A DNA stretch of 64,000 nucleotides from Paramacrobiotus metropolitanus (Eukaryota; Tardigrada; Eutardigrada; Parachela; Macrobiotidae). Every line of letters starts with the position of its first letter. Position 1 is the first letter of the stretch. The DNA is taken from assembly GCF_019649055.1 (NCBI RefSeq), contig NW_026570283.1:620001-684000 (forward strand), in the 5' to 3' direction. Made by a program: the position numbers and the translations under genes. This document shows, piece by piece, positions 1 through 64,000 of the stretch. The notes beneath the pieces are model-generated. The model did not search any database. It was not told where the DNA came from and saw only the letters and a list, made by a program, of their open reading frames with translations.

Positions 1-262
1 GTTCCTTCCGAAAGGTGTACTTCACGCAGCACACGATGACATCGTCGTCCGTCCCGTTGGTGCTGGCCAGTTGATGGTGAGTCAGGAAGTCCAAAATTCC
101 CGTTTCCATCTGGCGCTGTTCATCCAGACGCTCCCGTGGCTGTGAGGGTACGCTGCCGGATACAGGAGCCAATTGAGTCGGAGTACTGCCGTGCTGAGCC
201 AGGACGTTTCGAGTTGAGCTTCCCACAGCACTAGTTTGCTTCTGCACTCCCTTGCCGTCCAT
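1..262 (-). CDS. BTB-ubiquitin family paralogue, first exon (partial, runs off left edge)
   Basis: Read on the minus strand, an open frame starts at the ATG at 260-262 and runs off the window after 87 codons. Its second half matches the first exon of the three plus-strand copies: a PRERLDEQRQMETGILDFL stretch corresponds to PQRLAAQRELEAGTLGLL in copy 3, followed by LTHHQLA and a KYTFRKE block matching MYTFQKD. The N-terminus differs: the FDIVGKGYTIQHSTEYHL segment of the other copies is replaced by a Ser/Thr/Gln-rich stretch. It lies head to head with copy 1, about 1 kb away. The function is unknown. I infer that it is a diverged family member; whether it carries BTB and ubiquitin exons cannot be seen. 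Confidence 0.7.
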   Translation of the reverse strand, partial: MDGKGVQKQTSAVGSSTRNVLAQHGSTPTQLAPVSGSVPSQPRERLDEQRQMETGILDFLTHHQLASTNGTDDDVIVCCVKYTFRKE

Positions 263-1226
263 TTTTTCGTCAATGGAGAAACTAATCAAAAGCAACGAAA
301 TGCAGTTAGAAAGTCGAGGAACGGGCTATTAACAGTTTAATAGGCTGCTGTACTGCACCGAAATGAAGACCTCACTGACCATATCTGTTGTGGCTGACAA
401 CTTACACGCAATTGAACTATCTGTACTCTGCAGAGTGTAGGCAAATTTAGACAACAGCAAATCTGCAACAGTTATCAGTTAGAGCTCCTTAAAGCAGCAA
501 GAAGATGCTTAGATTGTGGCCAGGAATACCCAGCATTAACATTTACTCGCACAGAAGTAATGCTCAGGACTGTGCTCATAAACTGATAGCAGTTAGTTCG
601 CCGAGCACCACTAAACTAACTAATTTTATCATGCTCGAACGCCAGACTCAGATCGCGCTCGGTAACGACAAGCAAAAGGTGGGAGTAGTAGAGGAAAGCC
701 GACAGCGTAAACCGCTTCGCCTTACAGCAATAGCGAGCGCACTCGCAAATGGTGGCCGAAACGGGTCAGACAATCAGTCTCCGGTTCCTCAGACCGAACT
801 CAATGCACAATTATTGATTCATCAGGATCCGGAACAAGATTGTCTGACCCGCTTTGTCCGCCATACGCGGCAACAGTAGCATAGGCCCCAGGGTGAGCGC
901 GCTGAGCTGATACGCTGTCCTGTATAACTTACAAGTCCTTTTTGCCTTCTGCAATGCCAGCGTCGGCAGCGTGAATATTAGTTCTTTGGTGTCGCGCTTA
1001 AAATCTCAATCTTATATCACCAATCATCATCACTCAGTTAAAGTGCTCGTTTCCTTTACTTCTATTTCACATGTTTCTTCTAAGACTCCCTTCAATTTTT
1101 CTGCGCATTCCGATCCACAAATAAGACAGGGAATTCATAGGCTAGAAGTCTGGAACGTCTGGGTGACAAGGGAACCATCAGTGTACGGATACGCGCGTTT
1201 GATTTTTTTATGAAACCTAACTATCG
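263..1226. other. Intergenic region between divergent paralogues
   Basis: This is a shared upstream region of two head-to-head family members. An open frame at 505-879 (+) has no recognisable motif and I do not call it a gene. I see no other structure. Confidence 0.4.
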
Positions 1227-1243
1227 CTGTAGCTGTATAAAGG
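1227..1243 (+). promoter_or_regulatory. Conserved core promoter motif, copy 1
   Basis: CTGTAGCTGTATAAAGG lies 67 bases before the ATG. Copies 2 and 3 have CTGTAGCTGCACAA and CTGTAGCTCCATAAG at nearly the same distance from their starts. Copy 1 keeps a good TATA box (TATAAA) inside the motif. A role as core promoter is inferred from conservation and spacing. Confidence 0.5.
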
Positions 1244-1293
1244 TGCGCATGCCGTTTCACTTTTAGTCCCGATCAACAAACGAGCGATAAGTA

Positions 1294-4178
1294 ATGGCCG
1301 GCAACGGGATGGAAACGCCGTTCGATGTCGTGGGGAATGGCTACACGATCCGGCATTCCACGGAGCACCATGTCGTCCTGCAAAGCGTCAGCCCGTTTAA
1401 TGTACCGGACATCATGCCAGCGTACCCTGCGCGCGACAGCGCAAACGCTCCGCACAATCGGCATCGTCTGGCTGAACAGCGGCAGCTGGAAACGGGAGTG
1501 CTGGACTTGCTGACACATTACCAACTGGCCAACATGGAATCGGGGGTGACGGATGACAAAGTCGTGACGTGTCGCGCTATGTACACTTTCCAGAAGGATC
1601 TTCAGCACCTGCAGTCGACAGCGTGGAATGATTACGGTCAGGGTGCCCTGCAGCGCGTTCGTGAGGCATGGACGGGTCACGAAATTTCTCCCTTGCCAAC
1701 TTGGCTGGAGAATGGCGTGGGACTGCAAGTGTATTGTAAGTGTTTGAAGTAGCTTTGTGTACAACGGCTTCCCAATGCTCCAAAGACAGAGCAATGAAAT
1801 CCCAGTGCAATGATACATCCAGTTGGAATCGTTCCGGGTAGCTGCAGACACATATGTATTTCCCGAAACATCGTACACTACTTATCTCCACAAAAAATTC
1901 CCGTAGTTTTAAATGAAAGTTTGAAGAAGAAATTTAGCGTTTTAACTTTCAACGAGTCAACTCGGAAATCTCGATATTACAAATGTGAATTCCAGCTGGC
2001 AACAATCACCAGTAATAGCAGCTTCTCACTCTGTAGGTGGAGTAAGAAATCCTTTAATTCGCTCTCTTCCCTCTTATCACGTATGCAATGCTGCTTTAGC
2101 GAATCCCACTGATGTTTTCATTGTGTTGTAGTCGAGAAAAAGGTGGCGACGAACCGTGCGCACTCTTCCAGTGACAAATCGAAGCGGGGCTTTGAGATTC
2201 CGTGGGTGGCTGCGATCCATCTGCAACGCGCAGCGGACGACTGTACCCTGACGTCCGTGCAGCTGGCCTTCATCAACCCGGACTACTACGGAAGCCCCAC
2301 TGTCTACATCAACATGGCACCGACCCATGCCACCAATATGGGCTGCATCAACAATATCCTGAAGAACATCCGTGGTCAGACGTACTCGGAGTGCTGCCAG
2401 GAACTGGGCATCTTCCGCGAAGCTTACTGTTTCGTCACCATGCGGGTGCCGTTGCGGCGCTTGCTGGGACAAGTGGTCACTGCATTCCGGCTGACCTTCG
2501 CGGATTGCCAGGCACTCCCGGACACGAGCGAGCTGGCCGTGTGGGGAACGGATAAGGTCGTGCTGAAAACACGACAGGGTGACGTCAAGACAGATCGCCA
2601 AGCCCTGGTTCGTGCACGATTGAACGATTTAAAAACATCTGTTCGCAATTTTTTCAGCAACATTTCAGCTCTTCGGCGTTGAAACCGTTGAATTTAAAAC
2701 AATTTGCTTTGCCTTTTCTAAATTTTGGTAACTGCTTTTCGTCAGATTCTTATTATTTGTTGCCGAAGATTTTCTTCTTCGAAATTTATGATAATACATG
2801 TGTTGATATATACTGAGAATTAGCTCGTTTGATTTTGATACAAATTTGATCGACGTCTGAAATTTTAAACCTTGAAAGTCGGGACTTCGACTCTAGGTTC
2901 GTATATCCTCGAAAATGCGAGCCATCTTCTCAACAAGCGGGCAGGGTAAATTCAGCTCCTACGAAGTGGACTATAACAAGGCGGTCGTGGTGAGCGTTTT
3001 GCATGCGGCAATGGCAGGACACGCATCCCTGCCACTTAATCCGCAGCGAGCGACTGTGTTGTACCTGTACGAGGCAATGAAGCTGGCGTTGAGCTGGGAG
3101 ATTCCGCAGCTGACACTGTGGACGCAGTTGGCGCTGGTGGAGCGCTTGTGCCAGCCGATGGCCAGTCTGGAAGCGATCCCCGTTCGAGATGCAGTCCGTC
3201 TCATATGCGACCAGGCCGACCCCCAAGCAGTGGGCAGCCGGATGATTGTGTGCGGATTGGTCAGTATGCTGCGCATCTTGCATTCAGAAACGGCGCGCTG
3301 GACTCTGGATGAACTGATGGCGTTAATTGCCGGTAAGGCTATCATGTAAATGGCTGACATTGTTGCTGACATGGTTGCTTTGAGTCGTCTTTAATCCAAC
3401 GGCAAGCGAGACTGCGCTGAAATTATTTTTATTTCTTCATTTGAATGGAAAACGAAAACTAACTGAAGTGTGCTCTAACAGCAAACGTTTCGTTACTTGT
3501 CTCTGCTTTTAGTACGAGTATAAAGTGGAAATACTACGATAAACACTATTAGAGACACTTTCTCTCTTTGAAACTATATTAGAAGCGCTAGGCTGCAATG
3601 ACAGACCATTTCGCGCGCAAGCTTCAGGAGGTTTTACGTTCAGTGAATTCGGTTCGTCTGAGACTCTGAATGAGATATGACTTTAAAAAGCACTTGTATT
3701 TGTGATAAGCAACACCGCACTCACTTGCAGACTGCAGTGGTCTTGTGTGCCAGAATACGGCTTTCTAATATTGTATCAATAAAAGACACCATAACTTACG
3801 TGTTATCTTGTTAATAATGCCTTTACCGAAATATTTATCAAACGGTATGTACAGGATGCGTTGAAAAGTGTAATTCACATTCCACAATTTGTAGGGAAGC
3901 CGGAATTGTGGAAGAGTGTCATTCAGCCGCCGCGGTTGGTGCCCGATACCAGCATTGTGGTTAGAACTATGTTCGGTAGAACCTTTACGGTGGCGGTTAA
4001 TTTGGCCAATTGGGTGTACCAGTTGAAATGCCGGATCCAGGTCATGCAAGGTATTCCCATGGAACAGCAGCGACTGGTTTTTGATGGCACACAGCTGAGC
4101 GATAACTTGACCTTAGCCGACTACGGGATTAATGCAAATAGCACAGTACAGCTTGCATTGCGGCTGAGGGGCTGCTGA
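1294..4178 (+). CDS. BTB/BACK-like protein with C-terminal ubiquitin fold, copy 1
   Basis: Four exons (1294-1735, 2132-2607, 2897-3332, 3895-4178) join in phases 1, 0, 1 to give 545 residues. Residues 1-148 have no known match. Residues 149-306 are beta-rich ([17 protein letters not shown] onward), perhaps a very diverged MATH-like fold. The exon 2/3 junction and exon 3 look like BTB: a D-V-LKT strand, an RAIF segment, VLHAAMAG, then [13 protein letters not shown], followed by a BACK-like helical part. Residues 470-545 are a full-length 76-residue ubiquitin fold with QQRLVF at the Ile44 patch and RLRGC at the end instead of RLRGG. BTB proteins usually serve as Cullin-3 substrate adaptors; such a role is inferred here. 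All splice sites are GT-AG. Only the ubiquitin call is near certain. Confidence 0.8.
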
Positions 4179-4363
4179 TGGATGGCGCTTAGCCTGATGA
4201 ATGGATGTTGTAGACTTTTAAGTTTTTAACGACGCTGGTACTTCAGATCAGTAAAATTTTCTCGTTATCGTCTTTTTGAGAACTACCTTATGTTTCCTGT
4301 TTCGCAAGCTGTTTTGGTTTCCTTAAGGATTTTGATTTCATTTTTGCAATCGAGATTCACGGA

Positions 4364-4999
4364 TACAGTGAAACTTCTCTACTACGTACACCCTCCGTTC
4401 CTAGCTTCCTGAACGTTACAAAGGGGTGTACGTAAGGTAGGGGCACTGCCCCTAGGGGCGAATAATAACGCCCCCCAGGGGTAGATATATATTTGTGTGT
4501 AGCAACCGGAGGCGGCGCCGTGTATGTTTTGGAATGTAAAATGACTTCTCTAATTTGACGGCGTTAACGCTTTTGAGCTTTTTCTCCCATAAAAAACTCT
4601 GACGCTTACTTTTCGCGTCCATTTTTAAACAGCTGCTGTAACTGACAGGTAAGCTCCCAAATACGTACGACGTAAATGTTGTTTTTTATCGTTTCGCTGT
4701 TTTTCATCACAAGATCCGGCGTTGGGCAGACTTAAAACTAAAAGCCTAAAAGCCGAAGATTTCTTTGAAATTGTTGTTTCTCATTCTTAGCCAGCTGTAC
4801 GTAACGCAGGGGTTGAATGTACCTTAAATTTGGTCTGACGTTCCATGATAGATGTACGTTATACTTGAAGAGGGGTGAACGTTATAAAGAGAACTGCGCC
4901 TGTGTTATAATATGCCGGACAGTCCGGTTCCCAGCCATATGCACATAATGAAGGGATGAACGTTATAAAAGGGTGCACGTTACGAGGGGTTTCACTGTA
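4364..4999. mobile_element. Pogo/Tc1-like MITE
   Basis: The ends are inverted: CAGTGAAAC near 4366 and GTTTCACTG near 4997, with similarity continuing inward over about 35 bases (CTACGTACACCCT against AGGGTGCACGTTACGAG). TA dinucleotides flank both ends. The interior repeats short GAACGTTA/GTACGT units and has no transposase. The CAGTG termini with TA duplication fit the pogo/Tc1 group. Confidence 0.65.
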
Positions 5000-5168
5000 G
5001 TGATACGTTGCTTGATTCAAACGATAATCATGTTACGACGTTTTAAAGTAACTGTGCTTTACTGTTATCTTGTATCTTGGAAGTTTAATCTCTTTGCAAA
5101 ACATTCTTTAATCTCAGAAAAAGTGAAACCTTTCGGGAAAAGGGATTTACGCTTCATTCAGTCCTGAA

Positions 5169-5213
5169 CCGTCCGGGAAAGTCTTTTAGTTCCCGTCCGG
5201 GAAAGTCTTTTAG
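5169..5213 (+). repeat. Short direct repeat upstream of copy 2
   Basis: CGTCCGGGAAAGTCTTTTAG occurs twice with a 4-base gap. A single degenerate version (CGTCCGGGGAAGTTGTTTAG) lies upstream of copy 3 near 13168, so the unit predates the gene duplication and was doubled at copy 2. Confidence 0.7.
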
Positions 5214-5276
5214 CAGTACTAGCATAAACGTGCACACTGCATTAACGTGCGGCGGTGTTGAGATAATTTACTGGAT

Positions 5277-5290
5277 CTGTAGCTGCACAA
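5277..5290 (+). promoter_or_regulatory. Conserved promoter motif, copy 2
   Basis: CTGTAGCTGCACAA lies 66 bases before the ancestral start position at 5343. It is preceded by AATTTACTGGAT, which copy 3 shares. Confidence 0.45.
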
Positions 5291-5342
5291 ATCTGTTCAT
5301 GCAGTTCCTCTCTTAGTTCCGCTCAACTGACGAACGAAAGCA

Positions 5343-7884
5343 ACGGCCGACGACGGGATGGAGAAGTCATTCGATATTGTGGGGAATGGCTACACGATCC
5401 AGCATTCGACGGAGTACCACCTGACCCTTCACAGCATCAGCCGAATGAATGCTGCACTGATCGTGCCATCGCTCCCGGACAGCAGCAGCGGGCCTTCACT
5501 GCAGCATCCGCAACGCCTTGCTGCTCAGCGGGAGATTGAAACGGGAGCGTTGGACTTGCTGACCCATTACCAAATGGCCAACATGGAGTCACGGGTGCTG
5601 GCTGATGCTGCAGTGACGTGCCGTGCCATATACACTTTCCGGAAGGATCTTCAGGATCTGCAGTCGACGGCATGGAATGATTACGGTCAGGGACGCTGCA
5701 ACGCGTACGTGTGTCACGGACTGGCCGTGAAATTTCTCCCTTGCCAGCCTGGCTGGAGAATGGCGTGGGACTGCGAGTGTACTGTAAGTAATTGAGAAAT
5801 TCAACCTACAGTAGTGTAAGCCGTGATTGGTTGGCCGCCACACAGTCCCATTTTAATCCGTTGCAAACTTGCAGTGCCCTGTTTAGGGTAAATCTTACTA
5901 CATATTCCATAATGTCTTACTCCATAATCAAGGTGGAACAAAAAGTTTCTCTTGAAATAATCGGTAGCTTTTCAATCAGAGTTTTGCATAAGAAAAAAGG
6001 TTTTCGCCGGAACCACCAACACAGAATTTTGAAAAATTTTCTGAATTGGGGGTCCCCGCGGGACTAACTCGATCCTTAGCCTGCGAGGAACTGAAATGGT
6101 TCTAACATCGATTATAATTTCAATCATGAATCCATTATTGGAATAAGAAACTTTTGGGAGGGCTGGAGTGGGCTCGAGAAGCCATGCCCACCATCCCGTC
6201 CCCGTAACTCGGACGGCACAAAAATTCGCAAGGGTGGGGGCGGGGGGACATTGAGATTTTTTTACGACGGGGTTCACAAAAAATCGAGAATATAGTATCC
6301 TTGGTGTCCTTCCCCTCCCCGACAACCCCTGGCTTCGCGGTTCCCCTGTATGAACTATGAAGATCATGTACTGAAATGTTTTGCAGTTCAAGAAAAGGTT
6401 TTGACAAACCGGCAGCACTCATCCTCTTTAAAGCGGGGTTTCGAGGTGCCATGGCGGGCCACGCTGCACTTGCAGCGCGCTGCGGATGACTGCATCCTGA
6501 CGGAAGTGCAGCTGGCTTTCATTAATCGGGATGGCTGCGGCATCCCCACTGTTAAGATCAACATGGCGCCCACCCATGCCACCAACATGGGCTGCATCAA
6601 CAACATACTACCAAACATCCGCGGGCAGACATATTCCGAATGCTGCCAAGAACTGGGCATTTTCCGTGAAGCCTACTGTTTCGTCACCATGCGGGTGCCG
6701 TTGCGGCGACTGCTGGGAGAAATGCTCAGTGCGTTTCGGCTGAGCATCTCGGAATGTCTGACGCTGGCCGACGTGGTTGACTGGAAAGGAGCGGATAATG
6801 TGATGCTGAAGACCCAGCAGGGAGTCATTGAGATGGATCGACACATTCTGGTGCGTGTCGGGTTCATCGTCCAGGACATTTTTTTTCGCTTTGACATCCC
6901 AGTATACTTTATTACTTAAGCTAGATAATTTCTTCATGAAGAAAACGCGCTCGTTTAATTCTGACGCTCGAGAAGAAGCTCGTTTAATTCTGGCTTGATT
7001 TTGGTTTGATATTTGAAATCTGAAGTTTGGTTTCGACCTTAGGTTGGTATTTCTGCAAACACGCGAGCCATTTTCGCTGGGGGCCTGCATGGAAAAGTCA
7101 GTTCGTACAATCTAGCCTACAGCTAAGCTGCTGTCGTAACCGTGCTGGAGGCGGCCACGGTGGGGCACGCATCCTTGCCCGTTGATCCCCGCCGAGCGGC
7201 TCCGTCCTTCCTGTTCGAGGTCATGCAGTTGGCGTTGAGCTGGGAAATTCCGCAGCTGCAACTGTGGACGCAGGTGGTGTTCGTGGAGCGCTTGTGCCAT
7301 CCGATAGCCAGTTCCGAGCAGATGCCCGTTCTGGATGCGGTTCGCATAATCGGCGAGCATGCGGTTCCAAATGAAGTGGGCAGCCGTTTGGTGGTGTGCG
7401 GTTTCATTAGTGTTCTGCGTATCCTGCATTCCGAGACCGCGCGCTGGACGCTGGACGAGCTGATGGAGTTGATTGCAGGTTAGCCCAATGTTTGAACAGT
7501 TTTGCGTGTTCTTTAAAAGAAATCGCGGTGAAACTGATTAAAGACTGAAATCCGAAGCTCACGAAAGGTTTGAATTGAATTTTGTAGTTTGCAGGAAAGC
7601 CGGCAATGTGGAAGAACGTCATCCAGCCGACGCGATTGCAGCCGGATACCACGATTTTCGTAAAATCACTGATGGGGAAAATCCTGTCTGTGGAGGTGAA
7701 TTCGGCCTATTGGGTGTATCAGTTGAAATGCCTCGTCCGGGACAGGGAAGGGGTTCAATTGGATCAGCAGCGACTGTTATATGCTGGCAAGCAGCTGCAG
7801 GACAACCTTACTTTAGCGGACTACAAAATAACCAGGCATTCGACAGTACATCTTGTTGTGCAAATTAAGGGGTTGCTAATGTAG
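5343..7884 (+). pseudogene. BTB-ubiquitin family copy 2, disabled
   Basis: The four exons match copies 1 and 3 (5343-5783, 6387-6850, 7043-7478, 7595-7884) with intact splice signals, but three lesions are visible. The ancestral ATG is ACG at 5343; the next ATG is five codons later at 5358. One base is missing near 5695 (GGGACGCTG where copy 3 has GGGACAGCTG), shifting the last third of exon 1. Exon 3 has an in-frame TAA at 7124-7126 where copy 3 reads AGA. The ubiquitin exon is open and keeps AGKQL, but ends in KGLLM because of an apparent one-base insertion. I infer a pseudogene. Exons 2 and 4 alone would still encode intact domains. Confidence 0.8.
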
Positions 7885-8202
7885 GGTCAGCCCACGCTCG
7901 CTTTGGATGGCTAATTTTTTTTCTTTGTTTTCTTTCATAGAAATGTATTACGTCCCTGAATTTTTCATTAGAGTAATTTGTTTGAATTCCTTTTGATACT
8001 GGTTGCGTTTATGGACTGCATTTACCAGATTAAATAGTTGGCGGTAAATTTATAGTACCGCACTTACGATGTTTAAGAAAGCCGTTGCCGTACTTTGCTG
8101 ATTTCTTCTTCTGCCGAACTAGCTGAAAGACGAAAAATATAATATGGCCATTCGCAGTTACGGTTTGGACTGCTTCGAGAACAGAGCTCGTATTTTAAAG
8201 TT
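7885..8202. other. Intergenic
   Basis: This stretch holds the 3' flank of copy 2. I see no coding or structural signal. Confidence 0.4.
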
Positions 8203-8206
8203 TTAA

Positions 8207-8890
8207 GGTAGCGGCCGGTACATGGTATCAAACTTTGTGTATAGGCGCGAAAACATGCACTTTCGCGCACTCACAAACAGTTTTTTGCTTTGTTTTATGA
8301 CATTCTGTGCTCCGATGTTTTTTGTACATTGGCGTGAAAAGCATTTGTGCGCGCAACAACCGGTTCCGGGAGCTATGACTGTAAAAAAATTCCAGAATGT
8401 TTAAACTTAAAATGCATTCAGATGTACCACAAGTCTCATTATGGGCCGATTTTCTTTAAACTTCGCATTTCAACGCACATATACGTCATTTTTAAGTCGA
8501 ACCACGGTTCCGAGATTTTGTTTACGCTTTAAAATAAATTTTCGAAGTTATTGTAAAATTTAAAAAAATGCTGGAAATCTGGTTCGATGTAAAAACGATT
8601 TCCAGAGTTATGTTCCATTTATGTGCAATATTTCAAGAAGATCGGCTTATAATGAGACTCTTGGGGCACCTGAACACATATAGTATATCAAGTTTTTGAA
8701 GTTTTCAAAAAGCCACAGCTCCCGAACCGGATGTTCCGCGTACAAACGGCTTTAACGCAATCATTGCAGTGTATACATTTCATTTGATTACAGAACGTCG
8801 TAAACAATGTAAAAACATGTTTGAGAGTGCGCGAAAGTGAAAGTTTTCGTTTTGTACACGAATTTAGTACCATGCACCGTGTCCCTTCCC
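8207..8890. mobile_element. piggyBac-like MITE with long inverted arms
   Basis: TTAA at 8203-8206 and 8891-8894 flank a 684-base element whose two halves are imperfect inverted copies. Examples are GGTACATGGTATCAAAC with GTTTTCGCGCCTAT-like blocks on the left against AGTACCATGCACC on the right, and AGTCTCATTATGGGCCGAT against ATCGGCTTATAATGAGACT. TTAA target duplication and GG-starting ends fit piggyBac. There is no transposase. A solo right end lies at 48640-48717. Confidence 0.7.
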
Positions 8891-8894
8891 TTAA

Positions 8895-10179
8895 CTTCGT
8901 TGGAGTACTACTCTAGTACTAATTCTCTGACGGCAAGAGCGATCTTGCAGAACGACTGCTGGTACAAGCGTCAGCCGACAATTTTGCGAAAACTTTTTAA
9001 GAAGACTATCTCCTCCCTTCCTTTATCCATGGTCTTTGGGGTTACTCGGAAGCAGCAAAGAATTTAAAATATGTCGCAGTGTTAGGCGCCGAGGGGCGTG
9101 CTTACTCCGTGCATACGTTTGGTTGTTCATGATCCGACGTTTACCGGTGTACGGTATAACAGAGTAGAATCTGAGTAGACTGTATGAGCCTCGTCAGTGT
9201 GTGCTGGGAGGATGGGTATCCGGCGCGCCTTCACTCGTTGTCGGTTTTCCTGTGTTATCTACAAGGACTGCTGTGTGTATTTTTTGTCACTTCCTGTTTT
9301 ACCCATTCGCGACCAGGCGTGCAGAGATCGTTAAGGGAAGCCCTACAAACACGAAGCGGGTTTGTGAAAACGGAAATAGTATGACAACAGTGACCGAACA
9401 CACTGTCGTGGCAATTTTGTTCGATTTTGCTCCACAAACTGCTCACATGCGCTTTCTGAGTGACGGTTTCCGGCAGACCATCCAACATCCAAATTCTTAC
9501 TCGTTTTTTGTTAGTATTTTATTGAGGACGGAATGAAATCTCGTTGCTGCGAACGTTCTGGCTACAATGGACAGCAAACGTGATATTCCAGAGAAACGCC
9601 CGGTTCAACTCGTTGCCGGACAAAAATGGAGACCGTTAACAATGATACGTTGACGCTTAATCCCGAAAAGTGGTTCTCATGAAGCAGCTTGCTGAAAGAT
9701 ATCGTAAGGTGACATAATTTGTTGCAAAAATCAACGATTTACAAAACGTTATGAACAGATAAAATTTATTACCAATTTAAGTTAACAGCGGAAAAATTTC
9801 ACACACGATTTTTCATGGAAAGAGTTTTAGCCGTCCCGTCCAGCTCCTCAAACGTGACAGTCACCTTTCGTTTGCCTTTAACCAGCTGGGAAACAAGGGA
9901 CAATTGCTTCGACGAAACATTCCAAACACGACAGCCATCCATCGGATTCTTCTGCGCTGACACCAAACGAGTCTGGCGCTTCGGATTCGTATCTTTGTTC
10001 AGTCCGACTAGAGTCAGCTGCTGTTGTTCCATAAATCAGTGCCGCCGTTTTTCTGGCAAGTGGTACGCATGTTTAACCTGCAGCCGCCAGTAAAAATTAT
10101 TGTGATCATTCTAGAATAATTGGCCATTAGTATTGCTTAGCATTACTACGTACTAGTACTTAACGGGCAATCGTTACAG
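8895..10179. other. Intergenic with one unassigned minus ORF (9799-10032)
   Basis: The minus ORF encodes 77 residues starting MEQQQLTLVG and ending in a basic VTVTFEELDG region. It has a real ATG but no family I recognise, and no exon that I can connect to it. Treat it as a weak hypothetical gene. Nothing else stands out. Confidence 0.25.
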
Positions 10180-10650
10180 ACCGGAATCACGCTGATGAAT
10201 TTTATTGTTATCCTGCTTCTCAACGTCGCACTATTGCGTGAGATTCTGCGCATCAAAAACTCCAACACTACGAACACGTACGCCGTCCATGCTTCCCACG
10301 CCAACTACGAGAATTCCGGCAGGTGTGCCAATAATCATAGTGGCCGTTTTGTTGTAAGCCCGGAGAAGAATGCCTTAATCTTTCTGACAGCCGTTGTCCT
10401 GCTTTTTCTCATCACACAGTTACATTACGTTTTTCACAACACCTTCCGCCTTCTAGAAACGTTTTGTGAACGCGAGTATCCTATGATGTGGCGACGCTTC
10501 GTTGTGCCTGTCGGCACCTTCCTCCTCAACCTCAATTCTCCTATAATTTTTTGGTCTACTGCAGTGTTGACAAGAACGTCCGCAGTACAAGCCCGTCCGG
10601 ATAATGAGCACGTAAAGTTACAGCTACCGCAGCGCGAAGTTAGCGATTAG
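10180..10650 (+). pseudogene. Rhodopsin-like GPCR fragment, TM5 to TM7
   Basis: A GT-AG-type acceptor (CGTTACAG) precedes an open exon. It has a hydrophobic segment (MNFIVILLLNVALL), a polar loop of about 60 residues, a second hydrophobic segment (ALIFLTAVVLLFLI), and a third with LLNLNSPIIFW in the position of the TM7 NPxxY motif (here NSPIIF). This is the layout of TM5, loop 3, TM6 and TM7 of a family A receptor. The first four helices are not found upstream, so this is either a 3' exon with distant partners or a fragment. Loss of NPxxY argues for relaxed function. Its 3' end is repeated downstream. Confidence 0.5.
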
Positions 10651-11100
10651 CACGATGGCCATTGCACTACGTTTGCCACAATACGTAAATGCGCTCCGCA
10701 GTTAGATTATCCCTTACTGCACCGACCGTTTTCTGACCACCTTCCGCCAGGCAACTACGATTATTCCCATCGAAATATATGGCGTGCACCAGGCCACCAG
10801 CCAGCCAAACGCATGTTACGTGGTTCAACCCTATGGCGTGGCGTGGCGTAGTATCTTGTTTGGCGTAACCCATGAATTTACATTTTTCGCTGTTCTCTTT
10901 CGTGCTCATCATCCGGACGGGCTTGTACAAGCCGGTCCGGAGTTAGAGCACGTAAAGGTACAGCTAATGCATAATAAGCGCGATGTTAGCGCTTAGAAGA
11001 TAGCCACTGCACTACAATTGGCGCAACTCATGAATTTGCATTGTTCGCTGTTCTCTATCGTGCTCTGACTCCGGACCGGCTTGTACAGTAATGTCTACCG
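10651..11100 (+). repeat. Degenerate repeats of the GPCR 3' end
   Basis: The segment ending the GPCR exon (GCCATTGCACTACG at 10655) recurs as AGCCACTGCACTAC at about 11000. A GAGCACGTAAAGTTACAGCT block recurs as GAGCACGTAAAGGTACAGCT near 10946. A third partial copy (CATGAATTT, TTCGCTGTTCTC) starts near 11029. Each retains the C-terminal GPCR reading only in part. Confidence 0.55.
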
Positions 11101-11618
11101 TCTACTGTACAGTAATGTCTACCGTCTGTGTCATGTTATGCGGCAAACGGAGCGCAGTGTGCTGAATCGCAGGGAACAGTTTCAGGTGGACAGCGGGCAT
11201 CAGTCTGATATCTCATTTCCGGCTGACGATTCTTCGTGAATGAACTGCTAAAGAATATATATCAAATATACAGTAGAACCTACATGTAATAACATGTACA
11301 TGTCGGTATTACGAGTACATGCATGGTACACTTGAAGTTTTATAGTCCTAACTCCTAACGTAAATCGTAGACACGTTTAACCTTGTGAATCAAGTGCGTT
11401 GACGTAACATCGGTAATACCGATTTCACGCGGATCAACAACCAGCATCAGGTTCTTAGGCGTGTCCACCTGCACATGAAAACATCATCCTGCAGATTACT
11501 GTACCTGTATGAACCAATCTGATTGACTGCATAAAGAAATTTTTAAAAAAGATATGGTGAAGTGCGGTACGATCCTACGAAAAAAAAACTTTTAACACAA
11601 AATTTTCGTATCCACCTA

Positions 11619-12025
11619 TGGACGACTTCGTACCACTTCAAAAACGCGACCCGTTTTATCGCTTCCGTATTCCATTTATCGGTAAGTATGTATCTGTGCG
11701 CACACGTATGTCGCCTTGTCTGCTGTAACGTGAATAAGTAGGGTTTGCCAAGAGGCGCTCTCACTGTATTCCTAAATCCTAACTGTTCCACCTGTATTCC
11801 TATCTTTTTTCCATGCGGAATACACGCAAAACACGCTGCAATACAGGAGAATACAGGAGGAATACGCGGAATACAGGCGGATGACTGCGGAGCACTCAAG
11901 GAATACCAATCGCAACATGTGAATGCACGCAGAAAACGCGAGAGTATCGGAGGAATACTTAAGAATATTAAGAGTACAAAGCCGAAAAAATGGGTCGCAT
12001 GTTTGAAATTGTACGAAGTCGTCCA
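11619..12025. mobile_element. MITE with TA duplication and GTATTC/GAATAC arms
   Basis: TGGACGACTTCGTAC at the left end and GTACGAAGTCGTCCA at the right end are inverted, each flanked by TA. Inside, GTATTC units on the left give way to a run of GAATAC units on the right (11819-11880), so much of the element can fold on itself. There is no coding capacity. Confidence 0.65.
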
Positions 12026-12779
12026 TATATTATAATATCGATATCGATTTTCAGCGTTTCCACCAATCCGGGTCTAAATTTTTCCTGCCCCACCAGTTCA
12101 CCGCAGTCCAAAGTTGACAATTCAAAAAGTAATAAAAAAACTAAGGTTCTAAATTATGAATGTACGTACTTCCGCATTTGCGCCTAAATTTCCTAGAATA
12201 AAAGAAAGATAAAAGATAAATTTCTTCGTCCAGTTTCTCGAATAAAAGATAAATTTCTTCATCCATTTGGGGCGAGAACTGATTAATTCCACGAGAATCG
12301 TATGTGCGGGGTTTTGTGCTTACGGCTTCTAGCCCGAACAAATCCAGTAAAGGTCACAGTTTTTTATGAGGAAAAAACAAGAAACATTTCCCCTACCCGA
12401 AATACTAAAGTTACACCCATGAAAATACTTCGTCGAATAACGGCGATTTTGAATCCAAAAATGGCAAATTTTGAATTTGGTTACCCGGGACATCGTCCAA
12501 CTCCACCCATTTTTTCCAAAGAATTTGTAAAAAATTAAAAGCTTTGTATAATGTTGGTTTTTTTCCTATTTTTTATATGGAGCGAACTCTCTCAAATGGA
12601 CTCTTTCAAATGAAATTAGAAGCTTGTTAATTAAAGGCTGGATGGACCCGCAACACTTCAAAGAAGCAGACCGACATTTTGTTCGGCCACCCAGTACATA
12701 CACAAAGGATACTGCAGACTGCAAAGATCGTTAGAATACAGCAGTAAACTAAAAGCGGTCAAAGAAAATTGTGATGATA

Positions 12780-12876
12780 CATGAGCGATACGTAGAAGAT
12801 ACCGCGGGATACGACGGGATACTGGGGATACAAGTGAAACAACATGCCCAGAAAAATTTAAACGTGCGCAAAGTCG
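12780..12876. repeat. Right end of a related GATAC-rich MITE
   Basis: Several GGGATAC/GGATAC units lead into GCGCAAAGTCGTCCATAT, matching the right end of the element at 11619-12025. The left end was not found. Confidence 0.45.
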
Positions 12877-13233
12877 TCCATATCTACCTGTGTCGGCGAC
12901 TCGACGTAATCGCCTCATTCGATGTCCTGTATGGCCACAGTGTTAGGCTTACGTGTCTTTACTCTTCGGGTTCTCGCATGCCAGGATGATTACAATTTGA
13001 AATTAATGTTCTGCTTTTCACTGCTGCTTTTCTCAGTTTAATTAACTACTGATTCTAGTTCCTTACATTCCGCAGGTATTTCTGAGGGTTCCTGCAGCTT
13101 TTCAGCGTAAGTTTTCAGTGCGATCCACAAATAAGACAAAGAACTGATCGAACTGATCAAAACTCACGTCCGGGGAAGTTGTTTAGCATGAGCGTACACA
13201 GACGCGGGGTAGCGTTGAGAGAATTTACTGGAT
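12877..13233. other. Upstream region of copy 3
   Basis: The last 100 bases resemble the copy 2 upstream region (CGTCCGGG unit, TTGAGAGAATTTACTGGAT). I see nothing else. Confidence 0.4.
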
Positions 13234-13248
13234 CTGTAGCTCCATAAG
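13234..13248 (+). promoter_or_regulatory. Conserved promoter motif, copy 3
   Basis: CTGTAGCTCCATAAG lies 63 bases before the ATG at 13297, at the same place as in copies 1 and 2. Confidence 0.5.
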
Positions 13249-13296
13249 ACGTAAGTGGATGCTCGTTGAATTCCGATTAGGTGACGATCAAAAGCT

Positions 13297-15883
13297 ATGG
13301 CCGACAACGGGATGGAAAGGCCGTTTGATATTGTGGGTAAGGGCTACACGATCCAACATTCCACGGAATACCACCTGGCCCTTCACAGCATCAGCCCCTT
13401 GAATACTGCACAGATCGTGCCATCGTCTCCTGCCAGCAGCGTACCTTCACCGCAGCATCCGCAACGCCTTGCTGCTCAGCGGGAGCTAGAAGCGGGAACA
13501 CTGGGCTTGCTGACCCATTACCAACTGGCCAACATGGAGTCCGGGGTGCTGGCTGATGTTGCAGTGACGTGCCGTGCCATGTACACTTTCCAGAAGGATG
13601 TTCAGGATTTGCAGTCGAATGCGTGGAATGATTATGGTCAGGGACAGCTGCAGCGCGTACGTGTGGCACCGACCGGCCATGAAATCTCTCCCTTGCCAGC
13701 CTGGCTGGAGAACTGCGTAGGCCTGCGAGTGTACTGTACGTAATTCAACCTACTCGGTAGTGTCAGGCCTGATTTGTTGGCCGCCAGGCCCCGCATTCAG
13801 GCCCAATCTAATCCATTGCGAAATTTGTTACAACGAGTTCATAAAAAAATCGAGAATATACACTTCCTTAAGTGTGAGTTCTTCTGCCCCCCCCCGGCCC
13901 CCCCGTGATACATAAATCACAACTGCGTTTAGTGATTTATGTATCACGTAACTACCTGTGCACTGTACATGCTGGTTTGAGTTTGACAGTATCATGAAGA
14001 TCATGGAAGAGCCTCACCATGGTTAGTTAAATGCTGTTGATGTTGTCGACGAATGCTTTGCAGTTCAAGAAAAGGTTTCGACGAACCGAGAGCATTCATC
14101 GTCTGACACTTCAAAGCGGGATTTCGAGGTGCCCTGGCGGGCTACGCTCCATCTGCAACGCGCTGCGGATGACTGCATCCTGACGGAAGTACAGCTGGCT
14201 TTCATTAATCCGGATGATTGCGGCAGCCCCACTGTCAAGATCAACATGGCGCCGACCCACGCTGCCAACATGAGCTGCATTAACAACATACTGCAGAACA
14301 TCCGCGGGCAGACATACTCGGAATGCTGCCAAGAACTTGGCGTCTTTCGTGAAGCCTACTGTTTCGTCACCAAGCGGGTGCCGTTGCGGCGCTTGCTGGG
14401 AGAAGTGCTCAGCGCATTTCGGCTGATGATATCGGAATGTTTGACACGGGCAGACATGGTTGACTGGAAGGGAACGGATAATGTGATGCTGAAGACCAGC
14501 CAGGGTGTCATCGAGATGGATCGACAGATTCTGGTGCGTATAGGTTTTTGCTGTATAACTTTCGTAAAGTTGCCTTTCTTCGCTGAATGTCATACGGTAT
14601 AATCCCATTTGCTCGGTATAGTCCCATTTGTGAAGTCGATCGGCGTATCAAAGATCAAACAGGAGAAGCGCGCACTAGTGAATATTTGTGGCAACGTATA
14701 AGCGTGGAAATTCCGCGCGGAAACGCGGCTTCTGTCCTGGGGACGGTTGGATGTTCTCGAGAGTTAGAAGAGTTGTTTTACTTGTTCTAATTGTGGGGTT
14801 TTTTAAGTATATGTATAAATGGCATCTGCTTGTCAAGTACCCATCTTAACTTAAAATTTAATGATCAGCGGTTTGAGGGAACCATCGACTACCGGGGTGA
14901 ACGATAACTGAATTGTACAAGTAAAATTAATTTTTTAATGTGATACTTTAAATGAACCTTATTCCTTTAGAAAACACGGCAGCTCGATAGATTCCGAAGT
15001 GATTTTGATTTGATGTTTTAAATCTTGAAAGCTTGTTTTCGATCGTAGGTTGGCATGTCCCCGAAAACGCGTGCCATTTTCGCAGAAGGTGTACATGGAA
15101 AAGTCAATTCGTACAATTTAGACTACAGCAGAGCGACTGTGGTAACCGTGCTGGAAGCGGCCATGTTAGGACGCGCATCCTTGCCGGTGGATCCGTGCCG
15201 AGCGACTCCGTCCTTCCTACACGAGGTCATGCAGTTGGCATTAAACTGGGAAATTCCGCATCTGCAGCTGTGGACGCAGGTAGCGTTCGTGGAACGCTTG
15301 TGCCATCCGATAGTCAATCTGGAACAGATCCCTGTCTTGGATGCGGTCCGGATCATCGGCGAGCATGCGGATCCAAACAAACTGGGCAATCGGATGGTTC
15401 TGTGCGGGTTGATCAGTGTACTGCGTATCCTGCATTCAGAGACCGCGCGCTGGACGATGAATGAGCTGATGGAGTTGATCGCAGGTTCAAACAATTTTGC
15501 GTCGTCTTGGAAACAAATCGGAGTTCAAACTGATGGAATTAAAGAACTGCAGTAAATCGAAAGTGCATGAAAGGTTTGACATCAGTTCTGTAATCTGCAG
15601 GTAAGCCGGGAATGTGGAAGAACGTCATCCAGCCAACGCGATTGCTGCCTGATGCCACGATTTTCGTTAAAACTCTGATGGGGAAAACTCTCACGGTACC
15701 AGTGAATTCGGTCTATTGGGTGTATCAGTTAAAATGCGCGATCCAGGACATAGATGGGATTCCATTGATCTGCAGCGACTGATATTTGCTGGCAAACAGT
15801 TGTGCGACAATCTCACTTTAGCGGACTACGGCATGGCCACGCATGCGACAGTGCATCTTGTTCTGCGACTGAGGGGATGCTAA
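13297..15883 (+). pseudogene. BTB-ubiquitin family copy 3, frameshifted in the ubiquitin exon
   Basis: The exons are 13297-13735, 14064-14533, 15049-15484 and 15601 onward. The first three are open and in phase (1, 0, 1), with the N-terminal region, the beta-rich block and BTB/BACK as in copy 1. Exon 4 starts as a close ubiquitin match ([13 protein letters not shown]). It then loses one base near 15766, where copy 2 has TTGGATC and this copy has TTGATC, and terminates at 15780-15782. Past the deletion the ubiquitin sequence continues in the next frame (LIFAGKQL ... LRLRGC) to a stop at 15881-15883. The deletion falls in a GG pair, so a base-calling error is possible and the gene may be intact. 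The exon 3 donor (GTTCAA) is weaker than in copy 1. Confidence 0.75.
13905..13947. repeat. Perfect hairpin in intron 1 of copy 3
   Basis: GTGATACATAAATCAC and its exact reverse complement flank an 11-base loop, just after a run of C. The corresponding intron of copy 2 lacks it, so it was gained after duplication. Confidence 0.7.
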
Positions 15884-18848
15884 AAATGTTGGGTCAGCGG
15901 GCGACGTTTGGCGGGCGCTTCTAATGCGTAAAATTTTTTTTTGTTCAGCTTGCACAGTAATCAGTGACAGGATTGTACGCGTATCTGGTTTCCTGTTTTA
16001 TTTTCATTAACTTGTTTGAATTCTTGAGTTTTTGCTTGCATTTCTGGATTGCATTTAGCGGAACATTGGTTACATACAGTAGCATTTAGACATCAAAAGC
16101 TTGCTGACTGCAGAATTATAGTATCGCACTTACGATGTTAAAGAAATCCGTAGCTGTAGAAAGCCGTGGAATGTGGAAAGCACTGCTGCACTGCTTTGCT
16201 TCCCTATCTAGTAGTTAAAAACTGCGTGGCGGTATCATTCCCGATTAGCTAGCGGAAATTTGAAAAAGTATCGTCATTTCAACTCAATGTCATAATAACA
16301 TTTATTGTGACATAACAAATTTCATTTTGTAATATCTTCCGCAACATTAGGTTGCTGAACTTCGATAGACAACAGTTTAGACACCAGCCGCTGACCAGTG
16401 ACTACTACCCAGCTAAATCTTAATTAAATGTTACTTGAAGGTACACTGGGTTTTTTGTCGAAAGTATGGCGGTAACTTGTTGCCTATTTGGCACTTAGCA
16501 GTGACTGATCATCCAAGTACGAGCCGCTGCTCCTGTTAAAGTTACCAGCAGTGGGAAACGGTACATATACGAAATAACACGTGATTGAATTCTCATGGCA
16601 ACGTTATGCATATCCATACATATCACTGCCACGAAAAATTTAATCAAATATTTAATCAAATAGTTGTGTATTGCAAAATATCCATATTCGATTTCGATGC
16701 ACCGGCTTGTGTGGCGTTCCACTGAGCAGAAAATCACATTTTTGTACTCGCGTCTTAATGGGGCACAAACGTGTCATCGCCCTTCGAATTTCCCTGAGGC
16801 CACTGGCAACGCAAAATAGCACGAAATTACGGTTCGTTTGTTGAGTCTACAAAAGCTTAAAATATGTATGTAATTATATAATATATAACTATGGCGTTTA
16901 TTTTTCCTCGACAAGTCCACCATGCAGATTTTAGTTCGCAAAAATTTGAATACTGTATATTGCTCGTGGCAGTGGTATAACAGCCACTGTCATGAGGACT
17001 ATAATCAGATACAAATCATACAATAATTATATGGCGGGCGAAATGTTGATAACAATGCTTTGGCTTCTGCATCGCCAAGGTTGCGACACGCGCTCGTTAT
17101 TAGAACGAACTCTGATCTTCAAACAAATACTATTCGGTTATTTTTCCAAGGTGTATCCGATAATACACTCAACCCCCTGGAATAAAATTATCAGTTTCCG
17201 TGTAGACTTTTTAAAACTGTTTAGTTGATTCCAACCCTACAAATAACGAGGCAACTGGAAAAAGCCCGACTAGCGCATAAAAACGGTCCGAAATTATTTC
17301 GTTAACCGAAGATATTTCGTACCAGCGCACACCGGATTCCACGAGGACCCAGAATGAATGCATAGATACCCATTTCTAGTCTCGGTGTAGCGTCTGCTAA
17401 ATTGAGACTAAATACGAGTATCCATGGACCATGTTTAAACAAATCACGGACAATGTTAAAGCAGCACCTTGTTACCTCAAAAGAACAAGCGAAGCTATGT
17501 AGCCTATTTGGAAAAATTTAAATGAAAAAATGAATACGGACGCAAAATAATAAACCAACTGAAAATTTCAACTTGGAGGAAGCAACGCTCGCTAAAAAAA
17601 TTCTCTTATACTTTGTACTTTGTGAGTGCATGCCGCCACGTTCATCTGTACTTTGGATGCACGATACTACGGATTCGGCTTAACAATAAGGGCTGTTACA
17701 TTTTTTCCTCGATGCTGACCGATAGCATGCCGGTCTGGGTTTGTGCTCAATACAAACCTGTAGAAAGCGAAACGAACTGTCAATTCAGTGGCATATCACG
17801 CATTTACGGTATATCTGTAGAAGCACTCGCTTTTCAGTAAACATCGTCGCCCGTTACATGAAATCAGACGCTTACTGCAACTTAGGCTTGGCTAGCAAGG
17901 TGGTAACATTTTTCGTCCGCCAAACTGTACACTGCCCGGGTTTAAAAGATTACATGACCTGGGAATTCTAATAACAGAAAAAAGAACTTACCTACTGTAA
18001 AGCTTGCGCAGCTAGCAAGTCGAGAGATCGTTACCAGAGAGATCGATCGAACGTCGAGAGATCGTTGTTAGCGAGCAAGTCGAGAAATCGTTTTTATCTT
18101 GGATGGTACTTCACTGAAAGTTTACTACGTCGGTCAGCAAAAAATAAAAAAAATATAGAGGGTATCAAGCTGCGTTATTGTCTGCCTGACGCTCTGACCT
18201 AATAGCATTCACAAATGCATCGGCCATCGAGGAAGCAATTAGCATGACTCACCTGACCATATTGGGACATCTTCGTAATGCGGGTGTAATGTACATTTTT
18301 TATAGATAAGTAGGATTGAGGGATACATACCTTAACGATACTTCTACCGGGAGTGTAGATGAACACACTTCGGAATGAGCATAGAGAACAGCAGCCTATA
18401 AATGGCCTTGAACAGTCATATCGAGATATATTTAGAGTAAGAAGGCGTAGCCTTCTTAAGTTCTTATGCAATGAACATATACTGGTATGTACTCTGTAAA
18501 TCCCTCAAAACACAAGCCGTTAAACTGAGCGTTTGCTGTTGGTAATGGTTCAATGCTCTTGAAACGCACGTGTTCTGGCTCCGATCTTTCAAAATTTTTC
18601 TTTAAAACGATAAATTCTCCCAAGCAATTAAAATCAATAATCTATTGCCAGTCTTGCTTGTGCAAGCGTGGCGTTTAAGGATAACAAAGTATACCGTCGC
18701 ATTTTAGCGATACAATTTGGGGAAAAAAAACAATGTAGTTCACTTGAAATTTGCAGTTGTCGGGTTCGCAAGGCGCGGATTCGCAGTCATCATCATGTGT
18801 TACCGCCCGACAACGAATATATTATTGCTGTCGAAAACACCTTGCGGT
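15884..18848. other. Gene-poor stretch
   Basis: I see no open frame with recognisable motifs. The minus ORF at 16495-16737 has hydrophobic patches but no family signature and no splice context, and I do not call it. Confidence 0.4.
18014..18092 (+). repeat. GTCGAGAGATCGTT triplet repeat
   Basis: Three copies of (AGCAA)GTCGAGAGATCGTT start near 18014, 18050 and 18074, the last with one change (GAGAAATCG). Confidence 0.6.
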
Positions 18849-18857
18849 CTGCTGACC

Positions 18858-19679
18858 GCCTACCGATCACTTCGGCCGTTTTCATTTCGGCCGCGCTCAT
18901 TTCGGCCAAAGTTGTTCGACCGCCATTCACTTCGGCCGTGATTCACTTCGGCCGTCATTCAGTTCGGCCGCCGATCACTTCGGCCACAGTACATTTCGGC
19001 CGACGTTCAGTTTGGTTTGATTTACAAGAAAACATTACTTTCGATATAAGTTTGTCGGAAACTTAAAACGGTAGGATCAAAAAAGTGATAGCAAAGGGCC
19101 GCGTTCATATCATTTGCACGCACAATTTGTGTGAGCAGTTCTTCAAGGGCTACGGTCACCATCATGTCTCCCTGTGATGACCCGAAAAAACGAATCCTAC
19201 AGGAAAAGTACTAAAAACCTAACCGCAAGACACCAAGAAAACATAAAAATAGAAAGAAATCCCCATATTATTATGAATCACCTAAGGATAACCTAAGAAT
19301 ACCAATGATAACAAAAATAATCGTAAAAAACCTTTGAAAACCTACGAGACGATAACAAATCTAGAAACCTAAAACTCAAGAAACCTAACAAAACCTAATA
19401 ATCGTAAGAAACCTAAGAAACCTAAGAAACCTAAAAACCTAATAAATCTAGAAACCTAAGAAAACAAAGAAACAAAGAAACCAATGAAACCATAATATAC
19501 CTAAAAATCCTAGATAACCCAAAAACCTGGGAAACCCAGGAAAAACGCCAAGATGTCCAGTTGCCGAAATGAGCGTTGGCCGATTGAGTGTCGGCCGAAG
19601 TGAGCCACGGCCGAAATGAACGTTGGCCGAAGTGAACCTGTTCGGCCGAAATGTAACGCGGCCGAAGTGATCGGTCGCG
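18858..19679. mobile_element. Fold-back element with TTCGGCCG arrays and AAACCTAAG core
   Basis: The left arm (to about 19010) is an array of short units ending TTCGGCCG (ACCGATCACTTCGGCCG first). The right arm (19560-19675) holds the same units inverted, ending CGGCCGAAGTGATCGGT. CTGCTGACC occurs directly at 18849-18857 and 19680-19688, a 9-base target duplication. The middle (19200-19540) is a degenerate AAACCTAAG run. Nothing in it codes for a transposase. The 9-base duplication suggests a Mutator-like or fold-back class. Confidence 0.75.
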
Positions 19680-19861
19680 CTGCTGACCAGAAGAACCGGT
19701 TTTGTAGCTATCGTACTGCGAAAGAACTTTACGCTTTTATTGATAATTATTTGCTCGTTCTGTTTGTCTAATATTTTCTCGTTCGTTTCTGCAGGGGTGA
19801 ATGGCGGATAATGGTTGAGTTACCGTTACGTAAGATGCGCATGCTCGTACCTGTACAATAT

Positions 19862-20084
19862 GCCCTCTCGCTGCACACCTTACACACCTCTGTAACTTAA
19901 GGTGCGTTTTGTTTTCAGCTTATAGTTTGTTGCTGCTTGCAAAGTTATTGAGGTCCTGTATCAAAAGGGAATCCAAATAGTTCCTTTAACTTACAAAAGA
20001 CTTTAAAATTCGATTCTGTTAGCTGGTTATTTAAACCAAAATCGCATAGCTTATAGAGCACTTTAAGGTGCGCAGCGAGAGGGC
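19862..20084. repeat. Short inverted-repeat element just upstream of the serpin
   Basis: 21-base arms at 19862-19882 and 20064-20084 (GCCCTCTCGCTGC outermost) match at 20 of 21 positions. This is probably a small MITE; no clear target duplication is seen. It ends 70 bases before the serpin start. Confidence 0.55.
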
Positions 20085-20154
20085 TTAATAGGATACTGCA
20101 TTCTTTCGTGCTAATGCAAGCAGAAACGATCGCGCGTCGGAACTGAGCACTGCC

Positions 20155-22698
20155 ATGCCATTGGCAGTGCTCAGTTGGCAGAGACCAGCGAAGCCCGTTA
20201 AAGAAGAAATTGCGCAACGCGCAATTCCACAGCTCCAAACGGCCGAGTTTGGTGTAAATACGGAGAGCAGTTTTGCCGTGGAAGCTTTCAAGGCGGCTGT
20301 AGAAACTAGATGTTTTCCAAACAATAACCTTGTTATCAGTCCGTACTCCGCGGAACTTGTCCTGGCAGCGCTATTGCCCGGAACCGATGGTGAGCTATAT
20401 TCATCGCTGATGAAACTTCTGTGTCCCGATGAAAGGTCTTTTGCCGACTTAGTAAAGAGTTTAGATGCAGTGAACACGGATGGCGCGTTGAACAGCGCAA
20501 ATGCTGTCTTTTACGATGCCAGCTGCCGATTGGCAAGTCAGTACCAGGAAGCTGTGGAGATGTCAATAAAATGTGGGTTTATTCAAACGCCGTTTCGAGC
20601 TGCTCCAGATCGAGCTTTGGAGATTGTCAACCATTTCGTTGCGGAGAAGACTGACGGAAAGATAACGTCATTTTTCCCCGAAAGCCGACCCAATGCAGCC
20701 CTAATTCTAATCAATATTATAGATTTTGCCGGGCAATGGGCAGCGCCATTTAATCCGCAACATACTAAGCAAGACATCTTTTACTGTACCGGCGGGGTAG
20801 AAAAAACTGTGAATTTTATGAAAGAAGAACATGCTTGCATTCGTCATTACAATGTTTTGCAATACGCCAGAGCTGTTGTCGAGGCCGGAGATCCTAAGAT
20901 CATTATCCTGGATGTAAAAGGAATGAAATTCAGTGTCATGATTTTATTACCAGCGGAGTATTCCGCTGATGGAATGCAGAAGCTGATAAATATGTTGACG
21001 ATACAGCGGCTTCTATCGTGGCGACTGAAAAGCGAACCCGATGGTATGCTGTACATCTTGATTCCCAAATTTCGCATCCGCTGCAGCACGGACCTAATCC
21101 CGGCAACAGTAAAAGTGGGCCTGGAGCCGATGTACATACCTTCTACGGATAACTTTTCGCGGATGTTTTCTGACAAAACCGAACTGAAAATAGATGAATT
21201 CAAACAAGAAGTGATTTTAGGTAAGCACTGCATCCGTATTATAATTTTCTAACTGGCAGTTGGGAATCCTGGATTCGCTAAGTTCTCGAAAAAAGAATAA
21301 TCGGTGAACTTTTGATTATTTTCCGAGTTTATTAATCTTTTCAGATGCACAAAATTAAAAATCAAATTAAGCAATTTGAAAGTAGGCAGTGCACTGTCCA
21401 TGTGCAGGACCACTTTCTTGGCGTCCGATCCGTATAGCCGCGGTACGTCTTTTCGGATCATTGGCTTCAGGACAAGGTCGATAAATACCTTGTGATCAAC
21501 TTTGGTCTCAGGGGGAACGACGTACATTGCAGTCTGACCGCGCCAGGAGATGCCCATTGCCAGCATCACTTTTTTGGGCCAGTTTTTGCGGGGCAACTTT
21601 TGCCAACTTTCAGGAACGACAACATTTTTCCGCTTGTAGTAGTAGTCTGTCTGCCCGGATAAATCATCAGTAGTAATCCACATCTCGTCCATTGTTAAAA
21701 GAAACTTCAGTTTTCGTCGCGATAAATACCTCAAAAACGTCCTGGCGCGCTGGGCCCGTTGTACAGCTTGGGTCGCCGACAGCGCGTGGACCTTCTTCTT
21801 TTTCAGCAACTTCGCGTCCAAATTCTTGGCCAAAATTCGGCTCACAGATCTAGCAGAGATCCGTAAACGTCTCCCCTTCTCCCGAATAGAAGGAGGATTC
21901 GGAGAATCAATCAACTTGGACACTTTCCGGATGTTCTTCTGGATGCACACTGTAGGCTCGTTCTGCGGTGGCAATTTTTTCGTCTCTGGAGGGCTCGCGC
22001 ATAGTCGGGCTCGATTTTTCTTGATGATCCTTTCAACCGTGCTCTTACTGAGTGGTTTCTGTAGCTCAGATAATTTTTCCACAATTTTCCGAATAGATAA
22101 ACCACTGGCATGTAGGAAAATCACTAGTTCACTACAGCCTTACGTTCAAAATCAACTTCTCGAGGCATTTCTAAACATTTCAACGTTAACTGCATTTCAA
22201 TAAACTCAAAATAAAATTCTGTACAACTACACAAGCGAGTATAACAGCCCAAACTACAGGGAAATTAGCAGACGAATTTAGTTTGCACTGTCTTCAACTT
22301 GGCTGCCGCGCACCGTATCTCAAATTTGTGAACGTAAATTAAAAACTGAAAGGTATGGATTCGGACAGTATGACTGAGTTTGTTTGTGACCTTTTTTATC
22401 AACACCAGCATAGATCCGTGTTTGGCTTTTAGCTCCATTTGAGTAGAGCGTAGTAATGCTATTGACAGCAGGTAATTTGTGCTCCTCTTTCGAGTTCTCT
22501 GAACTTCCATGAAATTTTGTAGATGTGGATGAGTACGGCGTGAAAGCGACGGCTGTAAGTGGGTCACACTTGGTGTGTCATGCATTAGCTGAACTGCAGC
22601 CAGAATTCGTAGCCGATCATCCGTTTTTGGTGGTCATTTGGAATGAGGTGGTCGGTGTACCAGTATTTATCGGACAGATCTGCGATCCAACCGCGTAA
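20155..22698 (+). CDS. Serpin
   Basis: Two exons (20155-21220 and 22523-22698) join in phase 1 to give 413 residues, normal for a serpin. Exon 1 has the early NNLVISPYSAELVLAALL block, the NANAVFYDA strand, and an FxxQW-like IDFAGQWAAPF segment. Exon 2 begins DVDEYGVKATAVSG, the hinge of the reactive loop, and ends with FVADHPFLVVIWN and PVFIGQICDP, the serpin signature region. Counting 14 residues on from the hinge glycine places P1 at His (CHA). The small residues at P12-P8 fit an inhibitor, though P14 is Val. No signal peptide is evident, so it may be intracellular or have an upstream exon. The intron carries a mariner relic. Confidence 0.88.
21249..22168 (-). mobile_element. Tc1/mariner transposase relic inside the serpin intron
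   Basis: Read on minus, an ATG at 22166-22168 begins MPREVDFERKAVV, then the frame breaks near 22127 (consecutive stops) and resumes as ELVIFLHASGLSIRKI. A helix-turn-helix region, a DEMW motif (first catalytic Asp) and a VVLHMDSA motif (second Asp) follow. After HMDSA the sequence becomes unlike a transposase and ends, so the third catalytic residue is lost. It is a truncated, frameshifted copy, opposite in strand to the host gene and confined to the intron at 21221-22522. Confidence 0.85.
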
Positions 22699-23083
22699 TC
22701 TCACTGCATTACACAACCTCAAACAATGTCACTATCAGTGCATTGACTGCGTTCCGTGCGGACGAAAGTTCTGGATAATGGCTTAAAATTCGGTTTTGGT
22801 GTTGACATTTAAATGGAAGGTGAATAAATCACTCTTTTAATATAAATCTTCTTCGCCCAGAGTTTGCCTAATTCCGTTATTTTGTTTGCCTGAATTTATT
22901 TATTCAGCATATCATTGTAGTTCACAATATGTGTTTTAAAACATAACTTATCATTTAAAATCTGGAGCCTCCTTTAATTTTGAAATTTTTTTGGTCTCAT
23001 ATCCCCTCTACTATCTGTACTGTTATTGCTCCGGCAAAGAGGAATCTATATGTACAAGCCCGATATTTGAACAAAAAACTTTT
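22699..23083. other. Serpin 3' flank
   Basis: AT-rich sequence with no coding signal seen. Confidence 0.4.
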
Positions 23084-23240
23084 CCAGGTACTGTACTGAC
23101 ACGATATTTGGGGTCAGCAAAATCCCCTGGACCGCCCGCGTTAGTTGTCGGCTGCCGACATCAGTGAAGCCGACAACTAGTGCGGGCGGTCCAGGGGATT
23201 TTACTGACCCTTTATATGATGTCAGTACAGTATCCAAGTT
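23084..23240. repeat. Near-perfect 157-base hairpin
   Basis: The inner 43-base arms at 23111-23153 and 23168-23210 differ at about three positions (CCCCTGGACCGCCCGC against its complement). Weaker pairing extends outward through a TACTGTACTGACA block. The loop is 14 bases. It is likely a small fold-back transposon. Confidence 0.7.
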
Positions 23241-23589
23241 TTTCAACAACCATAAAACTGTACGTAATAATTGCACTCGGAAAATTCGGGAGTGTGGTAT
23301 TCGCTGCACTCAATTCGACGCGCGACTTTTCGTCGCGATGACATCGGGCCATGGACACACGGACGCTGGGAGGCTTCAGACTGGGACATAATGCATGGAG
23401 AAGCTTCACCTTTCGGACATTTTGCCGCGGACATTTTGTCATGTTTTCTTATACTTCTTATGACCGCTTCCCAATATGGCTTTTCTGAAACTCAGTACTG
23501 CGCATTTGCTAAAGTAATGCTGCACGAAAATCTTGGTAACTTTTCCTTACTCTAGTAAAGAGATGGTTGTTTTTCACGCTGCAATGATC

Positions 23590-24290
23590 TACACCTATAA
23601 CCCATTTCGTACCACTCTGTAGAAGCAGCCCGTTTCTTTGTTCTTTGTACTCCGCGTATTCCTGTGTATCCCTCATGTATTCTGTCTGTTTTCACGTTGT
23701 ATTCTCAATTATTTTGCTTTTGTAAGTACGTCCGTTATGTCAACCTGTGCTGCATTAACGTACTCCCACGTATTCTACCCGTATGCTGACCGTGTTAACA
23801 ATGCATTCTTCGGTTTCTTAGGCTTCTTAGGTTTTTAACTGGAACATCAGGAAATACGTGATGAATAGTGACCGAATTCGCGGGAATGCGCTAATATGCT
23901 ATAGGAAGACAGCAGTCATGGAGGTCAGGGAATACATTAGGAATACAGGCAGAATACAGGTAGTATACGTACGTTGGAATACAGGCACAGCCCGCAGACC
24001 TACCAATCTCGCCTCTATGACTAAGGTACCTTTAGTCTTCAGCAGTATTCCAACGCATTCCATCCGTATTCTGCATTATTTCTACTGTATTCGCGAGGTG
24101 TTTTCCATTATCTAGCTTTTAGACTGGCTGTTTCTTCTTTATTGTGTCTCCGTATTCTCCCGTATTCCGCTAGTATTCCCCATGTATTCTTGGGTTTCCT
24201 AATTTGAAAAATAAGAATACGTCTTGAATTCGGGTAAGTACCTGCGGAATACGTGATAGTACCTCGATACACTGAAGAAGACTGCAGTCA
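23590..24290. repeat. GTATTC/GAATAC fold-back arrays
   Basis: GTATTC units (23645-23780), an AGGTTTCTT-type spacer (23810-23840) and GAATAC units (23930-24000) form one fold-back. A second GTATTC (24045-24195) and GAATAC (24210-24260) pair follows. The left end (TTTCGTACCACT near 23606) resembles the end of the element at 11619-12025. Confidence 0.5.
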
Positions 24291-25466
24291 TACATCAAAC
24301 CTAAAGGAAAAACAAATCAGAAGACTGCTGCACTTATTATACATACTTTAGTACGTGGGTATTCTGTCGCTTTGATGAATACAGCTACCTACACTCTCCA
24401 TTTCCAAATTTCGTTAGTACTGCAAAAAAAACAGACAGTGTTGCGGTCTCAAGCATTCTGACCGAGCCAAGAAAGAAAAGACAAATCCTGAGGCCTCACA
24501 AACTTACTGCAAACTTTCAATACATTTAACTAACTAAAAATATTTTTCTGATAAATAACCTATTTTGATTGAATTTCTAACGTTTTCTGGGCAAACAGCA
24601 TCGTCAGCTTTGCGCGACGTCTCAGACTCTCCATTGTCCCAACGAAAATGTTTAGTATCATTTACATGTTCGCCTAACTGACGCACGCACGCCACAACAA
24701 AATCAACAGTAGATTAGTCGCTGGACATTCAAAACTTTCACAAAGCAAGCCAGTACGAAAATAATAGTCAATACCCCCCTCTTTCCAAAATTCAAGTGTG
24801 GTCACATAGATTTTAAAGATTTCAGGCTCTGCTTCTTTGTTTAACTGGTTATGTCGCTTTAATGTTCTTAATGAGTGATTTAAGGCTCTGAAGGTTTCTA
24901 AATGTTTCCTACTGCGGATTTTTATCCGAATGTGGCTATATAAGCGCCAAGCTTGCAGCAGCTAGATGGTCCACTCTGTTGTAGTCCACTGGAAGTCATC
25001 TAGCATTCACTTGAGCTGTGTTTCGTAAATAACGTTTCCACATCGGAATTTCTACGTTAGATACAGCTTCGCACAGTGCCTGGGGCAGCACATAACACAT
25101 AACATAATAAGGAGTTTGTAACGTGACACCTGTTACAGGTTCTTGAAAATGAAGCTGTTTTTGTTTGGAGATCTCACTTCTTACTTGTCCATATTCTTAC
25201 TTCTTACTTGTCCATATTCGTACCGATTCGGTACGAATATGGTACCGATTCGGTACGGTACAATATTTGGCTGTTTAATACGAGTACAACAATAACGACT
25301 TGTCTCTGTGCTGGTGAGCTTTTTTCTTTTTTTTGGAAAAATGTGAGTTTTGCTGAACTGATTAGTAATTTTACTGCGTATTGCGAGTAGATACTAGATA
25401 CCGCCTAAACTGCGCGGAATATATCAGCTACAAAATAATCAGTTCGTTAGCTGCGGTCTATAGCCG
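24291..25466. other. Gene-poor stretch
   Basis: Near 25190-25255 there is a short repeated TTCTTACTTGTCCATATTC and a GGTACGAATATGGTACC-type palindrome. I see no gene. Confidence 0.4.
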
Positions 25467-26499
25467 TCTACCCGTAGAGACCTTCAAGTGGCCACCTATG
25501 TTAAGTCAATGGACAACATACCTTCAAGTGGCCAGGTATCAGTTATTTGGCCCAAGAACCGATTTTCTCCCGGTTTTTTGGTACGGCATGTTTAGCTCAA
25601 CTTGCTCTTTACAGATTACTTGAAAATTTTAAAATCGGTTGAACCGTTTTTTAGTTATTTACGTTGTAAAAAACCAGTGACGAAACGCTTAAGCCACGCC
25701 ACAAGAGCCCCTACACTACGCCAGCTTATTTCACTTATCAACCACACATGTGCGGGTGCAGCAAGCACTCGCTTTATATGAGAGGATATGAGCACAAAGG
25801 CAACCGGGAGCAAACTAAATTTTAAAAAAGTCATTAAAATTTACAAAAATCAGAAATCAAAACAATAAAAATCACAAATTAGTGAGCATGCGAAAAATCA
25901 CAGGCTACTCCTAGTGAAAATAAAAATTCAAAGGTTAGTAAACACCGGTTTAATAGCAGTACGACAACAATGATTAAAAATCCTTTCCATACTTGTACCA
26001 GCCGTTTTCCCAAATCAATTCACTGATCCCTGCTAACCGGTATCCTTAATTATCCTATAAATTTTTATTTTGACTAGCCTGATTTTTCGCATGCTCACTA
26101 ATTTGTGATTTTTATTGTGTTGTAAATTATAATGACTTTTTTAAAATTTAGCTTGTTCCCGGTTGCCTCTGTGCTCATATCCGCTCATGTAAAGCGAGTG
26201 CTTGCTGCACCCGCACATGTGTGGTTGATAGGTGAAATAAGCTGGCGTAGTGTAGGGGCTCTTGTGGCGTGGCTTAAGCGTTTCGTCACTGGTTTTTTAC
26301 AACGTAAATAACTAAAAAACGGTTCAACCGATTTTAAAATTTTCAAGTACTCTGTAAAGAGCCAGTTGAGCTGAACATGCTATACCAAAAAACCGGGAGA
26401 AAGTTGGTTCTGGGGCCAAATAACTGCAGCCTGGCCACTTGAAGGTATGTAGCCCATTGACTTAACATAGGTGGCCACTTAAAGGTCTCTACGGGTAGA
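25467..26499. mobile_element. 1.03-kb fold-back element with arms of about 450 bases
   Basis: TCTACCCGTAGAGACC begins the left arm and its complement ends the right arm at 26499. The arms match over most of 25467-25930 and 26070-26499 with scattered changes; for example, AAGTGGCCACCTATGTTAAG on the left pairs with CTTAACATAGGTGGCCACTT on the right. The loop is about 120 bases. I see neither coding capacity nor a clear target duplication. Confidence 0.75.
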
Positions 26500-27068
26500 T
26501 TTTGTGCAACGCCCGGAATACAGAATCATAAACAGCTTTGACAACTATGACTGTAATGCAGAAACATGTCATACATACGTTAGGAACTGTGATTGCGAGT
26601 TACTCTTCATACCATTACTGAGTTCATATTATCAATTTATCCACACGCTGGACATGCTGTAAATTTACCCTTCACCTATATTACCGATAACAATACAGAT
26701 AAAAGTTTTCGGCATAAAGTTACGTTCAGTGAATTCACAATTTAATGATATGAATTTTTTTCGCTCTGCACAGAAGCGTTAATGCCTAATAACAGTGCAC
26801 AATTTCAGTTTCCACAACTTATACAACCCAGCCTTTATCGTGATATCGTATCACTTTCATTTACTGAAAAATCTGGTTTGCAATCGCTTGTTCAGGTAAA
26901 AGAATGCGGCACTGGTTCGTAGGAGGATGATTGGCGTAAATAAAGTCCCGGTAGGGCGCTAAGTTCAAGTATTCAGTAAAGCGCATTCTTCCTCGTATTT
27001 TTGCCGTCCTACAAAAGGCAGTTTATTATTTAAAAAGATAAAGGCATGTTGCAAATTTTTCTACACAA
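26500..27068. other. Intergenic
   Basis: No coding or repeat signal that I can support. Confidence 0.4.
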
Positions 27069-27413
27069 TTAACACTTTCTCGATTGCACATACCCGCACG
27101 AATGAATTGCTACCACTTGATCTTTTAATTTCCAGGAGTTAGTTTTGCAGACGAGAGGGCTTCCACTGTCCCCGGAACTTGGAAACTCTAACCCAAGCGC
27201 GCATAAGTTGTGCTTGAAAATAGCTGAATCGACTTTTCTGCACTCTTCTAGTGTAAGAGGAACAATATGCCCTTCTTGCAGAAAGGATGAATACGTCTCA
27301 TTATGCTCCCAAGACGAGCCCCCTCCAGGTAGTCGGCATTCTTCCGGAAACGGCAAACTGTGTGCAAAACTAAACGGAGCTTCCTTGATAAACCGCGTGA
27401 ATCCCGGTATTTC
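27069..27413 (-). pseudogene. Trypsin-like serine protease exon
   Basis: On minus, an acceptor (ACTGCAG) precedes an open exon encoding EIPGFTRFIKEAPF, a Cys-rich loop, then GDSGSPLVC, the motif around the catalytic Ser of S1 proteases. VVAIHSCGYV follows. A GTATGT donor overlaps the HSCG|GYV region (27089-27094), otherwise the frame stops at 27069-27071. No exons with the catalytic His or Asp are seen on either side, nor the final exon. It is either one exon of a gene with long introns or an isolated remnant; I lean to a remnant. Confidence 0.6.
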
Positions 27414-28252
27414 CTGCAGTTTAAGTTAATTTATGACGGGGAAATAATGCAACTGTGATCTCTGTAATAAACCTTAGACCATAGAGACACAATAAGATAT
27501 TAAGAATATTTAAAAAGTTTAGCACACCTCGGCTAAACTTATTTGACAAATATCATTTTCGCATAAAATGGGATGATATTCCTCATGGCAGTAATATGAA
27601 GAAATGTCGATATTCAGTGCACTCGCTTCTTCATCATCCAAGTTGTGGCGTCCCAATGAGCAACGGACCCGATCGTAAAACTCGAGTTGAAAGGCGGCAC
27701 AAACACGCGCCGCAGTTACAACTTTTTTGGTGTCAACCTACAATGCAAATACACAAAAACTGGGGAAGCGCACTGCTTGAGGCTCGCACTGTAAGACCGA
27801 AGCGAAGCTAGCAAAAGTTTAGATCATGTTGATTTAAAGTACTAGTATTATACATAGAGTAGTGCGTTTTACGTAGAACTTTTTAGTGCAAAGGACTGAG
27901 TACCTTCCCAAATTTGCAGATAATTTGGAAAGGTACCCGGAAAGGCTGTAACGTTTTTCTCAGTACTCCGCACATTCTGTTAAAAGCGTCTCATTAGCAA
28001 TTCAACGTGGTAATGCTGTTTTAGTAATGGGTACCGTCGAGAATGTTGTTTTGTTTAACCGTATTTAATCTTGATATTGTTATCGCGCTACTGAAATAAA
28101 GTACGTACAGAGTCAGCAACTTAAGTGACTTAATAGTGTGCTTCTATAATTTTCATCTTCTGCCGTTTAAGTTTCATTGTCTCATTAACGCATCAAAACG
28201 GCATTGACAAACAAGTGTCAAGCTACCTGGTTAATAAGAAAAAAACATGTTG
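27414..28252. other. Intergenic upstream of glycosyltransferase 1
   Basis: A 14-base hairpin (TACCTTCCCAAATT with an imperfect complement) lies at 27901-27935. The plus ORF at 27596-27811 has no recognisable motif. Confidence 0.4.
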
Positions 28253-28274
28253 ACTCCGTCACACTTGAAGGGAT
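28253..28274 (+). promoter_or_regulatory. Conserved upstream block, glycosyltransferase 1
   Basis: ACTCCGTCACACTTGAAGG and, further on, CGTATACTG occur at matching distances upstream of glycosyltransferase 2 (55594 onward). The block ends about 130 bases before the ATG in G1 and about 115 in G2. Conservation suggests a promoter element or 5' leader. Confidence 0.45.
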
Positions 28275-28404
28275 GCGCAGTCGCTGTAAATTATCAGCTG
28301 CAAATCTGTGTCTCTTATTACCGTATACTGCACTCTAATGCGGATACTTCATCGAATTTGTTATAGTACGAGGTACAATCTTGCCTGCAGCGATACTTCA
28401 AAGT

Positions 28405-30353
28405 ATGCGTTGTCCGCTCTTCATGCTCCTCCGCTGTACGCAGAATCAGCAGGCGACAATCTTCTGCCCGCACCACCACTGCTGCGTCAAAACGTCGCTG
28501 TGGGTTAACGACACCGTGATGTCCTCCCTTCGGGCCATCCGCACTCGCCCCCCGCTACTGCTGGTGGTGGTGTTGTACATGGGAGTAGCGACGTGGTTCA
28601 GCATTGCCAGTCTGTCCATGCATCGCCTGCAGGATCGCAAGGAAGTGTCCGATGGCTTCCCGTACAACGGGAAATTTTACGTGCATTACATTCGATTTAA
28701 ACCGGATAACGGTAATACGACGCTGCGGTTTCTGGATTATGTCAGCATAATGTCGGCGCTGAAGAATGTCCGGCCGGATAAAATTCTCGTTCATGGCGAT
28801 GCGGAACCAAGCGGTGAGATAAAAATTAATTGTTGATTCACTGTTTTCTGAATGCACTAAATTAAAACGACCTCACCGATGCTGTTTACTTAAACGCGAA
28901 TTTAAAGTCTGCAAACAAAAACAAAAAGCAGCATGCAGCAACAAGCCCAGTGCGCACAAATTATCAGCAATGGGTTCGCAGTTTGCGCAGAGTATTAGCC
29001 GCTTATTTGTGCAGTTAGCGTTAGAACGATGCACCAACTGTTTTAATCCAACGCTGCAATTGCTAACGAATAAATATTTCAACATTTTTTCGATAAAAAT
29101 TTATTCGTACTACTGATCACTGTATTTATTACACTTACCCGGGTAGAGTATATGTATGCTTTGGCTCTGTTAAGTAATACATGCAGCGTCATTAGGTATA
29201 TATTGGCAAGCGGCTATGAAAGGCGGCATCATGGAATTTCGCTTCCGTAACATAACGAAACGAGTTGGTAAAGGCAACAAAAAGGAAGTGGCATATCGAG
29301 AGCACTCTGCCGACATCGCTAAACTGGACGCTCTACTGGAATACGGGGGCGTTGCCGTGGATTTTGACGTGTTCTTCGTCCGTGGCGAGCGTATCAAGGA
29401 AATCCTGCAGCAGAAGCAATCCATCACGTGCTACGGCGACGAAGACGGCTACAACATCGGCTTCGTTGCCGGCCGGAACTCGGCTCCGCTCCTCAACGCC
29501 GGGCGGCGCAGTTACGAGGATATCTACCAGAAAGATTGGAATTTTAATCAAGCTAAGGTTCGTTGACAAGTTTTCTAAAAATACCAACAAATTGTTATCT
29601 TCCTTGCCTTACAGGCTACAGCATATGTTTGACTAAATTCCTGTGTAGGTTTCCCGGTATTTAAGCATCATATACCGGGAATCTAATTATGTCGCCGGTG
29701 CCGTCTGCAACAACCCGCACCCACACGGACTGCGTAGGTTTTTCACGGAATTTGGGAAGATGAACTGGAGCAACTCGATGGCCATCCACACGTATCACAG
29801 ACACAGCGGGGTGGTGATGGAAAGTCCAGAAGATCTTTACACCGGAAACTACACGAATACTACGAACGCGGAAATGCTGCGGACTTTGTTCGAAAGGAAA
29901 AACTTGCCGCCGGTGGATCCGACATTCCGGGATGAGATGGACCCGTTGACTGGACTGAAAGTGGGTGAGACAATCGCCACGGCCATCCCGATGCCCAGGA
30001 AGACAGCGGCAACAACGGCGAAAATAAAACACGGTGTTGTGACAAGGGGTTTCACAATAAAAATACCGCTAACGCAAAACGTTTCGTCGAAGATCGCTGC
30101 AACGATTACAACGAAGGCAATATCTGGGACATTGCCGAGCGTAACTGTGGCAAGCGTTGTCACGACGGAGATCCGGCAGAACGTTTCCTCAAGAACCGTT
30201 ACGACAAGTAAGATATCAGTTACAGGGACTGCTTCGCCAACAACAGTGTCAACCGTTGCGACAACAACCAAGTCAACTATGGCGACAACTACACCAAATT
30301 CATCTGCCACCGCGGGGAATGTTTCAGTGATAACAGTGTCCTCTAAACCCTAG
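28405..30353 (+). CDS. Type II membrane DXD glycosyltransferase, copy 1
   Basis: The exons 28405-28813, 29196-29557 and 29649-30353 join in phases 1 and 0 to give 491 residues. A basic stretch and one hydrophobic segment (LLLVVVLYMGVATWF, about residues 49-65) make a Golgi-type signal anchor. The lumenal part has PYNGKFYVHYIRFKP, then KLDALLEYGGVAVDFDVFF with the DXD metal and sugar-nucleotide site at about residues 192-194, CYGDEDGYNIGF, and a CNNPHPHGL block. This pattern fits the GT32-like DXD sugar transferases; donor and acceptor are unknown. From about residue 364 the tail is Thr/Val/Ala-rich and mucin-like, probably O-glycosylated. A downstream ATG at 28519 (residue 39) could be the true start, as it aligns with the start of copy 3. 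Confidence 0.82.
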
Positions 30354-30625
30354 CGGTTACTGCTTTACGTCTTTTCTTTGATGTGATTCTGTTTGCTTTA
30401 CTGTTGGGACGAAACTTATGGTTCGTTTACATTATGTAAAGCTGTGCCTGAAACTTCCTCTAACTGCACGGGTGCACAGCTTCATTAACAGAAACGAAAA
30501 TAATGAACACGATTGAACGCCGCCAGGAACAGATACATCGTCCCGGCTGTTTCGTAGAACAGTGAGTTATTATACCCGCTCAATAAACTCAGCTTAAAGT
30601 AAAGTTAGTAAACCATATCCGGCGT
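30354..30625. other. 3' flank of glycosyltransferase 1
   Basis: No feature seen. Confidence 0.3.
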
Positions 30626-31130
30626 CTAACAAATCAGCGCCTTTATAGTCAGAATCGTCAGCACGCGATAACCTGTCGACCGACGTGGTCCCGGTTGACT
30701 GTGGCTGTCGAGCGCGTAATTCGTTGTTCCCGATAAACTGCCCTCCCGCTGGGCAGTGACTACCTGGGCGCGATGCCGTCGCTTCAACATAATAAACGGT
30801 AAACCGGCAAACACCGTGACGTGCGTGAGCGCGTAGCACCAGAACTCCGTGAAGACCAAAAGCGCCCATTGCGTCGGTTGCTCGTAATTAACCCGACAGA
30901 ACAGCCGTTCGGTTAACATATCGGCGCAACGGAAAAGAAATGTAAAAGGTTGGTTAATATCAAACTGATGAGGCAGATGTTAAACGGGGTGCTGCTAGAA
31001 TGGGTGCGAATCAGAGCGAAGAGAATCGCGGCGTTGGTTAGCGCGTCGCAGACTGCTAAGACGAGAACGGGGATGGGAAAGACAGTCCAGGTGGCGGTAA
31101 TTGCCGCAACAGTCAGGTTCGATGCATTTA
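30626..31130 (-). pseudogene. Rhodopsin-like GPCR fragment, TM1 to TM3, frameshifted
   Basis: On minus, after a possible acceptor (GACCAG at 31131-31136), the frame reads NASNLTV (two potential N-glycosylation sites). A hydrophobic TM1-like segment with DALTNAAILFALIR follows, then TPFNICLISLILTNLLHFF, typical of loop 1 and TM2. A stop follows near 30918, and the next part (LFCRVNYEQPTQWALLVF to LKRRHRAQ, TM3-like with a basic loop) is in another frame, implying a one- or two-base indel. No DRY motif is seen. TM4-TM7 are absent here. This may be the same receptor family as the TM5-TM7 fragment at 10.2 kb, but no overlap allows a test. Confidence 0.45.
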
Positions 31131-32916
31131 CTGGTCACTGCCATTGCCATATCTGTTCAGTTCATCTTCGTCAACACCTGGCTGGAAAAAAATCGAAAAC
31201 AAAATAAGTATGAAAAAAATAGGAAAGAAAATTAGAACTTAGTAAATTATAATCAAAATAGGTAAGAATTTGCAAAACTTATTGCGAGGGATCCTATGTA
31301 ACAGACAAGCACGAGGAGATCACGAGTGAGCTTTATTGTACAAATAAAGGGGGAACAATGCTGCGTAATAGTAGGAAAGCAAGAACAAAGCACTGATGGC
31401 TAAATCTAGCAAGTGGATGCCAGGAAGGTTCTTGAGCTTCTGATAGCGTGAAAGAAGTGCTGGCGGCAACCACGTGCTGTGTGCCATCAGCTGTGTGATG
31501 ATGCGCAGACTGGACTCTATCCAACGCGAGTCGTACGCCTCTGACATGCCTCTGGGCGGGAATCCGAGCTCCTGCGAAGGATGCTCCGACTCGGTACCGC
31601 ACCAATACCGCACAACTCTCCGGTTGGACCCATGTGGGGTCGCCGGTACGCGTTCTCTGGCAGTGGGAGTCCGGTGTCTGGTCGACCGTCCCTTCTTCAC
31701 TTCCGAACCCATGAGTGGAAGCCACTCACGGCCAAGAAATCCGGAAGCCGCTCGGGCGTTTCGTTGGACCGGTGATGCATCTGTTGGCTGGCTTCTTGCT
31801 TCTGTTGGCATCGGAGAACAATGTGAAAAGAAAAATGTAATGAAAGTTTATGCAGCGCGAAAGAAAGTATGAAATAAAGTTTAATCACAATTCCAGTGAG
31901 CAAAAGGGGTTACAAAACAGATCTGTCAAGGAGATCAAACTAGAAAAATACAATTCCGTTTGTTAGGAAAAATACTAAAAAAAAATGCAAAAATCTGTCC
32001 GGGGGTCCTATTCCGACTAGGATGACGTCCACGGGGCAATTGAGTCTCCACGGGGTCTCCTGTTTACTTTCATCCGGTAAGGTTGAGTCCGGGGCGTCGA
32101 TTCCCGGGTTACCCGTCATAACCGGTTACATTCACCGAAGTCGGATAAGCACGGTTAAAAACTTACTTCCGACTCGTATCCGTCCGTTCGGGATAGAGAG
32201 GCACTGTTGCGGTTGCAAATGCCGAGGCATCCTCTCTGAATGGGGAATAGGACCGAGGTCGGTTTGACCAAGGTCGGCCTACCGACAAGTCGATCGGCGG
32301 CTAGGAGAAATTTGGCTATGTTCCGAATTCTTAGAGCTCAGGTCGGAAAAAGCTGTATGTAAGTCATGCGGCCTGTGTGGTCGTCATGTACAGCAGTTCC
32401 GTTCCAATGTGGTCGGTTGCAACCGTTCAATCTGCTACCACGAGCCTGGTTTGGAGTAATCCGAGTCGAACTGGCTCGAAGGTCCGATCGGAAATCGTGG
32501 GTTCTTTCGATGGAAGTGGCAGGTCGACTTCCATCGTAGGTCGGCTATCCCGTCCGTCGGTGGTCGACAAGGGTAAACCTGCAATAACATACCCATGTGG
32601 GGCTGAACAAGCTCCTTCAAGTCGAGTTCGTCCATCACAGACAGCTATCGATCTTCCTCCGTCGTGTTGACTGAGTTTCCGACTTCCGACTTGTGGTCGG
32701 TTATGGTCAACTTTGGAAGGTCGGAAAAAATCGAAGGTTGGTTTCCGAGCTCAAAAAATCGAAGGTTGGTCGGACAGAATCGGAGGTTGGTTTCCGAGCC
32801 GACTGGATCTGTGTGATCCGAGACGGTCGACCTTCAGCCATGGCGTTTGTTGCCAGTTTGGTCGATTCCTTTTCCTTGTCCCGTTCCTTCTCTTTCTCGT
32901 ACTCATTCACTCTCGT
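31131..32916 (-). other. 3' non-coding end of the large retroelement (probable LTR region)
   Basis: Just past the last stop of the third coding region, the minus strand has a purine-rich run (32868-32912), the place and composition expected of a polypurine tract. Below it, 32716-32800 repeats AAAAAATCGAAGGTTGGTTT-type units. The GTCGG-rich composition continues down to about 32000. I could not find a matching copy near 48-49 kb, so LTR limits are not established. Open frames here have no recognisable motifs. Confidence 0.4.
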
Positions 32917-35900
32917 TTACAGCCACGAGGTCGTTTGAATCAGATGCTGTCGAGTCCTGGTCGTTTGTGGGGCGTCCGGATGACAAAGTCGCCGTATGAA
33001 CCGAGCGTTATTTCCCCAAGCCAGGATATCTTGGTCTAAGTCGTTCGCTTCTTGGCTGTTGTCTTCGCAAAAGTTCCTGCGGGCTCTCATCTCTGTGATG
33101 AGTTCCGCTACTCTGGCCAATAGTTTGACTATATGTGGCGCGACCGTACTCGGCAATTCTTCCGTGTCCGGTATAGCTTCCATGATCCGAGCTTCCGTGG
33201 CCGGAGACATGGGCTGGTCGGCCATTTCCATTGGTTTTGGTTGGGCCAAGCCTGCTGTTGAGGTTGGCTGAGGTTGAATCCGAACTGTTGTCGGGGTCGG
33301 CTGACTCGAGGTGGTCGGCTGTTGTGAGCCGGATGCGCATTGTTCTGCTTCTTTCCGGTGTTTCTCGAGTCGTTCTTGACGTACTTTATCTGTCATCCAA
33401 TTACGTCGGAGCACGTCGATCTCCGCTTCTATATCTTGGACGTGCATCTGGGAGATCTTGAGTTGGTCTGCAATTGCCGTCCGGATGTTACAAATGGTCG
33501 GATTTGTTCCGTCCATACCATCGACCTGTTGTTGTAGGTTAGCGGCAATCTTCTGTGCGCGGGCCAGCTTCTGGTCGAGTGCTTCACGCTGTTCTGCCAA
33601 TGTGGGCTTCGGCGGTTGTTGCGGAGCAATTGGCTGCGGCTAAATGGAAATCGGCTGAACCCTTTGTGGGTTAGCCTCTAAGATTTTCCACGTCTTCGAC
33701 CCGCCTAGAACAGATGCTATACTGCTGATCCAAGGCATCGCGCATTTGTTTCTCCATGGCGTTGTTAGGGTCGAGCTCCCGGAGTTTTTTTTCCGAGCTT
33801 CTCGGTACTGATCTTCGACCTCCCCGATGCTGACTTCTCTTTGGTCAACCGCTTCTGCGAATGGGAGTTCGACGTCGAGTCCGGGTGATGGGACTGGGGA
33901 GGGTGTTTTCTGGCCCGTTTGTACCGGCGCTCCCGCTTTGTTCGGGTTTGCCAAGTACTGTTTGACGTGGTCAATCACCGACTGCAGTGCCTCGACGAGT
34001 CGGTCCCGGTTCGGACCTAGCGGTGGAGTTCCCCATGAGCATAGAGTATCGGCCCAATCCAACTCGAGTCGTAACGCTCGGTCGGTCCGGGTGAGGTCGG
34101 TTTCCTCCTGTTCCGTTAGGGTCCCACTGAGTCGGTGGTAAAAGATGTCGGCTAAGTCTTGTCCAGCTTGGGTGATTATATCCAAGTTAGCCGGTAAGTT
34201 ACCCATAGGCGTTATGCCGACTAGAGTCATCACCGCTGTTGTAGTCGGTGGTGCTCGGCGGGGTGGCGACGGCGTCGGGATCCTTTCAGTATACGCGGGC
34301 TCCGCATCAAGGATCTTTGTGATCCGTTTCACTACCGACCTCAGTTGTCGTTCGTCGACCTCGGTCGGTTCATCATTACTGATGAGATGATCCGCATTTT
34401 TCAAGTAGGCCATCAGGTCGTTCATCTTCTGTTTTGCCACTTTAAGAGTTTCGGCGTCGGATGGTGTCTCGTTGACAAAAGATCTCTGGAGGTGATCCAG
34501 TAGATTCCATCCATCGGTGATTATGGAGAACACCTTCTCCCTGCGGCTTTTGCGCATTGCCGAGTGCATCTCCGCCGCCGACGAGGTCGACGGTAATGTG
34601 TCCGGAGTCCTCCTGTCGACGTCCGTTGGTCGACGTTGACTCCGGCTGTATTCTCGCAGCTGGTTTATGCCGTTCTGTACAAGTTGAGAATGGACTCCCG
34701 GTTCAACCACACCTGGTTGTATCAGGTTTCTCACAAGTTGTATGTAAGCGGTGAACTCAGAGATTGTTTTCTGAGCATCCGGCTCGAGTCCGTTTTCGGC
34801 CCGCTGCTGTATTTGCCGCAAAATTCCTTCCGCCTCTTGTATGGCGATTCTACCCTTTGCAATGGCCGTATCGCTTGCCAAAGTTGCCAACGTTACGGCC
34901 TGTGTGGTCGTTGTTGGTGTTAAGGCTGTGGCGAGATGGACTTGCTGTTCCTCCGACTGGATAAGTCTGTCCAAGTCGGTGTGCCAGTTGTACAGTTGTT
35001 TGTACTCCTCGAGCAAGGCTTGGAATTCTGGAGGATGGTTGTCTTCCCCTGTTGGAAGAGTGGCCATCCGTTGCCTAGTTTCATTCGATTGGGCAATCAC
35101 GTCCTCCTGCTCCTTTTTCAGTTCGGCCAATCTTCGGATGCGTTCCGAGTTAGGCACCTGGGGATCCAGTGAATGTGTCCCCGTGGCAACCTGTGTGGTC
35201 GGCGGTGGTGATGACGATATCGGTGAAGTTCTGACGTTTCCTAGAGTAGTCGTCGATCCTTCCGTGTTGGAAGTCGGGAACTTCTCTGACCAACCAGCCC
35301 TGTCTATACGACCTATGACTGCTCGAAGTCGGTTCTTATCCTCCTTTGTGGTAGGCGTACCGGACTTCATTAGGTCTTCAACCGGCTTTATGCCGGTTAT
35401 GAGATCATTAATTTTATTAAACTTAAAGCCAAGGCTTCCAGGCCAGGCGTGGTCGTAGATGTGCTGAATGGTCTGTTTGCCTATGAGGATCGCTTTCCAA
35501 GCTTCTGTCGGCTGACCGTCCGCTCCGATTTGAGCTGTCATAACATGATAGGTCGGAACCTGTTGTTCGGCTCCTTGTGGGTCGCTCTGGATCATCTGTT
35601 GTATCCGTCGAACATGTTGGTTCAGCCGTACGGCCTGATCGTCCGTGGCCGGGTATCCGGGTGCCGTGAGTTGTCCGGCTATCCGGAGACGAGTGGGGGG
35701 CGCCGATTCTACTGGCTGTCCCGTCCACAGTCGTTCGAGTCAGTAATGTCATCCTCCAGCTGTCGAAAAGTCGTTCTCCCCTGACCAGGATTGGTTGTAT
35801 TTGTTCGGGTGTGAATACTCTCACTCCCTCCGACCTCCGTTCGGCCGCTTCCAGGTTACGGATCATCTGGGGGTATCGCTCGGCTCTGTTGCGAGCGTTC

Positions 35901-37974
35901 TTCATCCTGTTGCTAATTGCCATCAGCAAAGCTGGATCTGGCGGCATACCGGTGCTCAAGTACGATCGAAGCCACTGTGGGTGCGCTGCGTTAGCTGCTC
36001 GGTCGCCATTGAAGTCGATGGCTTCCGGAGTTCCTCTTGGTGTATCTTCCAGTACTGCGTCGATCCGCCCGATGACTATGTTAGTCATCCGGAGAAGGTC
36101 CCTCAGCTCCTGCAGTGTTGGGAACGGTTCGACAGGTGGTCCTTGTGGGACTTGCTGTGTTGGATTCAACTGTAAGGAAAGGACCATGATCGGTGGCGTG
36201 TCCTGGCCTACGTTGAACGCTATCATTGGTTGAGATTGGCTCGTTGGGACGGCTGCTGGTTGGGTCGTCGTCGGCTGTAGCGCTCGGATTTCGTTCTCCT
36301 TTTCCGTCAACTTCTTAGTCAAATACCCGATTAGTTCGGAGTTAGACTGGACGGCTAAAGGGTAATATTCCTTAGTCGGATAGAGTCTAGCCAGGCGTTT
36401 CTTCACCTCATTTATCTCGTGAAGGTATTCACTGCGCTTTTGCGCTAGAGCGTCCAGCCGGGCTAGTCGAATTTCTTCATCGATCACCGCCTGTGTTGTC
36501 GGTGCCGAGATTCCGGACGAGCGCAAGTTTTGTTCCTGTGTGCGTATCTTTTTCTCCAGCTCGGCTTGTTGTGTCTCAAGTCGGCTCAGTCTGTTAAACT
36601 CGGCCGTGTAGTTTTCCATGTTCTTTCGAAGTCGTGCCCATGACACTCTTAGCTTCACCGCCTCTTTCATGGCTTCCTCCTTTCGGAGACGTAATTTTCC
36701 GATCTCCAATGAAGGTGTTCGGCCAGGCGTTTGTCGACCTGCCGAAGTCGACGGAGTTCGCTGAGACGACGGCGTGACAACCTGTGTGGTTATCGCCGGG
36801 GGGCCTGGGTCAGGGTCTCCCAGTCTCTGGCTAACATGCCGAGCTACCGCTTGTTGGCAGATTCGGAGGGTTTCCTGGTCCTTGGCATGCAGCTTTTTGT
36901 TAGCGTCGTTCAGACGGTTCTCGTAGTACGACAGTTCAGCCGGCAACTTCATTCTGTATGAAGTGTGGCTCGGGTCCATCTGTGAAGTCTGTGTCAGCGC
37001 TTGGCTAATCGTGTCTATGTGAGCACGAGCCAATGTCGCTTGCTGGCATAATTCCTCTTCGGTTCTGCCATTAGTATTAATCTGCTGGGCAACCGCAAAA
37101 GGTGGAGACATCGACTTTACGACCTGTGTGGCCGTCGTCGAGACAGGCACTTGTTGGCTCTGTCTTCCGACCTGACTTCTATGCTGATTCAGCCGGTTCA
37201 TTAAGTGGGTCGTCGCATTCGGATCCATCGAGAGGTTCTGTTGTCTGGGCGGTCCGAGATGAGTCGGGGAAATTGGTGGAGTCAGCAGTACTGGCCTTGG
37301 TGTCGAGACTGTGCCGTCCGGGCCAACTATACTCATCGTTCCGATCGTCATAGTTGGGGGTGGCATTCCGGGCGTTGGCAAAACTGCTACAAATCGCATC
37401 GGTGGTGGGTTATACGCGAAACTGTTCGGCGCCAATGTTGGCGTCGTATAGATCGGGCCCGCCGAGTTAGCCATTCCTTGCGCCATTGTGGGCACCGTGT
37501 AAATTGTTACAGGCGTGTTCGCCATCCCTGGCACCATTGTAGGTGTCGGGAAGCTGCTCCGGTCATCGTTGTTGATGCCGAGCTGATCGGTCCGACTAAT
37601 GTAGTCGGTACCGGCCACTGATACGGTGACATTTGACCATGTGGGTCTGCTGCCGTCGTCGAAGTCGTCTGACTCATTCCAGTTCCGAGGTTCCACAGGC
37701 GGCCTGTGTTATCGACTGCTGTGTTTGGTGGCAAAATCTGCGGCGGTATCGTTCCACGTTGGGACCCGACCGTAAGACCTGCTAACACATTAGTTGTTAC
37801 GTTAGCGCTAGGGTTATCTACCTGCGGTAATGGCGTCTGTGTGGCCGACCGCGAATTATCCGATCGCGATGTGGAGCGATGCGTCGAATAGGGCTGCGAT
37901 CGGTTCGATCCGCTGCCGCTACGTCCGCTGTTCGATCCGCTGGAAGGTGGGTCGTGTCGGTGACGACCTGACAT
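32917..37974 (-). pseudogene. Retroelement third coding region (coiled-coil, Gln/Thr/Pro-rich)
   Basis: It starts at the ATG at 37974 (MSGRHRHDPPSS), 177 bases past the stop of the pol tail, and is preceded by a splice-acceptor-like CCTTGACAG. It runs to a stop at 32917 and would be about 1,680 residues. Frameshifts occur near 37570 and 35700, and a TAG lies at 33640-33642; the three parts are otherwise open for 757, 651 and 227 codons. The N-terminal quarter is Pro/Thr/Gln-rich, and the middle and end alternate long charged helices likely to form coiled coils with TTQV/TTQAV linkers. It sits where env would be, but has no signal peptide, membrane segment or envelope motif. It resembles the gag N-terminus in composition more than any envelope protein. 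Function unknown. Confidence 0.6.
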
Positions 37975-38150
37975 TGTTGCTTGCTGTCAAGGAAAGGAAA
38001 TACGGCGCGTTAGAATTCTACCAACTCCCGTACATTCAACTGAAGATGTTCCGGTCAACTGAAGAGATTCCATTTCGACACAAAAGGTCCATCTATACCT
38101 AGCTACTGTTAAGCTACCTAAAACTTATTCTAAGTTTTCCACCTATGGCC

Positions 38151-39044
38151 CTATGACTGAGTCTGTTCTGTTGTGACTTTTGTTTTGGGGGTCTTAGTTT
38201 TTGCTGTTTTGACTGGTTTCTCCGAGTCTGCCCGTCCTTCGGATATTCGTTCTATGATTTCTTTATGGGCTTCATCTTCAGCGACTTCAGTTTCCTCCAG
38301 CATCTTTTGTGCTGTCAGCTTCGGTTTCTTAGCTGTCCCATACTTCCGTTTCGGCTTAGTCGGTTTGACTGCCTGATCGGCTGCTACGACTTCGGTAGTC
38401 CGTGCCGGTGTGTTCGGTAAGTCGATCTTCCGCTTTGTGTACTTGCGCTTAGGCTTGATCCGTTGGACTGCAGAGTCGGCTAGAACGACCTCCGTGGTCG
38501 GCGCCGACGAGTCGGTTTCATTAACCGCCCTCTTTTTCCGAGCTGGCTTTATCGCCGGCTTCAGTTCATCCGTAGGTTGGTTGGCTAGCTGGTCCGGCGT
38601 TTTCGAATCGTCTTCCGACTTCTTCGGCTGCTCGGTAGTCGGCTGAGCTTTGTCATCAGCTTCGTCCGAGGTCGATGCTGGTTCAGCAGCTATCACATCT
38701 TGCTTCTGAAGTTCCTTCAGTGTTGGTGTCTCGAAGTCGGTCGGAGGTTTCTTCCGAGGTCGACCTCGTTTCTTCTTTGCCGTCGGTTCGGTTTTATCCG
38801 TGTCGTTAGTCGGATGCGAGGGTTTCTCGACGGTTTCTTCCGGTTTCTTCTTCGGCTTCCGAGTAGCTTTCCCTTCTGTTGGGTCGGCTACTGGGCCTGT
38901 TGACCGAGTTGCTGGTCCACTTGTCTCGGCTCGGCAATGTTTTACTCGGTCAACGGCTACCGTATCTTTACGTCCGTCTTCGCATCGAAGCCCGAAGGAG
39001 CAAGTTGTTTGGGCCAACGTAGTTGATGACCGTCCAAACTCCAT
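38151..39044 (-). pseudogene. Retroelement pol C-terminal basic tail
   Basis: After a short integrase C-terminal stretch (VAVDRVKHCRAE), the frame is very rich in Lys, Pro and Thr, with KKRGRPRKK, an AT-hook-like core, and repeated TTEVV-DxAV-KPKRKY units (three copies). Such a tail may bind DNA or chromatin; that role is inferred. Confidence 0.6.
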
Positions 39045-39089
39045 CGTAGCGTACCTTCCGAGTTGGATCTTTAGTCGGAAATTCCACCG

Positions 39090-39785
39090 TTACCTTATCC
39101 CTCGGTTTGAAGGTCGGACTCGACTTCTTCTTGTTATAGTGCTCGGCATTTCGTTCGCATGCTTCATCGATGTTGATGCGGGCAATCTCATGCGAGCGCT
39201 GAAGCCGTTCTTTAATCCGTCGGATGTAATGTTCCTTATCCTAAAGGTTTCCGGTGTATTCGTTCCGGCCACTACGTCCTGTGGCATGGTCATTTCCCGA
39301 CCATACAACATGTAGTACGGTGAGAACTTGGTCGCGGCGTGGACGGCTCGGTTCATTCCGCAGACGACGTAGTCCAAGGCTCTGTGCCATCGGTGTCCGT
39401 CTTTTACGTCGCAGAACTTCCTTCCCATATCGTTTGCATTTGCCGTTCGACTTGTCCTTGTCCTTCCGGATGATGGGCAATTCCAAGTGTATGTTGGATG
39501 CCAAAGATTCGTGCGACCTTAGCGAATGTCTTCGCTGTGAAGTGATTCCCTCTGTCCGAGTGGATGAAGGTCGGCATTCCGTATTTCAGTAGGACGTCCT
39601 TGACAAAGAACCTCTCGAATTCTCTCGCGGTGTTCGTCTTTGTTGCCCGGGCTACGGTGAACTTCGTCAGCTGGTCGGTTACCACTGCGATATACTGGTA
39701 TCCCTTCGTCTCCGTCCGGGGAAGGGGACCTTTAAAGTCCGCGTATATGCGATACCAGGCTTCACCGACTACCGTCTTTTGGAGT
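39090..39785 (-). pseudogene. Retroelement integrase core
   Basis: YADFKGPLP with the first catalytic Asp, VVTDQLTKF, then FIHSDRGNHF with the second Asp and EGQGQVERQ with the Glu give the D-D-E core of a Ty3/gypsy integrase. A frameshift near 39410-39428 separates it from the HRWHRALDYVV and KFSPYYMLYGREM part. The N-terminal zinc-binding domain is missing because of the deletion described for the RT junction. Confidence 0.85.
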
Positions 39786-40655
39786 TTACCAGGTGGTGGG
39801 CATCGTTGCTCGGATGAACTTACGATAATAGTTGGCCAATCCGAGGAACGACCTGAGTTGCCGTTCAGTTCTCGGGCAGCTTTGTTCTGCGATACAGGCC
39901 ACTTTCTCGTCATCGGTCTGGACTCCGTCCTTACTGAGAACGTGTCCGAGGAACAGCAGGCTGTCCGTTCCGATCTCGCACTTCGAGAGTTTGACCGTGA
40001 ATCCAGCATCGCGGAGGCATTCGAGAGTCGCTCGGAAGGTCTCAAGGAAGTCTTCGAAAGTTTTACCGAAGAAGATGATGTCGTCGATGTAGGCGAACAC
40101 ACCTTTCTTCCGAGCTGATGCTGTTATTTTGTCCATATGCAACTGGAAAGTTGTCTGTCCGTTGCAGACTCCAAACGGCATACGGTTAAATCGTCACATG
40201 CCTTCGGGTGTCACGAAGGTCGTGTGGTCTTTGGATTGTTCATCTATGGGGATTTGCCAGAAACCGGACTGACAGTCTACCTTGCCGTAGTACTCCGTTC
40301 CGGCGCATCGGTCCAGTAGCTCGTCCGGGTTCGGTAGTGGGTAGTTGTTCTTCTTCGTTACGGCGTTCAACTTAATATAGTTGATGCAGAAGCGTGTTCC
40401 TACCGTGCCGTCTCCGTTCCGTTTCGCGGCTAAGACGACGGGAAAGCTCCACGCAGCCGATGACGGTTCGATGATTCCTTGGTCGAGCATCTTTTGCACG
40501 TGTTTCTGGATGAATTCACGTCCCTTCCAGCTTGTCCTGGTGGGGTTCATCTTAATCGGCTGCGCCCCTTGGACATCAATGGTATGTGTTACCCCTTTGA
40601 CGTCTCCATAAGGTTTCTTCGAGGTCGGAATAAACGGTCCAATAATCCCATGCAA
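39786..40655 (-). pseudogene. Retroelement reverse transcriptase
   Basis: Conserved blocks are in order: RFCINYIKLNAVT, YYGKVDCQSGFWQIPI, MPFGVCNG, and FAYIDDIIFF with the YIDD catalytic box, then FLGHVLSKDG and SFLGLANYYRKFI. A TGA at 40191-40193 interrupts the frame between PEGM and RFNRMPF. After YRKFI the sequence jumps to a few residues of linker and then the integrase core, so RNase H and the integrase zinc domain are deleted. This is a Ty3/gypsy-type RT. Confidence 0.88.
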
Positions 40656-41715
40656 CTGCCTTCAATTTGGCCAGCTGCTCGCCGGTTAAGTTTTTTCCGA
40701 AGTTCATGGAGTCGATGATTCTCCGTCGCTCCTCTTGGGATTCAGCGTCTTCCTTTTCTACCTCAGCCGTGTTGACTCGTGCTTCTTCGACCTTCTGGTC
40801 CTCCGTCATCATAGTAAATGCTTCGGCTCGGCCCATCGGCGCACCTTTGCGTAAGGTTACCTCTCGATGGGTGTGGTTTGCCACCATGACGGTGAACCGT
40901 TTCCCGTCATGTTTGGTTACGCCGTCCATGAATTCGACTCCATCTCGTCTGGGGTCGGATTCGCCTAGGTACATCAGTTTCTGGTCCGTGGATACGGGTA
41001 CGTCCAAGAAGACTTCTACCATGGTTACGGCTCGAGGAATGAGATTGACCTTCCGTTGGGATCGAACTCCTGTTGCCTCGAAGACTTCGAATTGGGGTTT
41101 TGGCTTCGCTTCCCGAGTCGGGGGCCATGTCTTCGCCACTTTGTGTGGGAGTTCCCATTCGACAAATTCGTTATTGATCTCCGGTTCGTAGACATCGGCG
41201 TATTGCATATGGCGAAGTCGTACGCCTTTCTTCAGCACCTTCGTTTGGTGAGTCGTATTCTGGATGTTTATCCAAGCCGTGTCGTTTTGAGGTCGGATGT
41301 CGATCTTGGCTTCAATTGGCCGAATAGGTCGGACTACCCGTTGTAGGGTAGAGAAGTAAATTCGTCTTCTCGGATCCATTGGTTTGGCCATCCGTACCTT
41401 GATCGAGGTTTGTTCCGTCTGGTCGTCTATGAATTCTGTGTGAATTATAGACCGCAATGCTGTAGTTAGCCGGACATCGTAGGTCGGTTCTTCGTCCTCC
41501 GACGACGAATCGTCCGAGTCATTTATGCTCGGTTTATCCGTCTTACAGTGTCGGACTGACAGATCGAATTCTTCGTCGTCTTCCTCGGATTCTTCCGAAG
41601 GTCGGTTATCGGAGTCTGTGTCCGCCAAATCGCTCGTACTTCGTATGTCCGAGTCGTCCGATCTGTAATCCTCGATTTCGACTTCCGATCCGTTTTCGGG
41701 GTCGACTTCTGGCAT
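40576..41715 (-). pseudogene. Retroelement region between protease and RT
   Basis: A 379-codon frame begins with a very acidic Ser/Asp/Glu stretch and continues with a beta-rich part (RRRIYFSTLQRVVRPIRP). It runs into the start of RT in a different frame, with a one-base shift near 40630. I do not recognise a domain. Confidence 0.55.
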
Positions 41716-41838
41716 GTTTTTGAATCCGACCTTTGTGGTCGGTTCGGGTTGGTCGGCTTTATCCGTCGGTTGAGTAGGTCGACTCGCTCCGTCCTGATTC
41801 TCAAGGTCGGTTGGCTGTGAGCTTACGTCGCTCAGCCA

Positions 41839-42665
41839 TCAGATGCTCGTCTGTTGGGGCTTCCGAAAACGATCCACCTTCCGTTCCTGTTGCGGAGGTG
41901 ACGGTGACGACGGTCTGTCGTTCGACCAAGTTAGGTCGTGATGAGCCTTTATTGCTTGTACTACCTCGTCGATGTTGTCTTGGCAGATAGCACACTGATA
42001 AGGTTGATCGGTTTCTTCAAGGGCTATGTTTCCCTGAGGCTTCGCCGGGCTACTCGCAAACTTCACGTCGGTTGGAGTATGCGCCGTTAGTGGTGGTAAC
42101 AGTTTAGGGACTTGCCGTGTTATAGCGGTGTCCTCTCCGTATCGTTGCCAAAATGCGGTCGTTGACGATTCTCCGTGCAATCGAACTTTCTGCATGTAGA
42201 TGAAAAGTCGTCTGCCGAGTTCCTGGCAGGGTATCTCGAGCGGCGCTGGGACGGAGAGTCCACATTCCATGTACTGTCGATGGATAGGACCTCGTTCTTC
42301 TTCCCATTCCCATGCCCCTCGTCCTCTATATCGTTTATGAGGGCGATTACCGGTTCACACGTTTGTTGTGCGTCCAGTATCTGGTCGGGGGTTACTGCTC
42401 CGTTCTGTTGCAGAGTGGCCACTATCTCCGACGTCCGTTTGTCGAGAAAGTGTCGAACTCCCGAGAACCAAGTTCGGTACTTTTGTCGTACTTCCTCTCG
42501 GTTCATGGCATCCGCGTCAGCGGATGCCTCTGGTATCGGGATAGACTCGACTTGTCCGCCCACACCAAGTATTTTGGTGTAGTGTCCGAGAGGTTGCATC
42601 TTTAAGCCGTTCCTCTCGCAAAACCGTTGTTCGATGAGCGAGGTTTCCGCTTCGGTATCCAACAT
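41839..42665 (-). pseudogene. Retroelement aspartic protease and downstream segment
   Basis: MLDTEAETSLI matches the active-site loop of retroviral-type aspartic proteases, except that the Gly after Thr is Glu (DTE for DTG), followed by ILGVGG. A frameshift near 42250 leads to a second part with a CAICQDN Cys pair and a later His (YQCAICQDNIDEVVQAIKAHHD region split across codons), a possible zinc site. The DTG change should abolish activity. Confidence 0.6.
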
Positions 42666-43434
42666 CGCCAGTGTGGGCGTGGATCCGACTTAAATTTCGT
42701 GTGCCCAAGCTCGAACTGTCTTCGGTTTTTTGTGTGTTCCCTTCTCAAAGGTTACTTCCCGCACCGTTGGTTTGATGGGGATTAACGACACCGGTCCGTG
42801 GTCGGCTAACTGTTGAGTTGAACCTTGTGTAGGTTCGACTCCGACTTCAACCACTTCTTGTTCCTCAGGTCGGTTAGCTACTCCGTCCTCCGGTATTTCG
42901 GCGGTTCCGAACCGTTGTGCCTGTGCTAGTATCCGTTCCTCCGTTAAGAATTCTGTTGGCCTCAGTGTCGATCACATGTAGTCGAGGTTGAGGAACGTTC
43001 GAGAACCAGCTACTGTTCTGTTTGGTTGCTCTTTTCGCTGGAAGAGGTCCGCTTCCTCTGGCCGAGAGTAAACGGGTACCTGTGCTTCCAATGGGACAGT
43101 TTCCCATTGTTCGAATCCTTCCGTTTCTTCGGTAAGGTCGATGGCTGCCGTTGTTGCAGCGTATCTATCCGTTGGCATCCGGATGATACATTGGGGAAGT
43201 TTCTGTTGGCCCGGTGCGTGGATCGGCGTCCCGGTCCTCCACGTCTTGGGCCTCGTCTGGGCTGCTCGGTTGGGTTTATCCTCACCGGCAATCCGGTCCA
43301 ACTTCCGTGGCCGGGCCGTACTACGTCACATTGTGTGACGGGGCGCAGTCGCATTGTTTGCGCTGCTTGGGTCGGGCAATTCCTGCGTTCCGACCCCCGA
43401 CGTTTCAGCGCCAAGTCGAGGCTCTAGGTCGGTT

Positions 43435-43905
43435 GCCTCGAGTGCTTGTTGCATCCCGGCCCAAGCTTCGACGGTGCCATTGTTGGCGTACACGCCGAGC
43501 TGGGCGGCTAACTTCCGAGCCGTCTCCGCCTTCTTTGTGGAGGACGACATCGCTTTTGCGAAGTCCTCCTCGGAACTGTTTTCGTTCAGTCCGAGTAGCT
43601 GGAGGATGGTGCTAATCTGTTGAACAACTTCCTCGATCGTCGTGGGGAAATTCGATTCGTTCCAAACTTTTGACGTTCTATCGCCTTGTCGGTGCGCCGA
43701 ATTAGTTTGGCCGGGCATTTCCTGCGTTCCGGTCCGGATCTCAATTTCACCATTGTTGATGAAAATTCCGAGCTCGGCTGCCATAGTTCGGGCAGCCGTT
43801 GCCTCCTTTGTGGGGGCTGATAGTGCCGTGAGGAATTCTTCCTCCGTGCAACTGATTCAATCCAGTCCTAATGTGTTTAGGACTGTTACTATCCGTTTTT
43901 GTAAA
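43435..43905 (-). repeat. Duplicated domain between gag and protease
   Basis: Two tandem copies of about 66 residues: one reads LGLD, stop, ISCTEEEFLTAL ... MAAELGIFINNGEIE; the next reads LGLNENSSEEDFAKAM ... LAAQLGVYANNGTVE. Both end in a (T)G-(T/M)Q linker. The domain is unknown. The duplication is directly visible. Confidence 0.65.
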
Positions 43906-44092
43906 GGATTGAAGTTCGGTTCGTTCCGGGAAGTATGCGGCTGGTTAGTCGGGTTATCCTTGTCCAGTGGTTCGGTTGGATGTTGGAGGTCGAATGAGTC
44001 GCCGGAGCTCATCGACCTTGGGCGTTTCCCGGGGAGTTACTCCGAGCCGGCCCATTGTTGGGTGGCGTCGAGTTCAACGACTGGCGTGGCGG

Positions 44093-44452
44093 CTACGGTT
44101 CTCTGTATGCCGGAGAACCTTGTTGGTTCCTACCGCTATTCCTGCGGTTTTCGCCATTCCCCTGGCCGGGCGACCGGTTTCCGTTGCCGGGGCTGCCCGA
44201 GCCGCCAGCCTGTTGCTGGCGAAGGCGTGATGGTGGCACGATGTCCCTCCAAAATGGATTGACCGAGCCAACCGGGCCATTCGTCGAGTATCGGCGGTAC
44301 CAATCGTCGTACCACTGAAGGTTCGGATTGTTACCCGACCCGTATATGCAGCGCGACTCGTCATGGTTATTGAACATGCAGTGCCTGCACCTGAAGGTCT
44401 TGTTCTTTGTCCACTGGAAGAAGGCGGCCTCCATTTTGTCGACGTATGTCAT
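44093..44452 (-). pseudogene. Retroelement gag nucleocapsid (CCHC zinc knuckle)
   Basis: CRHCMFNNHDESRC is an exact C-X2-C-X4-H-X4-C zinc knuckle, followed by a Gly/Asn/Arg-rich tail of the kind that binds RNA. Confidence 0.8.
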
Positions 44453-44493
44453 CGCTTGCCGAGCACCTTGTTGCGCTTGGGGAGGTCGGTTAC

Positions 44494-44979
44494 CTAGTGG
44501 GCCGCCGCCTCCGCCGCGGTTAGGGAAGTTTCCACGGCCACGATTCCCGCCGCCGCGTCCTTTTCCGCGACCAAAGCCTCCGCCGCCGTATCCCTGTATA
44601 GGATACTGGCCGTATGCGAGTATCCCTGGTTGGAGTTCTGTCCGTAGCCAAAACCTGTGTTGTTTTGGTTACCGCCCGAGCTATAATTTGGGCCTCCGTA
44701 GTTGTTAATGGGGACTCCAACTCCAGGTGCCGGGGGATTCAAATTCGCTGCTGCCGCGCCTGCCCATGTCTGTTGTTGGACTCGTGCTTGTTGCACCGGT
44801 GGCGTCGGCGCCGGACTCAGTTGTCCGTACTGTGCCGTCGGAGTTTGATATCCCGGTATCATGTGTGGCTGATATCCTGTCTGTTGTGGTATCGCCGGAG
44901 GTGGAGTCGGGACCGGTGCAGGTGTTGCTGCCCGAACTCGGATGTAGTCGCCATCGCGTGGTTTTCGCACCTCATACAT
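44494..44979 (-). pseudogene. Retroelement gag Pro/Gln/Gly linker
   Basis: The frame continues from the capsid after a TAA at 45004-45006. It is Pro/Gln-rich, then Gly/Asn/Tyr-rich, and joins the zinc-knuckle part through a frameshift. Confidence 0.5.
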
Positions 44980-45003
44980 CTCTTTGCCATTAACGAAGTA
45001 CCG

Positions 45004-45599
45004 TTAGTAGTCGCGGAACTCGATCGGCGTTGCCGGCATCCTGATTTCCAGGGCCTCCCGTAGTTTGGGCTCGTGGATGTTCTCCTTGAGATGGTACAGG
45101 ATTATCTGATCGGTATTCGGGCGGACTTGGGATTTCATGAACATCATGGCGTCATAGTACTGTTCTGGCGTTTCTTCGCCAAAGAGAAGTATCCGTTTGT
45201 TAATCCGCGATATCATGTTCACTTTCCTATTATTGTCCGCGAATCGCTGCTCGAGTTTGGTCAGCCATAAGTTGACTGGCCATCCGCCGAGTGGTTTTCC
45301 GGCGGCCTCGAGAGTATGCCACTCCTCCGCTTGGCCATCCAATCGGGTTACCAAGTCGGACATGAAAGTCTGATCGTATTCGTACCATTATTAGGCTTGA
45401 CGATAAAGGCTTCGAATTTGTTTGAGCCACCCATGAAGCTTGGTGTGGTCACCGTCGAACGGCGGCAAAGGTTGCCGACGTCCGTGGGCATTGCGCGCAC
45501 CAAGGCGACGTGTGTTGGGTCCTGTCCAAGAGGAATCGGGTGTACCGCCGGCGCAGCTTGTTGTGCAGCCGGGGCGGGTGGCGGGTTGGCATATGACAT
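45004..45599 (-). pseudogene. Retroelement gag capsid-like domain
   Basis: FMGGSNKFEAFIV, then (after a frameshift near 45385) FMSDLVTRLDGQAEEW, WLTKLEQRFAD, and EQYYDAMMFMKSQV give the usual order of a Ty3/gypsy capsid domain (retrotransposon gag family). Confidence 0.7.
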
Positions 45600-45722
45600 G
45601 TGACCTTGTTGGTCTTCGTATGCCTCTTGTTGGTAGGCTTCGTCGTCATGGCCATCGTATCCATCCTGTTGTGGATACCAAGCCTTTGCCTGGTCTGCGT
45701 GACGAGGCTGTTGTGGCTGTCC

Positions 45723-47222
45723 TCAATACTGGTTTGGCTGTGGAGGCGGCGCTCGATTTTGTCTCGGCGCCTGCGGATAGAATCCACTCGGTTGGTCGTA
45801 GACTCTTCCGTACCGGTTGGGCTGTGTTCCCTGAGCCGGCATCCGACCTTGTGTAGGTCGGTGTGGAGGCACCCGACCTTGTTGGTCGGAACTTACCTCC
45901 TCGTTCTGTCCATCCTGCTGCTGGTCGGCCGTATTAAATGACCGAGCCCTCGCCCGTTCAGGGTCGAACGGCGAGTTCTGGCGGGGGAAGTTCTGATTAG
46001 AATTCGTCCTTGATGGGCGATATGCTTCCTTTCCGGGTCTCGGTAGCGGAATTGGAGGACGTAGGGAATCTGTTGTCCGATCTCCTCTCATTGCATTGTA
46101 CGGGTTGAATGCATTGGGTACCGGCGCGTACGTTGTCGTCCGCGTCGCGTGCGAGGTGCTAGTATGCGCACCGGCTGACGTTGTTGTCGCCGCGTTAGAC
46201 GTTGACACTTGTGGTGTCGCGGTCGACGTGTTGCGTTCCGGTTCCGGAGCACTCGGTACAATCGGTGGTTGTGGGATTGTTCCCACACTCGGGTCGGTTG
46301 TTACGACTTTGACGAAGTAGAAGGTGTTGTTCTCCTTCTTCGCGATTTCCAGGACCGGGTTAGTGCCCGACAGGATGTCGCTTATTGTTCGGGACTGCTG
46401 TTGATCCTGTGCTATGGATGTTCGGTATGAGGGAGGTTCGGCCCGGCTTTGTTCCAGGTGCTTTTTCTCCTCCCTTAGACACCGTGTTTCCGTGTCCATC
46501 TCATCCATTTGCCGCATCATCTTTGTGAGATTGCGGGCGGCTTGTTCGCCGAAGCCGTACAGTTCGACTTCGCGGGCTTCCAGGTAAACGATGCGGTTCT
46601 GTTGCGCTTCATTCATTTTTTGGGCTTCAGTCAAGCTGTATTCCAGCTGGGCTCGGAGTTTCTGTTCCTCCCTAAGGACTTCGTTCAATCCGTGTACTTG
46701 GTCGGCCGGCTAAGCGTTTGCCTCGACTAGATCGGCATCGGCTGTCCTTTGGTTGGGGGGGCCTGTTTGCCGAGTGTGTGCGTCGATAAATGGACGTCCC
46801 ATTCTGGCGAGGAGGAGCTCCATTTCCGACTCGAGTTCGTCGATTCGTTGCGTTAGCCGGTCGATCTCATTGTCGGCCTTCTCGAGTTCCACCACGTACC
46901 TATCGACTTCGTTCCGACAGACCTCGGCTTCTTCGTTGGCCTGGTTAAGTTGCTGGTGGAAAGCTCGTGCTGCCATTTCCAATTCAACCAACGCCGTTTG
47001 TACGTCGGCCAAGTCCTTCTTTGCTTCTTCGAGTGCTTTGTGCGCCTCGTCGAGCTCGCGTTTGATTTCGAAGACGGCCGCTGTTGACCGCTCGAGTCTG
47101 CCAGTAAGTATGGCGACTTCGTCGACTTCGTGTCGGCACGGTAAGTTGGCTCGCTTCAGTATGGCGTTGAGCCGATCGATCTCCCTTTGTTGGGTGGCGA
47201 TGCCTTTGTTAGCATCGGTCAT
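45723..47222 (-). pseudogene. Retroelement gag N-terminal coiled coil
   Basis: One frame runs from 47222 to 45723, broken only by a TAG at 46710-46712. The first 170 codons are a strong heptad coiled coil (IDRLTQRIDELESEMELLL). A second coiled coil and a Pro/Gln/Thr-rich part follow, up to a TGA at 45723-45725 before the capsid. Confidence 0.6.
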
Positions 47223-47250
47223 ATCGCGTTCCCATTTTCTCCGTTCGAGT

Positions 47251-47736
47251 CTATGGCTTTGTGTCGGTTGGTTGCCGTTCCAGGCTAGTCGGTTGCTTGT
47301 TGCCGACTTCCTTTTCTCCGACCTCTGTGGTCGGCATCTGTTGCCCGACCTCCGTGGTCGGTTGTTCTATTGCACAGCCGACCAACAAGGTCGAATAATA
47401 GCAGCTGGCCTCGATCAGGTCATCCTGCTGATGGTCGGCGTCTGTTGCCGCGGGCTGGTCGACCATTTGTTGATCGGCCTGTGCAGTCGGTTGTTGTTCA
47501 CCGACTTCCTTAGTCGGAGATTTTCGCTCGACCTGTGTGGTCGGCGATTGCCGTCCGACTTCGTTAGTCGGTATGTCCATGTTGGGCGAGGTCGGTTTCG
47601 GCACTTCTTCCTTCCTGTTGGGTGATCGCCGTCCGAGCTCGGTGGCCTTTATGACCGTTACCGAATCTTTGACTCTGTGTGAGCTCGACTGTCGGTCGGC
47701 ATGAGACAATGTGGTCCCTGCTTTCAGCTGTTCCAC
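47251..47736 (-). pseudogene. Retroelement 5' coding segment with PTTEVG repeats
   Basis: This 161-codon frame contains repeated hexapeptides (PTNEVG, PTTQVE, PTKEVG, PTTEVG twice), each encoded by a CCGAC...GTCGG palindrome. Whether it is the true gag start or an upstream leader is not clear. Confidence 0.5.
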
Positions 47737-48062
47737 ATCCCATTCGTTCGGGTGGGACGGGGCTGCTACGTCAGCTGGGGCTTCCAGAAATGTTTTATCC
47801 CGGGCATCCTCAAAACTGTCATCCGATGTCGGATTCGAGTCGGCAAGGAGGATCCGTTCGTTACGCTTCTCCCTTGCCTCGGCCGCCTAAGTCGAGTCGG
47901 TTGAGGACGGCTGACTATTTTCCTGACCGGCGTACCGGAGTGAGTACTTTCCGGTCGTATTCGCACGCCGAGAATAGTCCGTGTTGAACTTTCTGGCGTA
48001 TTCGTTCTCTCGGGGTTCGACATTGTTGTCGAGTCAGGTCGGCTCTGGTGGAGCCTTAAAGG

Positions 48063-48141
48063 TTTTTAACAGTTAGAAAGAGAAGGTCTAACTGTTAAAA
48101 ATTTTACCGAACATCTTCTGTGTGAAGATGTTCGGTAAAAT
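48063..48141. repeat. Two adjoining perfect hairpins beyond the retroelement 5' side
   Basis: Arms at 48063-48077/48087-48101 (15 bases, 9-base loop) and 48101-48118/48124-48141 (18 bases, 5-base loop) are exact reverse complements and share base 48101. They lie 330 bases outside the first gag-region ATG, where a leader or LTR edge would be. Confidence 0.8.
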
Positions 48142-48639
48142 CAGGAACGTCTTTTGGTTCAGGAATTTCCAAGTGTCAGGACCGTCCGGTGAATTGTTGT
48201 TGTTGTTGTTGATGTGTCTGTTGGTGACTCAGTACACAGGGTATTAGTATACAGTACTATGGTACAGTACAGTACGTAATAGTAGTACGGTGTAGTACGT
48301 CCTATATTACTGTGCTGACCGGTGTGACGTAACAGGTTAAGTGGTCTTGCACTTCTGCCTACGTCACAGAATGCGAGCCGCGTGCAAAAGTTTAAAAAAA
48401 TGATGATTCACCCTATGTTAGGCTATGGGAACTTTCCCCTGCACGCTGATTGGCTGCCTCTTAAGTACTGATAAGCGATCGTTATGACGTCCCAAGAAAG
48501 CTCGAGAATTTTCGCGCTATTTTCCGCGAGAAAAACAAATTATTTTTGGTCGGCTAGAAAGTTTATATAGTCGAATTTTCGGTTTTCACGCTAGTGAATA
48601 CAAATCTTCTGGCTACATAACGTCGTATACCAAAACAAA

Positions 48640-48717
48640 AAAGTGGTTGGGAGTGCGCGAAGCTAAAAGTTTTCGTGCATGTACACAAATTTGGTACCAT
48701 GTACCAGGCCACTTCCC
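48640..48717. mobile_element. Solo right end of the piggyBac-like MITE
   Basis: GGGAGTGCGCGAAGCTAAAA, then TTTGGTACCATGTACC and a TTAA at 48718-48721, match the right end of the element at 8207-8890. The rest of the element is missing. Confidence 0.6.
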
Positions 48718-48721
48718 TTAA

Positions 48722-49537
48722 CAGCAGACATACGCGATGCGTTGTTGCCGAAAATAAAACAGTAGCCGGTTAGCCAGCGAATTCTTATACGGGGAACGCA
48801 AGACGCTTGTACAGGGTATATGTTATTACTTTGCCGATTGCGACGCTATGCTTCTAACCAACGCAAATCACCAATAAGGTTTTATTAATTCGTTCGTTAT
48901 TCCTAGGTCACCTTGAAAGCAGGGTGACAGCGGCGTGCGCCGGCCATTCTGTACTATTTCAGCGACACGGAAGCACCGCATATTGAGTTCACCTCATTGG
49001 ATGGTTCTCATTGGTATTTCTAGTGGCGTAATCGACGCCCTCTGCCTTTCGCATTACGCCTATCTCGCCACAGCAACGAAAAAATCAGTTTGCTGCTTGC
49101 GCACAATGCACTGCTATTCCCTAATTTATCCGTGTGATTCATTAATTTTTAAATAATGTCTTGATTTACCGTTGTCACGGTATTATTTTGTACTAGTTGT
49201 ACCGCACATTTTGGCCAGCATTTTGTGCTGTCTCCAAATTAAATTGTTTATTGAATATTCGTGACTTGAAACCAAAGAGCATTTTAAGCTTAATAAATGA
49301 CAGGTAATGCACAAACATCTGTAGAGATCGCATTGACTGAATATTTCGGTTGTTGCCGAGTCTCTGGTTTTGATTATGAAAGAAACTGATGCAATTACAA
49401 CTCTGAACTCGTATGTTAAAATAGGAAGATATCCGGCGAAATATTTAGGCGACGCTCTGAGTCTAATTACATAAAACCACGCGACATGAGCAGGTATTTC
49501 CTAATGATACAGTTGTCTGTCGGGTTGAAATGAATTT
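48722..49537. other. Intergenic
   Basis: No coding or repeat signal that I can support. Confidence 0.4.
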
Positions 49538-49546
49538 AATTTGTTC

Positions 49547-50028
49547 GGCCCGCGCTCAAGCTCGGACTTGGACTTTCAAAAGTTGCACTTGGACCGCACC
49601 TGGACTTCATAACTTGGACTTCAAATCTTGGACTTCTAAATCGGACTTTCCTTTAGAAAAAAACTAATAAGCTAAGTAACCTAAGAAACGTATGAACCTA
49701 AAAAAACTAAGAAACCTAGGAACCCCGAGATACCCAAGAAACCTAAGAAAAGTCGAAGTTGAAAGAGTAGAAGTCCAAGTTAAGAAGTCTGTTGAGGAGA
49801 GAAGCGGCTCACATACAGCGACAAAATCTTTCAAATGATTTCAACGTACTGCGCCGTGGTGCAGTGGTACAGCCTACGCGGATCTGACGACGTAGCCGGG
49901 GTTCGATTACTCCATCGGCGCCTTTTTCAGCCGTTTCTCGGTTTCCCTCGGATTGCGCCCTGCTGATAAGTCCAAGTGTGGGCCGAGTCCAAATTTTAGT
50001 AGTCCTAGTTCGAGCTTGAGCACGGGCC
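49547..50028. mobile_element. Fold-back element with 9-base target duplication and nested SINE
   Basis: GGCCCGCGCTCAAGCTCG at the left and CGAGCTTGAGCACGGGCC at the right are inverted. AATTTGTTC flanks directly at 49538-49546 and 50029-50037. The arms contain CTTGGACTT units, and the core (49680-49750) is a degenerate AAACCTAAG run, the same plan as the element at 18858-19679. A SINE is inserted at 49798-49962. Confidence 0.8.
49798..49962 (+). mobile_element. tRNA-derived SINE, copy 1
   Basis: The 165-base unit is about 90% identical to 51755-51919. It contains a pol III A box (TGGTGCAGTGG) and a B box (GGTTCGATTAC, one change), with a tRNA-like 3' GGCGCC. The anticodon arm does not fold properly, so I call a SINE head and not a tRNA gene. 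A conserved 46-base leader and a short tail are part of the unit. Confidence 0.75.
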
Positions 50029-50946
50029 AATTTGTTCTACGCTTACATTCTAAAGTTGCAAACGACCTAATAAGTAGCGCGGAATAAATTTGACTAGAAA
50101 CAACTGTAAAACTGTGGTTTATTATCAACAACTTGGACTAAGACTCTGAGAGCTCTCGTGTCTTCCAGCGAAAACAATACCGGAAATCAGATAAGTAAAT
50201 CTCCGTAGCAACATTTTCCGGAAAAATGCACATAGCATATGATAAATAGTTAGTAAGACATCAACAGGTTGAAATATTTTAAAAAGTACAAAAGCGCAAA
50301 CTCATCATGTTCATTGTCGTGATCAGTGAAACAGATCAAATGCGCGCCAACAGAAAATGCACACACTTCTCTGGAAAAAGCGGCCGATTTGGTCCATGGC
50401 CAACGTTGATGCCCCGAATGTCAGCCGTAGCGCTATCCCTTCTACGCTGATTCTACTCCCGTGATCGTCGAATGGGCAGAACCATTTGACCGTACAATTG
50501 ACCATGCGCAGGGATTCGCACGGCAAACTACTGAAAATTTTTATGAAATCCTGCAGACGACAGTGTTCGCGAACCCGGTCTGGGTAAAAGGTTTCAGCAA
50601 ACCAGCGAGCGGGATTATGCTGCGCACACGGGCTTTCCTTTCCATAGTGGTCGGTGACGCGGTTGACCAGGAATGAAATCTGCCAACCAATCAGATGCAG
50701 CGCGGCCAATCGGATCTCTGGTCGATGCTTGGCCGTGTACAGCAACATGTCGCTCATATTCAGCAAGTCGTTCGTCGTCATCGTTCCCTCTCCATCCACC
50801 AACGCCACGTGGCGTGTGGCTGGACGGAGACTTTTGAAAAGCGCCACCGACGATACAGGGTGAAAATGTTCGCATGGAAACCGTTTGCATGGTACACAAC
50901 GGCGTTCCAGGACTATGAGAGCCGAGAGCGCTGGCGAATCCATCAG

Positions 50947-50978
50947 CAGGTTCCACGTGGAGCAGGTTCCACGTGGAG
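50947..50978. repeat. Exact 16-base tandem duplication in the F-box exon
   Basis: CAGGTTCCACGTGGAG occurs twice in a row. Sixteen is not a multiple of three, so the second copy shifts the reading frame of the F-box gene. Confidence 0.95.
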
Positions 50979-51754
50979 CAGACGAAACGTAGCCGGGTCT
51001 GTGACACCGTGTCCGTGTCCAACTGGGAAAACACTTCCCGCCACAGTTCCGGCGGCAGCCCGCTGTAGTCATCCCTGATCATCATCTTGACCATCCAGGT
51101 CCACTCATCTTGCAAACCTTTCACTACATTCTGAAAATCATATACTTCAAGTATAGCACATTATCTAAATACTAATTTTCTTACAGGAAATGGTTTGGCA
51201 GAGGATACCAAAATCGTATACAAAGAAATCTCCGTTTCCGCGCACTTCGAGTGCTTTTGCGCGAAATTTTATGTCTTTTTTTGCAGCTAAATAATTTGTT
51301 TACGTTGCTCTGAAAATCTTTTGCGCTCGTCACATCCGGTTGCCGAAAAATGCCGATTAAAAATGGGCGAAGAAACTACATTGCATTGTTGTGCAGAAAA
51401 AGTCAGATTGCCACCCGAATTTTTGTGAAACTTGGTTGAAAATTGCGCATAATAATGCAATAAAGTGGAATCTGAATCAACGTTAGTTCGATAGCATTGA
51501 TTTCTGAGTAAAAATAAGTGTAGAAATAAATAAATGTCAAAATTAATTTTGGAATTATGGGAAAAGTCATTTTTAGATCATACACTATGTAATTACATAC
51601 TTTCTGATCATGTGCGCTTTACAGCAAGGTTCCTAAAAAATGATCAGCCTTTTTGTACTCGTACATGACAATGAACTTTTGGCCATTTTAAATCATTTTA
51701 TCTCGGCAATCCGAAGTCGCGCGCGTGTCATCGGCATATGGCTAAGTTGTGAGC

Positions 51755-51919
51755 AGAGAAGCGGCCCACGTACAGCGATAAAATCCTTCAAATGATTTCA
51801 ACGTATTGCGCCGTGGTGCAGTGGTACTGCCTACGCGGATCTAATGACGTAGCCGGGGTTCGATTCCCCCATCGGCGCCTTTTTCAGCCGTATCTCGGTT
51901 TTCAGTTGATAGCGCCCTG
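51755..51919 (+). mobile_element. tRNA-derived SINE, copy 2 (in F-box intron)
   Basis: Same 165-base unit as 49798-49962, with an intact A box at 51814-51824 and a perfect B box (GGTTCGATTCC) at 51857-51867. It lies in the intron of the F-box gene on the opposite strand. Confidence 0.75.
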
Positions 51920-51926
51920 GTTTTAG

Positions 51927-52804
51927 ACAGAAAGGTTTACCTGTTAATGGTTTACGATCAAAGAAGCCGCTTAAACCTTCCTGCCGAACTGCGTAAACCT
52001 TTCTGGATCCGTAAACCTTTCTGCCGGCGGCACATTTGAAGCTTAAACCTTTCTGCCGGATGCGTAAACCATTTTCACTGGCAGCGTAAACCTTTTTGCT
52101 GGGCCTTTATTTTCACTCTGTGATTCGATCAAGGACGTTATCATGAGCATTCAGACACATCAACCTTCCGGGTAGCCATCAAACGTACGCAACCTCATAT
52201 TAAGACATTTTTGAAGCAGTGTTTAAGCTTGGCTGTTGTTAAGGGAAATTCTGCTGCCGCGTTAAACACAAATATGCGTACTTAAAACGTCGGACTACGC
52301 TAACAATTTCAGCTGTTTGTTTAAGTGAAAACATGAACCCTTTTAAGACGTATATGCACTATTTTTATTGAAGGTTGTCACCAATAAGACCAAGTGATTT
52401 TTTATCAAGCGATCAAATTTTTAAAGCGGCGACGTACTGCCCGGTTTCTGCCTGTAACGGCCATACATCATTTCAGTACAATTCGTGTGCCGCGCCAACT
52501 TTCAACCCTTCTGTGCAAATAAACCGAACACTGGAACGGCAAAAATGTGAGTGCGAAATGCATACTTGTACGGCATTTCCATTTTCCAGGGAGGCCGCAT
52601 TTGTTCTCGTTGCACACCTTTTACGACTGCTTACGGGCCTTAATGCGCACAACAACGCCTTTGTAACATCATAGAACGGAAACAATGGCTCCGCACAAAG
52701 GTTTACGCATCAAAGATGCCGCCGACAGAAGGGTTTACGCTTCCGGCAGAAAGGTTTACGCGGCGCCTTTGATCGTGAACCATTAACCCGTAAACCTTTC
52801 TGCC
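51927..52804. mobile_element. Fold-back element with CGTAAACCTTTCTGCCGG arrays
   Basis: The left end (ACAGAAAGGTTTAC, GTTAATGGTTTACGATCAAAG region) is inverted at the right end (GATCGTGAACCATTAAC, GTAAACCTTTCTGCC). The left arm has about five CGTAAACCTTTCTGCCGG-type units in one direction; the right arm has two or three inverted. It lies in the F-box intron, directly after the SINE. No target duplication was found. Confidence 0.65.
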
Positions 52805-53627
52805 GGCTACACGCGCGCGGCGCGCAAAAGTTTTTCAGACCATTTTAAACAATTCACTTATTTGAAGAATGGTACAGAATGTTACAAAAAGAGCTTCACA
52901 AGTATCGGGTCATTTTCTTTGAACATCAAAACCAAACACTGCTTACCAGAAGGCATAATGTTTCAATCGGGTCGGATATAACACAGCCAGAAATGAGCAA
53001 GTAGTCCAACCGGTCGCCCACGGTGTCCACTAAGCGGATGCCCCGGCAAGCATACCACAGAATGCCGGTATTCCAACGCTGGATGAGTGTCTGCGCCTCC
53101 GTGGTCGACAGCGATCGCAATTGCCCGTCTAACTGCACACTGTGTCGAGTGAACGTACCCAGCTGCATGCGCGGGTGAAGTGCTGTATATTCGACCTTTT
53201 GAACGGCACAGCGTCCTTTCCCTTCCTGCAGGCAGCGGATGCGGTCGATCGGGACGACATCAGTGCGGGGCAATCCCGTCAGGACATCGTGCCAACGAAC
53301 AAGCACCTCTTCGTAGAACGCATACTGCACACCGCCTCCATGGCAGGATATTTCGCCGGGAACCCAAATCCACGGACCGCACGGAGTCTCCGGGACGAGG
53401 ACGACCACGGAAACGGTGGAGTTGTAATTTGCAGCGTAGTGTTTTGCCAGGACGTCTCCAGATAGAAATTCAGACGAAAAGCACTTGTCGATTGACCAGA
53501 ATTCGCGTCGTCGGTTGGAACAGAGCATGTCGACGAAGAGCCCGTCGTCTGCCACGTCGACCACGCGGCCGTAGCGCAGTCGACCGTCGCGGCCCAGAAC
53601 GTGCACACCGAATCCGTCACATATCAT

Positions 53628-54842
53628 CCTGGCTATGCTTGGACAGGGAGGTAACCGAGCAACTCTGCCACTCAGCGCGCATAAAAATAAACTAATATTA
53701 TGAGTGAAACAGGGCCGTCCGTCGTTAATCGTTAGTTGACGGAAATTTGTGCAGTGCAGCCATACGAATTTGGAGGAGCGCATTCATCATTTACATACAC
53801 GGCTTGCATCTTTTTCATGTTAGAACCTGAATTGGCTGAACGTTTATCCGGCTATACTGTATAGCACCGTATCGCTCATCGCGTACAAATTTCCGTCAAG
53901 TGCAGGGTTAGTGCACAGTACGAGTACTCGTAGTTGTCGCAGACAGTTAAGCTCAGTAGGGATGGCAACGGCTCAGCCGAAGCCTTTTGAGCCGCGGCTA
54001 AGCCGGCTTCGGATGAGTCGGCTCGACCACAAATTGTAGCCGTAGCCGATGCTAGCCGAGCCGATTGAGCCGGCTCGGAGTGTCAGCCAGCCGCATGCCA
54101 GCCGGAGGCCGGGGGCCAGCAACTTGCGCGGGGTCTGCTGGTATTATAATAATGTTTTTATTATAATAATTTTGGTGAAGGTAGAATTCTTCCACTTTGG
54201 CGTTCGAAGCGGGAGAGGTTTCGAAAGGAATGAATACTATCTTGCCGGGTTTTCAACTACGGACTTTCCGAATATAAAAATGGTTTGGGCCAGCCGTTTA
54301 TGGTTTACCGGCTCTGGTGTATCCCATTCGTGGCAACATAAATCTGAATCTGGATATATTGACACACGTAAATACCGCTTTTAAGTCGCCTCATCTCATG
54401 TTATCAACTCGAAGCAAAATCTGAGTCTACGTTTTTTTCCCAAAGTTAAATTAATTTGAGTGATTATCAGACTTTGCGTCAGGGGCATGGTAATCACGGA
54501 ACGCGTCGCATGGGAGGGATTAGTGATGATGGCAACCGAAGTATGATGAGAATAAAAATTAAAGATTAGTTCGCTCAACAAATTTTAAGAATTATCGGCA
54601 TACATACAGCTGTTTCTAATTTTTTTAAAAGTTTAGTTTTTGTGTAATTACTAATATTAGAGTTAGTGTATGTAGTTTGGTTAAGTTTTAGCTGGTTTCT
54701 CAATCTTCCGGCACAAATTGCACACTGGAACGCATTGTAGAAAGCGCGACATGCCACGCAAGTGTTGAAGTGTGTGCCAACTGCCAAGAAAGGCACATTC
54801 CTTTCTGTTGTGCCGCGGCGCGCAATTCCAAATTCCAGGTAT
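53628..54842. other. Intergenic with AGCCG-rich repeat (53956-54115)
   Basis: TAGGGATGGCAACGGCTC begins a stretch of AGCCGAGCC/GGCTCGG units, similar in style to the fold-back arrays, but no inverted end was found. The plus ORF at 54049-54384 runs through it and has no motif. Confidence 0.5.
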
Positions 54843-54851
54843 ACCCTGGAT

Positions 54852-55058
54852 TAGGGTTGTTGATACCAGCTGTCTGGAGGACCTAATGGTATTGGTATTT
54901 TGGTATACCATGAAAATACCACTGGTATTTAGTGGTATATCATCGGTGGTATACCACGATACCATCAAATACCGTTAGGAGAACGCCCGAAATACCAGTG
55001 GTAAATGGTATACCATTGGTACCAAAATACCAAATATCATTTGGTATCAACAACCCTA
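54852..55058. mobile_element. hAT-like MITE with GGTAT/ATACC palindromes
   Basis: TAGGGTTGTTGATACCA at the left and its exact complement at the right are flanked by a perfect 8-base duplication, CCCTGGAT (54844-54851 and 55059-55066). The interior is almost entirely GGTAT and ATACC units. An 8-base duplication with A-G-G-ending termini fits hAT. Confidence 0.8.
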
Positions 55059-55066
55059 CCCTGGAT

Positions 55067-55593
55067 GAACCGTCTGGCGATCTGGCCGTTCGACTTTCTG
55101 TTGCTGTTGTAGCTGGACAGGTGATTAAGAAAAGTGGCACATCTTGCTGGATTTGTATAGAGTATCGACTAACTGTTTGGCATGTTTGTTGAATACTCAT
55201 CCCACTTTTACTGGATTTTTATCCTACTGACAAATCAGGTGTTACACTGCGCACTTTGGCATTAAACGGTAAGCGTAAAATACACCACTGTCACGCCAGT
55301 TATAAAATTATTACGAGAGTTAACGTATATTGTCGATCAATGTGAAATATGTCAAGTGCATTCCTATAGTACCTGTTGGGGACTTAGCAACTAAGCTGTG
55401 GCTGCCGCAAGCTCAAGAAAAGGGCAACATTAGTTTGGCAATTCATCGTTATTAATTTTAATAACAGGCCAACAACTACTGCAGTCTAATAAAATTTATT
55501 ACCCAAATTTTGAACTACATTAATTTAACCGTTTGCTAAATGATTGCCAAGTGAAATACATCATAGTGTGCATATAACATACGGTTACATACC
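55067..55593. other. Intergenic
   Basis: AT-rich sequence with nothing recognisable. Confidence 0.35.
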
Positions 55594-55615
55594 AACTCCG
55601 TCACACTCGAAGGAA
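55594..55615 (+). promoter_or_regulatory. Conserved upstream block, glycosyltransferase 2
   Basis: ACTCCGTCACACTCGAAGG matches 28253-28274 upstream of glycosyltransferase 1, and CGTATACTG follows near 55667. Confidence 0.45.
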
Positions 55616-55729
55616 TACATAATCACTGTGATATTTTCCAGCTGTAATTAACACTGCGCTATCAGCGTATACTGTGCTATATGGCGTATAAACAGGTACT
55701 GCGTGGTAACATATTCAGCCCGCGGCGAT

Positions 55730-57877
55730 ATGCGTTGTCTGCTCTTCATGCTCCTCCGCTGTACACAGCATCAGCACACCACAATCTTCTGCTCGCACCG
55801 CCACTGCTGCAGCGCCGCGACGCTGCCGGTTAACGACACCATGCTGGCCGCTCGTCCGACCTTCCGCACCCGACCCGTCTTACTGTTGGTGGTGGTGCTG
55901 TACATGGGAGTAGCGACGTGGTTCAGCATCGCCAGTCTGTCCACGTATCGCCTACAGGATAGCGTGGGCTTCTTCTCCGATGGCTTCCCGTATAATGGGA
56001 AATTTTTTGTGCATTATATTCGTTTTAAACCGGATAACGGGAATACGACGTTGCGGTTTCTGGATTTTGTCAGTATGATGTCGGCGTTCAATAACCTTCG
56101 TCCGGATAAGATTATCGTCCACGGTGATGCGGAGCCCACTGGTGAGAAAAATAACTCGCAAATAAATTATATTTTAAATATCCGAGATTGGTGTTTAAAA
56201 TCAGTCGTGGATGCTTTATTTATAAAAGCTAGATGGTTTTTTGTACCGCATATTGCGCAAAGAAGCGCTTCTCGGTTGGGAGAACTTTAGACTAAGTTGT
56301 AGCGATTATATGCATTGCGTACGTTTTCTGCGGAAATTATTATAAAATTTCTAACTGGAAACTGACTGGCCGATTTCCACTTTCTTAATCCTACATTGTA
56401 AATACTGTAACTAATAACCAATTTTATATACAGATTTTATTGTATTATGAATTTTCCCTTGATTTGTACTATTATAACTTTACATTGGTTCGCCTAAATT
56501 CCTAATTATTTTGTAAAATTTTTACAGGCATGTATTGGCAAGCAGCACTGCAAAGCGGCATCGTTGAGTTTCGTTCCCGTAACATAACGAAACAAGTTGG
56601 TCATCGCTTCGGTAAAATAAAAGAAGTGGCATTCAGAGAACATTCCGCCGACATGGCTAAACTGGACGTTCTACTGGAATACGGGGGCGTCGCGGTGGAT
56701 TTTGACGTCTTTTTCGTCCGTGGTGAGCGTATCAAGGAGGTCCTGCAGCTGAAGCAGTCCATCACGTGCTACGGCGACGAAGACGGCTACAACATCGGCT
56801 TCGTCGCCGGCCGGAAGTCGGCGCCGCTTCTCACTGCATGGCGACGCAGCTACGAAGATATCTACCAGAACGACTGGAATTTTAATCAAGCCAAGGTTCG
56901 TCTACATTTTTCTGTGAAGCCACCATTAGATTTATTATTTATTATTATTTTTACTATTATTATTATTTTTATTATTATTATTTATTATTTTTATTTTTTT
57001 GTAAGTGATTTATCAAATTTGTGGCTAGGTTTGCCGGTATTTAAGTATCCTATACCGGGATTCCAATTATGTTGCCGGCGCCGTCTGCAACAACCCACAC
57101 TCGCACGGGCTGCACGCGTTTTTCAAAGAGATCGGGAAGATGAACTGGACCAATTCAATGGCTATCCACACGTATCACCGGCACAGCGGGGTGGTGATGG
57201 AACGCCCGGAAGATCTGTACACCGGGAACTTTACTAACACTACAAATGCGGAGATGCTACAGTTTCTGTTCGAAGGGAAATATCTGCCGCCAGCGGACCC
57301 GGCGTTCCGCGATGAGATGGACCCGTTAACTGGATTGAAGATGGGTGAGACAACCACCACGGCGCTCCCGACGACCCAAAAGACGGAAGCAACAACGGCT
57401 GCAATAAAACACAGTGATGCGGCGAGCGTTGTTACGACGAAGGTGCCGGTAACGCAGAACAACGTAACTTCCGTGGCTACTGCGACGGTGAGTGCGTCGG
57501 TCCAAACGGTGATGACATCTGCGACTACAGCGAGCGTTACTGGAACCGTTGCCACGACGAAATTACCGGCAATGCAGAACGCTTCCTCGATGTCCACTGC
57601 GATGGATAGTACACCGCTTAAGACAGAGGCGGTATCTGCGACAACACAAGCCGTTAGTGCAACTAGCGTTATTGCGACCCAAATGCCGGTAACGCACGCC
57701 GTTTCTTCGGTAACCGCTACCACCAATACGACATCAGTAACGCAGACTGCTTCGTCGACAACGGTGTCAACCGTTGCGACGACAACAAACCCAGTTACAG
57801 CGGCGACGACGCCGAGTTTGCCTGTTACCCCGGGAAATGCGTCAGTGACGACAGCGACTTTAAAGTCTTCGAGTTAA
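55730..57877 (+). CDS. Type II membrane DXD glycosyltransferase, copy 2
   Basis: The exons 55730-56141, 56528-56895 and 57029-57877 join in phases 1 and 0, exactly as in copy 1, to give 542 residues. The signal anchor is LLLVVVLYMGVATWF; the DXD site (VAVDFDVFF) is at about residues 195-197; CYGDEDGYNIGF, CNNPHSHGL and TFRDEMDPLTGL-like blocks follow. From about residue 367 the tail is Thr/Ala/Val-rich with repeated VTTTK/QTAS-type units, longer than in copy 1. An alternative start at 55841 aligns with copy 3. Copies 1 and 2 share exon structure and upstream sequence, so they duplicated more recently than copy 3 diverged. Sugar specificity unknown. Confidence 0.85.
56926..57000 (+). repeat. 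TTA/TTATT microsatellite in intron 2 of glycosyltransferase 2
   Basis: A run of ATT, TTATT and TTTTTATT units fills most of the 133-base intron. Confidence 0.8.
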
Positions 57878-58648
57878 CTGTGTTACGCTTGTTTTGCTGG
57901 AAACAGCACAACTAATGTGCGGCTGATCTCCGTTGTGATTACAATGTAGCATACCTTGTGTTAACTTGCTATACTTCTGTGTGTACTAGGTGCCAAGTAA
58001 TTTCTTGGTAATATGTTATTTACTTTCCTTTGGAGTGAATGAAAATTTTGCTTGTAATTTTCTGCTACCCGGCTTGGCCTTGTACTGCTTTTCCTATCAT
58101 TTGTCCGCGAATGTTTTTTTTTCTTTTTTGTTTTCACTATCATTACATTGTTAGAGTGGCGTGTTTGGCTCGGTAAAGGACCAATACAGCGTGCTGGTCA
58201 ATGATCGGCAGCGGTGCGTCTCGCAAGTGCAGAAGTGAAAGCAGCGATATGGGACAATAAACGGAAGATGCGCGTAGTCGCTACAGACATATCTCGCTCG
58301 CGTCGTCATCCGCTGGCCACGTGAAGACCAAACCGTGTTAATACTGCAACTCATGTAATGATTCTGACCCATATCGGAAAAAATAAATTACAGTACGATC
58401 AGACAAACGTTCGGTGTCTGTTTTGCCGTATTTGTGCGCACACGTCGTGCATAAAATTATTGCTGCACCGTGTGCCCAATCACAAACAATTTTTTAATAA
58501 ATTATATTTTTTTCAAACCACGTGACAAATTTAATTACTCACGTAGATTAACCTCATTAATTTTGAAAACGCAAAATCTAAATTTCAAAATCTAAAATTT
58601 TTTTACTAAATATTGCTTAATTTAAAAATGATGTACTAGGTCCTCTAA
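57878..58648. other. 3' flank of glycosyltransferase 2
   Basis: No feature that I can support; AT-rich from 58490. Confidence 0.35.
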
Positions 58649-58799
58649 GGCATTCAAGTATTACGTAACGGCTCAGGGGTGGGGGCTGGGTCCGGCTGGC
58701 GTTACCCACCCATAAGTAATACATGGATAAAGGTCACAAAAAGGTAGGGGGTGGTCGAAAAAGTTGAAAATTTCCGTTACGTAATACTTGAATCGCGCC
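58649..58799. mobile_element. Harbinger-like MITE
   Basis: GGCATTCAAGTATTACGTAA at the left and TTACGTAATACTTGAATCGC(GCC) at the right are inverted. TAA flanks both ends, the 3-base duplication usual for PIF/Harbinger elements. The element is 151 bases and non-coding. Confidence 0.7.
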
Positions 58800-58969
58800 T
58801 AACTAGTAATACAAAACAGCGTTAATTGTAATGGTTTTTTCTGAGCAAATATAGGTAATATTCACCCAAGTGTTTTACGAAAATATTAGCAAAAAATTTC
58901 CAAAAGTTTCCAAAAAATATTAAATGGCCTTTTCATAATAATCTTAAGGGTAAACTTTTGTCATTTTTT

Positions 58970-59030
58970 TACAGTTTTTTCAAGGTTTATTAGGTTTCTT
59001 AATTTTTTCTTAGGTTTCTGAGGTTTCCGT
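58970..59030 (-). repeat. Degenerate AGGTTTCTT (AAACCTAAG) repeat
   Basis: Several AGGTTT(C/A)TT units occur, the same motif that forms the core of the fold-back elements at 18858 and 49547. No inverted ends were found here. Confidence 0.45.
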
Positions 59031-59330
59031 GCAAACTGACACATATTTAAAAAATTATGTAATCGTGGCGAGAGCGCATCCCGTTGCGCACACGGTATTC
59101 TTTGAATAATCTTATTTAACAGGATTTCTACACCGCAACAACAACACACAGACTCTCTGCAGCGAATCGTTAATGCTCGCGCTGCTCTGATTAGGTCACC
59201 GGCTGGCTGACTTCGAACGTTTATGTCGTTCTTATATGCAACATCTGGCCTTCTTTGTCAATCACACATTTACAACCGGCGTTTCAAAAACTACAATCTA
59301 CGCGATAATTTTTCCGTGCCATGCGAAACG

Positions 59331-62040
59331 ATGGTCGCATCATCGGCGCAGAAATTCCGCGTGACATGGATGTTGTTGGGACTTCTTGTCGTATCCGCGC
59401 TCTTGTCGGCGCTGTTGCTGACCATCGCCGACCGGCAGATGGGATTGATGCGAGCCGAGCAGTATGTTGGCAGGAAATTTCCCTATAATGGACGCTTTTA
59501 TCTGCATTATATCAGGTTTAAACCGGAGAACGGGAAGACGACGTTTCGGTTTCTGGATTATTTGAGCGTCATGTCGGCGGTGAATAATTTAAAGCCGGAT
59601 CGGATTATTGTCCATGGTGATATGATACCGACCGGTACGTGATTCTGTTGGTTTCTGTTGTTGGGGCAGATTTGTGTGCCGGTGAATTTTTTTATTAATT
59701 TTATGTAAGAGTCGTGTTGAATGTTTATGCGTCTCATTATGCTGCTTGACTGAATAATTGAATATGCTTATAACTAGTAAGCAGATGCGTGCACTGATAT
59801 TTTAATCGGTATTATAATTGATTTTAGCGACGGCACGTATTCACAATAAGCATCTCATGAAATTCCCTAAAAAAACCGTAAATTTATAGTGTGTAAACTA
59901 CAAGGCCGCTGTAATAAAAAACAATAAAGTTGAATCATAATAAGCATTTTGCTATAAAATGTATATTTTACAGTTAAGTTTTTTTAATAACTATGTATAA
60001 TACAGTATGAATTTTATAAAACAATATTTTAATATTTTGGCAAAAAATTATGATGTTATTATTATGAAAATGGTAATAATTCACATGCTTGGTTTTGGCT
60101 GTATTTTTTGGTTCTGCCATCTGATTCAAACTCAATTTTTTTTAGAAGCACACGGTAAAGACTTAAGCGAGCGTTTTCACAGCAACATAAGAAATACCAA
60201 CAGAAAAAGGCAGGAAAAAGGTGCACTTGACCACGTTGAACGAAGTCAACGAAGCCATCATTTATTTTTTATTAATAATGGCGGCATAAAAACTCACTTT
60301 ATGTTAAAGATTATATCCACTGGACGGCCGAAATTCATGGGCCATGAAAAAGGCTTTGCTTGTATGTAACGTCAGATTTCCCATAACTGTATTTATTGTG
60401 AAAACTAAAAATCGGAAATTATGTATATAACATATTCAATATTGTAGGGTACATATTCTTAATTTTGGGGAAAAAAGAATAAAATTATTTCTTTTTGTTT
60501 TATCCTTGATGTGTACGCACATAGCGCGCAGTTCGTATGAAATATTTGTTGAGTTAGGAATCACTTTCTTGCAGCATAGTTTATTCAAATCTGAACTATT
60601 CGAAAACATTGCATGTTTTAATAACTTCAAAATATTTTCTTAAGTAATTTAGATTGCTTCGAGATGTTTGAAGAATAAAACGGATCCTTCCATTTTCTTT
60701 GTTGATTTATATTACTACACATACCTGGAATTTTTTAAAAACAAAAATGCCTAGCAGTAAATTTTTTCGTTTTTTTTGTTAAAAAGTATAACAAACAGTA
60801 TACGTAATTTATTACAGCATAATATAATCTGTCATATTGTTAACGTTGTATTTATTTTTTTCGTTGCAGGGGTCTATTGGATCGCCGCCCTGGCGACCCG
60901 CATTGTCGAGCACCGCTTCCGCAACGCCACCCGCACGGTCGGGCACCGGTTCGGTGAGACGAAGGAAATCGGCTTTAAAGAGCATTCGGCTGATATATCC
61001 AAACTAGACGTCCTTCTCGAATTCGGTGGGGTCGTCGCCGATTTCGACGTCTTCTTCATCCGGGGCGAACGGATTAAAAAGATTCTAACGCAACGCCGGT
61101 CCATCGTGTGCTACGGCGATGAAGACGGATATAACATTGGCTTAATCGCCGGTTGGCCGGATTCAAAGCTATTATACGCCTGGCGACGGAGTTACGAGGA
61201 TATTTATGTGAACGACTGGAACTTCAATCAGGCGTTCGTGGCCAAGTACTTGAGTATACTGTATCAGAAGGAGAATTATGTCCTCGGCATGGCGTGCAAT
61301 AATCCGCATCCGTATGATCTTGAGGTGAGTGGGTTTTATAGTGCGATTTAATGGCCGGTTAAGAGGAGGTAAAGAGCGTCAGCGTCTGGCGGAAGCTTCC
61401 GAAATTATTGGTGCATTAAGAATTTGATTATTATAGTTAAGTGAAGCGGCGACAACAACTGCATTTTTTCTTGCCTTTTATAAATGGTTTTTTCAAGTGT
61501 ACCCAACCAACTTAGTCGAAGAATATTAGTAATTAATAAAAAAACGAATATCAACAACAGCGTTCATTTAAATATATACAAGCTTTAAATAATGGTAACA
61601 AAAATAAATAATCGTAGTGAAAATAAATAATAATATGCAGAACTAACGAATACGGATACCAACGCGCTGAAACTACTGTACTTATCTGTGCGTTTTACTC
61701 ACCTGTGATGTTTTAAACTGAAATGATTAACTGAACAAAATTTACCTAATTTCGCGTTCTGTTTCATACCGATTTAATCAAGCGGCTGTGTTCTTAGTCA
61801 TTCTTCCATGAGTATGGCAGAATACACTGGCAGGATTCCGCGGCTATCCACACGTACGAGCGCTTCGGGAAAATCCCGGAAGTAACCAGTCCGTCGCTAT
61901 TGTATGAAGGCAATCTGACGACGCACAATGAGATGCTGCAGTGGATCTATGAGGGTCGGCCACTGCCGTCTGTTAATACCACTTTCCGCGATGAAATGGA
62001 TCCGTTGACGGACAAGCTCAACGATATGACCATTATCTGA
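59331..62040 (+). CDS. Type II membrane DXD glycosyltransferase, copy 3
   Basis: The exons 59331-59634, 60870-61324 and 61798-62040 join in phases 1 and 0 to give 333 residues. The signal anchor is VTWMLLGLLVVSALLSALLL (about residues 11-30). FPYNGRFYLHYIRFKP, LLEFGGVVADFDVFF with the DXD site at about residues 159-161, and CYGDEDGYNIGL follow. Exon 3 is short and was found by homology: SFFHEYGRIHWQDSAAIHTYE to FRDEMDPLTDKLND. It lacks the Thr-rich tail and the N-terminal Cys-rich extension of copies 1 and 2. The second intron lies about 30 codons further downstream, so the family has changed intron position. Intron 1 (1.2 kb) is AT-rich with no gene. Confidence 0.82.
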
Positions 62041-62390
62041 ATATTTACTACAAAGTGCACAGTGTTTTCTGATCGCCATGATTTTGTTAACTGTGATATT
62101 TACATTTTTTATCTTTTATTATTTTAATCAGTGTAAAGAAGGATCTTGTCATAAAATGTCAGTTGTGAGAAGACGAAAGTTTTGTACAGCATTAAATAAG
62201 CAGCGAGAGCAAAAGTTGAAATTCAGGCGGGAAAGAAAATTATTTGTTTGACCGTTGAGCGTTAGTTTTTATTGCATTTAGGCAACTGTGAGCGATCGGC
62301 TGGCTTGTGAACTGGGAGCCTTAAAAGTTTCCCGACGCTTAATATTAAAAAAGTAGTAATTTTTTCTCCGCTGTTTCGAAGGTTGTCAAA
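62041..62390. other. Intergenic between convergent genes
   Basis: Convergent 3' ends of glycosyltransferase 3 and the guanylate cyclase. Nothing else seen. Confidence 0.4.
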
Positions 62391-63761
62391 TTAAAGATTT
62401 GGTGAAGTTGTGTAATTTAGTCTAAAAAGTACGTAGTCATCTCGCCTTTTCCCTGCAAAGACAAACATCGTGACCTTTTCAGTATTATTATTATCTTTGT
62501 AAAGACCGACCTTCACGAGTATCGTGCCCCGGCACGTAACGGTTAATTTGGTGGACTGCGTCAGCTGCGTACTCGCCTCGCTCAGCTGGATGCGATCCGC
62601 TAATCCCGTTGAGTCCATACGTGATGCCAGATTGACCGTGTCGCCAAATCTAAACCAATCGTGTAATCAAGATTCAAGAAAAACCCTGCAAAATGATTTT
62701 TATGAGAAGTTGCACATACAGACAATATCGAGGACATTTGTGGCCCACGATGCCGGCTGCTATGGAGCCTGTGATAAACCCGGAAAAATGGATAAATTTA
62801 TTGGTGCCGAAAAACCGGAATTTGATAAGTGCTTAATCGGTACCGGAATTTATGCCGCATCGCAGATGGATGTACTTGTACGCGCACAATCCATGAAATA
62901 ATAAGCGGAATTTCAGGACGCAGTTACAAATCTCTTCGCAGTGCCGAACGCCGTTGCGGTTGGGAAGCCCGCTGACTAACTGCAGCACAAACTCATAAGA
63001 TATGGAAATTAACCGATACTTGACTATTTTATTTACTAGCCAAGCTCGTGAACGGAGACGTTTCGAAACCTTTAGCCATTACACAACGATAGACACGTCA
63101 AGCTCACCATGTAACTGGTGCCAACGGTTTCCATCTTATGTGCATCAAAGGACTGCAGCGCCGCATCGAAACCCGAATATACCCGATCCAGGAATTCGAT
63201 GAATTTCCCCAGAGTTTCTTTGACCAGTAGCGTTTCGTAGCCAATAATCGAGCAGAACGAAATTGTCACGCTTTCGTATACCTCTGGCGCAATTTCGTTG
63301 CCGGCTCGCAGTTTCGTTAGAATAGGCCTGCAGCATTGTATCAGAGATCTTTCACGTTATTTTAGTATAAAACATTTAATAATTCTTCTGTACTGTGATT
63401 TACCACACAGAGGCCACAGTAAGATACCTGGGAAACATCTGCAGCAAAACGTTATCACACTTTGTTTTTTCCGCGAGGTACTCCTGGGTTCGCTCGGTGA
63501 CCAGCGCCTCCAAATGGATATGATAGCCGGCCAAGCGTTTGACGACGCGGTCAATAAGCGACGCACCCGAGTCGATGTTCTGCTGGTGCAACATATCGGT
63601 GATGTATGATTTCGCCTGACCGACACTCGGCCGCTTTTCCGGCACTTCGCTCCAGCACTGCCGCATCAGCTTGAGCAGCGCTGTTTCCTGAAGTCGCGGT
63701 GCGTTGGTCACTGGCGGCATCCACGGAACGGTGTCCATGTGATGTACCTTGTTAACGGTTT
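62391..63761 (-). CDS. Receptor guanylate cyclase-like protein, 3' exons (predicted catalytically dead)
   Basis: Five exons on minus (63761-63428, 63327-63108, 62979-62844, 62768-62720, 62649-62391) join in consistent phases with GT-AG sites; the 75-base third intron is typical of a compact genome. The first exon ends a kinase-homology domain (LMRQCWSEVPEKRPS) and continues with the coiled linker (LVTERTQEYLAEKTKCDN). The cyclase domain follows: VYESVTISFCSIIGYE, HKMETVGTSYM, LVSGLPNRNG, HLRCGINSG, AAGIVGHKCPRYC, LFGDTVNLASRM. In active class III cyclases the first motif is FSDIVGF and the second ETIGDAYM; both metal-binding Asp are replaced here (by Ser and Thr). The family fold is clear; loss of cyclase activity is inferred. 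The gene continues upstream beyond the window. Confidence 0.85.
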
Positions 63762-64000
63762 CTGTGAAAAGGGATATGCATATAATTCGAGACACTCCAA
63801 AAGTTCTTAGGTACAAATACCAGATTTTGTGTACAATTTTGCCAGCATTTAGCAAATTCAAAAATGCCATTTATCTCAGTTCATAATTATTACGCCTGTA
63901 GTCAGACACTACTCCGTCCAGATTCGATTAGCCAGCACAGCCAAAACATTCAGTGTTTGGTTTTGTGGTATCATGCTGTTTGGTGATGTGCTACTACTGC
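63762..64000. other. Intron of the guanylate cyclase gene (partial)
   Basis: Sequence upstream of the CTTTTCACAG acceptor. No further cyclase or kinase exon is recognisable before the window ends. Confidence 0.5.

What the first reader, a model, noticed from the sequence alone, without database searches (positions are those of the whole stretch)
1294..15883. A tandem family of BTB/BACK-like proteins ending in a ubiquitin fold
Three tandem genes share an unrecognised N-terminal region, a beta-rich block, a BTB/BACK-like block and a complete 76-residue ubiquitin fold at the C-terminus. BTB proteins usually recruit substrates to Cullin-3 ligases, and ubiquitin fusions are usually ribosomal proteins or polyubiquitin. 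I know of no described family with a BTB adaptor ending in ubiquitin. A built-in ubiquitin could dock E2, a ubiquitin-binding partner or the proteasome in cis. Ubiquitin similarity is seen directly; BTB/BACK is by motif; the role is inference.
Basis: partly seen in the sequence, partly recalled or inferred. Interest (0 to 1): 0.9.

Follow-up and report, generated by a model that had tools for sequence, protein, structure and literature searches.

The report
Tardigrade BTB adaptors ending in ubiquitin
A water-bear genome carries about thirty gene copies, some broken, whose proteins look like SPOP-type adaptors (proteins that select others for ubiquitin tagging) with a permanent, non-detachable ubiquitin built onto the end, a combination that our searches met in no other organism.

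Summary
The fusion is real. Copy 1 (exons 1294-1735, 2132-2607, 2897-3332, 3895-4178) encodes 545 residues, identical to the NCBI-predicted protein LOC129593768 of the tardigrade Paramacrobiotus metropolitanus. Copies 2 and 3 are broken genes. The family is genome-wide: 27 of 30 ubiquitin matches examined are linked to a BTB region, and 21 of 24 places read are open frames from BTB, whole or in part, through ubiquitin, so the fusion does not rest on guessed splicing. AlphaFold2 gives a helix, a beta-sandwich, a BTB, BACK-like helices and ubiquitin. For a paralogue with a truncated ubiquitin, all 16 Foldseek hits with E <= 0.001 are SPOP. Pfam finds no BTB, MATH or BACK. The ubiquitin has lost Gly-Gly (0 of 23 members); 14 of 23 end Gly-Cys. 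The CUL3-binding phi-x-E motif is mostly lost (kept in 3 of 25). Three protein searches met the non-ubiquitin part only in this tardigrade. Likeliest role, inferred: an oligomeric SPOP-like adaptor whose fixed ubiquitin is read in cis, perhaps instead of CUL3.

The parts
1294..1735 (+). copy 1 exon 1: N-terminal tail, long helix (residues 52-83) and first strands of the beta-sandwich
   Evidence: joined exons identical to NCBI P0006; AlphaFold2 model
2132..2607 (+). copy 1 exon 2: rest of the MATH-like beta-sandwich, hinge helix, first strands of BTB
   Evidence: AG|...|GT splice ends
2897..3332 (+). copy 1 exon 3: rest of BTB and BACK-like helices
3895..4178 (+). copy 1 exon 4: linker and 76-residue ubiquitin ending LRLRGC, stop
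5358..5783 (+). copy 2 exon 1, broken: no ATG at the position used by copies 1 and 3, frame break
6387..6850 (+). copy 2 exon 2
7043..7478 (+). copy 2 exon 3, in-frame stop at 7124
7595..7880 (+). copy 2 exon 4, open ubiquitin frame; it does not end Gly-Cys
   Evidence: PF00240 E 1.1e-20
13297..13735 (+). copy 3 exon 1
14064..14533 (+). copy 3 exon 2
15049..15484 (+). copy 3 exon 3
15601..15883 (+). copy 3 exon 4, ubiquitin with a frame break; the last part, in another frame, ends LRLRGC
2..262 (-). first 87 residues of a fourth, divergent copy (P0004, 529 aa), running out of the window
   Evidence: 100% match of P0004 at the window edge; rest in L017

Best explanation
A lineage-restricted family of SPOP-like adaptors with a non-conjugatable ubiquitin fixed at the C-terminus. 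Shown here: the gene and protein architecture, BTB and ubiquitin folds (predicted models), absence of Gly-Gly, a short alpha3-beta4 loop mostly without the CUL3 motif, and dN/dS below 1. Inferred: the BTB (and possibly the N-terminal helix) makes dimers or oligomers, the MATH-like sandwich binds a partner or client, and the ubiquitin acts as a permanent mono-ubiquitin mark that ubiquitin receptors (proteasome, p97/Cdc48, or an E2/E3) read through its Ile44/Ile36 surface. The client would then be delivered without waiting for ubiquitin to be added, and perhaps without CUL3. Because Gly76 is missing, the ubiquitin should not be released or conjugated in the normal way (general knowledge of ubiquitin, not tested).
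Against: No binding, expression or proteomic data. BTB by sequence is weak: Pfam BTB matches 0 of 27 members, a PDB profile search gave no BTB up to E 10, and hhalign's own probability is only 21-49% although its P-values are 1.1e-3 to 1.8e-4. MATH is supported only by the SPOP alignment: 0 of 27 in Pfam, and profile comparison with four MATH-containing sequences of the genome is no better than shuffles (10.1 against a mean of 12.5). The beta-sandwich is the best conserved domain (mean pairwise identity 0.61, 28 pairs of 8 proteins) and ubiquitin is less conserved (0.47, 21 pairs), the reverse of what a diversifying client receptor with a constant tag would show. The Leu8 position is L, M, V or I in only 14 of 23, and several members have polar or charged residues at positions 8, 44 or 70. 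TM-scores to SPOP are low (0.20-0.25 by query length in the 16 significant rows, rmsd 9.5-30.5), so the relative placing of domains is not matched.
Confidence: 0.4

Rival explanations
1. Ordinary CUL3 substrate adaptor: BTB and the 3-box-like helices still recruit CUL3-RBX1, and the C-terminal ubiquitin only regulates it (autoinhibition, or priming of the E2 as a backside-bound ubiquitin would).
For: All 16 PDB hits with E <= 0.001 of the P0010 model are SPOP, a CUL3 adaptor; helices follow the BTB where the 3-box lies and KBTBD2 aligns through them.
Against: The alpha3-beta4 loop is 7 residues in 24 of 25 scorable members (3 in the other) and phi-x-E occurs in 3 of 25; among own-genome BTBs it occurs in 9 of 14 scorable of 16, though there a longer stretch was scanned, which favours chance hits. 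[quoted passage not shown]
Confidence: 0.25
2. Cysteine-76 ubiquitin: the family is a redox-sensitive decoy whose terminal cysteine forms a disulphide (or unusual thioester) with E1 or E2, damping ubiquitination, as reported in vitro for Bacteroides fragilis BfUbb.
For: Cys sits at the Gly76 position in 16 of 23 members, and the very end is Gly-Cys in 14 of 23, also in members where residues 72-74 have changed (ends QYGC, QTGC, LVGC). BfUbb has a C-terminal cysteine and formed a covalent complex with human E1 under non-reducing, not under reducing, conditions (PMC3352274, passages read).
Against: 9 of 23 lack the Gly-Cys end, and on the tree the label is no more clustered than shuffled labels (7 changes against a mean of 7.4), so it is not strictly required. 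Arg72, which I recall as an E1 contact, is kept in only 12 of 23.
Confidence: 0.1
3. Fast birth-and-death family of a defence or genomic-conflict kind (like the expanded MATH-BTB and F-box families of nematodes), with the ubiquitin mimicking polyubiquitin to switch on a signalling partner, as OASL does.
For: About thirty copies, many in clusters, with broken copies beside an intact one. MATH-BTB and F-box families are over-represented among indels of natural C. elegans isolates (PMC2822765, passages read). OASL carries two C-terminal ubiquitin-like domains, and human OASL is said to mimic polyubiquitin (PMC6019448, passages read); OASL proteins were among the hits of the first protein search.
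Against: Pairwise dN/dS gives no sign of positive selection, though no site test was run; the domain expected to vary (MATH-like) is the most conserved.
Confidence: 0.2
4. Annotation artefact: the ubiquitin exon is a separate gene that is not spliced to the BTB exons.
For: In copies 1-3 an intron separates them, and no transcript was available here.
Against: 21 of 24 paralogous places read are open from BTB, whole or in part, through ubiquitin; copy 1 has AG/GT splice ends with a kept frame, and the NCBI model is identical.
Confidence: 0.02

Closest known systems
SPOP / MATH-BTB adaptors (HIB, bath genes)
   Same: Order sandwich-BTB-short BACK helices; best structural match by E-value; expanded in a lineage, as MATH-BTB is in C. 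elegans (PMC1257465, passages read)
   Different: MATH not recognisable by sequence; extra N-terminal helix; short alpha3-beta4 loop mostly without phi-x-E; C-terminal ubiquitin added. The main text of the 2005 BTB survey holds no 'ubiquitin-like'
Ubiquitin precursor fusions (polyubiquitin, UBA52, RPS27A; recalled)
   Same: A ubiquitin unit with 18-44 of 76 positions identical to the genome's own ubiquitin, encoded in frame with another protein
   Different: Ubiquitin is last, not first; no Gly-Gly in any of 23 members, so it is not a cleavable precursor
OASL-type C-terminal ubiquitin-like domains
   Same: Ubiquitin-like unit as the last part of a larger protein (PMC6019448, passages)
   Different: Two UBLs behind an OAS-like domain, no BTB
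Bacteroides fragilis BfUbb
   Same: Cysteine at the C-terminus and no terminal Gly-Gly (PMC3352274, passages)
   Different: Free, secreted bacterial protein, no adaptor domains

Membership tests
MATH-BTB (SPOP-like) adaptors | BTB/POZ fold | tested here: met
   predicted model matched by Foldseek and VIA; hhalign 34.7 against own-genome BTBs, maximum of 300 shuffles 24.2, but hhalign probability 49%; Pfam BTB matched in 0 of 27 members
MATH-BTB (SPOP-like) adaptors | MATH domain N-terminal to BTB | tested here: inconclusive
   9-stranded region at the right place and alignment to full-length SPOP; no sequence support (only four reference sequences); not folded and searched alone
MATH-BTB (SPOP-like) adaptors | phi-x-E CUL3 contact in the alpha3-beta4 loop | tested here: not met
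   loop 7 residues in 24 of 25 scorable members; motif in 3 of 25
MATH-BTB (SPOP-like) adaptors | 3-box / BACK helices | tested here: inconclusive
   three helices after BTB; KBTBD2 aligned to model residue 448; Pfam BACK in 0 of 27
MATH-BTB (SPOP-like) adaptors | binding to CUL3 | not testable with these tools
   needs a binding assay
Ubiquitin family (PF00240) | beta-grasp fold and sequence similarity to ubiquitin | tested here: met
Conjugatable ubiquitin / ubiquitin precursor | C-terminal Gly75-Gly76, exposed or cleavable | tested here: not met
   0 of 23 have Gly-Gly

The most novel reading that the evidence does not exclude
A BTB adaptor family in which a fixed ubiquitin has taken over the job of CUL3: the phi-x-E contact was lost as a non-releasable ubiquitin was gained, giving a 'pre-ubiquitinated' delivery adaptor that brings clients to ubiquitin receptors without an E3 reaction, with a Gly-Cys end that may add redox control.
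Probability: 0.25. Interest if true: 0.85.

Novelty: new variant of a known kind. Interest (0 to 1): 0.62.

Why it matters
If the reading is right, a lineage has many times copied an adaptor that carries its own degradation or signalling mark. That would be a natural counterpart of engineered degraders and a direct test of whether one built-in ubiquitin is enough to route a client. It would also show how a BTB adaptor can leave the CUL3 system. The terminal Gly-Cys gives a cheap first experiment.

Tried and rejected
Pfam on single exons, on ten frames and on 27 members: ubiquitin-type models match, BTB, MATH and BACK do not. That absence is from sequence models and does not exclude the folds. 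PDB sequence search with the profile lacking ubiquitin: three matches up to E 10, none BTB. MATH by profile comparison: no signal, with four reference sequences only; the BTB part aligned collinearly but weakly (P 0.029). MATH in the own genome by PF00917: nothing, and the control was silent too; PF22486 gave six matches, among them a gene I read as a SPOP orthologue by eye. VIA on copy 1 was filled by ubiquitin, so I folded P0010, whose ubiquitin part is truncated. Viral structure library with that model: five hits with E <= 0.001, the best an entomopoxvirus BTB protein (E 8.5e-7); the named rows are mostly BTB/POZ or kelch-like proteins of poxviruses and giant viruses. A viral BTB-ubiquitin fusion was not tested by this, since the model lacks a whole ubiquitin. 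Chance similarity and unspliced-exon artefact rejected. The Gly-Cys end is not clustered on the tree beyond shuffles, so I do not claim strict conservation. The 23 members leave out copies 2 and 3, L024 (odd end), L014, L019, and the further copies in L010, L012, L018 and L023; in these 9 the ends were not all read. Genome-wide search with the copy 1 protein did not complete, so family size rests on ubiquitin matches: 30 of its 65 lie in the window or in loci I fetched, and the others were not all examined. Check run for this report.
Full report
WHAT WAS CLAIMED. Three tandem genes at 1294-15883 would share an N-terminal region, a beta-rich block, a BTB/BACK-like block and a terminal ubiquitin.

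WHERE THE WINDOW COMES FROM. The window lies in a 169.8 Mb genome in 533 contigs, on contig C63. Protein searches returned records of the tardigrade Paramacrobiotus metropolitanus whose contig lengths (874946, 3823291, 266940, 634185, 697799, 392426) equal those of C63, C3, C158, C83, C75 and C123. The copy 1 protein is identical, 545 of 545 residues, to NCBI LOC129593768.

THE OBSERVATION. Joining 1294-1735, 2132-2607, 2897-3332 and 3895-4178 gives an open frame of 545 residues with AG/GT intron ends. The last 76 residues are ubiquitin-like (PF00240 E 6.7e-21). Copies 2 and 3 repeat the exon order but are broken: copy 2 at its start, in exon 1 and by a stop in exon 3 (window 7124), copy 3 inside the ubiquitin exon. 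The breaks may be recent, since exons 1-3 of copies 1 and 3 still differ with NG86 dN/dS of 0.21-0.32. None of the 48 proteins held matches copy 2 or 3 at over 72% identity over 50 residues. A fourth copy (P0004) starts at window 262 on the minus strand, head to head with copy 1.

THE FAMILY. A ubiquitin search of the genome gave 65 matches. I fetched 20 stretches; with the window they hold 30 of the 65. tblastn with copy 1 in these loci lists 31 ubiquitin-ending rows. Copy 1 appears twice, so there are 30 distinct ones. Of these, 23 are a single alignment from within the BTB region to ubiquitin, 22 of the 23 without a stop. Four (copies 1-3 and one in L018) have neighbouring exons, and 3 (third copy in L012, L014, L019) are partial or broken. 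The script's own total of 29 includes the duplicate and a false neighbour in L012. Of 24 places read as frames, 21 are open from BTB, whole or second half, through ubiquitin; the other three are L010 (first copy), L014 and L023 (first copy). The fusion therefore does not depend on splice inference. The midpoint-rooted tree of 23 members has two main branches and some long-branched members. In one search, 49 of 60 pairwise comparisons gave a dS, all with dN/dS below 1 (0.15-0.64), so the family looks selected as protein; the highest value involves the ubiquitin piece of broken copy 2.

DISTRIBUTION. Three searches of 5.8 billion proteins were made. The first (8-sequence profile with ubiquitin; only the 7997 candidates sharing most words were scored) gave 46 hits: 14 of this tardigrade (13 named, and P0004 on the same contig) and 32 others, which cover at most 26% of the first query sequence, that is essentially the ubiquitin part. 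The second (7-sequence profile without ubiquitin) gave 16 hits and the third (copy 1 residues 215-405, E up to 1) gave 10; all are P. metropolitanus by name except P0004, which is unnamed but whose first residues lie in this window. The search needs shared five-residue words, so distant relatives in other tardigrades are not excluded.

THE UBIQUITIN. In 23 members aligned with the genome's own ubiquitin, Lys27, Gln40 and Gln41 are kept in 23, Asp58 in 19, Arg42 in 19, Lys48 in 7, Lys63 in 1; the Ile44 position is I/V/L/M in 19, the Leu8 position L/M/V/I in 14. None has Gly-Gly; 16 have Cys at position 76 and 14 end exactly Gly-Cys. Polyubiquitin genes on C3 and C108 end LRLRGG. So this ubiquitin looks like a fixed domain, not a precursor.

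CUL3. CUL3 adaptors use a phi-x-E motif in the alpha3-beta4 loop and a 3-box (PMC10564622, passages). Here the loop is 7 residues in 24 of 25 scorable members and the motif is present in 3 of 25. Among 16 own-genome BTBs used as control, 14 are scorable and 9 have it, scanned over a longer stretch. This is a motif test only.

HOW IT MAY WORK. I favour a SPOP-like oligomeric adaptor with a permanent ubiquitin that is read in cis, possibly in place of CUL3 recruitment (0.4). Against it, the sandwich is more conserved than the ubiquitin (0.61 against 0.47 mean identity). Rivals are a regulated CUL3 adaptor (0.25), a defence-type expansion with polyubiquitin mimicry like OASL (0.2) and a cysteine-ended E1/E2 decoy like BfUbb (0.1). 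None of these steps was tested by experiment.

PRIOR WORK. In the held open-access library, the titles and abstract starts listed by searches show no BTB-ubiquitin fusion family. The 2005 BTB survey lists MATH-BTB, BTB-BACK-kelch and others and has no 'ubiquitin-like' in its main text (passages). A review of the beta-grasp fold holds 'BTB' once; the passages shown treat the POZ domain as a derived beta-grasp fold and show no POZ-ubiquitin fusion (passages). The Hypsibius/Ramazzottius comparison mentions BTB once, in a table of gene families (passages). The P. metropolitanus transcriptome paper has no 'BTB' in its main text. Subscription papers are mostly not held, so absence from print is not shown.

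Noticed in passing
window 2-262, minus strand: First exon of a fourth family copy (P0004) lies head to head with copy 1, about 1 kb between start codons; a shared promoter is possible.
   Followed up: partly
own genome, e.g. C70, C132, C8, C59, C216: Large expansion of conventional BTB genes: 150 matches scored of 1033 candidates, many close together on these contigs; MATH_2 matched only six places in the genome, exon by exon.
   Followed up: partly
model of P0010, residues 33-67: The N-terminal helix seems to take the place of BTB helix 1 in 17 of 50 VIA rows, as if the sandwich were inserted between helix 1 and strand 1 of the BTB.
   Followed up: no
window 20092-21252, plus strand: 386-residue open frame that looks like a serpin (by eye, no search run).
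   Followed up: no
window 21249-22139, minus strand: Open frame that looks like a mariner-type transposase (by eye).
   Followed up: no
window about 32000-48000: Stretch with strong AT skew (-0.24 to -0.38 per 2 kb) and long minus-strand frames that look like a retroelement (by eye); only noted.
   Followed up: no
C83:217518 and C83:224110 (L028, L027): Divergent pair on a long shared branch (1.38), without the Gly-Cys end; possibly a separate subfamily.
   Followed up: no
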